From Alphaproteobacteria bacterium (GTDB lineage: Bacteria; Pseudomonadota; Alphaproteobacteria; Micropepsales; Micropepsaceae), in NCBI GenBank assembly GCA_947467345.1, contig CANIHD010000024.1, positions 1-39,444 of the forward strand: 39,444 bases of DNA, in the 5' to 3' direction. The notes under the pieces are model-generated. The model worked only from the letters and a program-made list of their open reading frames with translations, had not been told where the DNA came from and did no database searches. How positions within the stretch are numbered: position 1 is the first letter of the stretch; each line of letters starts with the position of its first letter. The position numbers were made by a program, and so were the translations under genes. Positions 1 to 39,444 of this stretch are shown here, in pieces.

Positions 1-149
1 CAGCCTCGGCTACCGACCACCGGCCCCGGAAACCGCGACGCCGCCATTGCCGCCTTCCGGTTCCGCTACGCTCCACCTCCAGGCAGCAATGGCCAAGGAA
101 GAAGCAATGCACTAACATTCAAACCGGACCACCTAATGGGGGCCGATCA
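1..149 (+). mobile_element. 3' end of an insertion sequence (IS3-like), left part outside window
   Basis: This segment holds the last codons of a transposase and about 34 bases of non-coding terminal DNA. The inferred tip, read inward on the minus strand, starts TGATCGGCCCCCATTAGG. The boundary is placed at about 149 because a VOC-family coding sequence on the minus strand stays intact up to that point and meets a stop codon (TGA) made by the first three bases of the element. The other end and any target duplication lie outside the window, so the exact tip is inferred. Confidence 0.7.
2..115 (+). CDS. Transposase C-terminus (partial, integrase-core type)
   Basis: Reading from base 2 gives 37 codons and a TAA stop at 113-115. 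The peptide begins SLGYRPPAPE, the usual end of the rve/DDE integrase core in IS3-like transposases (commonly HSSLGYRPPAPE), followed by a Pro/Ala-rich tail ending in AMH. Everything upstream, including the catalytic DDE residues, is outside the window, so it is not possible to say whether the element is active. The family call rests on this short motif only. Confidence 0.65.
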   Translation, partial: SLGYRPPAPETATPPLPPSGSATLHLQAAMAKEEAMH

Positions 150-281
150 CACCGTCCCATCGGACATATAGATGCCGCAGCGCGCCGTACCCACGCGCTT
201 CAAGTCGAAGGCCTTCTCGAAAAAGACGGCCGAGGCTTCCGGATCGGCGACTAGGATCGCGATGTGACGCAGCTTTGCCAA
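147..281 (-). pseudogene. VOC (glyoxalase/bleomycin-resistance fold) protein, truncated by the IS
   Basis: A TTG start at 281, preceded by GAAAGG seven bases upstream, opens a 44-residue reading frame starting (M)AKLRHIAILVADPEASAVF. This is the typical first beta-alpha-beta of a VOC-superfamily metal-binding domain, with the first metal-ligand candidate His6. A full VOC protein is about 120-150 residues. This one stops after SDGTV exactly where the insertion-sequence end begins, so about two thirds are missing. It lies just downstream of the FAD subunit gene in the same direction and may once have been the last gene of that operon. Its original role is unknown. Confidence 0.7.
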
Positions 282-397
282 ATCCAGACCTTTCGAGGGG
301 CCCTGACCTTTAGCACAAACAGGTGCGGCCGCGCGGCGAGAATCCGGCCTGAAGGGCGGCGAAATCCGTCAAATAGCTGGTGATGAAACGGGGTGCC

Positions 398-1201
398 CTA
401 CCCGAGCGCCGCCGTCACGGCACGCCCGGCCATAACGCTGACCAGATGGGCGCGGTATTCCGCCGAGCCATGAATATCGCCGTTCAGCCCGTCCGCCGAT
501 TGCTTGGTAGCGCTTGCGGCCTGCGGCGAAAAATTCTTGGCGAGCGCCTGTTCCATCTCGGTCTGGCGAAACACGCACGATCCGGCGCCGGTAACAGCCA
601 CACGCACCGCATTGCCGAAATCGGCCACGAACACGCCGACCATGGCGTAGCGCGAGGCCGGATTGGGAAATTTCGCGTAACCGGCGCGGCGCGGAATCGG
701 AAACGCGATGGAGGTCAATATCTCGGCCTCTTCCAGCGCTGTTGAAAACATGCCGGTGAAGAATTCGTCGGCCGCAATCGTGCGGCGCGTCGTCGTGATT
801 GTGGCACCGAGCGCCAAGACAGACGACGGGTAATCAGCGGAAGGGTCATTATTGGCGACCGAGCCGCCCATCGTGCCGCGATTGCGCACCGCCGGATCGC
901 CGATATGGGAGGCGAGAAAGCTCAATGCCGGGATAGCCGCCTTCACCACATCGGAGTCGGCAACGTCGATGTGCCGTGTGCGCGCGCCAACCACCAACGT
1001 ATCGCCTTCGCGGCGCGTGAACGCCATGCCCGGAATTTTTTCCAGATCGATCACGTCCTGCGGCGCGGCAAGACGTAGCTTCATGGTCGGAATCAGCGTC
1101 ATGCCGCCCGACAAATATTTCGCGTCGGCGCTGGCCTTGAAGATCTTCTCGGCTTCTTCAAGCGTCGTGGGACGGCTGAAATGGAACGGTACCGGATACA
1201 T
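398..1201 (-). CDS. Molybdenum hydroxylase FAD-binding (medium) subunit, CoxM-like
   Basis: This 267-residue protein would carry FAD in a three-subunit molybdenum hydroxylase (xanthine oxidase/CO dehydrogenase superfamily). It passes electrons from the Fe-S subunit to an acceptor. The N-terminus YPVPFHFSRPTTLEEA is typical of CoxM/CutM proteins. YLSGGMTLIPTMKLRL (about residues 29-44) is the first FAD-binding loop, with GGM replacing the common GGQ. RNRGTMGGSVANNDPSADYP (about 107-126) is the second, pyrophosphate-binding loop. It starts 2 bases after the stop of the small-subunit gene at 1204, so the two are surely co-transcribed. The matching large subunit is on the other strand at 1882. 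The length is slightly short for the family (about 280-290) but complete. The substrate cannot be told from this subunit. Confidence 0.9.
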   Translation of the reverse strand: MYPVPFHFSRPTTLEEAEKIFKASADAKYLSGGMTLIPTMKLRLAAPQDVIDLEKIPGMAFTRREGDTLVVGARTRHIDVADSDVVKAAIPALSFLASHIGDPAVRNRGTMGGSVANNDPSADYPSSVLALGATITTTRRTIAADEFFTGMFSTALEEAEILTSIAFPIPRRAGYAKFPNPASRYAMVGVFVADFGNAVRVAVTGAGSCVFRQTEMEQALAKNFSPQAASATKQSADGLNGDIHGSAEYRAHLVSVMAGRAVTAALG

Positions 1202-1203
1202 GT

Positions 1204-1665
1204 CTACCCTTCCGCCGCGGCGCGGATCGCCTTGACGATATTATGATAGCCGGTGCAGCGGCAGAGATTGCCTTCGAGTTCGTGGCGGATCGTGTCCTCG
1301 TTCGGGTTCTTGTGCCGCTTCAGCATGGCTGCCGCCGTCATCAACATGCCCGGCGTGCAGAAGCCGCATTGCAAAGCGTGATGTTCTTGGAAGGCAGCCT
1401 GCAACGGCCCAAGAGTACCGTCTTTATTGGTCAAGCTTTCCACCGTGGCGACTGTTTCGCCGTTCGCCTGCACCGCAAACATCGTGCACGACTTCACCGC
1501 TCGCCCGTTCAGATGGACGACGCAGCAGCCGCATTGGCTGGTGTCGCAGCCAATATGCGTGCCGGTCAGGCCCATCTGGTCGCGCAGGAAATGGGCGAGC
1601 AGCATATGCTCCTCAACCTCGGCGGAAACGGCAACGCCATTGAGGGTGAGCGTGATGGCGGTCAT
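1204..1665 (-). CDS. Molybdenum hydroxylase 2Fe-2S (small) subunit, CoxS-like
   Basis: This is a 153-residue iron-sulfur subunit with two [2Fe-2S] domains. The plant-ferredoxin-like domain has Cys40, Cys45, Cys48 and Cys60 (motif CDTSQCGCC, with an extra Cys47 where most relatives have Ala). The C-terminal helical domain has CGFC (100, 103) and CRC (135, 137) before TGYHNI. It relays electrons from the Mo site of the large subunit to FAD. The start at 1665 (MTAITLTLNG) is chosen because the family begins there and GAGAG lies just upstream; an in-frame ATG at 1692 would add nine unlikely residues. It is the first gene of the minus-strand operon with the FAD subunit and is divergent from the large-subunit gene. 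Confidence 0.93.
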   Translation of the reverse strand: MTAITLTLNGVAVSAEVEEHMLLAHFLRDQMGLTGTHIGCDTSQCGCCVVHLNGRAVKSCTMFAVQANGETVATVESLTNKDGTLGPLQAAFQEHHALQCGFCTPGMLMTAAAMLKRHKNPNEDTIRHELEGNLCRCTGYHNIVKAIRAAAEG

Positions 1666-1881
1666 GAAACTCTCAAACTGGAGGGGGCCCACGCCCTGTC
1701 AACGGGGGCGAACCTAGAGCATGATCTCGCCGGATTGAAGCGTTTCGAAAAAATGCTTTGGTCGCTATGCGCACGGAATTCTTCGCTCTGGTTCAGGCGG
1801 CGCGAGGCGGGTAAAAGCCACTGCCCTGCCGGCCTCAGAACCGCTAAGAGCGGGGCCACGGGATACGAAAACGCACTAAAT
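1666..1881. promoter_or_regulatory. Divergent promoter region between the Mo-hydroxylase subunit genes
   Basis: These 216 bases separate the small-subunit start (minus) and the large-subunit start (plus), so both promoters should lie here. A CTAGAGCATGATC motif sits at 1714-1726. That string is one arm of a palindromic intergenic repeat I recall as common in Rhizobiales; the second arm is not seen. No clear -35/-10 pair or strong Shine-Dalgarno for the 1882 start is visible. Confidence 0.5.
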
Positions 1882-4212
1882 ATGTTCGATGAAACGCTGA
1901 TCAAGAATATCGGTAAGGCAATCCGCCGCAAAGAAGACCCCCGCCTTCTCACGGGCCTCGGGCGCTTCAGCGACGATTTCAAACTGCCCGGTATGACATT
2001 CGCCGCCATGGTGCGCTGCCCCTATCCGCACGCGCGCATTCTTAGCGTCGATGGCAGTGCGGCGCTTGAGATGCCCGGCGTGCTTGGCGTTTTCAGCGGC
2101 AAGGATTTGGAAGCGGATGGGCTTGTCGCCATTCCGCATAGTCCCGTGCCATCGACCAAGCACGATATAAAAATCACCGCCCCCGGCGGCGGCAAAATCT
2201 TTGAAGGGCCGCATATGCTACTGCCCACCGACAAAGCGCGCCATGTCGGCGAAGCCGTCGCCATGGTGGTGGCCGAGACGGCGACCCAGGCATTGGACGC
2301 GGCGGAAGCGGTTTTCGTGGACTATGAAGTTCTGCCGCACATCACCGAAACTGACAAAGCCTACGCGCCCGATGCACCTTTGGTGTGGGACGAGGCCCCG
2401 AACAACACGCTTGTCGATACGATTTTCGGCGATCCCGCCGGCACCGACGCAGCGTTCGCCAAGGCCGCGCATGTGGTCAAAGCGCGTTTCCATATCGACC
2501 GCGTGACGGCGGTGCCGCTCGAGCCGCGTTCGGCGCTCGCAGCGTACGATCCCAACACCAAGCGTTTCATGCTCTACGCCGGCAGCGGCGGCGCCGTGCG
2601 CCAAAAAAACGAGCTCACCAAGGTTCTCGGCATCGATCCCAATGACATGCGCGTGGTCTCCATCGATGTCGGCGGCAATTTCGGCGCCCGCAATCGCGTC
2701 TATGTCGAATTCGGGTTGATCACATGGGCCGCGCGCAAGTTGGGGCGCCCGGTCAAATACACCGCCACGCGTTCGGAATCGTTTCTCACCGATTACCAGG
2801 GCCGAGATCTGGTGACGCGCGTGGAATTGGCCATCGATAAAGACGGGCATTTCCTCGCCATGCGCGCCGACAATATTTCGAATGTCGGCGCCCGCTGCGT
2901 ATCGCTATCGCCGCTCGGCAAAGGTTCGGCATTGATAACCGGCAGCTATAACATTCCAGTGGCCACGTTGCGTTCGCGCGCGGTGTTCACCAACACGATG
3001 TGTACGCAAGCCTATCGGAGCTCGGGACGCCCGGAAGTCACCTACGCCATCGAACGCCTAACCGAATTGGCGGCGCTGCAATGCGGCTTCGATCATTTGG
3101 AACTGCGGCGCAAAAATTTGGTTCCGCCTGACGCGATGCCTTACGTGAATGCCGTTGGCACGCGCTACGATAGCGGCACATATCTCACGAACATGAATCG
3201 CACACTCGAACTCGCCGACTGGAACGGATTCGAGGAAAGGCGTCAAGAAGCGGCGACACGCGGCGTACTCTTGGGCCGCGGCTTTGCGAACTATGTCGAA
3301 TCCTCCACGGGCGCGCCGCGCGAGCGCGCCGAGATTCGCGTCAAGCCGGATGGCGGGGTGGATGTCGTTATCGGCACCCAGCCCAGCGGCCAGGGCCATG
3401 AAACAAGTTTTGCGCAAGTCGTCGCCGACATGCTGGGTCAGCCGGTCGAGAAAGTGACGATCATTTACGGCGATACCGATGTCGTTTCGGTCGGCGGCGG
3501 TTCGCATTCGGGCCGCTCGATGCGCCACGCCGGCACGGTCATGACCATGGCCTCACAGGATATGATCGATTTGGGCCGCGCGCGCGCTGGCGAATTATTT
3601 GGCGAGGCGAAAGAGCGCGTCGAATTCAAAGACGGTCGCTTCTTTATTCCCGGCACCAATCACGCCATCGGGCTTATCGAACTTTCCGCCGCCATACCGG
3701 GCAAGCCGCTTGAGGTCGGGCGCACCAATGAGATGCACGAACCGGTTTTTCCGAATGGCGCCGCGTCTTGCGAGCTGGAAATCGATCCCGACACCGGCAG
3801 CATCAATCTTGTTCGTTACACCACCGTTGACGATGTCGGCCGCTGCATCAATCCGATGATTGTCGATGGACAAACCCATGGCGGCATCGCGCAAGGCGTG
3901 GGCCAGGCGATGGGCGAATTATGTGTGGTCGATCCGGAATCGGGCCAGATGTTGACCGGCTCGTTCCAAGATTACTGCATCCCGCGTTCCGACACGCTGC
4001 CCAGCTTCACCACCGAGATCGCGGAAGTTCTGTCCCCCACCAACCCGCTCGGCATCAAAGCCGGCGGCGAAGGCGGCACCACACCGGCGCTTGCGGTCAT
4101 CGTCAACGCCGCCGTGGATGCGCTGAAACCCTACGGCATCACCGATCTTCAGATGCCGCTGACACCGCACGCGATCTGGAAAGCCGTTCAGACAGCAAAA
4201 GAAAAAAGGTAA
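1882..4212 (+). CDS. Molybdenum hydroxylase large (Mo-cofactor) subunit, CoxL-like
   Basis: This 776-residue protein would bind molybdopterin-cytosine dinucleotide and hydroxylate its substrate with oxygen from water. The N-terminus GKAIRRKEDPRLLTGLGRFSDD is the usual start of the aldehyde oxidase/xanthine dehydrogenase a/b hammerhead domain. Later come the substrate-pocket motif AYRSSGRPE (often AYRGAGRPE), the cofactor segment QPSGQGHETSFAQV and the base-catalyst loop IKAGGEGGT with Glu730. The CO-dehydrogenase signature AYxCSFR is absent, so this is not a form I CO dehydrogenase. The start at 1882 is chosen by homology. The frame stays open far upstream, but that part is antisense to the small subunit. 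It is transcribed away from its partner subunits and is followed after 5 bases by the binding-protein gene. Likely substrates are an aromatic, heteroaromatic or aldehyde compound; which one is unknown. Confidence 0.9.
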   Translation: MFDETLIKNIGKAIRRKEDPRLLTGLGRFSDDFKLPGMTFAAMVRCPYPHARILSVDGSAALEMPGVLGVFSGKDLEADGLVAIPHSPVPSTKHDIKITAPGGGKIFEGPHMLLPTDKARHVGEAVAMVVAETATQALDAAEAVFVDYEVLPHITETDKAYAPDAPLVWDEAPNNTLVDTIFGDPAGTDAAFAKAAHVVKARFHIDRVTAVPLEPRSALAAYDPNTKRFMLYAGSGGAVRQKNELTKVLGIDPNDMRVVSIDVGGNFGARNRVYVEFGLITWAARKLGRPVKYTATRSESFLTDYQGRDLVTRVELAIDKDGHFLAMRADNISNVGARCVSLSPLGKGSALITGSYNIPVATLRSRAVFTNTMCTQAYRSSGRPEVTYAIERLTELAALQCGFDHLELRRKNLVPPDAMPYVNAVGTRYDSGTYLTNMNRTLELADWNGFEERRQEAATRGVLLGRGFANYVESSTGAPRERAEIRVKPDGGVDVVIGTQPSGQGHETSFAQVVADMLGQPVEKVTIIYGDTDVVSVGGGSHSGRSMRHAGTVMTMASQDMIDLGRARAGELFGEAKERVEFKDGRFFIPGTNHAIGLIELSAAIPGKPLEVGRTNEMHEPVFPNGAASCELEIDPDTGSINLVRYTTVDDVGRCINPMIVDGQTHGGIAQGVGQAMGELCVVDPESGQMLTGSFQDYCIPRSDTLPSFTTEIAEVLSPTNPLGIKAGGEGGTTPALAVIVNAAVDALKPYGITDLQMPLTPHAIWKAVQTAKEKR

Positions 4213-4217
4213 AACCG

Positions 4218-5156
4218 ATGTCGAAAACCGCCGCCTTGCGTGTCATCGCCTTTCCGGGCGCGCCGAATCTTCCCATCTTCGCCGCCAGCGAGCACGGGTT
4301 TTTCGAGCAGGCGGGCGTGAGCGTCGATCTCACCGTCACGCCCAATTCCGCTTTCCAATTCGAAAAATTAGCCGCCGGCGAATTCGATATAGCAATGTCC
4401 GCTTACGACAACATTGTCGCCTATAGCGAAGGCCAAGGCGCGGTGAAGGTGCGCGACGATTTCGACGTGAAAGTGCTGATGGGCGCGACGCAACTCGAAC
4501 TCGCTTTCGTCACGGCGCCGGACGTCACCCAATACGAACATCTCAAAGGGCGCACCCTTGCGCTCGACGCCTTGGCAACCGGCTTCGCGTTCGTTCTCTA
4601 CGACATGCTGAAGTCTGGCGGGCTTGGCCCGGACGATTACAAAATGGTCCCGGTCGGCGCGACGCCGAACCGCTGGCAATCAGTAAAAGAAGGCCAGCAC
4701 GCCGGCACGCTGACCATCGAACCTTTCACCAGCATCGCGCGCGCCGCCAGCTTCAATGTGCTCGATCTCAGCTCGCGCCTCTACCCGTCTTATCAAGGCG
4801 GCGTTGTGGCAGCATCTAACGCATGGGCGCACGCCAACGCAGATGCCGTGAAGGGTTACATTGCGGGCTATCTCGGCGGGCTCGCCTGGACGCTCGATCC
4901 GCAAAATCGCGAGGCCGCTTCGGCTCTGCTGCTCGCCAAGATGCCGGAAATTAAACCGGGCGTGGTCGGCGCCGTGATGAATTCATTGCTGTCGCCCAAA
5001 TCAGGCCTCAGGCCGAAAGCGGCAATCTTGCGCGATGGCATGAAGACGGTGCTTGATTTGCGCTCGCGCTATGGTGCCGCCAAAAAGACGCTGACCGACA
5101 TCGACAAATATCTGGAGCTGTCGTTCTACAATGTCGTGGCGAAAACCCACGGCTGA
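4218..5156 (+). CDS. Periplasmic-binding-protein-fold (NMT1/ThiY-like) protein without signal peptide
   Basis: This is a 312-residue protein of the NMT1/SsuA/TauA-type substrate-binding fold. LRVIAFPGAPNLPIFAASEHGFF is the classic first strand and helix, GEFDIAMSAYDNIVAY the second loop and LKGRTLALDALATGFAFVL the hinge region. ABC binding proteins of this class normally carry a Sec signal or lipobox, but here the fold begins at residue 8 with no hydrophobic leader. No permease or ATPase gene is in the window. It starts 5 bases after the Mo-subunit stop, so it is translationally linked to that enzyme. It may be a cytoplasmic enzyme on this fold (4,5-dihydroxyphthalate decarboxylase, the NMT1/THI5 proteins and MqnA/MqnD are precedents) or a binding protein that has lost its leader. 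The catalytic role is not established. Confidence 0.75.
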   Translation: MSKTAALRVIAFPGAPNLPIFAASEHGFFEQAGVSVDLTVTPNSAFQFEKLAAGEFDIAMSAYDNIVAYSEGQGAVKVRDDFDVKVLMGATQLELAFVTAPDVTQYEHLKGRTLALDALATGFAFVLYDMLKSGGLGPDDYKMVPVGATPNRWQSVKEGQHAGTLTIEPFTSIARAASFNVLDLSSRLYPSYQGGVVAASNAWAHANADAVKGYIAGYLGGLAWTLDPQNREAASALLLAKMPEIKPGVVGAVMNSLLSPKSGLRPKAAILRDGMKTVLDLRSRYGAAKKTLTDIDKYLELSFYNVVAKTHG

Positions 5157-5162
5157 ACGGGA

Positions 5163-5756
5163 CTACTCTTCCCGCGGTTCGGCTTCCGTCCAGCGTTTAA
5201 CGGCGCCGGTGTCGATGTCGAAGAGGTCAAGCAACCGGCCCACTGTGTGGTCCACAATATCGTCCAGCGATTTCGGCCGCGTGTAGAAGGCCGGCACGAT
5301 CGGCGCCACAATCGCGCCCATCTCGGACACTTGCAGCATGGTGCGCAAATGCCCGCTATGCAGCGGCGATTCGCGGAAGCCGAGAACGAGGCGCCGGCGC
5401 TCTTTCAGAACCACGTCAGCGGCGCGGCTCATCAGCGTGCCGGTCACGCCGGAGGCGATCTCGCTCATCGTGCGCACAGAGCACGGCAGGATCAGCATGC
5501 CCATGGTGCGGAACGAGCCCGACGAGATCGAGGCGCCGATGTCGCCGATCGGGTGTACGACGCTGGCCATTTCCTTCAGCGCCTTCGGCTTTATATCCAC
5601 CTCATAGCTCATGGTGAGCTCGGCGGATTTGGACAGCACGAGATGGGTCTCGATATCGGTCTGGCGCAGGAACTCCAAAGCCCGGATGCCGTAGATCACG
5701 CCCGAGGCACCGCTGATGCCCAGAATGATGCGCCGCTTGCTTTGGTCCTTAGCCAT
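5163..5756 (-). CDS. ubiX: Flavin prenyltransferase UbiX (prFMN synthase)
   Basis: UbiX joins dimethylallyl (mono)phosphate to FMNH2 to give prenylated FMN, the cofactor of UbiD-family (de)carboxylases. At 197 residues it has the family's length. Visible signatures are the FMN-binding ILGISGASGVIYG near the N-terminus, SSGSFRTMGMLILPCS in the middle, the SEIASG segment and the C-terminal YTRPKSLDDIVDHTVGRLLD. A GAGGGG/AAGGGA purine stretch precedes the ATG at 5756. It is the only UbiX in the window while four UbiD homologues follow, so it probably supplies all of them. Its stop is 6 bases from that of the convergent binding-protein gene, and it diverges from the first MFS gene. Confidence 0.95.
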   Translation of the reverse strand: MAKDQSKRRIILGISGASGVIYGIRALEFLRQTDIETHLVLSKSAELTMSYEVDIKPKALKEMASVVHPIGDIGASISSGSFRTMGMLILPCSVRTMSEIASGVTGTLMSRAADVVLKERRRLVLGFRESPLHSGHLRTMLQVSEMGAIVAPIVPAFYTRPKSLDDIVDHTVGRLLDLFDIDTGAVKRWTEAEPREE

Positions 5757-5976
5757 GTCCCTTATTCCCCTCCACGCTCTTGGCCCACACCACTACCGGC
5801 CCGCTTCTACAGCATGGCCGGCGTGTTGTCCGCCCACCCCTTAGTCTCCTAAACGGGGCTCGGCATGCTTGCCTGTGGACGGCGATAAAACCCTGGACTT
5901 TGCCGGGGAATACCCCCTGCTATAGCGTTGTAGTCCCCCGCCGCCAATTCGCCCCCCCCTACAACCGGAGATTATT
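5757..5976. promoter_or_regulatory. Divergent promoter region, ubiX / first symporter gene
   Basis: This 220-base spacer has no convincing coding sequence and should hold the promoters for ubiX (minus) and the MFS pair (plus). TTGCCG near 5902 followed by TGCTATAGC near 5919 could be a -35/extended -10 pair for the plus strand, though the spacing (about 15) is short. CCGGAG at about 5965 serves as the ribosome binding site for the gene at 5977. No clear operator palindrome was seen. Confidence 0.35.
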
Positions 5977-7359
5977 ATGGCCGACGCCGTCCTGGGTAAA
6001 AACGAGGTGGACATAGCGGACGTCGTGGAGGGGCAAGAGCGCGGAATTCTTCCGGTTTCGAACTTCGTCTTCATGACCTTCTTGCTGTGCTGCCTGATCA
6101 TGCTGGCGGACGGCTTTGACAACCAAGCGTTGAACTGGGTCTCGCGTTCGATCACCGATGAATGGGGCATTGAACGCGCCTTCATCACGCCTGTTCTCAA
6201 CGTCAGCATTCTCGGCTGGATGACCGGCTCTATCGGCTTCGCCATGATCGCCGACAAATTGGGACGGCGAAATTCGGTCATCGTCGCTGTGCTGCTGTTC
6301 GGCCTCTTCACATTGATGCTGCCCTTCGCGCGTAATCTTTGGGAACTGGGCGCGCTGCGCTTTCTCGCCACCATCGGCGTTGGCGGCGCCATGCCGATGG
6401 CGATTGCGCTGATCTCCGATTACACCAAGGCCAAGAATCGTGGCCTCGCGATCACCATGCTGTATCTCGGTTACACGGCGGGCTCGTCCATCGGCGGATT
6501 TCTCGCGGCCGAAATGATCACCGCTTTAGGATGGCGTTCGGTGTTCTATCTTGGCGGCGGCATCGCGGTGGCCATCGCGTTGGTTCTATATCTCTTCCTT
6601 CCGGAGTCCGCGCGCTATCTGCTGGTCTCGGGCGGTTCACGCGAAAAGATTTTGGGCTACGCGAAAAAATTGCGGCCCAGCGCCAATTATTCCGCCGACA
6701 CGGTTTTCGTCATCAACGAGCAGAAGAAAGTTGCCGCGCGCGTGCCGCTGAAACACTTGTTCAGCGACGGACGCGCCGCGATGACCACGTTCCTGTGGTT
6801 CGCGTTTGGCTTCTCTTTCTTCACGCATTTCTTCTTGTCGCAATGGCTGGCCAATCTGCTCACCGACTATGTGGGCACCGCCGATGCGGTGAGAACCCAA
6901 AGCCTGTTTCAGCTCGGCGCTGGGTTCGGATTCATCTTCGGCTATCTCATCGACAAGAAGGGGATTCCGGTCATGACCTGGACCAATCTTCTGGCGGTGA
7001 TTCCGGTGGCGGCTATCGGCTTCATGGTCGATTCCGGAACCACCACGCTGATGGCGCTGTCGCTGATCTCGGGCATTCTGGTGCTGGGCGGCAATATCGG
7101 CACCAACGCGATTTCAGGGATGATCTATCCGACCTTCATCCGTTCCACCGCGACGGGCGCGGCTTTCGCGGTGGCGCGCATCGGCGCCATTTTGGGACCG
7201 CTGATCGCCGGTTATCTGATCTATATCGAAATGCCCATTCAGTGGATTTTCCTTATGGGCGCCGTTCCGATGATCCCGGCCGGCATTGCCTGCTGGTTGC
7301 TCAGCCGCTCCGTGGAACTGCCCAAGGATGGCAAATCGGTCATGGGCCGCGGGCACTAG
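5977..7359 (+). CDS. MFS transporter, aromatic acid:H+ symporter (AAHS) type
   Basis: This is a 460-residue inner-membrane carrier with about 12 predicted membrane segments. MLADGFDNQALNWVSRSI in the first segment contains the Asp-rich DGxD element typical of the AAHS family (PcaK, BenK, MhpT). FAMIADKLGRRNSVIV is the MFS motif A loop between TM2 and TM3, and LPESARYLLV after TM6 is a common sugar/aromatic-porter motif. It probably imports an aromatic or heteroaromatic carboxylate by proton symport. The ribosome site GGAG lies about 9 bases before the ATG. It is closely similar to the next gene (for example DIADVVEGQ/DIADIIENQ near the start and IYPTFIRST in the C-terminal half), so the two arose by duplication. 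It lies beside ubiX, consistent with delivering a UbiD substrate. The exact cargo is unknown. Confidence 0.9.
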   Translation: MADAVLGKNEVDIADVVEGQERGILPVSNFVFMTFLLCCLIMLADGFDNQALNWVSRSITDEWGIERAFITPVLNVSILGWMTGSIGFAMIADKLGRRNSVIVAVLLFGLFTLMLPFARNLWELGALRFLATIGVGGAMPMAIALISDYTKAKNRGLAITMLYLGYTAGSSIGGFLAAEMITALGWRSVFYLGGGIAVAIALVLYLFLPESARYLLVSGGSREKILGYAKKLRPSANYSADTVFVINEQKKVAARVPLKHLFSDGRAAMTTFLWFAFGFSFFTHFFLSQWLANLLTDYVGTADAVRTQSLFQLGAGFGFIFGYLIDKKGIPVMTWTNLLAVIPVAAIGFMVDSGTTTLMALSLISGILVLGGNIGTNAISGMIYPTFIRSTATGAAFAVARIGAILGPLIAGYLIYIEMPIQWIFLMGAVPMIPAGIACWLLSRSVELPKDGKSVMGRGH

Positions 7360-7489
7360 TAAGGCCCGATCAACATCGCGCGAGGTGAGGCGAAAGACGG
7401 GCATCTGCGCGGCTCCTCGCCTCGTGCGCCACAACAACCTCCCGTAGCATCTCCGATCATTAGTGGTCGCATGATCGGAGCAGCGGGAC
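7360..7489 (+). promoter_or_regulatory. Spacer between the twin symporters, with hairpin and 10-bp inverted repeat
   Basis: CGAGGTGAGG (7381-7390) can pair with CCTCGCCTCG (7415-7424), one G-U included, and may end or attenuate the upstream message. CTCCGATCAT (7451-7460) and ATGATCGGAG (7471-7480) form a perfect 10-bp inverted repeat with a 10-base centre, ending 9 bases before the ATG at 7490. The second could be an operator for a dimeric regulator or a hairpin that hides the ribosome binding site. No regulator gene is in the window. Confidence 0.5.
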
Positions 7490-8890
7490 ATGGCGCAGGC
7501 GAAACGAGTCGATATCGCGGACATTATCGAGAACCAGACCAATTGGTGGTTTTCGACATCGACCGTGGTGCTGTGCTGTCTCGTTCTCTTTGCGGACGGC
7601 TTCGACAATCAGGCGATCAACTACACATCGGCGGCAATCATTCGCGATTGGGATGTCGACCGCGTGCTGTTCACGCCCGTGTTCTGGTCGAATGTTCTGG
7701 GCTGGATGGTCGGCTCGCTAACCTTCAGCATGATCGCCGACCAGATCGGCCGCCGCAACGCGACGATCTTCGCCACGCTTCTGTTTGGCGGCTTCACATA
7801 TGCCATCGCCTACGCAACCAATCTTTGGGAATTGTCGATTTTACGTTTCTTCTCCAGCGTGGGTGTCGGCGGTGCCATGCCGATGGCGATCGCGCTGATC
7901 TCCGATTACACGCCGGCCAAACGGCGCGGGCTCATGATCACCGTGTTGTTTCTGGGGTATACGGTCGGCTCGTCAGGCGGCGGCTTTCTCGCTGCCGAAC
8001 TCATTCTCACCAGTGGCTGGGAATCGATCTTTCAGGTCGGTGGTATTGTCGGCCTTGTAGTGGCTTGCATATTGGTTTTCACCCTGCCGGAATCGGTGCG
8101 CTATCTCCTGGTGCAAGGCGCGCCGCAGGAAAAGATTCATGCCTATGTGAAACGCATGCAGCCGGGCATCGAGATCGCGCCGGACACCGAATTCTTCATC
8201 AAAGAAACCAAGAAGCAGAAGGGCGTTCCGCTCAGCTATCTCTTTCGGGACGGACGCGCCTGGATGACCATCTTTCTCTGGTTCGCGCTCGGCTTTTCCT
8301 TCGTCACGCATTTCTTCATCGCGAACTGGCTGCCGATTTTCCTCTCCGACTTTATGCCGCTGGACCAGGTCAACCGGATCAAAGCGATGTTCCAGTTCGG
8401 GGCCGCTTTCGGCATCGTGTTCGGCTATCTGATCGACCGCTATGGGGTGCCGGTTGTGACGTGGACCAAGCTCATCGGTGCCATTCCGGTAGCGTTCATG
8501 GGTTATTTCATGGTCCAGGATTTAGGCTTCTTGGTCATGATGCTCTCCGCACTCGCGGCCGGCATCTTCGTGCTCGGCGGCACGATCGGCCTGAACGCAA
8601 TATCGGGCATGATCTATCCGACCTTTATCCGCTCCACCGGCTCGGGCGCGGCCTTCGCGGTTGCGCGCATCGGTGCATTGGCCGGTCCCGGCTTCGGCGG
8701 ATTGCTGATCTATCTCGAAACGCCAATTGTGTGGGTGTTCGTGCTCGGCGCCATTCCGATGATCTTGTCGGGACTGGCGGCCTATGGCCTCAGCCGTACG
8801 GTCGATGTGCTGCATGAACGCAAGCCACCGCACACGGAGCACGAGAGCGAACCAGCGTTAGCGCCGCAACACGCGCCGGCGCGGACGTAG
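7490..8890 (+). CDS. MFS transporter, aromatic acid:H+ symporter (AAHS) type, second copy
   Basis: This 466-residue, 12-segment inner-membrane carrier is a sister of the preceding gene. FADGFDNQAINYTSAAI carries the DGxD element of TM1, FSMIADQIGRRNATIF is motif A, LPESVRYLLV follows TM6, and the IYPTFIRSTGSGAAFAVARIG segment is shared almost word for word with the neighbour. Differences are concentrated in the middle loop (after VRYLLV) and in a longer, Glu/His-rich C-terminal tail. Two diverged copies side by side suggest related but distinct cargoes, or duplication after gain of the locus. A perfect inverted repeat lies just upstream of its start, and the gene could be separately controlled. 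It converges with the crotonase gene, with 6 bases between stop codons. Confidence 0.9.
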   Translation: MAQAKRVDIADIIENQTNWWFSTSTVVLCCLVLFADGFDNQAINYTSAAIIRDWDVDRVLFTPVFWSNVLGWMVGSLTFSMIADQIGRRNATIFATLLFGGFTYAIAYATNLWELSILRFFSSVGVGGAMPMAIALISDYTPAKRRGLMITVLFLGYTVGSSGGGFLAAELILTSGWESIFQVGGIVGLVVACILVFTLPESVRYLLVQGAPQEKIHAYVKRMQPGIEIAPDTEFFIKETKKQKGVPLSYLFRDGRAWMTIFLWFALGFSFVTHFFIANWLPIFLSDFMPLDQVNRIKAMFQFGAAFGIVFGYLIDRYGVPVVTWTKLIGAIPVAFMGYFMVQDLGFLVMMLSALAAGIFVLGGTIGLNAISGMIYPTFIRSTGSGAAFAVARIGALAGPGFGGLLIYLETPIVWVFVLGAIPMILSGLAAYGLSRTVDVLHERKPPHTEHESEPALAPQHAPART

Positions 8891-8902
8891 GCGCGTCTAC
8901 GT
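8885..8902. terminator. Shared stem-loop holding both convergent stop codons
   Basis: ACGTAG (8885-8890) and CTACGT (8897-8902) form a perfect 6-bp stem around GCGCGT. Each arm contains the TAG stop of one of the two convergent genes (symporter on plus, crotonase on minus). The short stem has no U-tract, so it is at best a weak bidirectional terminator; rho-dependent ending is equally possible. Confidence 0.35.
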
Positions 8903-9688
8903 TCCGTTGAAGCGCGGGGGACGTTTTTCGCCGAAGGCGAGAATGCCTTCGCGGTAATCGTCGGACATGCGCAGGCGACCGTAATATTGCCCTTCGCGCT
9001 CAATGGCGTCGGCAAGCGGCAATTCTTCGCCTTCGTTGATAAGCTGCTTCAGCGTCCGCTGCGCCAGTGGCGAGAAGGCGCGAAGCTCGTCGACCAGCCC
9101 ATCGGTGGCGGAGCCAAGCAAATCGTCCTTCACGCATTCAGTGGCGATTCCCAGCGCGATCGCCTCGGCGGCCTCGATGCGCTTTGAACGCATGAGAAGA
9201 TTTTTTGCGCGCGTGATGCCGACCATGCGCTGCAGCCGCGCCGAGCCGCCGGAGCCCGGAATTTGACCGAGTTTCTGCTCGGGCAGGGAATAGACACAGG
9301 TCTCAGAAATAAGCCGGAAATCGCAGGCAAGTGAGAGTTCGAAGCCAACGCCGAAGCAATAGCCGCGATTGGCTGCGATGACGGGTTTGGTGCAGCGCGC
9401 CGGGGCCGCGATATTCACAGCAAGCTTCAACAGCGTTTCCGGAGTTGCGTCGAGAAAGCCGCGAATATTGCCGCCGCTGGAAAAATGCGTGCCTTCAGAC
9501 CGCAATACGATCACGCGCACGCTTTTGTCGGCATCGAGTTCTTCGAACACGCGGCGAAGCTGATCGCGTTGTACCAGCGAGATGATGTTCAGTGGCGGAC
9601 GGTCGAGAATAATATCGCCGCGTTCGCGGGCGGGATCGATGTCGACGCGAAATCCGTCGAGGGCTTCGCCGTTCAATATGTTTGTCAC
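8897..9688 (-). CDS. Enoyl-CoA hydratase/isomerase (crotonase) family protein
   Basis: This 263-residue crotonase-fold enzyme acts on an acyl-CoA thioester in the cytoplasm. The oxyanion-hole segments are HFSSGGNIRGF and GYCFGVGFELSLACDFRL, and SLPEQKLGQIPGSGGSARLQR follows. Both positions matching the two catalytic Glu residues of enoyl-CoA hydratase (in GFELS and LPEQ) are Glu, so hydration/dehydration or hydrolysis is possible. The GTG start at 9688 is chosen over longer frames because GAAGGGA lies just upstream; the longer frame adds an Arg-rich, non-family extension. It follows the CoA-ligase gene by 40 bases in the same direction, so it should act on the thioester that ligase makes. A role like HmfE of furoate degradation (2-oxoglutaryl-CoA hydrolysis) is one option, but not shown. 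Confidence 0.88.
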   Translation of the reverse strand: MTNILNGEALDGFRVDIDPARERGDIILDRPPLNIISLVQRDQLRRVFEELDADKSVRVIVLRSEGTHFSSGGNIRGFLDATPETLLKLAVNIAAPARCTKPVIAANRGYCFGVGFELSLACDFRLISETCVYSLPEQKLGQIPGSGGSARLQRMVGITRAKNLLMRSKRIEAAEAIALGIATECVKDDLLGSATDGLVDELRAFSPLAQRTLKQLINEGEELPLADAIEREGQYYGRLRMSDDYREGILAFGEKRPPRFNGT

Positions 9689-9728
9689 GCCCAGTCCCTT
9701 CGTAACGCGGCCTCTCGCAGCGCAGCCG

Positions 9729-11309
9729 TCAGGCCGGCGTCTTTGTCCGCTGTGTCCATTCGTCGCGAAGCCTGTCGCGCAGCACCTTTCCGCGGTCATT
9801 GCGCGGCAGCGTGTTGATCACAAACAGCGCCTTAGGTCTTTTCGCCAAAGGCAATTTGCCTTCGCAGTAAAGGCGAATGGTCTCTTCGATGCCGCTCACG
9901 CCCGGTTTCGGCACCAGAAAAGCCACAACCTCTTCGCCGTAGATGGGATCGGGCACGCCCACCGACGCCGCTTCGTCGATATCGGGATGCGCCAGCAGTA
10001 CGCCGTCGATTTCTACCGGCGCGATGTTCATGCCGCCGCGAATAATCAGATCCTTGGTGCGCCCCGTGACGCGGACGAATCCCTCCTCGTCCATGACCGC
10101 GAGATCGCCCGTCTTGTTGCGCTTGCCGCGATAGGGATCGATGGAACCATCGGCGTTGAGATAGCCGAGAGCGGTTTGCGGTCCGCCGATACTGACTTCG
10201 CCCTCGACATTCGGCGGACAGAGATTTCCCGCCTCGTCCACAATGGCGAATTCCTGATGTGCGGCAGGCGGGCCGACCGTGCCCATGCGCCGGCGATAAT
10301 GCCGATTGCCGCAAATCCAGCCGGCTTCCGACATGCCGTAGAGCTGCAGCAAGGTCAGGCCATAGAGGAATTCAAAGCGCTGCCATTGCTCGGGCGAAAG
10401 CGGCGCCGTGCTGCAGGTCATCAGGCGAAGGCTTGGAATGTCCTTGGCCGTGTAACCCAGCGGCTTGTTCAGCAGCATGTTCACAACCGTGGGCACGCCG
10501 GCGGAAAAGCTAATTTCGTGTTTCTTGATCCATTCGAAGAAACGGCTGTGCGAGAAGCGCTTGGCGATATGCATCGTGAGGCCGGTTTCGAGAAACGGCA
10601 TCAGACTCAAAACTTGCGCCGAATTCCAACCGAAGGAGCGATATTCCAGCGTGCGATCGTTTTCCGTCAGGCCCAGCATATCGAGGACAGACAGGCCGCT
10701 GAGCCAATAGGCGGCGTGATCGTAGACCACGATCTTCGGCTTGTCGGTCGTGCCCGAGGTGCAGAACATGCAGGAAATATCGGACGCTTCGTTGCGCTCC
10801 GGTAGGCTGGCCGGATCGGCGCCGCGCTTTAGCGCGGTGAAGAACTGATCGCCGGCATCGGGGTTTTGTTCGTCCATGTCGGGCTCGCCGAAGCGGACGA
10901 CCGGCGCGGTCGCGCAGACTGTAAGCGCTGCGGCATGGAGATCTTCGTGCACCAAAATAAGTTTGGGCCCGATGATCTCAATCAGCGCCGCAATATGCTC
11001 GACATTGAGTTCGATATTGAGCGGGCAGACCACGGCGCCGATGCGCCAGATGCCGAACCACAGCAAAAGCTTATCCAGCACCTCGTCGGACAAAAGCACC
11101 ACGCGGTCGCCTTTGCCAATCCCACGCCGTTTTAGATCGGCCGCGATATCGCAGACGATTCTATCGAGATCACCGAAAGTGATCGAGGTGCCTTGATCGA
11201 GATCGACAATAGCAAGCTTGGCAGGATCGCGCACTGCGTAAGACGCAAGAAGTTCGGCGACCGAGCGAAACGGCAGCGCCAATTCATGCTTGCCAAATAC
11301 GTCGCTCAT
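9729..11309 (-). CDS. AMP-forming acyl/aryl-CoA ligase
   Basis: This 526-residue ANL-superfamily ligase would activate a carboxylic acid with ATP and CoA. Visible signatures are MFCTSGTTDKPKIVVYDH (the P-loop, about residue 182), LYGMSEAG (motif A5), TGDLAVMDEEGFVRVTGRTK (A7/A8 hinge), DLIIRGGMNI, and a C-terminal RNDRGKVLR whose Lys is the usual adenylation lysine. The length is normal for the family. It stands between an unusual UbiD-like gene (26 bases upstream) and a crotonase gene (40 bases downstream) in one minus-strand operon. The substrate is therefore probably an aromatic, furanic or alicyclic acid whose thioester is processed further. Benzoate-, furoate- and cyclohexenoate-type ligases are all possible; the acyl pocket cannot be read reliably by eye. 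Confidence 0.9.
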   Translation of the reverse strand: MSDVFGKHELALPFRSVAELLASYAVRDPAKLAIVDLDQGTSITFGDLDRIVCDIAADLKRRGIGKGDRVVLLSDEVLDKLLLWFGIWRIGAVVCPLNIELNVEHIAALIEIIGPKLILVHEDLHAAALTVCATAPVVRFGEPDMDEQNPDAGDQFFTALKRGADPASLPERNEASDISCMFCTSGTTDKPKIVVYDHAAYWLSGLSVLDMLGLTENDRTLEYRSFGWNSAQVLSLMPFLETGLTMHIAKRFSHSRFFEWIKKHEISFSAGVPTVVNMLLNKPLGYTAKDIPSLRLMTCSTAPLSPEQWQRFEFLYGLTLLQLYGMSEAGWICGNRHYRRRMGTVGPPAAHQEFAIVDEAGNLCPPNVEGEVSIGGPQTALGYLNADGSIDPYRGKRNKTGDLAVMDEEGFVRVTGRTKDLIIRGGMNIAPVEIDGVLLAHPDIDEAASVGVPDPIYGEEVVAFLVPKPGVSGIEETIRLYCEGKLPLAKRPKALFVINTLPRNDRGKVLRDRLRDEWTQRTKTPA

Positions 11310-11335
11310 CGCGCCAATCTCAATGTCCAGCGATC

Positions 11336-12910
11336 TCAGTGTCCGGTGCGGGCCAGAATCTCGGTCCAGCCCTTCATCGCGTCCTTCACCGTGCGGATCT
11401 GGTCCTTGGTGAAGAAATCTTCCAGCTTCACCCGGTTTACCGGATATTGCGGTCGCATGAAATCCTGCTCGAAGCCGTAAGGCACCGTCGCGTCAATGCC
11501 CATGCCGCCTTCATAACGCGTGTTGGTGGCGGTCCATTCTTTATCGCCCGCGGTCATGCGCTCCGCCGGCATGAAGGTTTGTCCGCGCCCGCCCGGCGTT
11601 GGATTGAGGATGTCGGTTTTGGGATTCACCCGCGTCGTGATGCACCACATCACCTCATCCATACTGTAAATATTGGTGTCTTCGCTGCAGGCAATCGCCA
11701 TGCGCATCCCTTGCGAGGTCGACAGCAAAGCCGCCATGAAATTGCGCTGCCAGCCTTCTTCCAGACGGTTGCGCTTCTTCACCTGAATAATGACGCCGCC
11801 CCAATCCGTCATGCAGTAAGGAATATTCACGTCCTGAATGATGCCGGGCTGCATGCGATTGCAGAGCTCATACATCGCCGCTTCGCGCATCGACGTGTCG
11901 ATATTGTGCTCGTCCAGCGTGTGCGCGCCGAGGCAATAGATGATCGGCTTGGATTCCGGTTTGCGCATAGTGACGGCGGTCACATGGAACGTGGGCGCCT
12001 TATAGGATTTACCCATATAGCCGGCCCATTCGGGATGGAAATGATGCTTGCCCTGGGTCTGGTCGGCTTCGGCTTCCGCGGTTTCGAAACGCGTGTCGCG
12101 CGGATCGATATAGCCTTCCAGAACAATTTCGGAATCGGCGATGGCCATGGCATCCACCGTGCGCGCCTTCACCAGCCGCACCGGCGACCCCTGCGCCGCA
12201 CCGGCAACGCCGATTTCGTCGCAGCCATAGGGAAGGATCACGTAGTCGAACGCAGCGCCCGCCAGCAGCGTGCAAGCGGCCGGAACGCCGAAACACACGG
12301 TCAACGGCACGCGCTCGCGCTTGCGATACGCCTCGCTCACGACCTGCCACATATGCGAGCCCGGCGAGATCTGGAACGTGCCGACATTACCCCAGCGGAA
12401 ATTCATACGGTTGTAACCGACATCGGTACCGTCACCGAATGCGGCGCCCGTGACGCAGCGAATGCCCGACCCGACCGTCAGCTCCTTTTCCAGCTCGGTG
12501 TGACGAATGGGAACAAGGTACGGCGCCACGTCTTTCGGATTCTCGATCACCACTTCCTGACACGGCGCTTCCGATTGCTCGATCACCCGCGGCGGCAGCG
12601 GACGATTGAGCGCCCTCGCCAGCTTGATGGTGCGGTCCTTGTCGCTCTCCCAGCCGAACATGCGATTGATCACTTCGATATTGCCGAAGAGATTGGTCAC
12701 CACGCGGTGGTTTGGCTTGCCTTTGACATGATCGAACAGAACCGGATTGCCGCCATCCATCAGCTTCTGAAGGCCGGTGATCTGAAGATCGGGATCAACC
12801 TCTTTCGCAGTCCGGATCAACTCACCTCGGGCCTCCAGCCACGCTAGCGTGCTGCGCAGATCCTTCAGGTGCGTGGTGTCGGGGTGGGATGATGGCGCCA
12901 TTTCGTTCAT
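11336..12910 (-). CDS. UbiD-family (de)carboxylase-like protein with non-canonical catalytic positions
   Basis: This 524-residue UbiD-fold protein should bind prFMN, metal and K+. The order of segments matches UbiD: an N-terminal LKDLRSTLAWLEARGELIRT, then GNPVLFDHVKG, the cofactor region RMNFRWGNVGTFQ, EIVLEGYIDPRD, and HPEWAGYMGK. Canonical UbiD enzymes keep an Arg-Glu-Glu triad (NxGxYR and E-G-P-F-G-E). Here the Arg position reads Gln180 (NVGTFQ), the first Glu position reads His289, and only the second, Glu294, remains. The three other UbiD homologues in this window keep all three. It is the first gene of an operon with a CoA ligase and a crotonase. A thioester substrate, a carboxylation role like phenylphosphate carboxylase subunits, or a different proton-transfer network are all possible. 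The start could also be the ATG four codons in. Confidence 0.85.
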   Translation of the reverse strand: MNEMAPSSHPDTTHLKDLRSTLAWLEARGELIRTAKEVDPDLQITGLQKLMDGGNPVLFDHVKGKPNHRVVTNLFGNIEVINRMFGWESDKDRTIKLARALNRPLPPRVIEQSEAPCQEVVIENPKDVAPYLVPIRHTELEKELTVGSGIRCVTGAAFGDGTDVGYNRMNFRWGNVGTFQISPGSHMWQVVSEAYRKRERVPLTVCFGVPAACTLLAGAAFDYVILPYGCDEIGVAGAAQGSPVRLVKARTVDAMAIADSEIVLEGYIDPRDTRFETAEAEADQTQGKHHFHPEWAGYMGKSYKAPTFHVTAVTMRKPESKPIIYCLGAHTLDEHNIDTSMREAAMYELCNRMQPGIIQDVNIPYCMTDWGGVIIQVKKRNRLEEGWQRNFMAALLSTSQGMRMAIACSEDTNIYSMDEVMWCITTRVNPKTDILNPTPGGRGQTFMPAERMTAGDKEWTATNTRYEGGMGIDATVPYGFEQDFMRPQYPVNRVKLEDFFTKDQIRTVKDAMKGWTEILARTGH

Positions 12911-13117
12911 GGGTTTTTCCTACATCGGCAAGGGATGTTCGCGATGCGCACTAGGCACGCGCGAGGACGGGCAATGTTTATAGACAATTTCTTTCCCCGG
13001 GAAATCGTTTTACGGGAAAATTCCGTATTTTCCTGGCATATGTCGCTTAGACTACGAAGGCGCGGCCGAGTGGAAACCTAGGCCATTGGAGGGGCGGATG
13101 CAGACCGGGCATAACGT
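12911..13117. promoter_or_regulatory. Divergent promoter/operator region with GGGAA-type dyads
   Basis: This 207-base region drives the UbiD-ligase-crotonase operon (minus) and the long plus-strand operon. TTTCCC-C-GGGAAA at 12992-13004 is a perfect 6-bp dyad. A second, imperfect dyad, ACGGGAAAATTCCGT, lies at 13012-13026, two helical turns away centre to centre, and a further TTTTCC half follows at about 13028. Two similar sites side by side between divergent operons are typical operator layout. The binding protein is not encoded in the window. Confidence 0.5.
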
Positions 13118-13121
13118 TTGA
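13098..13121 (+). CDS. Possible 7-codon leader peptide overlapping the transporter start
   Basis: ATG at 13098 follows a very good ribosome site (GGAGGGG, 13087-13093, just upstream) and reads MQTGHNV before a TGA at 13119-13121. That TGA overlaps the TTG (13118) which opens the transporter frame, an arrangement suited to translational coupling. It may instead mark a single-base indel, with ATG 13098 as the true original start of the transporter. Confidence 0.35.
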   Translation: MQTGHNV

Positions 13122-14365
13122 CCGCTTTCTCTCCTCTCTATCGCTGGAACATTCTGGCCCTTCTCGCGTGTTCTCAGGCCATCGCCTATATCGACCGGGT
13201 CAATTTCTCGGTGGTTGGTCCCGATTTGATCCGCAATCACGGCTACACGCCAGCGGCGGTGGGCCTTCTGCTCTCGGTTTTCAACTGGGCGTTCACAGCT
13301 TCGCTGCTCCTCGCGGGCCCCATCACCGATTGGGTGCGGCCACGCATCGCCTTTCCCGCCGGTGTCGGCGCCTGGTCGCTGGCGACCGCCATGTGCAGCC
13401 TCTCCGTACAATTCACGCCGCTGGCAATCTGTCGCGCCTTTGTCGGTGTCGGCGAAGCCAGCATGATTCCCTCGGGCTCGCGCGTCATCCGCGAAACCTT
13501 CGACAAGAAAACGCGCGCCTTTGCCGTGGCGACATTTTTCGCCGGCAACAAAGTGGGCCTCACGCTCGGCATTCCGCTCGCTTCGGTTCTGCTGGTTCAT
13601 TGGGGCTGGTCGGCGGTGTTTTACCTCACCGGCGCGCTCGGATTTTTATGGATTCTCTGGTGGCTCGCGATCTATCGCGCGCCGGTGGAAACGCCGGAAG
13701 CCGCGCCTACCGGCACAGAACAGAAAATCCGTTGGGCCACATTGCTGCAGTACCGCACGACCTGGGGCATCATGTTGGGACAGGCGGGATATCTTTACAT
13801 CTACTACGTCTTTGCGACGTGGCTGCCTGGCTATCTGGTCCTTCAGCGCAATCTGACGGTGATGCAGACAGGTTTCGTCGGCATGCTGCCGTTCCTGGTC
13901 GGCGTTATCTGCGTGATCTTGGGCGGCTGGATCGGCGATCGCATGATCGCTGCCAGTTGGCGCGTCACGGTGGTGCGCAAAAGCCTGGCGGTGGGCGGAC
14001 TTCTCGGCGCGACGTTCTTTACCATAAGTGGCGCCTACGCCGACGACACGACACTTGCCGTCATCTTGCTGACTTTATCCGTGGCCAGTGTCAGTTTCTC
14101 CACCGCCGCCGTGAATTCCATGCCCCTCGACGTGGCACCGCCGCATATCGTTTCGTCGCTGGTGTCGCTGCAGAATTTCGGCGGCAATGTGGGCGGTTCA
14201 TTCGCACCGGTGGTCACCGGCCTCTTGATCTCGACCTCGGGGGATTTCACCTTGCCCCTCGTCGTTGCCGCCTGTATCGCACTTGTCTTCGGCTGCGGTT
14301 CCTTCGGTTTCATTGTTGGGGATCTCGACCACGAATTGCGCGCGCCCAGAGAAGCAACAGCCTAA
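13118..14365 (+). CDS. MFS transporter, anion:cation symporter (ACS) type
   Basis: This is a 415-residue inner-membrane carrier. LYRWNILALLACSQAIAYIDRVNFSV at the N-terminus is the ACS-family start (as in ExuT, GudP, phthalate and tartrate porters), including the YIDRxNxS signature. GPITDWVRPRIAFPAG is the motif A loop, and about 12 hydrophobic segments follow. It is a different family from the twin AAHS carriers and probably imports another organic anion, such as an aromatic di-acid or sugar acid. The frame opens only with a TTG at 13118 (a stop in frame lies at 13112-13114), which overlaps the TGA of a 7-codon mini-frame with a strong ribosome site. It is the first gene of the long plus-strand operon, 32 bases before a UbiD gene. 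Confidence 0.88.
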   Translation: MTAFSPLYRWNILALLACSQAIAYIDRVNFSVVGPDLIRNHGYTPAAVGLLLSVFNWAFTASLLLAGPITDWVRPRIAFPAGVGAWSLATAMCSLSVQFTPLAICRAFVGVGEASMIPSGSRVIRETFDKKTRAFAVATFFAGNKVGLTLGIPLASVLLVHWGWSAVFYLTGALGFLWILWWLAIYRAPVETPEAAPTGTEQKIRWATLLQYRTTWGIMLGQAGYLYIYYVFATWLPGYLVLQRNLTVMQTGFVGMLPFLVGVICVILGGWIGDRMIAASWRVTVVRKSLAVGGLLGATFFTISGAYADDTTLAVILLTLSVASVSFSTAAVNSMPLDVAPPHIVSSLVSLQNFGGNVGGSFAPVVTGLLISTSGDFTLPLVVAACIALVFGCGSFGFIVGDLDHELRAPREATA

Positions 14366-14397
14366 GAACAGATGCCGAATCGACAACGGAGATTTGA

Positions 14398-15924
14398 ATG
14401 AGCATTGAACGCAAGCCGGTCGCTTTCGGCGATTTGCGCGGCTGGATCGACGCCCTAAAGAAGCAGGACGAAATCCGCGAGGTAAATTCCGAAGTCGATT
14501 GGAATGTCGAACTCGGTACTGTCATGCGCTTGGCGCAAGGCACCGGCGACGGGCCGGCGCTGCTGTTCAACAACATCAAGGATTACAATGGCGCGAACGC
14601 GCGCTGCCGCAAATTGTTCGGCCTTGGGCTTTCCTCCTATCGCCGCCTCAATCTGATGCTGGGTCTTCCGCTCGACACGCATCCGCGCGAGCTGGTGAAG
14701 ATCGGCCGCAACATCTTGAACGAACGCATTCCGCCGAAAATCGTCGCCACCGGCCCGGTGAAGGAAAACATTCTTAAGGGCGAAGCGGTCGACCTGTACG
14801 ATTTTCCCTCGCCGCTTTGGAACCGCGTCGATGGCGGGCGCTACATTCTGACCTTCGCCGGTTGCGTGACGCGTGATCCTGAAACGGGCGTTCCCAATGT
14901 CGGCATTTATCGCGGCATGGTGGCGGACAAATCCACCATTCCGATGCTGATGTGGCGCGCTCAGCATATCGGCCACCACGCCACGGCCTGGCGCGAATCC
15001 GGCAAAAAGGAAATGCCGATCGCTCTGGTGATCGGCTGGGAACCCTCGCTCGGTTTCTGCGCCGGACAGCCCGTTCCCAAAGGCGTCAGCGAATATGATG
15101 TGATGGGCGCCATTCGCGGCGCGCCCGTCGAACTCGTCAAATGCGAGACCATTGACGTTTATGTTCCCGCCTCAGCAGAAATCGTGATCGAGGGCATGTT
15201 GCAGCTCGATCCCGAAAACTTCGTGATGGAAGGGCCTTTCGCGGAATTCACCGGCTATGTGGCGGGCGACAGATCGCCCAAGCCCGCGGTGCGCGTCACC
15301 TGCATCACCCACCGCAACGATCCCATCTTTCGCGGCACCATCGAAGGCTCGTTGCCGGGAAGCTATTCCGAAAACGCGATCTGCAGTTCGATCATGCGCG
15401 CGGCAACGGCATGGAACGTTCTGGATCGGGCAGGCGTGCCCGGCATTACCGGCGTGTGGTGCCCGCCTGTGCAGGCCGGCATCAATGCCGTGATCCAAAT
15501 GAAGCAGAGCTACCGCAACCAGGCCAAGCAGGCTGCCAACGCGCTCTGGGGCAGTTCGGCTGGCCATGTGCGCTACAAACATGTCACCGTAGTCGATGAC
15601 GATATCGACATTCACGATTACGCTGCGGTGGACTGGGCCATCGCGCACCGCGTGAATGCCGGCGAGAATGACATCATCATCATGCCGTCAACCTTTGGCA
15701 TGGGGCTGGATCCGTCGACGCGGCGGCGCGACCGCAATGCAGCTCTGTTCGGCACCGGCAAATGGAACCGCGTGCTGATCGATGCCACGATGAATCTCGA
15801 TTACGACCCTGACCCCGATTTGGACGGCGCCCGCTTCCCACCCACGGTGTGGCCGAACAAAGAGGACGAAGCGCGCGTGCGCGCCCGCTGGGCCGAATTG
15901 GGTCTGGATGCCAAAAAGACATAG
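14398..15924 (+). CDS. UbiD-family prFMN-dependent decarboxylase (copy A)
   Basis: This 508-residue UbiD homologue probably decarboxylates an aromatic or unsaturated acid reversibly, using prFMN from UbiX, Mn2+ and K+. The canonical triad is intact: Arg172 in NVGIYRG, Glu278 and Glu283 in EGPFAEFTGY. Other family segments are FGDLRGWIDALKKQDEIREV at the start, SAEIVIEG before the Glu loop, and a C-terminal ATMNLDYDPD (DATxK-like) loop. A GGAG site precedes the ATG by 7 bases. It follows the ACS transporter by 32 bases and precedes the fused Mo hydroxylase by 27, so carboxylate import, decarboxylation and ring hydroxylation may be successive steps. Which acid it uses is not readable from the sequence. 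Confidence 0.92.
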   Translation: MSIERKPVAFGDLRGWIDALKKQDEIREVNSEVDWNVELGTVMRLAQGTGDGPALLFNNIKDYNGANARCRKLFGLGLSSYRRLNLMLGLPLDTHPRELVKIGRNILNERIPPKIVATGPVKENILKGEAVDLYDFPSPLWNRVDGGRYILTFAGCVTRDPETGVPNVGIYRGMVADKSTIPMLMWRAQHIGHHATAWRESGKKEMPIALVIGWEPSLGFCAGQPVPKGVSEYDVMGAIRGAPVELVKCETIDVYVPASAEIVIEGMLQLDPENFVMEGPFAEFTGYVAGDRSPKPAVRVTCITHRNDPIFRGTIEGSLPGSYSENAICSSIMRAATAWNVLDRAGVPGITGVWCPPVQAGINAVIQMKQSYRNQAKQAANALWGSSAGHVRYKHVTVVDDDIDIHDYAAVDWAIAHRVNAGENDIIIMPSTFGMGLDPSTRRRDRNAALFGTGKWNRVLIDATMNLDYDPDPDLDGARFPPTVWPNKEDEARVRARWAELGLDAKKT

Positions 15925-15951
15925 GCGGACATTGGGAAAGCCTTTTCGCAA

Positions 15952-18900
15952 ATGAGTGCGCCTGCGCCAATTGAGCATGCCGGACTGCGCCCTGCTGGAG
16001 AGGGGCCTCATGTCGGGCGGGCGCTTCCGCGCAAAGAGGATGCCGCGCTTCTTTCCGGGCGCGGGCGTTTCGCCGATGATGTAGCGGCGCCGCCCGGCAC
16101 GCTGGTGGCGCATGTGCTGCGCTCGCCGCACGCCCATGCGATGATCCAACGCATCGATATTAAAGCGGCGCTGGCCCTTCCCGGCGTGCGAGCGGTCATT
16201 ACCGGCGACGACATACGCAAGCTGTCCGATCCGTTTCTGGTCGCGGTGAAAGAGCCGTTGCCGCAATGGGCGCTGGCGGTAGAGCGCGTGCGCTATGTCG
16301 GCGAACCCGTAGCGGTGATCGTGGCGACGAGCCGCTACATCGCCGAAGACGCGTCAGAGCTGGTCGAAATCACTTACGAACCTTTGCCCGCCATCATCGA
16401 TACACGCGAGGCGATGAAAGAGGGTGCGCCTTTGGTGCATCCCGAGGCGCGTTCAAACGCCGTCGGCAAGCGCAGTTTCCGCTACGGCGATCCGGAAACC
16501 GCGTTCGCCGAAGCGGATGCGGTGGTGGAACTAACGGTCGAGTATCCGCGCAATTCCTTCACGCCGATGGAATGTTTCGTCGTCGTCGCGGAATATCGCG
16601 CGCACGAACAAAGCTATGACGTGCTCTCGAATTTTCAGGGCCCGTTCAGCGCCCATCCTGTTATGGCGCGTGCGTTGCGCGTGCCCGGCAATCGCCTGCG
16701 CTTGCGCACGCCGGCGGATAGCGGCGGCAGTTTCGGAATCAAGCTCTCGGTGTTTCCATACATCGTTTTGATGGGGCTGGCCTCGCGCATTGTCGGCAAG
16801 CCTGTGAAATGGGTGGAAGACCGGCTGGAGCATTTGCTCGCCGCGAGTGCTGGGCCCAACCGCGTTACCAACATCGCCGCCGCCGTCAAACGCGACGGGC
16901 GCATCACAGCTCTGCGCATGGACCAGATGGAAGATTACGGCGCCTTTTTGCGCGCGCCGATGCCAGGACCGCTTTATCGCATGCACGGCGCCAGCACCGG
17001 CGCCTATGACATCAAAAATCTTTCCGTTAGCAACACGATCGTTCTGACCAACAAAGCTCCGGCGGGACTCATTCGCGGCTTCGGCGGGCCGCAGCTTTAT
17101 TTGGCACTGGAACGCTTGATCCAACGCATCTCGGTCGAGCTTGGCATCGATCATATCGAGATCATCCGCCGCAATCTGATTCCGGGCGGCGTATTCCCTT
17201 ACAAAGCGGCAGCCGGCGCGCTCTACGATTCCGGCGACTATCCGAAGGCGGTTGAGATAGCCCTTGGCAGCGGACGCTATGACGCGCTGGTGCGCCGCCG
17301 CAATGAAGCGCGCGCGTCGGGACGACATTACGGCATAGGCTTTGCCGTCGTTGTCGAACCCGGCATGTCGAATATGGGTTATCTCTCGACATTGCTGCCG
17401 CACGCGGTGCGCGAACGCACCGGTCCCAAGAACGGCGCCGTGTCTCTTGCCACCGTCAATGTCGATCCTTTGGGCGCGGTGACGGTGACGGCAGACGCAC
17501 CCGTGCAAGGGCAGGGTCATGCCACCACTCTGTCGCAGATCGTAGCTGATCAATTGGGCCTCGACCCCGACGACATCACCGTCAATCTGGAAATGGATAC
17601 GCAGAAAGATGCGTGGTCCATCGCCAGCGGAACCTATTCTTGCCGCTTCTCACCGGGCACAGCAGTGGCCGCGCACATGGCCGCGGAGCGCATTCGCGAT
17701 AAACTCCTGCGTATCGCCGCCAAGCAGCTGAATGTTTTGCCCGACGATGTCGAGCTGGCCGATGGCAAAGCCCGCAGCCGCAGCAATCCCGACAATGCAT
17801 TGCCATTCGCGCGCGTCGCCGGCACTGCACATTGGTCGCCCGTGATGCTGCCCGACGGCATGGAGCCGGGTTTGCGCGAAACCGCGACGTGGTGCCCGCC
17901 GGAACTGGAACCGCCGTCGCGAGACGACAGGATCAACACCTCGCTGACCTATGGCTTCGTATTCGATATGTGCGGCATCGAGATCGACCCCGTGACGTTT
18001 CAGGTACGCGTCGACCGTTATGTTTCGATGCACGATGCCGGGAGCCTGCTCAATCCGTTGCTCGCCGAAGGCCAGATGAAGGGCGCCTTCGTGCAAGGCC
18101 TCGCTTCGGCGCTTTACGAGGAATTCATCTATGACGAGCGCGGCAGCTTTCTCACCGGTACGTTCGCAGACTATCTGGTGCCCACCGCGCACGAGGTTCC
18201 CGCACTGGAATTGCTGCATATCGAATCGCCCTCGCCGTTCACGCCACTCGGCGCCAAGGGCCTTGCCGAAGGCAATTGCATGAGCGTGCCGGCCTGCATC
18301 GCCAACGCCATTGCCGATGCGCTTCGAGTCAAAGAGGTGCCCCTGCCCGCAAGCCCGCGGCGCATCCATGCCATACTTGCCGGACCCGAAGCGAAACCGC
18401 CATCAACACACACGCATGCTGTTGCACCTTCGCGCGGCGGACGTGACATCACCGGTCGCGGCAGCTTCGACGTGAAAGCTTCTCCCGCCGATGTCTGGCA
18501 CTCACTGCTTGATCCTGCAGCGCTTAAAGCCGTCATTCCCGGTTGCCACAGCCTGGAACTGGAAAGCGAAAACGCCTATCGCGCCGATGTATCACTGGGC
18601 GTTGGCCCGGTGCGCGGGCGTTTCGTTGCCCATGTGCGGTTGTCGGATCTCGAACTGGAACGCTCAGCGCAGCTTTCGGGCGATCTTGCCGGCGCGTTGG
18701 GCGCCGCATCCGGTGGCGGACATGTGCGCCTCTCGCCCATCGCAGGCGGCACGAGGCTCGACTACGATTACACCGTGACGTTGAGCGGCAAGGCTGCTGC
18801 GGTGGGCGGGCGGCTGCTCGACAGCGCGGCCGACATCGTCATCCGCAAATTCTTCGAAGGCCTCGCGCGTCATATGGCAACGCCTGATACGAGCGCCGGA

Positions 18901-18960
18901 GAGAGATTTCTTGCGCGATTTTGGCGTGGACTCGCGAAGCTATTAGGCGGGCGCGCATGA
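15952..18960 (+). CDS. Molybdenum hydroxylase large subunit fused to a CoxG-like SRPBCC domain
   Basis: This 1002-residue protein is longer than the usual 760-800 because of a C-terminal fusion. Residues about 20-800 form the Mo-cofactor subunit: VGRALPRKEDAALLSGRGRFADD, LIRGFGGPQ in the substrate channel, APVQGQGHATTLSQIVADQLG near the cofactor, and GAKGLAEG with the probable base Glu773. After a Pro/His/Thr linker, residues about 830-980 read ITGRGSFDVKASPADVWHSL and continue as a CO-dehydrogenase-subunit-G (CoxG/polyketide-cyclase-like) domain, ending in a basic amphipathic tail FLARFWRGLAKLLGGRA. CoxG proteins are thought to help anchor or mature Mo hydroxylases at the membrane, so the tail may tether this one. 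The gene overlaps the FAD-subunit gene by ATGA. It is likely a dehydrogenase hydroxylating an N-heterocycle or aromatic; the substrate is unknown. Confidence 0.9.
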   Translation: MSAPAPIEHAGLRPAGEGPHVGRALPRKEDAALLSGRGRFADDVAAPPGTLVAHVLRSPHAHAMIQRIDIKAALALPGVRAVITGDDIRKLSDPFLVAVKEPLPQWALAVERVRYVGEPVAVIVATSRYIAEDASELVEITYEPLPAIIDTREAMKEGAPLVHPEARSNAVGKRSFRYGDPETAFAEADAVVELTVEYPRNSFTPMECFVVVAEYRAHEQSYDVLSNFQGPFSAHPVMARALRVPGNRLRLRTPADSGGSFGIKLSVFPYIVLMGLASRIVGKPVKWVEDRLEHLLAASAGPNRVTNIAAAVKRDGRITALRMDQMEDYGAFLRAPMPGPLYRMHGASTGAYDIKNLSVSNTIVLTNKAPAGLIRGFGGPQLYLALERLIQRISVELGIDHIEIIRRNLIPGGVFPYKAAAGALYDSGDYPKAVEIALGSGRYDALVRRRNEARASGRHYGIGFAVVVEPGMSNMGYLSTLLPHAVRERTGPKNGAVSLATVNVDPLGAVTVTADAPVQGQGHATTLSQIVADQLGLDPDDITVNLEMDTQKDAWSIASGTYSCRFSPGTAVAAHMAAERIRDKLLRIAAKQLNVLPDDVELADGKARSRSNPDNALPFARVAGTAHWSPVMLPDGMEPGLRETATWCPPELEPPSRDDRINTSLTYGFVFDMCGIEIDPVTFQVRVDRYVSMHDAGSLLNPLLAEGQMKGAFVQGLASALYEEFIYDERGSFLTGTFADYLVPTAHEVPALELLHIESPSPFTPLGAKGLAEGNCMSVPACIANAIADALRVKEVPLPASPRRIHAILAGPEAKPPSTHTHAVAPSRGGRDITGRGSFDVKASPADVWHSLLDPAALKAVIPGCHSLELESENAYRADVSLGVGPVRGRFVAHVRLSDLELERSAQLSGDLAGALGAASGGGHVRLSPIAGGTRLDYDYTVTLSGKAAAVGGRLLDSAADIVIRKFFEGLARHMATPDTSAGERFLARFWRGLAKLLGGRA

Positions 18961-19769
18961 AACCGCGTCCCTTCACCTATGTGCGCCCCCATTCTGTTGC
19001 CGAGGCCGTTGCGGCGCTCAGCCGCCATGGCGAGAGCGCACGCATTCTTGCCGGCGGACAATCGCTGGTGGCGATGTTGAATCTGCGCTTGGTCGAGGCT
19101 TCGGCCATCATCGACATTTCGCGGCTTACTGAACTTTCGAACATGCGCGTCGTCGGCAATGCTCTGGAAGTGGGCGCGGCGGTCACGCAAAACCGGTTGC
19201 TCACTTGGCCAGATTTGGCAAAGCGCCTGCCGCTTCTGGCGGTTGCCCTCCCGAATGTGGGCCATTTCCAAACCCGCAATCGCGGCACGGTGTGCGGCTC
19301 CATTGCTCATGCCGATCCGAGCTCCGAAATACCTCTATCGCTTGCCATGCTCGGCGGCGAAGTGGTTTTGGCATCGCCGCGCGGCACCCGCACGCTGAAG
19401 GCCCAGGAATTTCAAACCGGCGTTTTGTCCACCTCGCGGGCACCCGACGAAATGATCATCGCCGGGCGGTTTCCATTGGACAAAAGCCGCACCGCTGCCT
19501 TTCGCGAAGTGTCACGCCGGCAAGGCGATTTCGCCATTGTCGCCATCGGCGCCTATTTGAAAGATGCGGATACGATATGCCTTGGCATTGGCGGCGCGGC
19601 GGATCGCCCCTTCGTCACCGACATTGCGCTGGGCAAACCGGTGACCGATCAAATCGAGGACATTGTGTGGCAGCTTGGCGGCCATGAAGACATTCACGCC
19701 ACGCCGCATATGCGGCGCGATCTTGTTCGCCGCCTGGCGCCTATCGTGATCGAGGAGGCACGCGCATGA
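18957..19769 (+). CDS. Molybdenum hydroxylase FAD-binding (medium) subunit, second set
   Basis: This 270-residue FAD subunit completes the second Mo hydroxylase with the flanking genes. KPRPFTYVRPHSVAEAVAAL is the family start, ILAGGQSLVAMLNLRL the first FAD loop, and RNRGTVCGSIAHADPSSEIP the second. The ATG at 18957 overlaps the upstream TGA (ATGA), and its own stop overlaps the next ATG the same way, so the three subunits are translationally coupled in the order L-M-S. The other Mo enzyme, at 398-4212, is split over two strands instead. The two FAD subunits differ enough (GGQ versus GGM, GTVCG versus GTMGG) to be separate enzymes rather than a recent duplication. Confidence 0.92.
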   Translation: MKPRPFTYVRPHSVAEAVAALSRHGESARILAGGQSLVAMLNLRLVEASAIIDISRLTELSNMRVVGNALEVGAAVTQNRLLTWPDLAKRLPLLAVALPNVGHFQTRNRGTVCGSIAHADPSSEIPLSLAMLGGEVVLASPRGTRTLKAQEFQTGVLSTSRAPDEMIIAGRFPLDKSRTAAFREVSRRQGDFAIVAIGAYLKDADTICLGIGGAADRPFVTDIALGKPVTDQIEDIVWQLGGHEDIHATPHMRRDLVRRLAPIVIEEARA

Positions 19770-20266
19770 GCGAGATTGAAAAGGGTGCTCGCGTTCCAGT
19801 CCAATTGGTTTTGAACGGCACCGCACACACAGGGTTTGCCGAGTCGCGCATGTTGCTTTCAGATTTCTTGCGCGAGGTGCTAGGCGCTACTGATGTTCAT
19901 GTCGGCTGCGAACACGGCGTGTGCGGCTGCTGCACAGTTCTCATTGATGGCGTGGCCGCGCGCTCGTGCCTGACACTCGCGGTGCAGGCGGAAGCCACCA
20001 CGATTGAAACGGCCTCGTCGCTGGCAAGTGCGGATGGCGAACTTAACCATCTGCAAGCCGCATTCCGCAAACATCATGCGCTGCAATGCGGTTTCTGCAC
20101 GCCCGGCATTTTGATGTCGCTGACGGATTTGCTGCGGCGCGAACCGGAACCCACGCGCGAGCGCGTGGTCGATGTCGTCAGCGGGCATCTCTGCCGCTGC
20201 ACCGGCTATTCTGGGATCATCGACGCGGCCATGGACGCGGTTAACGCCGGATCACCTAAGACATAG
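19766..20266 (+). CDS. Molybdenum hydroxylase 2Fe-2S (small) subunit, second set
   Basis: This is a 166-residue iron-sulfur subunit. The first cluster site has Cys48, Cys53, Cys56 and Cys68 (CEHGVCGCC...SC). The CEHGVCGxC form is common in nicotine/quinoline- and carbon-monoxide-type small subunits and differs from the CDTSQCGxC form of the other set. The second site has Cys108, Cys111, Cys143 and Cys145 (CGFC...CRCTGYSGI). It starts in a 4-base ATGA overlap with the FAD subunit. It ends the Mo-hydroxylase module; the 99 bases that follow carry an imperfect dyad TTTCAC/GTGAAA at 20281-20303 and could hold an internal promoter for the hydrolase genes. Confidence 0.93.
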   Translation: MSEIEKGARVPVQLVLNGTAHTGFAESRMLLSDFLREVLGATDVHVGCEHGVCGCCTVLIDGVAARSCLTLAVQAEATTIETASSLASADGELNHLQAAFRKHHALQCGFCTPGILMSLTDLLRREPEPTRERVVDVVSGHLCRCTGYSGIIDAAMDAVNAGSPKT

Positions 20267-20365
20267 GGATAACGCGGTATTTTCACTTAATAGCCTTGTG
20301 AAACGGGGCCGATCCCAATAGATGTTTGGGCCCGGTTCGGCAGGGACGAAGACAGGAGAATTGCG

Positions 20366-20830
20366 ATGACGGAAGGCAAATACCGCGAACTTGTGACCGT
20401 TCACGGAAAGAACATTGTGCTGCTGCATGACGAGCCGCCGGTGCGCAATGCCGGGGTCAGCGAGATGGCCGAACTCTTCCGCATGATCAATATCTTCGAC
20501 AAGAAATTCCAGCCCGCCAATTACAACAAGGCCGATGGTTCGCCCTTGCGCATGTTCGATGCGAAATCGGTGAAGGTCGATCTCTCCAAGCGCAGCAAGG
20601 AAGACATGGGCTTCTGGCATCGCAATGTCGACGCGCATGAGATCATCATCTGCATCAAAGGCGCGCTGCGGTGGGAAACCGAGATGGGCATCAAGACCAT
20701 GCACGAAGGCGACATGATGTTCATTCCCAAAGGCATCGCCCACCGCTCGATGCTGTGCGAAGATTCCGCCGAAGAGAACGTGCTTGTCGAATTGAAGATC
20801 GTCGACGAAACCACCTATGTTGGCGGCTGA
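20366..20830 (+). CDS. Single-domain cupin related to the homogentisate-dioxygenase N-terminal cupin
   Basis: This is a 154-residue one-domain cupin. The core FWHRNVDAHEIIICIKGALRW carries the first cupin motif (His-Arg-Asn, later His and Glu), and GDMMFIPKGIAHRS the second, with the final His. The HRNxDxxE plus IPxGxxHR pattern resembles the N-terminal domain of homogentisate dioxygenase, although in that enzyme the iron sits in the other domain. The metal-ligand set (His-His/Glu-His) looks complete, so it may itself be an Fe- or Mn-dependent dioxygenase, an isomerase, or a binding protein. AGGAG lies 8 bases before the ATG. It sits between the Mo hydroxylase and the amidohydrolase, the place in the operon where ring opening would be expected. 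Confidence 0.72.
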   Translation: MTEGKYRELVTVHGKNIVLLHDEPPVRNAGVSEMAELFRMINIFDKKFQPANYNKADGSPLRMFDAKSVKVDLSKRSKEDMGFWHRNVDAHEIIICIKGALRWETEMGIKTMHEGDMMFIPKGIAHRSMLCEDSAEENVLVELKIVDETTYVGG

Positions 20831-20842
20831 CGCAAACATTCC

Positions 20843-22243
20843 ATGGCCGAGCGCGCAGACCTTCTGATCCGAAATATCGACTGGCTCATCACCGTCGATG
20901 CGGGTCGGCGCATTTTCCGCGACGGCGCGATCGCCGTTACGGCGGGAAAAATTATAGCCGTCGGGAAGACCACGGACCTCGCCCAGAATTACGAAGCGGA
21001 CCGGAATATCTCGGGCCGAGAGATGGTGGTGACGCCAGGCTTTATCGACTGCCATCTCCATTCGTCGTTTCATCTCGCGCGCGGCCTGGCCGACGAAGCC
21101 AATGCGCAGGTCTTTCTGTTCGACCGCATGTATCCTTATGAGGCGGCGCTCGAAGGCGAGGACGTGCATGTGGCCGCAACGGCCGCGGCGGCGGAACTTT
21201 TGCGCCATGGCGTCACCTGTTTCGTGGACCCCGGCAATTATCATCCTGACGCTTCGGTCAAAGGCGCGCTTTCGACCGGCATCCGCATGCTGGTGTCGCG
21301 CTCATCGTTTGACCTGACCAAATCCGTGCTCGGCCTTCTGCCAGACAAAATGATCGAGACCACGAAGGTGGCGTTGGAGCGCGCGGAGGCCGTACTACAG
21401 ACCTACGCGCGAACCGACAATCCGCGCCTCACCGCCACCGCTTCGTTTCGTGGGCTTAACAATGCCTCCGATGAATTGATCCTTGGGCTCAAAGCGCTGG
21501 CCGACAAATACGGAACGCTGCTGCAGACCCATGCCTGCTTCAGCTATTCGACGCATGATTCATCGCTGGCGCGCTGCGGCCTGCCCGAAATCGAGCGACT
21601 GGAAAGCCTCGGCGTCATCGACGAGCGTATGCTGATCGTGCACTCGGGCTGGCTAGAGCCGCAAGAGGTCGCCATCCTGGCGCGGCGCAAGCCTTCGCTT
21701 GTCTGCGCTCCCAGTTCCAGCCTGCATAATGGCTACGGCAATTTCGTCGTCGGCAAATTGCCGGAGCTGATGGCGCTCGGCGTCAATGTCGCGCTCGGTT
21801 CCGACCACGCCAGTTCCGGCATCGTGGATATGACGCAGGAAATTCGCGCGGCGTGCTGCGGCTATAAGGAAACCCGGTTCAATCCGCGCGTCATGCCGCC
21901 GGAAACAGGCGTTGAAATGGCGACCATCAACGGCGCCAATGCCACGCCCTGGGGCAACCGGATCGGCAGCGTCGAGGTGGGCAAGGAAGCCGATTTCGTG
22001 ATGTTCGACACCTGTCGCCCGGAATGGCAGCCATTGATCAACCCCGTCTCGAATCTCGTGTACAGCGCCACCGGCGATTCCGTGCGCCATGTCTTTGTCG
22101 CCGGTGAACAGGTAGTTCAAGATGGACATCTGACACGCATCGACGAGAACGCGCTCTACCGCGAAATTCACACTGCCGTGGGGCGCTTCTCCAAACGCCT
22201 CGACATGGACAAGATCGTACAATTGAAATGGCCGGTCCATTGA
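20843..22243 (+). CDS. Amidohydrolase superfamily hydrolase (AtzA/TrzN/SsnA-like)
   Basis: This is a 466-residue metal-dependent hydrolase of the cytosine-deaminase-like amidohydrolases. PGFIDCHLHSSFH gives the HxH metal pair His71 and His73. QTHACFS supplies the third His, IVHSGWL the His near the leaving group, and LGSDHAS the catalytic Asp. N-terminal strands before PGFID and C-terminal VGKEADFVMFD rebuild the small beta-sandwich seen in the family. Members cleave C-N or C-Cl bonds, deaminate heterocycles or open lactams. Next to a Mo hydroxylase, a cyclic amide or enamine produced from an N-heterocycle is an attractive but unproven substrate. It starts 12 bases after the cupin stop with only a weak ribosome site, so coupling is likely. 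Confidence 0.88.
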   Translation: MAERADLLIRNIDWLITVDAGRRIFRDGAIAVTAGKIIAVGKTTDLAQNYEADRNISGREMVVTPGFIDCHLHSSFHLARGLADEANAQVFLFDRMYPYEAALEGEDVHVAATAAAAELLRHGVTCFVDPGNYHPDASVKGALSTGIRMLVSRSSFDLTKSVLGLLPDKMIETTKVALERAEAVLQTYARTDNPRLTATASFRGLNNASDELILGLKALADKYGTLLQTHACFSYSTHDSSLARCGLPEIERLESLGVIDERMLIVHSGWLEPQEVAILARRKPSLVCAPSSSLHNGYGNFVVGKLPELMALGVNVALGSDHASSGIVDMTQEIRAACCGYKETRFNPRVMPPETGVEMATINGANATPWGNRIGSVEVGKEADFVMFDTCRPEWQPLINPVSNLVYSATGDSVRHVFVAGEQVVQDGHLTRIDENALYREIHTAVGRFSKRLDMDKIVQLKWPVH

Positions 22244-23151
22244 GCGCTGCATTGATGAGCACGGCACCGCGCGATCTCTTCGAATTACCAATGGATGACG
22301 GCGTGGAGATTCTCATCCGACGCGGCGGCAATCCGAACGGAACGCGTCTCTATTTGAGCAATGGCAATGGCTTCGCCATAGACGGCTATCGCGTTTTCTG
22401 GGAACCGCTCCTCGCCGATTTTGATCTCGTGCTGTTCGACATGCGCAATCACGGCCGCAACATACCGACCGGCGCCGACGGGCACACCTATTTGCAAATG
22501 GCGCGCGACATAGGTTCCATTTTCCGCAGCGTCAACGACCGCCTGGGCGACAAGAAAAGCGTCGGCGTCTTTCATTCCATGTCGGCACGCGCGGCCATGA
22601 AGCATGCCGTGCAAATGGAATGGGTGTGGGACGCGCTGGTTCTGTTCGATCCACCCAATGTTCCTTTAAGCGGCCACAAACATTACGACGCCATGCGTGG
22701 CTTTGAATTAAAGCTGGCGGAATGGGCGGTGGGGCGAGCCGACCGCTTCACCTCGCCGGAGGAGCTTCGCGCCTATTGGGCCGGCAATCGCGCGCAACGC
22801 AACTGGACGGAACAGGGGCGCACCGACATGGCGAAGGCGGTCTTACGCCCCGATGGTGACGGCTACACGCTTGTTTGCCGGCGCGAGCTTGAGGCCATGA
22901 TTTACTTAGCGGCCCTCAGCATGGATTTTTGGCCACCGGCCAGCGCCTATGGCGGCCCGGTCAAGCTGATCGGCGCCGACCCGGATGCGCCCGACATGCC
23001 GCCCATCGGCGCGGCCAACCGCGCCCTCGTGACGGAAGGCGGCTACGAGTACGAGTCCATCACCGGCACCGGCCATTTGCTGCAAATCGAGCGACCCGAA
23101 GAATGCCGCCGGGCCCTGCTTTCATTTCTAAAGAAGCTAGCGCTGGCCTGA
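22228..23151 (+). CDS. Alpha/beta-hydrolase fold enzyme
   Basis: This is a 307-residue cytoplasmic alpha/beta hydrolase. DLVLFDMRNHGRN is the strand/turn before helix B, and SVGVFHSMSARAAM is the nucleophile elbow with Ser117 (FHSMS, unusual in lacking the first Gly of GxSxG). GTGHLLQIERPEECRRALLSFL holds the catalytic His and last helix, as in MhpC, NicD and homologous C-C or amide hydrolases. The ATG at 22228 overlaps the amidohydrolase end by 16 bases; an ATG at 22255, after the stop, is an alternative start. Following an amidohydrolase in a catabolic operon, it probably hydrolyses an open-ring intermediate. The exact bond cut (ester, amide or C-C) cannot be decided here. Confidence 0.85.
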   Translation: MAGPLSAALMSTAPRDLFELPMDDGVEILIRRGGNPNGTRLYLSNGNGFAIDGYRVFWEPLLADFDLVLFDMRNHGRNIPTGADGHTYLQMARDIGSIFRSVNDRLGDKKSVGVFHSMSARAAMKHAVQMEWVWDALVLFDPPNVPLSGHKHYDAMRGFELKLAEWAVGRADRFTSPEELRAYWAGNRAQRNWTEQGRTDMAKAVLRPDGDGYTLVCRRELEAMIYLAALSMDFWPPASAYGGPVKLIGADPDAPDMPPIGAANRALVTEGGYEYESITGTGHLLQIERPEECRRALLSFLKKLALA

Positions 23152-23198
23152 AGCGGCCGCGCCCACGATACTGATTGCCTGGAAGGGAGAATTCGCAC

Positions 23199-24839
23199 GT
23201 GAATAAGCCAGATTCAGCGCCCGCTCGCTCCTACCCCGATCTGCACGACCATATCCGCGCGCTGGAGGCAGCCGGGCATTTGGTGCGTGTCGACCGCGCG
23301 ATCAACAAGGACACCGAGATGCACCCGCTGGTGCGCTGGCAGTTCCGCGGTGGGTTCGCTGAAAAGGACCGCAAGGCCTTCCTGTTCACCAATGTGACGG
23401 ACAGCAAGAACAAGCATTTCGACATTCCGGTGGTGGTCGGCGTTCTGGCGGCCAATCGCGAAATCTATCGCATGGGTTTGGGGTGCGAATTCAACGAGGT
23501 TGAAGGGCGCTGGGCACGCGCCATGGCCGGCCCGATTAAACCGCTGATCGTCGAAAACCCGCCCTGCCATGAGATCGTTATTCAAGGTGCCGAATTGAAT
23601 GAGCCCGGCAAGGGGCTGGACGGCATTCCAGTTCCTATCTCGACACCGGGTTGGGACAACGCGCCTTACACAACGCTGTCGCAATACATCACCAAAGATC
23701 CCGATACCGGCGTCCAGAACATGGGCAATTATCGCGGCCAAGTGAAATCGCGAACGCGCCTCGGCATGAATCCATCGCTGGAACTCCGCCCCGGCATTTA
23801 TACGCATTGGCTGAAATACAAGAAAATGGGCAAGAAAATGCCCGCCGCCGTTGTGCTGGGCGCGCCGCCGGTCATCACCTTTGCCTCAACGCAGAAATTG
23901 CCGGAATCGATGGACGAACTCGAAGTCGCTGGCGGTCTCGTCGGCACGCCCATCAATGTGGTGAAGGGCATAACCGTCGATCTGCTGGTGCCGGCGGAAG
24001 CCGAGATCGTGATCGAAGGTTATATCGATACTGAATGGTTGGAGCCGGAGGCGCCGTTCGGCGAATCCCACGGCCATGTGAATTTGCAGGAATACAACGC
24101 GTTCATGGAAATAACCGCCATCACGCGGCGCAAGAACGCTATTCTCACGTCCATCATTAGCCAGGTAACGCCCAGCGAATCCTCGCTCATCAAGCTCATC
24201 TCGCTAGAGCCGATGCTGCTGAACTCGCTGCGCGAGCTCGGGCTGAAATGCGTCAAGCGCGTTTCGTTGCATGAACCGCTGACCAATATCCGCAAAGTCG
24301 TAATTCTGCATTTCGAGCGCAACACGCCGCGCGTCGAAGTTTGGCGCGCGATGTACGCGCTTTGCGCGCAGCACCGCGCCATCGGAAAATATGTGATCGC
24401 GGTGGACGAGGATATCGACCCGCAAAATATGGATGCGGTGTGGTGGGCGCTTTCCTATCGCTGCAATCCCGCCATCGACATGGAAGTTCTGAAGCATCGC
24501 GACCAAGGCCACGGACCGCGCAGCCAGCGTAATGGCGGCGAGGATGCCTCCGTACTGTTCGACGCCACGCTGAAGGAGAATTTCCCGCCCATCTCGCTGC
24601 CCAAGCGCGAATTCATGGAGAACGCGCGCAAGATTTGGGAAGAGCTGGGCTTGCCCCCGCTCAAACCGCAATCACCCTGGTTCGGAACCTCGCTCGGCGA
24701 ATGGGACGAATCCTTCGACGTCATGGCGAAGCGCGCGGTGGAAAGCGATTACTGGGTCACCGGCGACATCATCGCGCAGCAGCGGCGCAACGATCTGCCG
24801 ATGAACACCGAGGTCCGCACCGTTAAGCCGAAAACCTAA
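23199..24839 (+). CDS. UbiD-family prFMN-dependent decarboxylase (copy C)
   Basis: This 546-residue UbiD homologue has a complete catalytic triad: Arg179 in QNMGNYRG, Glu284 and Glu289 in EAPFGESHGH (Ala replaces the usual Gly after the first Glu). The start at GTG 23199 is chosen because GAAGGGAG lies 9 bases upstream; a TTG at 23175 in the same frame has no ribosome site. It is longer than copy A and clearly a sister of the minus-strand UbiD at 26996 (shared HLVRVDRAINKDTE/GLVVRIDRPINKDTE, PFGESHGHV, VSxHEPLTN). It precedes an HpaB-type monooxygenase by 28 bases. Decarboxylation followed by ring hydroxylation, or decarboxylation of the hydroxylated product, would fit. Confidence 0.92.
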   Translation: MNKPDSAPARSYPDLHDHIRALEAAGHLVRVDRAINKDTEMHPLVRWQFRGGFAEKDRKAFLFTNVTDSKNKHFDIPVVVGVLAANREIYRMGLGCEFNEVEGRWARAMAGPIKPLIVENPPCHEIVIQGAELNEPGKGLDGIPVPISTPGWDNAPYTTLSQYITKDPDTGVQNMGNYRGQVKSRTRLGMNPSLELRPGIYTHWLKYKKMGKKMPAAVVLGAPPVITFASTQKLPESMDELEVAGGLVGTPINVVKGITVDLLVPAEAEIVIEGYIDTEWLEPEAPFGESHGHVNLQEYNAFMEITAITRRKNAILTSIISQVTPSESSLIKLISLEPMLLNSLRELGLKCVKRVSLHEPLTNIRKVVILHFERNTPRVEVWRAMYALCAQHRAIGKYVIAVDEDIDPQNMDAVWWALSYRCNPAIDMEVLKHRDQGHGPRSQRNGGEDASVLFDATLKENFPPISLPKREFMENARKIWEELGLPPLKPQSPWFGTSLGEWDESFDVMAKRAVESDYWVTGDIIAQQRRNDLPMNTEVRTVKPKT

Positions 24840-24867
24840 GCAATTCGTCTCGCGGGAGCTGCCGAAA

Positions 24868-26346
24868 ATGAACACTGCAACGGGGTCCTTGCGCACCGGC
24901 GCGGATTTTCTGGCCGATCTCGCGCGCAGCAAGCGCGCGGTGTTTGTGGACGGCGAGCGTATTTCCGATGTGAGCACGCATCCCGCTTTTCGAGAAGGCG
25001 CGCGCTCGATTGCAAAGCTTATGGACTTCGCGGCGGCACCCGCAAACCGCGAGACAATGACGTTCCCGTCGCCGGACACGGGCAAGCCGATTTGGCGCTG
25101 CTATCAGATTCCCAAGACGTACGCCGACCTCAAGGCCAAGCGCATAGCTGCTGAGAAATGGGCGGAGCTGACGTTTGGCTTGATGGGGCGCACGCCCGAC
25201 CACGTTTCGAATTTCTTTTGCGGCTTTGCGGCGAAGCCGGAAATCTTCGGCGCCGGCGGCGCGCAATTCGCCGAGAATGTCGTCAACTTTTACAAATATG
25301 CGCGCGAGAACCATCGCTATATCGCCTACGCCATCGTTCCGCCGCAGATCGACCGTGGCAAGCCCGCCCATAAGCAATCGGACCCGACGCTTTACGCCGG
25401 CGTTGTGAAAGAAACTGATTCCGGCATCGTCATTTCCGGCGGGCAGCAATTGGCGAGCGGCGGCGTCTATGCCGATTACGTGCAGGTCAGCTGCATTCAT
25501 CCGCTGCAACCGGGCGACGAGGCCTATGCATTCTCTGTAGCGATTCCGCTCGACATGCCGGGCGTGAAGCTTTACCCGCGCCGCGCCTATCCGATGATGA
25601 CCACAGGCCCCGAGGACTATCCGCTCACCAGCCGCTTCGACGAGACCGATGCGTTCGTGGTGTTCGACAATGTGCAGGTGCCGTGGGAACGCGTTTTCGT
25701 CTATCGCAACATCGAGATTTGCCGCGACCAATGGTGGAAGACGCCGGCGCATCTCTACGGCAACACGCAAGCGCAGGCGCGCTATGCGGTGAAACTGCGC
25801 TTCCTGCTAGGCCTCGCCAAGCGCATGAACGAAACCATCGGCACCGATAGCTCGCAGCCGCATCAGATCGCCATGGGCGAACTCGCCGCCTATGCCTCGA
25901 TTGTCGAAACCATGCTGCAGGCGCAGGAGACAATGGCGAGTTTTGATGCTGAGGGTGTGCTGTGGCCGTCGAAGACGGCGCTCTATGCCGTCATGGCACT
26001 GCAAGGCGAGATTAATCCGCGCATGATCGACATTGTGCGCGATCTCACCGGCTCGGCTATGATCACCCTGCCCTCGTCGGTGAAGGATTTTTCCAATCCG
26101 GAAGCAGCCGCGGACATTGCCCGCTATTACCAATCTGCGACGCGGCCCGCGCGCGAACGCATTCAGCTGATGCGTCTTGCCTGGGATTTCATCGGCACCG
26201 AATTCGCAAACCGTCACCAGCAATATGAGAAATTCTACGGCGGCGCGTCTTCGGTGGTGAAAGCGAATATGTTCCGGTCCTACGATTTCAAGCGCGCCGG
26301 TGCTTTGGTCGACGCCGCGCTGAACCTGCCACCTTTGGCGGAATAA
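24868..26346 (+). CDS. FADH2-dependent monooxygenase, HpaB (4-hydroxyphenylacetate 3-hydroxylase) family
   Basis: This 492-residue protein matches the large component of two-component flavin hydroxylases. RTGADFLADLARSKRAVFVDGERISDV is the family start, an Arg/Tyr-rich substrate region follows, and DAFVVFDNVQVPWERVFVY is the signature acyl-CoA-dehydrogenase-like segment. It ends with the QQYEKFYGGASSVVKANMFRSYDF region typical of the C-terminal domain. Such enzymes hydroxylate phenols next to the OH using FADH2 supplied by an HpaC-type reductase; no reductase gene is in the window, so one must come from elsewhere. GGGAG lies 8 bases before the ATG. It is slightly shorter than E. coli HpaB (520). 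It is translationally close to a UbiD gene; the substrate is probably a hydroxylated aromatic, not necessarily 4-hydroxyphenylacetate. Confidence 0.88.
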   Translation: MNTATGSLRTGADFLADLARSKRAVFVDGERISDVSTHPAFREGARSIAKLMDFAAAPANRETMTFPSPDTGKPIWRCYQIPKTYADLKAKRIAAEKWAELTFGLMGRTPDHVSNFFCGFAAKPEIFGAGGAQFAENVVNFYKYARENHRYIAYAIVPPQIDRGKPAHKQSDPTLYAGVVKETDSGIVISGGQQLASGGVYADYVQVSCIHPLQPGDEAYAFSVAIPLDMPGVKLYPRRAYPMMTTGPEDYPLTSRFDETDAFVVFDNVQVPWERVFVYRNIEICRDQWWKTPAHLYGNTQAQARYAVKLRFLLGLAKRMNETIGTDSSQPHQIAMGELAAYASIVETMLQAQETMASFDAEGVLWPSKTALYAVMALQGEINPRMIDIVRDLTGSAMITLPSSVKDFSNPEAAADIARYYQSATRPARERIQLMRLAWDFIGTEFANRHQQYEKFYGGASSVVKANMFRSYDFKRAGALVDAALNLPPLAE

Positions 26347-26430
26347 TTCCGGGGAACTTCAAGCGCTGGCAGGATTCTCTCTATCGTGCGAAACTGCGCG
26401 CTGAGAACGCGATCATATTCGGAGCCTACG

Positions 26431-26985
26431 ATGCGTCGAACCCTGCTCTGCACCTTTGCATTTGCCGTTTTTGCCTTGCCGGCAAACGCTTATACCGACG
26501 CGAAATCAGGTTTGGGCATCACGCCACCTACGCCCTTTGTCGTTGGCGTTGCGCAAGCGCCACCTGCGGACACTCAAGTCATGTTGGCGATTAAATCATC
26601 GACGGGACGCCCGGCCGGCGTCGACGCAACGGGTGCGGTGTGCGTCGCGGTTTACAAACTTCTGCCGCAGAACAATCCGCTGACGCAGGATCAGTTGAAC
26701 ACGACTGTGCAAAATCCGGATTTCATCAATCTGATGAAGGCAAATCTGCAACTGAACTATGATGTCTCGGCGATCAACGTCGTTGAGAATGGTGCGGTCA
26801 AAGGCTACGAGGCGATTGCTACGGTTAAGAAGGGGCCGATGGCCGGGATGGTGTCGGGCTATCTGGTGACGTTTGAAACACCAAAGGGGCGGACGGGCCT
26901 CTCCTGCCACACGCCGAAGGCGCAGTTCGATGCGGCCCTCCCGCAATTCAAACAAATACGGGAATCGATTCAGCTTCCGAACTGA
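26431..26985 (+). CDS. Small exported protein of unknown function
   Basis: This is a 184-residue protein with a clear Sec signal peptide (Arg-Arg, then LLCTFAFAVFALPANA, cleavage before Tyr21). The mature part contains two cysteines (in AVCVAVYK and GLSCHTPK) that could form a disulfide in the periplasm. It has a Pro-rich first third and a final FDAALPQFKQIRESIQL helix that looks like the end of a small lipid- or ligand-binding domain. I do not recognise a family. The ATG at 26431 is chosen because it opens the signal peptide; GGAG lies 5 bases upstream. It follows the monooxygenase by 84 bases and is the last plus-strand gene before the convergent UbiD. Confidence 0.75.
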   Translation: MRRTLLCTFAFAVFALPANAYTDAKSGLGITPPTPFVVGVAQAPPADTQVMLAIKSSTGRPAGVDATGAVCVAVYKLLPQNNPLTQDQLNTTVQNPDFINLMKANLQLNYDVSAINVVENGAVKGYEAIATVKKGPMAGMVSGYLVTFETPKGRTGLSCHTPKAQFDAALPQFKQIRESIQLPN

Positions 26986-26995
26986 GGCGCCGCGC

Positions 26996-28657
26996 TCACT
27001 CGCCTTTGGATTTCCCGGCTGAACGCACAGGCGTTTCGGGAATGACGCCGGCTTTGCGCGCCCCATAGGTCTCATTGCCCGTCTTGGCCCATTCGCCGGT
27101 GACGGCTTGCTGGGCCCATTTTTCCCAATTCGGAGTCCAATCGCCGAGATCGTAGCCGTGCCACGGCGCTTGCGGCGCCAGCGTCGGCAGACCCAGCTCT
27201 TCCCAAATCTTTTTTGCGCCTTCCATATATTCCTTGGCCGGCAGCGCCAGCGGCGTCATCGCGCCCTTCATGGTGGCGTCAATGAGGAGCGCTGAATCTG
27301 ATGAGCGCGCGCTTTTGGGGCCGTGCCCGCCGGATTTGTAGGGAACCACCAAAACGTCTTCGCCCAGGTTGGCGCGGTAAGCGAGCGACCAAAAAATCGC
27401 GTCGGTATTGGTGGGATCGATATCTTCGCTGACGGCGACGACGATCTTGCCGCATTGCGCCTGAAGACTCGAAGCGCCGTGCAGCCCGCGCCACACTTCG
27501 CTGCGTGGTGAGCCGCGCTTGAACGTCAAGAAAATCACCGGCCGCACATTGGTCAGCGGCTCATGCATCGAAACACCCTTGATTCCGCACACCTGCAGAT
27601 GATCGCGCAAATGCGCGAGATAAAGCGGCTCATACGCCACCTTTTTGGTGACCGAAGATTCCGACGGCGTCACCTGGCTTACAATGGACACGAAAACCGG
27701 CGAGCGCTTCATGGTGATCGCGGTCACGGTCATGGACATGTTGAAGTCTTCGAGCGCGACATGGCCGTGGCTCTCGCCGAACGGGCCTTCCGGCTCCAGC
27801 ATGTCGGTGTCGATCAGCCCTTCGATGATGATTTCGGAATCGGCTGGCACGTCGAGATCAACGGTCTTGCAGCGCACCTGGCGAATGGCGACACCCGCCA
27901 AAGCTCCCGCCACGCCCATTTCGTCTTGATCGATGGCGAGTTTCTGTGGCCCTGTGAAAAACACCACCGGCGCGCAGCCGATGACGAACGCCACCGGCAT
28001 TTTCTCGCCGCGTGCTTTATATTTCTGCCAATGCAGATAGCCGCCCGCGCCGCCCAGCCGTGCGGCCATGCGCACGCCGAGGCGATTATTCGCCTTCAGC
28101 GCGCCGCGATAGGTGCCCATATTACGGACGCCGGTTTCCGGATCTTTGGTGACGCAGATGGTGGCGGTGAGGTAGGGCGCGGCGTCAAAGCCAGGTGTTG
28201 ATACCGGCACCGGAAGCGCCGCAAGGCCGCCGCCCGGCTTGGTCAGATCATCGCCGGTGATGACCACTTCCTGGCACGGCGCATTGACAGCGGTGACAGG
28301 CGCGATGGGATTTTGAATTGCGTTCAGCCAAGCGGTTCCGATGTCATCCACCGACACGCCCATGCCGCGCGCGTAAATATCAGGCGACGACGCCAGAGCG
28401 CCAACGACAACCGGCATGCCGTAACGATGGCCGCTGGAATCCACAACATTGGTGAACACCAGCGCGCGGCGCTTATCTTCCGATAACCCGCCCTGAAACT
28501 GCCAGCGCGCTAACGGATGCAGTTCAGTATCTTTATTGATCGGGCGATCGATGCGGACAACCAGTCCGTCACGCTCCAGATTAGCCAAATGCTGCTGGAA
28601 ATCAGTGGCCGCACGGGCGGTTTGGCCTTTCGCGGCCGCTTGTGACGCGCTCGACAT
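26996..28657 (-). CDS. UbiD-family prFMN-dependent decarboxylase (copy D)
   Basis: This 553-residue UbiD homologue has an intact triad: Arg184 in RNMGTYRG, Glu290 and Glu295 in EGPFGESHGH. It is the close sister of the UbiD at 23199 and diverges from it mostly at the N-terminus and in the segment after the Arg motif. The ATG at 28657 is preceded by GGAGG five bases upstream; a TTG four codons earlier has no ribosome site of its own. It follows an FAH-family gene by 27 bases, so the pair forms a small minus-strand operon. Its stop is 10 bases from that of the exported-protein gene. The two sister UbiDs are paired with different partner enzymes, which suggests different substrates. Confidence 0.92.
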   Translation of the reverse strand: MSSASQAAAKGQTARAATDFQQHLANLERDGLVVRIDRPINKDTELHPLARWQFQGGLSEDKRRALVFTNVVDSSGHRYGMPVVVGALASSPDIYARGMGVSVDDIGTAWLNAIQNPIAPVTAVNAPCQEVVITGDDLTKPGGGLAALPVPVSTPGFDAAPYLTATICVTKDPETGVRNMGTYRGALKANNRLGVRMAARLGGAGGYLHWQKYKARGEKMPVAFVIGCAPVVFFTGPQKLAIDQDEMGVAGALAGVAIRQVRCKTVDLDVPADSEIIIEGLIDTDMLEPEGPFGESHGHVALEDFNMSMTVTAITMKRSPVFVSIVSQVTPSESSVTKKVAYEPLYLAHLRDHLQVCGIKGVSMHEPLTNVRPVIFLTFKRGSPRSEVWRGLHGASSLQAQCGKIVVAVSEDIDPTNTDAIFWSLAYRANLGEDVLVVPYKSGGHGPKSARSSDSALLIDATMKGAMTPLALPAKEYMEGAKKIWEELGLPTLAPQAPWHGYDLGDWTPNWEKWAQQAVTGEWAKTGNETYGARKAGVIPETPVRSAGKSKGE

Positions 28658-28684
28658 TCGGTCCTCCAATTCAGCGTTCTGAAA

Positions 28685-29533
28685 TTACTTACGCTCGGCA
28701 ACAATCGGATTCTTGAGCAGGCCAACATTGTCGATTTCAACTTCGACGACATCGCCCACCTTCATCCATAGCGGCGGCTTGCGCACCCAGCCCACGCCGC
28801 CCGGCGTGCCGGAGACGATAACATCGCCCGGCGAAAGGGGCGTGAAGGTCGAGATGTAAGAAATCAGCCAGCTCGGCGAATAGATCATCATATCGAGCGT
28901 TGCCGATTGAACGATATTGCCGTTGAGGCGGGTTTGAATCTTCTTGCCCGCGAGATCGTCCACTTCATCAGGCGTCACAAAGAACGGACCAAATGCGCCG
29001 GTGCCAGGCACATTCTTGCCGGCGGTGAATTGCGACGAATGCCGCTGATAGTCGCGCACCGAGCCGTCATTGTAGCAGGAGTAACCGGCGATATGAGACG
29101 CGGCAGAGTCGTTGCTGATGTAACGGCCGCCTTTGCCGACAATCACCGCCAGCTCGCCTTCGAAATCGAGCTGCTCCGAAGCATCCGGCTTCACCATGCC
29201 TTCAAGATGCGCGATCTGGCTGTCGTTCCAACGAATGAACGTTGTCGGAAAGGGATGTTTCGCCATTCCGGTTTCATTGAGGTGATCGACGTAATTGAGC
29301 CCAATGCAGATGATCTTGTTGGGATTGGAGATCAAAATATCGAAGGTAATTTGATCCAGCGTGAAATCGGCGGTGGCGCCCTTCACGGCGCGCTCGGTTT
29401 CGCCGCGGGCGTCAGCCGCAATCCACGATTGCAGGTCGGCGTGCTTCAGACGCTTATTCAGCGTGAACACGCGATTGCCGTCCACCAGCCCGTATTGCGC
29501 GGCGCCGCCGGCGCGGAAGGAAAGAAGTTTCAT
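28685..29533 (-). CDS. Fumarylacetoacetate hydrolase (FAH) family enzyme
   Basis: This is a 282-residue member of the FAH superfamily. The N-terminal cap MKLLSFRAGGAAQYGLVDGNRV is followed by KIICIGLNYVDHLNET, the metal-binding LDFEGELAVIVGKGGR (Glu125/Glu127 region), GYSCYNDGSVRDYQRH, and GKNVPGTGAFGPFFVTPDE. The family hydrolyses or decarboxylates beta-keto and 2-oxo acids, including fumarylpyruvate in the gentisate pathway, 5-oxopent-3-ene-dioate compounds and acylpyruvates. A gentisate-dioxygenase-like gene lies 1.6 kb away on the same strand, so fumarylpyruvate/maleylpyruvate hydrolysis is a fair guess. The ATG at 29533 is chosen by homology and a GGAG eight bases upstream; the longer frame adds 15 unlike residues. 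Confident of the family, not of the substrate. Confidence 0.9.
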   Translation of the reverse strand: MKLLSFRAGGAAQYGLVDGNRVFTLNKRLKHADLQSWIAADARGETERAVKGATADFTLDQITFDILISNPNKIICIGLNYVDHLNETGMAKHPFPTTFIRWNDSQIAHLEGMVKPDASEQLDFEGELAVIVGKGGRYISNDSAASHIAGYSCYNDGSVRDYQRHSSQFTAGKNVPGTGAFGPFFVTPDEVDDLAGKKIQTRLNGNIVQSATLDMMIYSPSWLISYISTFTPLSPGDVIVSGTPGGVGWVRKPPLWMKVGDVVEVEIDNVGLLKNPIVAERK

Positions 29534-29922
29534 CGTGCTGTGTCTCCGAAAGCCGATCGCGAGCCCTCGATGCGGCATCGGACGGGAATGGGGAATGAGG
29601 CAAAAAGCGGGACTTTTGGTATCACGGCCCGTTAAGGGATCAAATAAGAAATTCCCGAAGGTTTACGCTGCGCCGCACGCGTCCTCAGCCCCGCCTTCGC
29701 ACTGCGAACAAAGACGACCCAAAGAGCTGTCTTTACCTTTATTTGCTTGCAATTTTGGCCGTGCCCAGCGCGGGGAAACGGCCAGGCAGATTGTAAAGGG
29801 CGCCGTCTTGCGACATATAGACGGGAGCGAATGAGCGCCTATATAGCGCTTAGAAAACCGCCCCGGTTTCGACCGCAAAACCCGTCGCATCAGCTTCATC
29901 GCGACCCGTAGGAGAGACGACC
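29534..29922. promoter_or_regulatory. Divergent region with a palindrome over a TATATA core
   Basis: This 389-base stretch shows no convincing gene. GGCCGT and ACGGCC (about 29758-29784) form a GC-rich hairpin that may end transcription. AGCGCCTATATAGCGCT at 29834-29850 is a near-perfect palindrome around a TATATA that could be the -10 of the plus-strand gene at 29923, so a repressor or dimeric activator might act there. AGGAGAG at about 29910 is the ribosome site of that gene. Confidence 0.4.
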
Positions 29923-31116
29923 ATGAACGCCATCCGGCCCGACCAGATTTGGACCAGCGCACTCAACGATATGGATGTCGTTCAGAGAGGGTTCGACCGC
30001 AGCAAGACTGTTCGCTTCTACGACACGACCTTGCGCGACGGCGAGCAATCGACCGGCGTGTGCTTTTCCGCCAATGACAAATTCGAAATCGCCTGCAAAT
30101 TGTCCGAACTCGGCATCGGCCGTATCGAGTCGGGCTTCCCGCGCGTGTCCGCAGAAGACACGCAGGCCGTGGAGCGCATCCTTAAGGCGAATTTGAAATC
30201 GGAAATCTGGGGCTTCGCGCGCGCCGTACAGGGCGATATCGACGCCCATCTGGAACTCGGCACTGAGTACACGCTGATCGAAATCACCACCAGCGACATG
30301 AAGATGAAGGCGTTCGGCTTCACCCGCGAGAAGGTGAAGAACAGCGTCGTCAACTCCGTCAAATACGCCAAAGACAAGGGCATCAAGCGCGTCAACTTCT
30401 TCGCCGTTGACAGCACGCGCAGCGATCTCGGCTTTTTGCGCGAGATCTACAGCGCTGCAATCGAAGCCGGCGCGGATGAAATCTCCGTCGTCGACACGAT
30501 CGGCGCTTGCGCGCCGGAGACGGTGGAATGGCTCGTCCGCGAAGTCCGCTCATGGGTGGGTAAGTCGGTGCCGATCCACTGGCATGGCCACAATGATTTC
30601 GGCCTTGCGACAGCGGCAGCCATTGCCGCGGTGCGCGGCGGCGCCGATTGGATTCAGGGCACGATCAACGGCATGGGCGAACGCGCCGGCAATGCCGATA
30701 TTTGCGAAGTCGCACTCGCCTTGCGCTTCCTCTACAACATGCCGGTTGAACTCGACCTCAGCAAAGCGCGCGAAGTTTCCGACATGGTGCAGCGCCACGG
30801 CAAATACACGGTCGACAGCTGGAAGCCCGTCGTCGGCAAATACATCTTCACGCGTGAGAGCGGCGGCGTGGCCAGTCAGTTCCACATGCCATCGGCCATC
30901 GAGCCCTATTCATCCGACATTCTTGGCGCCGACCGCCATGTCGCGTTGGGCAAGAAGAGCGGCCTCGCGAATATCAAGATTAAGCTGACTGAGCTTGGCA
31001 TCGACGCACCGGCCGAGAAGCACGCCGGCCTTCTCGAGAAGGTCAAGCACCTCGGGACGGTCGAAAAGCGCCTGGTAACGGATGATGAGTTCCGCGCCAT
31101 GGTGGCCCAAGCCTAA
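29923..31116 (+). CDS. LeuA/homocitrate-synthase-like acyltransferase (HMGL-like TIM barrel)
   Basis: This 397-residue DRE-TIM metallolyase would condense an acetyl-CoA (or similar) with a 2-oxo acid. VRFYDTTLRDGEQSTGVCF is the signature metal- and substrate-binding start, ESGFPRVS, the HWHGHNDFGLATAAA metal site and IQGTINGMGERAGNAD complete the barrel. The C-terminal part (DRHVALGKKSGLANIKIKLTELG) is a short linker/communication domain. The large leucine-feedback domain of LeuA (total about 510-570) is absent, so it is closer to homocitrate or isopropylmalate synthases of the short type, or to citramalate-like enzymes. It stands alone on the plus strand between two minus-strand catabolic operons. 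The acceptor acid is unknown; nif genes are not seen. Confidence 0.82.
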   Translation: MNAIRPDQIWTSALNDMDVVQRGFDRSKTVRFYDTTLRDGEQSTGVCFSANDKFEIACKLSELGIGRIESGFPRVSAEDTQAVERILKANLKSEIWGFARAVQGDIDAHLELGTEYTLIEITTSDMKMKAFGFTREKVKNSVVNSVKYAKDKGIKRVNFFAVDSTRSDLGFLREIYSAAIEAGADEISVVDTIGACAPETVEWLVREVRSWVGKSVPIHWHGHNDFGLATAAAIAAVRGGADWIQGTINGMGERAGNADICEVALALRFLYNMPVELDLSKAREVSDMVQRHGKYTVDSWKPVVGKYIFTRESGGVASQFHMPSAIEPYSSDILGADRHVALGKKSGLANIKIKLTELGIDAPAEKHAGLLEKVKHLGTVEKRLVTDDEFRAMVAQA

Positions 31117-31128
31117 AATTAAAAGATC

Positions 31129-32187
31129 CTACGAATTCTGCCGATCGCGCTTTTCGCGCCAGATGCCGAGATGCTCTTGCGCGGCGCGGTCGGAGTAGGA
31201 AAAGAGCACAGACTCGGGGCCAGCGAAGTGGCGCACCGGCGCCCAGCTTGGCGCCACGAAAATATCCTTCCGCGCCCACGCGAACTCAAAATCGCCGATC
31301 TGCGTTCGCCCCTCGCCTTCGGTGCACACGAAGATAGTCGCGTCGGTTGAGCGATATTCGGCGGTGGCGAAGCCTTTCGGCAACAATTGGATCGCGGCGG
31401 AGATCGTCGGCATAGGCGGCCCGCCCGTCTGCGGATTCACATAACGCAGCTTGAAGCCGTGCGTGGGATCGGGCGCATTCTTCGCCATAGCGGCTAGCGC
31501 ATCGCGTGCGCGGTCATAGCGATAATTCAGCAGCGGCGAATTGGGCGACGTGATTTTATCGCCCTCGGGCAACAACGCGCCGCCATAACGGCTTTCGGAA
31601 TCATTATCCGCACGCAGCAGCGGAAACTCGGGCTCCGGATAATGCTCCTGGAACGAGGCCTCGAAGAGATTGACCATGTGCATGTCGAGACCGTCGAGCC
31701 AGATGACGGAATCCTCGCCGACATTGCCGTGGTCGTGCCATGTCCAGCTCGGCGTGGTGACGAAATCGCCGGTGCGCATCATGGTGCGTTCGCCGTCCAC
31801 CGCCGTGTAGGCGCAGTCGCCTTCCATGATGAAACGCAACGCGCCAGCGACATGGCGGTGCGACGCCGCCTTCTCGCCCGGCATCAGCAATTGCAAACCA
31901 CCGAACAGCGAATTGGTGATGCGCGATTGCCCGACCAGACCCGGATTCTCGATGATGAGAACGCGCCGTTCCGCTTCATCCGTGGTGAGAAGCGTTCCTG
32001 CCTTCAAAAGCGAGGCGCGCAGCGGCGCGTATTTCCAACCGAAGGCTTGCGTCTTGGGGCGGGGCTCGGGCGTCACAAGGCCCTTCAGCCGCTCCCATAA
32101 AGGCGCAAGGTTTTGCGTGGCAATCTCGTCGTAGAATGCCTGCCGCGCGGCGGAATTGCCGTCATTGCTCTTGGTCGGGGTAAGCAT
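31129..32187 (-). CDS. Gentisate 1,2-dioxygenase-like bicupin
   Basis: This is a 352-residue bicupin matching gentisate/salicylate/1-hydroxy-2-naphthoate dioxygenases. In the N-terminal cupin, SHRHVAGALRFIMEG gives His110 and His112, and WTWHDHGN gives His151 and His153, the expected Fe(II) ligand region. AYTAVDGERTMMRTGDF is almost a family signature. The second cupin (about 260-345) has no clear metal set, as usual. It would cleave gentisate between C1 and C2 to maleylpyruvate, which an isomerase and an FAH-family hydrolase take on to fumarate and pyruvate. An FAH gene is nearby, but no maleylpyruvate isomerase is seen. GAGGTGG lies 5 bases before the ATG. It converges with the LeuA-like gene, 12 bases apart. 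Confidence 0.88.
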   Translation of the reverse strand: MLTPTKSNDGNSAARQAFYDEIATQNLAPLWERLKGLVTPEPRPKTQAFGWKYAPLRASLLKAGTLLTTDEAERRVLIIENPGLVGQSRITNSLFGGLQLLMPGEKAASHRHVAGALRFIMEGDCAYTAVDGERTMMRTGDFVTTPSWTWHDHGNVGEDSVIWLDGLDMHMVNLFEASFQEHYPEPEFPLLRADNDSESRYGGALLPEGDKITSPNSPLLNYRYDRARDALAAMAKNAPDPTHGFKLRYVNPQTGGPPMPTISAAIQLLPKGFATAEYRSTDATIFVCTEGEGRTQIGDFEFAWARKDIFVAPSWAPVRHFAGPESVLFSYSDRAAQEHLGIWREKRDRQNS

Positions 32188-32205
32188 GCCACCTCGCGCG
32201 CGGAA

Positions 32206-32485
32206 TTATCGGACCGGAGAGTTGATCATCAAAGAAAGCTCGTCAACCGCGGGGCCAGATAGGCCAGCGGCGCACGGGACTATCTCCTGGACGATCCCCT
32301 GGACATCGTAGTCTGCCATCCAACGTACATTGGCAGATTGGCGGCACGTCTTCCCCCCTGCACTGGCCGGAAAAATTAGCAGCAGCGAAATCGCCTAAGC
32401 GCGTATGCGTGATCGCAAAAGCCACTCCCGCTGCGACAGCAATTCCGATCATCACAAGCTCTGCGCGTGAGACCGGAGGGAGCAT
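32206..32485 (-). pseudogene. Small putative membrane/exported protein with a frameshift
   Basis: From ATG 32485 (or ATG 32452) the frame encodes a hydrophobic segment MIGIAVAAGVAFAITHT, then LGDFAAANFSGQCRG. It then runs into a G6 tract (32353-32358 region), after which its residues become Arg/Pro-rich and unlike protein. Moving one base there gives KTCRQSANVRWMADYDVQ and a continuing, more protein-like sequence that ends at TAA 32206-32208, 18 bases before the dioxygenase start. This suggests a roughly 90-residue membrane-anchored or exported protein with a one-base indel, or a sequencing error. Function unknown. It would be the leading gene of the dioxygenase transcript. Confidence 0.4.
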
Positions 32486-32531
32486 TTTTCATGACCCACG
32501 AAAGCGCGACAGTAAAAGGTCTATCTGATTA

Positions 32532-32561
32532 TGTCATGGCCCGCAAAAGCGGGCTATCCAG
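32532..32561 (+). repeat. Palindromic REP-like element, copy 1
   Basis: A 30-base element built on ATGGCCCGC-AAAA-GCGGGCTAT, a 9-bp stem with a 4-base loop (one G-U pair). It differs at one base from the reverse complement of the copy at 32646-32675. It resembles the palindromic intergenic repeats of alphaproteobacteria that I recall with a GCCCGC...GCGGGC core. It lies downstream of gltD and may also act as a terminator. Confidence 0.7.
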
Positions 32562-32645
32562 GTGGGACACCACCGACATCGGGGACGGCGCCACGATATT
32601 AAAAAAACCGGCACAGCGCTTCATCGACACCCAACCCTTCATCAT

Positions 32646-32675
32646 CTGGATGGCCCGCTTTTGCGGGCCATGACA
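32646..32675 (-). repeat. Palindromic REP-like element, copy 2 (inverted)
   Basis: A 30-base element with ATGGCCCGC-TTTT-GCGGGCCAT, a perfect 9-bp stem around four T bases. It is inverted relative to the copy at 32532-32561, with 84 bases between them, so the two form a BIME-like pair. It lies 45 bases past the gltD stop, and the minus-strand transcript would form this hairpin, probably protecting or ending the gltBD message. Confidence 0.7.
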
Positions 32676-32720
32676 ACTGATGACATCTTGCCGTGTGAAA
32701 CGACGTGCGCGGACGCGGCT

Positions 32721-34172
32721 TCACCTTGGTAAGTCGCTCGAACCCATCAGAAATTCATCCACGGCGCGGGCGGCTTGGCGGCCCTCGCGAATGGCCCACA
32801 CGACCAGCGACTGGCCGCGACGCATGTCACCGCAGGCGAAAACCTTATCGATGCTGGTGCGGTAATCATTGGTGTTTGCCTTGACGTTGCCGCGCGGATC
32901 CAGCGCGACACCCGCTTGTTCGAGCATGCCTTGGCGGCGCGGTCCGAGAAAGCCCATTGCTAGGAGCACAAGATCGGCTTTCAGTTTGAACTCGGAGCCT
33001 TCGACTTCTTTCAGCACCATGCGGCCCGCGGCATCTTTCTGCCATTCGACGCGCACGCATTCGAGCGCTTCGATGGCGCCGCGCGAACCGGACGCCCGCT
33101 TGGTGAGCACCGACCAATCGCGTTCGCAGCCTTCTTCTTGCGACGACGAGGTGCGCATTTTCAACGGCCAATCCGGCCAGGTCAGAGCCTTGTTTTCCTT
33201 CTCAGGCGGACGCGACAGAATTTCGAGCTGCGTGACGGAGGCGGCGCCCTGACGGTTGGAGGTGCCGATACAGTCGGACCCCGTATCGCCGCCACCAATG
33301 ACGACGACATGCTTGCCTTCGGCGGTGATTGTGCCCATCGGCGCGGCGCGGCCTTCGACATCGCCGGCGACGCGCTTGTTCTGCTGCGTCAAGAAATCCA
33401 TGGCGTAGTGAATGCCGGTGAGCGAACGCCCGGGCACTTCCAGATCGCGCGGGTTTTCCGCGCCGCCCGACATGACGACGGCATCGAACTCATGGAGGAG
33501 CGCTTGCACGGTAACGGTGACGCCGACCTCGACTTTGGTTTTGAACTCGACGCCTTCGGCTTCCATCTGGCGCACACGACGGTCGATGCGGTGCTTTTCC
33601 ATTTTGAAATCGGGAATGCCATAGCGCAGCAAGCCGCCGATGCGGTCCGCCTTCTCGAACAACGTGACCTTGTGGCCGGCGCGAGCCAATTGCTGCGCCG
33701 CCGCCATGCCCGCCGGGCCGGAGCCCACCACCGCAACGCGCTTCTTGGTGAGGCGCGCCGGAATTTGCGGAACGATCCAGCCTTCTTCCCAGCCGCGATC
33801 GGCGATTTGTGATTCGATGGTTTTGATGGTGACCGGATTGTCGTCGATGTTCAGCGTGCAGGACGCCTCGCACGGCGCCGGGCAAATGCGTCCCGTAAAT
33901 TCCGGAAAATTATTGGTGGAGTGCAGCACGTCGAGCGCGTTCTTCCACTGATCGCGATAAACCAGAGTGTTCCATTCCGGAATGATATTGTTGACCGGAC
34001 AGCCCTGATGGCAGAACGGAATGCCGCAATCCATGCAGCGCGCGGCTTGCTCGCTCACCTGCGGCGCCGGCATCGGCGTGACGAATTCATGCCAATGCTT
34101 CAGCCGCGACGGGGCCTTTTCATAGCCGCGATCGACACGCTCGATTTCCAGAAAGCCGGTGACCTTACCCAT
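32721..34172 (-). CDS. gltD: Glutamate synthase (NADPH) small subunit
   Basis: This 483-residue beta subunit takes electrons from NADPH through FAD to the 4Fe-4S clusters and on to GltB. The N-terminal cluster domain has [17 protein letters not shown] (about residues 46-62) and [29 protein letters not shown] is the FAD Rossmann motif, [17 protein letters not shown] the NADPH motif, and [21 protein letters not shown] the C-terminal FAD/flavoprotein signature. The length is normal. It follows gltB by 18 bases in the same operon. Together they convert 2-oxoglutarate and glutamine to two glutamates. No sign of transfer or damage. Confidence 0.97.
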
Positions 34173-34190
34173 TGTGGCGATTGTCTTTCA

Positions 34191-37100
34191 CTATTCCGCC
34201 GCGGCGATTTTGGCCGCGTCGTGCTCGGCCGCCATATCGCGCAGCGCGCGGGCATAATCCTTCGGCATGATTTTGACGAAGCGCGTGACCGCCTCATCCC
34301 AATTCTCAAGAAGCTCGCGCGCGCGCTTGCTGCCGGTGTGAAGCTGGTGGCGCTCGATGAGAATGCGCAAACGTTCGGCGTCGAAGCGCAGCATATCTCC
34401 CATCCCGGAATCGGCGGACGACAGCGAACGCTGGCGCGGACGACCCTCGTCGCTCGGTGACGAGGAAGCCGGCTCCACCTTCGACAATTGGCACATGGCC
34501 TGGTTGCAGAAGGCGCCAAAGGCGGCATCCGGATCGTAAACATAGGCAACGCCGCCCGACATGCCGGCGGCGAAATTGCGCCCCGTCTTGCCGAGAACAA
34601 CAACCACGCCGCCGGTCATATATTCGCAGCCGTGATCGCCAGTGCCTTCGACAACAGCGACCGCGCCGGAATTGCGCACCGCGAAGCGTTCGCCCGCAAC
34701 GCCTTCGAAATAGGCTTCGCCCGCGACAGCGCCGTATAGAACCGTGTTGCCGACGATGATGTTTTCGCCGGGATCGCGCTTCGAACGCGTGGGCTGACGC
34801 ACAACAACACGCCCGCCCGAAAGCCCTTTGCCGACATAGTCATTGGCATCGCCGGTCAAGTCCAAGGAAATGCCGCGCGACAGAAACGCGCCGAAGCTCT
34901 GCCCTGCCGTGCCCTGGAGGCGTACCGAAATCGTGTCTTCCGGCAGGCCGATATGGCCGTATTTGCGCGCGACTTCGCCGGACAGCATAGCGCCGACCGT
35001 GCGATGCACATTGCGGATCGTCGTTTCGATGCGCACCGGCTCGCTGCGTTCGAGCGCGGGGCCAGCGGCGTCGATGAGCATATGATCCAGTGCTTTTTCG
35101 AGGCCGTGGTTTTGCTTCTCGGTATTGTAAATCGCGACGCCTTCGCGCGCTTCGACCTTGTGGAGAATCTTGGACAGATCCACGCCCTTGGCCTTCCAGT
35201 GCTGAAGTGCCTGGCGCATGTCCAGCCGATCGACGCGGCCGATCATTTCATTGAGCGTGCGGAAGCCGAGCTTCGCCATGATCTCGCGCAATTCTTCCGC
35301 GACGAAGAAGAAATAATTGATCACGTTTTCAGGCGTGCCGGTGAAGCGCGCACGCAGCACGGGGTCTTGCGTCGCCACGCCCACCGGACAGGTGTTGAGA
35401 TGGCATTTGCGCATCATGATGCAACCGACCGCGATCAGCGGTGCGGTGGCAAAGCCGAATTCATCGGCGCCGAGCAGCGCGCCGATGGCGACGTCGCGGC
35501 CCGTGCGCAAGCCACCGTCGACCTGCACAGCAATGCGCCCGCGCAGACCATTGAGAACCAAAGTCTGCTGCGTTTCCGCGAGACCGATTTCCCACGGCGA
35601 GCCGGCATGGGTGAGCGAAGTCAACGGCGACGCGCCCGTGCCGCCTTCATAACCCGAGATCGTCACATGGTCAGCACGCGCTTTGGCAACGCCGGCCGCA
35701 ACCGTGCCGACGCCAACTTCTGACACCAGCTTCACGCTGATACGCGCTCTTGAATTCGCGTTCTTCAGATCGTGAATAAGCTGCGCCAGATCTTCGATGG
35801 AATAGATGTCGTGATGCGGCGGCGGCGAAATCAATCCGACGCCCGGCGTGGAGTGACGCACCTTCGCGATGTTTTTGTCGACCTTGTCGCCGGGCAGCTG
35901 ACCGCCTTCGCCCGGCTTCGCGCCTTGCGCCATCTTGATCTGGATGTCGTCGGCATTGACGAGATACTCGGCCGTCACGCCAAAACGCCCCGAAGCCACC
36001 TGCTTGATGGCCGAGCGCATGGAATCGCCATTCGGCATCGGCGTGAAACGATCGGTCTCTTCGCCGCCCTCGCCGGTGTTGGAACGCGCGCCGATGCGGT
36101 TCATCGCAATCGCCAGCGTGGTGTGGGCCTCGCGGCTTATCGAGCCGAAGCTCATCGCGCCGGTTGCGAAGCGTTTAACCAAGTCTACTGCCGGCTCGAC
36201 TTCATCAAGCGGGATCGCCTTGTCGGCGAATTTGAACTGCATCAAGCCGCGAATGGTGAGGAGACGTTCGCTTTGCTCGTTGATGGACGCGGCGAAACCT
36301 TTGTATTCCTCCGGCAGATTGCCGCGCACGGCGTGCTGCAATTTGCCGACCGATTCCGGCGTCCAGGCATGTTCTTCGCCGCGCAGGCGGAACGCATAGT
36401 CGCCGCCGACATCCAGCATGTTGTGATAGAGCGGCGAGTCGCCGAACGCGTCGCGATGACGGCGCACGGATTCTTCGGCGATTTCACGAATGCCGGCGCC
36501 TTCGATGACCGTGGCGGTGCCGGTGAAATATTTCTCGACAAAAGCGGTGCTGAGCCCGACCGCGTCGAAGATCTGCGCGCCGCAATAGGATTGATAGGTG
36601 GAGATGCCCATTTTGGACATCACCTTCAAAACACCTTTGCCGACAGCCTTGATGAAGTTCTTGCGCACGTCATAGGCGCTGATCGGCAATTTATATTGCG
36701 TGCGCAGCTGCTCCAGCGTTTCGAACGCGAGATACGGATTGATGGCTTCGGCGCCATAGCCAGCCAGCACGCAGAAATGATGCACTTCCCGGGCTTCGCC
36801 GGTTTCGACCACAAGCCCCGTCTGCATCCGTAAACCCTGACGGATCAAATGGTGATGCAGCGCGGCGGTCGCGAGCAGCGCCGGAATCGGAATGCGATCC
36901 GCGGAAGCCGCGCGGTCCGAAATGATGAGAATGTTGTTGTCCGCGAGCACCGCGTCGGTAGCTTCGCGGCAGATGCGCTCCACCGCGCGTTCGAGTCCTT
37001 CGGCGCCCTCGGAGGCCGGCCACGTCGCGTCAATGGTCGCAGTGCGGAACGCGCCGTCGAGCAATTCCGAAATGGAACGGATCTTGGCGAGATCGGCGTC

Positions 37101-38837
37101 GGTCAACACCGGCTGCGAAACTTCGAGCCTTTTATGCGAGCCGGCGTGATGGCCAAGCAAATTCGGGCGTGGGCCTATCATCGACACCAGCGACATCACC
37201 AATTCTTCGCGGATCGGATCGATCGGCGGGTTGGTGACCTGCGCGAAGTTCTGCTTGAAATAATTGTAGAGCAGCTTCGGCTTCTGCGAGAGCACCGCGA
37301 GCGGCGTGTCGGTGCCCATGGAACCGATGGGATCGTCGCCGTTCTTCGCCATCGGCTCGAGGAAATATTGCAAATCTTCCTGGGTGTAGCCGAACGCTTG
37401 CTGCCGATCGAGAAGGCCGGTTTCGACATTGCCCTTTTCGGCACCGTGCGTTTGCTCGGGAAGTTCCGACAATTCGCTGAGCTTGAATTGCGTTTCCTTC
37501 AGCCATTCCTCGTAAGGCTCGGCTTCGGCCAACATGCTCTTGATTTCGTCGTCTTCGACGATGCGGCCCTGCTCCAGATCGATGAGCAGCATTTTGCCTG
37601 GCTGCAGACGCCATTTGCGCACGATGTGTTCGTCCTTCACCGGCAGCACGCCGGATTCGGAAGCGAGGATGACGTGGTCGTCGTCGGTGACGATGAAGCG
37701 CGCCGGGCGCAAACCGTTGCGGTCCAACGTGGCGCCGATCTGGCGGCCGTCGGTAAACGCAATCGCGGCCGGGCCGTCCCACGGCTCCATCAGCGCAGCG
37801 TGATATTCGTAGAAAGCCTTGCGCTTGGAATCCATCAGCGGATTTCCGGCCCAGGCTTCCGGAATAAGCATCATCATGGCGTGCGCCAGCGGATAGCCGC
37901 CGGCGACCAGAAATTCGAGCGCATTGTCGAGACACGCCGTGTCCGACTGGCCATGCGGAATCAGCGGCCACATCTTGTCGAGGTCGGGCCCCAGGAGCTC
38001 CGATTCCATGGTTCGGCGGCGCGCATACATCCAATTGACGTTGCCGCGCACGGTGTTGATCTCGCCGTTATGGGCGATATAGCGATAGGGATGCGCCAGC
38101 TTCCACGACGGGAACGTGTTGGTGGAAAAGCGCTGATGCACCAAAGCCAGCGCCGATTGCGTCAGCTGGTCGGTCAGGTCGGAATAGAACCCTTCCAGCT
38201 GCGTCGCCAGCACCATGCCTTTGTAGACAAGGGTGCGGGTGGAGAAAGACGGCATATAAAACGACGTCAGCTCCGGCGCGCGGTGCTTCTTCGCAAGATC
38301 AGCCAGCGGGTTCTGAGTCTGCTTGCGGATGGCGAGGAGCTTGCGCTCGAACGCATCCTGGTCCTTCGCCTTAGGGCCACGGCCCACAATGCATTGGCGC
38401 ATAACCGGCATTTCAGCGAGCACGCGCTTGCCCAGGCCGGCCGGATTGGTCGGCACGTCGCGCCAGCCCAACAGGACCTGGCCTTCCACCTTAATGAAGT
38501 GCTCAAGCTGCTTGATGGCGAGGCCAAGAGCCTTCGGCTCGCGCGGCAAGAAGCACATTGCCACCGCGTAATCGCCCGGCTGCGGCAAGTTCACGCTCTT
38601 TTCGGCCGCCCAGGCGCGGAACAGCGCATCCGGGATCTGGATCAGGATGCCGGCGCCATCGCCCACCAGCGGGTCAGCGCCCACGGCGCCCCGGTGATCG
38701 AGGTTGAGCAAAATCTGAAGTCCGTCGCGGACAAGCTTGTTCGATTTCCGCCCTTTAATGTTGGCGACAAAGCCGACTCCACACGCGTCGTGCTCATTGC
38801 GCGGGTCATAGAGACCCTGTTTCGGCGGATAACCCAT
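34191..38837 (-). CDS. gltB: Glutamate synthase (NADPH) large subunit
   Basis: This alpha subunit of 1548 residues has the usual four domains. The class II amidotransferase starts at Cys19 ([10 protein letters not shown]), which becomes the N-terminal nucleophile after removal of the 18-residue propeptide. A central domain follows, then the FMN-binding synthase barrel with the 3Fe-4S site [12 protein letters not shown]. The C-terminal GXGXG beta-helix contains [14 protein letters not shown] and [11 protein letters not shown]. The ATG at 38837 ([20 protein letters not shown]) is chosen by homology; an ATG at 38936 in frame would add 33 residues and overlap a structured leader. An in-frame insert with palindromic DNA lies near the C-terminus (34393-34475), where relatives run straight on. 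First gene of the gltBD operon. Confidence 0.97.
34422..34465 (-). repeat. Palindromic insert within the gltB C-terminal coding region
   Basis: CAGCG-AA-CGCTG (34422-34433) and CCTCGTC-GCTCGGT-GACGAGG (34445-34465) are two neighbouring hairpins inside gltB. They encode part of a Ser/Arg-rich stretch ([20 protein letters not shown]) of about 25 residues between QLSKVEP and the conserved [19 protein letters not shown] helix. The stretch looks out of place in this well-conserved protein and resembles in-frame palindromic insertions. Judged by memory of homologues, not by alignment. Confidence 0.45.
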
Positions 38838-39233
38838 GCCAAAAGCCTTAAATTTCGCCTGTCCAGCTGCCCACCCGAACGGCGCCTTGCCTGCCTGGCT
38901 CCCTGGGAGCCCAGCCGACAGGTCTCTAACCGGCACCGTCGCAGCCTGCCCGGATTATCCGAGCGTAACCCAGCGTTTGCAACGGACTTTTGACGACGTC
39001 AACTGCGCCTTAATGCAGCGCATCAATGGGACGCTCCCGCGAGCGATTGTTTCGCGGTAGTCGGATCGCGCGCGAGTTCCATCGCAACGGTACGCATTCG
39101 GACAGTGACAAGCGTAGTTAATGCAGCAGGATCAATGCTTAACGCACAAACTTTCTTTAAAGCGATATTGAAGCATGGCGCCGACGCGCGAATATTGCGC
39201 CGGGTTTAACCGAATTGAGGAGGGGGCTTTCAC
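38838..39233 (-). promoter_or_regulatory. gltB upstream region with structured leader
   Basis: These 396 bases lie between the gltB start (minus) and the truncated exported-protein gene (plus). CCTGTC (38858-38863) can pair with GACAGG (38917-38922), closing a loop that contains a second stem GGCTCC-CTG-GGAGCC (38897-38911), a compact fold ending 21 bases before the gltB ATG. This may be a 5'-UTR structure or simply GC-rich coding of a longer gltB start. The promoter itself was not recognised. The remainder (about 38940-39233) shows no gene; GAGGAGGGG at about 39217-39225 is the ribosome site of the next gene. Confidence 0.4.
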
Positions 39234-39392
39234 ATGGCGCTCAGCAAACTTGCACTCGTCACCGCAGCGACAACTTTCGCGGCCTATGCCGGAGCAGCCA
39301 GAGCTGGCTCGGTTTGTTTGAACAGTTTTCCCATTTCGATAAGTGGAGCCCCTGCCCAGTTTATGCCGCCACGGGAAGAGGCAGCTTGTTGA
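39234..39392 (+). pseudogene. Exported-protein gene truncated by an insertion sequence
   Basis: ATG 39234, after a strong GAGGAGGGG ribosome site, opens with a textbook Sec signal peptide (MALSKLALVTAATTFAAYAG, then AARA and cleavage before Gly25). Soon after the mature sequence begins (GSV), the DNA changes into the terminal region of an insertion sequence, and the frame ends by chance after 52 residues at TGA 39390-39392. The original protein cannot be identified from so few residues. Confidence 0.65.
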
Positions 39393-39444
39393 AGTAGGCC
39401 TGATCCGGCGTCTGCCGGTCAAGGCTGGAATGTCTTCTTCTGCG
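39316..39444 (-). mobile_element. 3' end of a second insertion sequence (IS3-like), rest outside window
   Basis: The last about 129 bases carry the end of a minus-strand transposase and about 45 bases of terminal sequence toward the truncated exported-protein gene. The boundary (about 39314-39320) is inferred from where that gene stops making sense. Its end sequence and transposase tail differ from those of the left element at 1-149, so the two are different elements, and their 3' ends both point into the window. Confidence 0.6.
39361..39444 (-). CDS. Transposase C-terminus (partial, IS3-like)
   Basis: The minus strand reads 27 residues from the window edge and ends at TAA 39361-39363. It contains HSSLDRQTPDQAYF, a variant of the HSSLxxxTPxxxYF end of IS3-family integrase-core transposases, followed by a short LPLPVAA tail. 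The catalytic residues are outside the window. Activity and exact family are unknown. Confidence 0.65.
   Translation of the reverse strand, partial: RRRRHSSLDRQTPDQAYFNKLPLPVAA

Follow-up and report, generated by a model that had tools for sequence, protein, structure and literature searches.

The UbiD-type protein of an alphaproteobacterial catabolic cluster belongs to the phthaloyl-CoA decarboxylase family and carries the family arginine as R168

The window (the whole stretch of 39,444 nucleotides analysed here) encodes a UbiD-like protein in which, according to an earlier note, the catalytic Arg and the first Glu of the family had been replaced. The question was whether these replacements are real and, if not, what the protein and its neighbours do. 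The 524-aa open frame (12910..11336, minus strand) is a real gene. Its codon-position GC (0.59/0.44/0.75) has the pattern of a genuine gene, the antisense ORF opposite it shows the mirrored values, and all three domains of the UbiD family (Pfam UbiD_N, UbiD and UbiD_C; 62.8, 109.7 and 76.3 bits) were found above the gathering score. Neighbouring genes were also called by codon-position GC; longest-ORF calls are upset by antisense ORFs in this GC-rich DNA. The two UbiD genes first needed here are:

11336..12910, minus strand: decarboxylase of the UbiD family, in the phthaloyl-CoA decarboxylase (Pcd) clade, with R168, H186, E232 and E294 in canonical columns
14398..15924, plus strand: second UbiD (UbiD2), with canonical NVGIYR and EGPFAE motifs; several relatives also have it next to the decarboxylase

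The letters on which the note was based, NVGTFQ (Q180) and HHFHPE (H289 to E294), are present as numbered, but Q180 lies outside the Arg site. The true counterpart of NxGxYR was found by alignment to be D163-V-G-Y-N-R168. R168 was placed in the canonical Arg column (that of Fdc1 R173) by three MAFFT modes, with the segment from Arg to His free of gaps, by hhalign against UbiD2 and by phmmer against AroY. The family Arg is thus present, and of Arg168 and Arg172, both named beforehand as candidates for this site, it is Arg168 that occupies the column. In the same alignments H186 is the metal His, E232 the metal Glu and E294 the acid-base Glu. R168 is separated from the metal-site His186 (S-H-M) by 18 residues, a spacing also seen in Fdc (7nf0), HudA (4ip2), AroY, 7pda and UbiD2 (NVGIYR..H); with H186 as the metal His, this spacing fixes the Arg column at R168. 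Since R168 was aligned by three methods, the assignment of Q180 was a register error, and N175-VGTF-Q180 is best read from the sequences as a decoy and not as the Arg motif. The AF2 model shows a strand at residues 161-173 and a helix at 186-196; Q180 falls in the loop that joins them. The NVGTFQ segment (N175..Q180) is identical in the solved Pcds, for which (8oz5/8pmk) residue roles were taken from the alignment and not from coordinates. For AroY, the "Arg181" of the literature (PMC5656893) matches no arginine of the aligned chain when this is numbered so that Arg188 and Glu289 agree; the arginines there are then 171, 177 and 188, and the alignment column was therefore relied on instead of the published number. 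That this is a UbiD without its catalytic Arg and with altered or non-decarboxylating prFMN chemistry, as the by-eye likeness of NVGTFQ to NxGxYR and the invariance of Q180 might suggest, is very improbable in view of the placement and spacing of R168 and of the occurrence of NVGTFQ in the active enzyme 8pmk.

Glu294 is the retained second Glu, as had been proposed: it aligns with Fdc1 E282 (second Glu, acid-base) and is invariant in the clade. The first Glu is absent from its site, and no acidic residue was aligned there (Fdc1 E277) in any of the alignments, but His289 is no fixed substitution, residue 289 being H, F, Y or T among 83 clade members. The loop before E294 is longer in the Pcd clade and carries the invariant E276 and E281, one of which might take the place of the first Glu. 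AroY likewise has no first Glu (GHAMPE), and the missing residue is a trait of the whole clade rather than a mark of novel chemistry in this protein. The three other UbiDs of the window do keep both NxGxYR and E-x-P-F-x-E, as noted earlier (NVGIYR/EGPFAE, NMGNYR/EAPFGE and NMGTYR/EGPFGE).

The assignment to the Pcd family is firm. In phmmer searches of PDB chains the Pcd entries 8pmk and 8oz5/8p02 scored 821 bits over residues 13-523, whereas the next UbiD, AroY, scored 144 bits; identity to 8pmk (active Pcd with prFMN) was 66% over the full length. Comparison of the AF2 model with solved structures (Foldseek, VIA-align) returned 8oz5 (Pcd with 2-CN-benzoyl-CoA; Z 45.5) and 8pmk (Z 45.2), followed by HmfF (Z 35.3), so that the similarity to Pcd is far over that to any other UbiD in both comparisons. 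A UbiX gene is present in the window and a CoA-activating enzyme (the ligase at 9729-11309) lies beside the decarboxylase. The only plasmid record above 60% was plasmid 2 of Aromatoleum aromaticum EbN1, where the homologous gene (66.6% identity) adjoins UbiX and two CoA transferases, a layout that agrees with the known phthalate cluster (PMC13040137, PMC9516798, PMC6644310). We consider it highly probable that the 524-aa protein is a prFMN-dependent decarboxylase of this family. As to the reactions previously put forward for it, a thioester substrate is supported by the 66% identity to Pcd and the adjacent CoA ligase. Carboxylation is unlikely, since the reverse reaction of PCD was reported to fail (PMC6644310), and nothing supports a non-decarboxylating or otherwise altered prFMN chemistry, the catalytic Arg being present. 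EbN1 plasmid 2 (L026, 1-1406 and 9950-11533) carries two near-identical Pcd genes about 9 kb apart, separated by an ABC transporter and a further UbiD; the UbiX and CoA transferase genes adjoin just one of the copies.

The known Pcds (8pmk, 8oz5/8p02; Thauera chlorobenzoica and EbN1), of which the T. chlorobenzoica enzyme has reportedly been characterised, share with the window enzyme full-length similarity at 66% identity, the motifs NRMNFRWGNVGTFQISPGSHMWQ and FHPEWAGYMGK, the R168/H186/E232/E294 columns, and a UbiX and a CoA-activating enzyme nearby. They differ from it in having His in place of Asp163 (8pmk and the EbN1 copies), in their succinyl-CoA:phthalate CoA transferase where the window has a ligase, and in the subclade replacements G220A, V329A and F466Y; the window genome also has no benzoyl-CoA route. 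AroY (protocatechuate decarboxylase, 5o3m), the next phmmer match, has the Arg and the second Glu aligned and no first Glu, but shows about 26% identity by structural alignment and uses a free phenolic acid without CoA. HmfF (2,5-furandicarboxylate decarboxylase, 6h6v/6h6x) ranks next by structure (Z 35.3; 2.6 A over 399 residues). Alongside its UbiD, the hmf cluster has an enoyl-CoA hydratase-like enzyme as well as a CoA ligase and a molybdenum hydroxylase, a set that resembles the window; HmfF itself, however, acts on the free acid and is 27% identical to the window enzyme by structural alignment.

Encoding stretches for this clade were confirmed 231 times in a collection of bacterial and archaeal genomes, many of them in Alphaproteobacteria and in Binatia/"Deltaproteobacteria" MAGs; 80 of the 231 were kept, giving an alignment of 83 sequences. 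R168, R172, Q180, H186, E232, H292 and E294 were invariant (83/83). Of the Gln and the His whose fixation in a clade was to be checked, Q180, outside the Arg site, is therefore fixed, and the variable His289 is not. A FastTree phylogeny placed the window enzyme within a subclade of Alphaproteobacteria (L027-L043); 8pmk, EbN1 and three relatives with a linked transferase lie on a separate branch. Residues A220, A329 and Y466 set this subclade apart from nearly all other clade members, and residue 329 may lie close to the segment aligned with His327 of AroY, which binds catechol. At position 163, where canonical UbiDs have their metal-site Asn, 80 of the 83 sequences carry Asp and three (8pmk and the two EbN1 copies) carry His. 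The Thauera Pcd is said, in the title of a 2017 paper, to depend on Fe2+ and K+, and a different metal preference is therefore possible for the window enzyme.

The remaining genes that bear on function are:

9729..11309, minus strand: AMP-forming acyl/aryl-CoA ligase (Pfam AMP-binding and AMP-binding_C)
8897..9688, minus strand: crotonase/enoyl-CoA hydratase, third gene of a presumed operon (ECH_1, 5.6e-45)
5163..5756, minus strand: UbiX flavin prenyltransferase, prFMN supply (TIGR00421 over cut-off; Pfam Flavoprotein)
15952..20266, plus strand: molybdenum hydroxylase set (FAD subunit, 2Fe-2S subunit and a large subunit that carries a CoxG fusion)
20843..22243, plus strand: TRZ/ATZ-like amidohydrolase, found beside the decarboxylase in L036, L037, L039, L041 and L043

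The CoA ligase and the crotonase, already taken as partners of the decarboxylase, do follow it on the minus strand. The ligase lies 26 nt downstream, adjoins the decarboxylase in most subclade loci and presumably makes its thioester substrate; together with the kinship to Pcd, its position indicates that the substrate should be the CoA thioester of an ortho-dicarboxylic acid. For the crotonase the longest ORF begins at 9799, a GTG at about residue 38 being the likelier start, and both hydratase Glu positions look retained (GFELS, LPEQ). A crotonase recurs in L027, L029, L030, L035 and L065, with a MaoC hydratase in its place in L031, and a hydratase adjoins the ligase in seven loci. The molybdenum hydroxylase set, a canonical UbiD and an alpha/beta hydrolase also recur in the subclade neighbourhoods; the homologues of the second UbiD in relatives are mostly 80-83% identical.

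The family, the fold, the metal, Arg and Glu columns, the UbiX in the cluster and the ligase as next gene are observed; the steps that follow are proposed on this basis. The ligase would act on an aromatic or heteroaromatic acid with two vicinal (ortho) carboxyl groups and activate one of them. The decarboxylase would bind the thioester, with R168 orienting the free ortho carboxylate over prFMN, and the electron-withdrawing ortho thioester would stabilise the prFMN adduct as CO2 leaves. E294 could then reprotonate the ring carbon, and the product acyl-CoA (benzoyl-CoA if phthaloyl-CoA is the substrate) would pass to the linked crotonase or to another step.

The fate of the product was followed through marker enzymes of benzoyl-CoA degradation. 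BoxB, BcrB/C and OAH were not found over cut-off in the window genome (96% complete), which leaves benzoyl-CoA without a known outlet there; the known o-phthalate pathway, in which benzoyl-CoA passes on to an established route of ring degradation, thus finds no support in this organism. Among the 16 other subclade genomes, some of them incomplete MAGs, BoxB was absent over cut-off from 11, and OAH and BcrB/C from all; counting the window genome, 12 of 17 had neither BoxB nor OAH over cut-off. Two isolates with the gene, Xanthobacter tagetidis ATCC 700314 and Propylenella binzhouense L72, have none of BoxB, BcrBC and OAH over cut-off. The same searches found BoxB over cut-off in 23 of 50 clade genomes and BcrB/C in 11/11 OAH-positive controls, and BoxB and OAH both occur in the sister genomes with a linked transferase (L082, L098 and L103). 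A CoA transferase homologue was not found in the window genome, in a search run without a positive control. Gentisate 1,2-dioxygenase was dropped as a marker of product fate; it occurred in 33/42 genomes and does not discriminate.

Substrate and product fate in the subclade may thus differ from the phthalate to benzoyl-CoA scheme. One reading, which we hold marginally likelier than a plain Pcd though at somewhat under an even chance, is that the enzyme acts on another vicinal dicarboxylyl-CoA (from a phthalate bearing hydroxyl groups or an aromatic analogue with N, O or S in the ring), the product being hydrated by the linked crotonase or MaoC enzyme; that the molybdenum hydroxylase and the amidohydrolase belong to the same pathway is held just as tentatively. 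The absence of a benzoyl-CoA route from most subclade genomes, the hydratase beside the ligase in seven loci, and the recurrence of the molybdenum hydroxylase and ATZ-like amidohydrolase point this way, as does the description of a subclade member, Xanthobacter tagetidis, as thiophene-degrading (PMC6624754). Against it, five subclade genomes have BoxB, and the neighbours may serve other pathways of a catabolic island. A plain Pcd, with the ligase activating phthalate and benzoyl-CoA being broken down through free benzoate or some route not yet recognised, is also possible but clearly short of an even chance: the identity to active Pcd is 66% and the active-site motifs are almost identical, but 12 of 17 subclade genomes are without BoxB and OAH, none of the 17 has BcrB/C over cut-off, and G220A, V329A and F466Y are specific to the subclade. 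The use of a natural, non-phthaloyl dicarboxylyl-CoA that feeds a hydratase would mean an undescribed aerobic CoA-dependent ring-degradation pathway in the alphaproteobacterial subclade, a proposal about which we remain nearer doubt than belief.

The comparison corrects the mistaken claim of a UbiD without its Arg, the supposed anomaly being largely a misaligned motif. It also shows Pcd-type enzymes to be far more widespread than the few known anaerobic phthalate degraders, and the remaining interest lies in this widespread, apparently non-phthalate use. If the substrate is indeed another one, natural relatives of this kind would be the source from which the enzyme for xenobiotic phthalate was recruited. 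What Pcd-type enzymes did before plastics, and from which relatives the phthalate pathway came, has become a testable question.

Several further features of the window were recorded. A second molybdenum hydroxylase set lies at 398-4212, giving two sets within 20 kb; in the large subunit of the set at 15952-20266 the CoxG domain is at the C-terminus. A small cupin protein (154 aa; 20366-20830, plus strand) is encoded between the molybdenum hydroxylase and the amidohydrolase; among 19 subclade loci that were compared, 8 contain a homologue. The two further UbiDs, each of about 555 aa (23175-24839, plus strand; 26996-28669, minus strand), have HmfF as best solved match (about 132-135 bits) and flank an HpaB-type flavin monooxygenase (24868-26346). 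A gentisate 1,2-dioxygenase (31129-32187, minus strand; TIGR02272 over cut-off) and an FAA-hydrolase gene (28685-29578) were also found, which suggests a gentisate-type route within the catabolic island.
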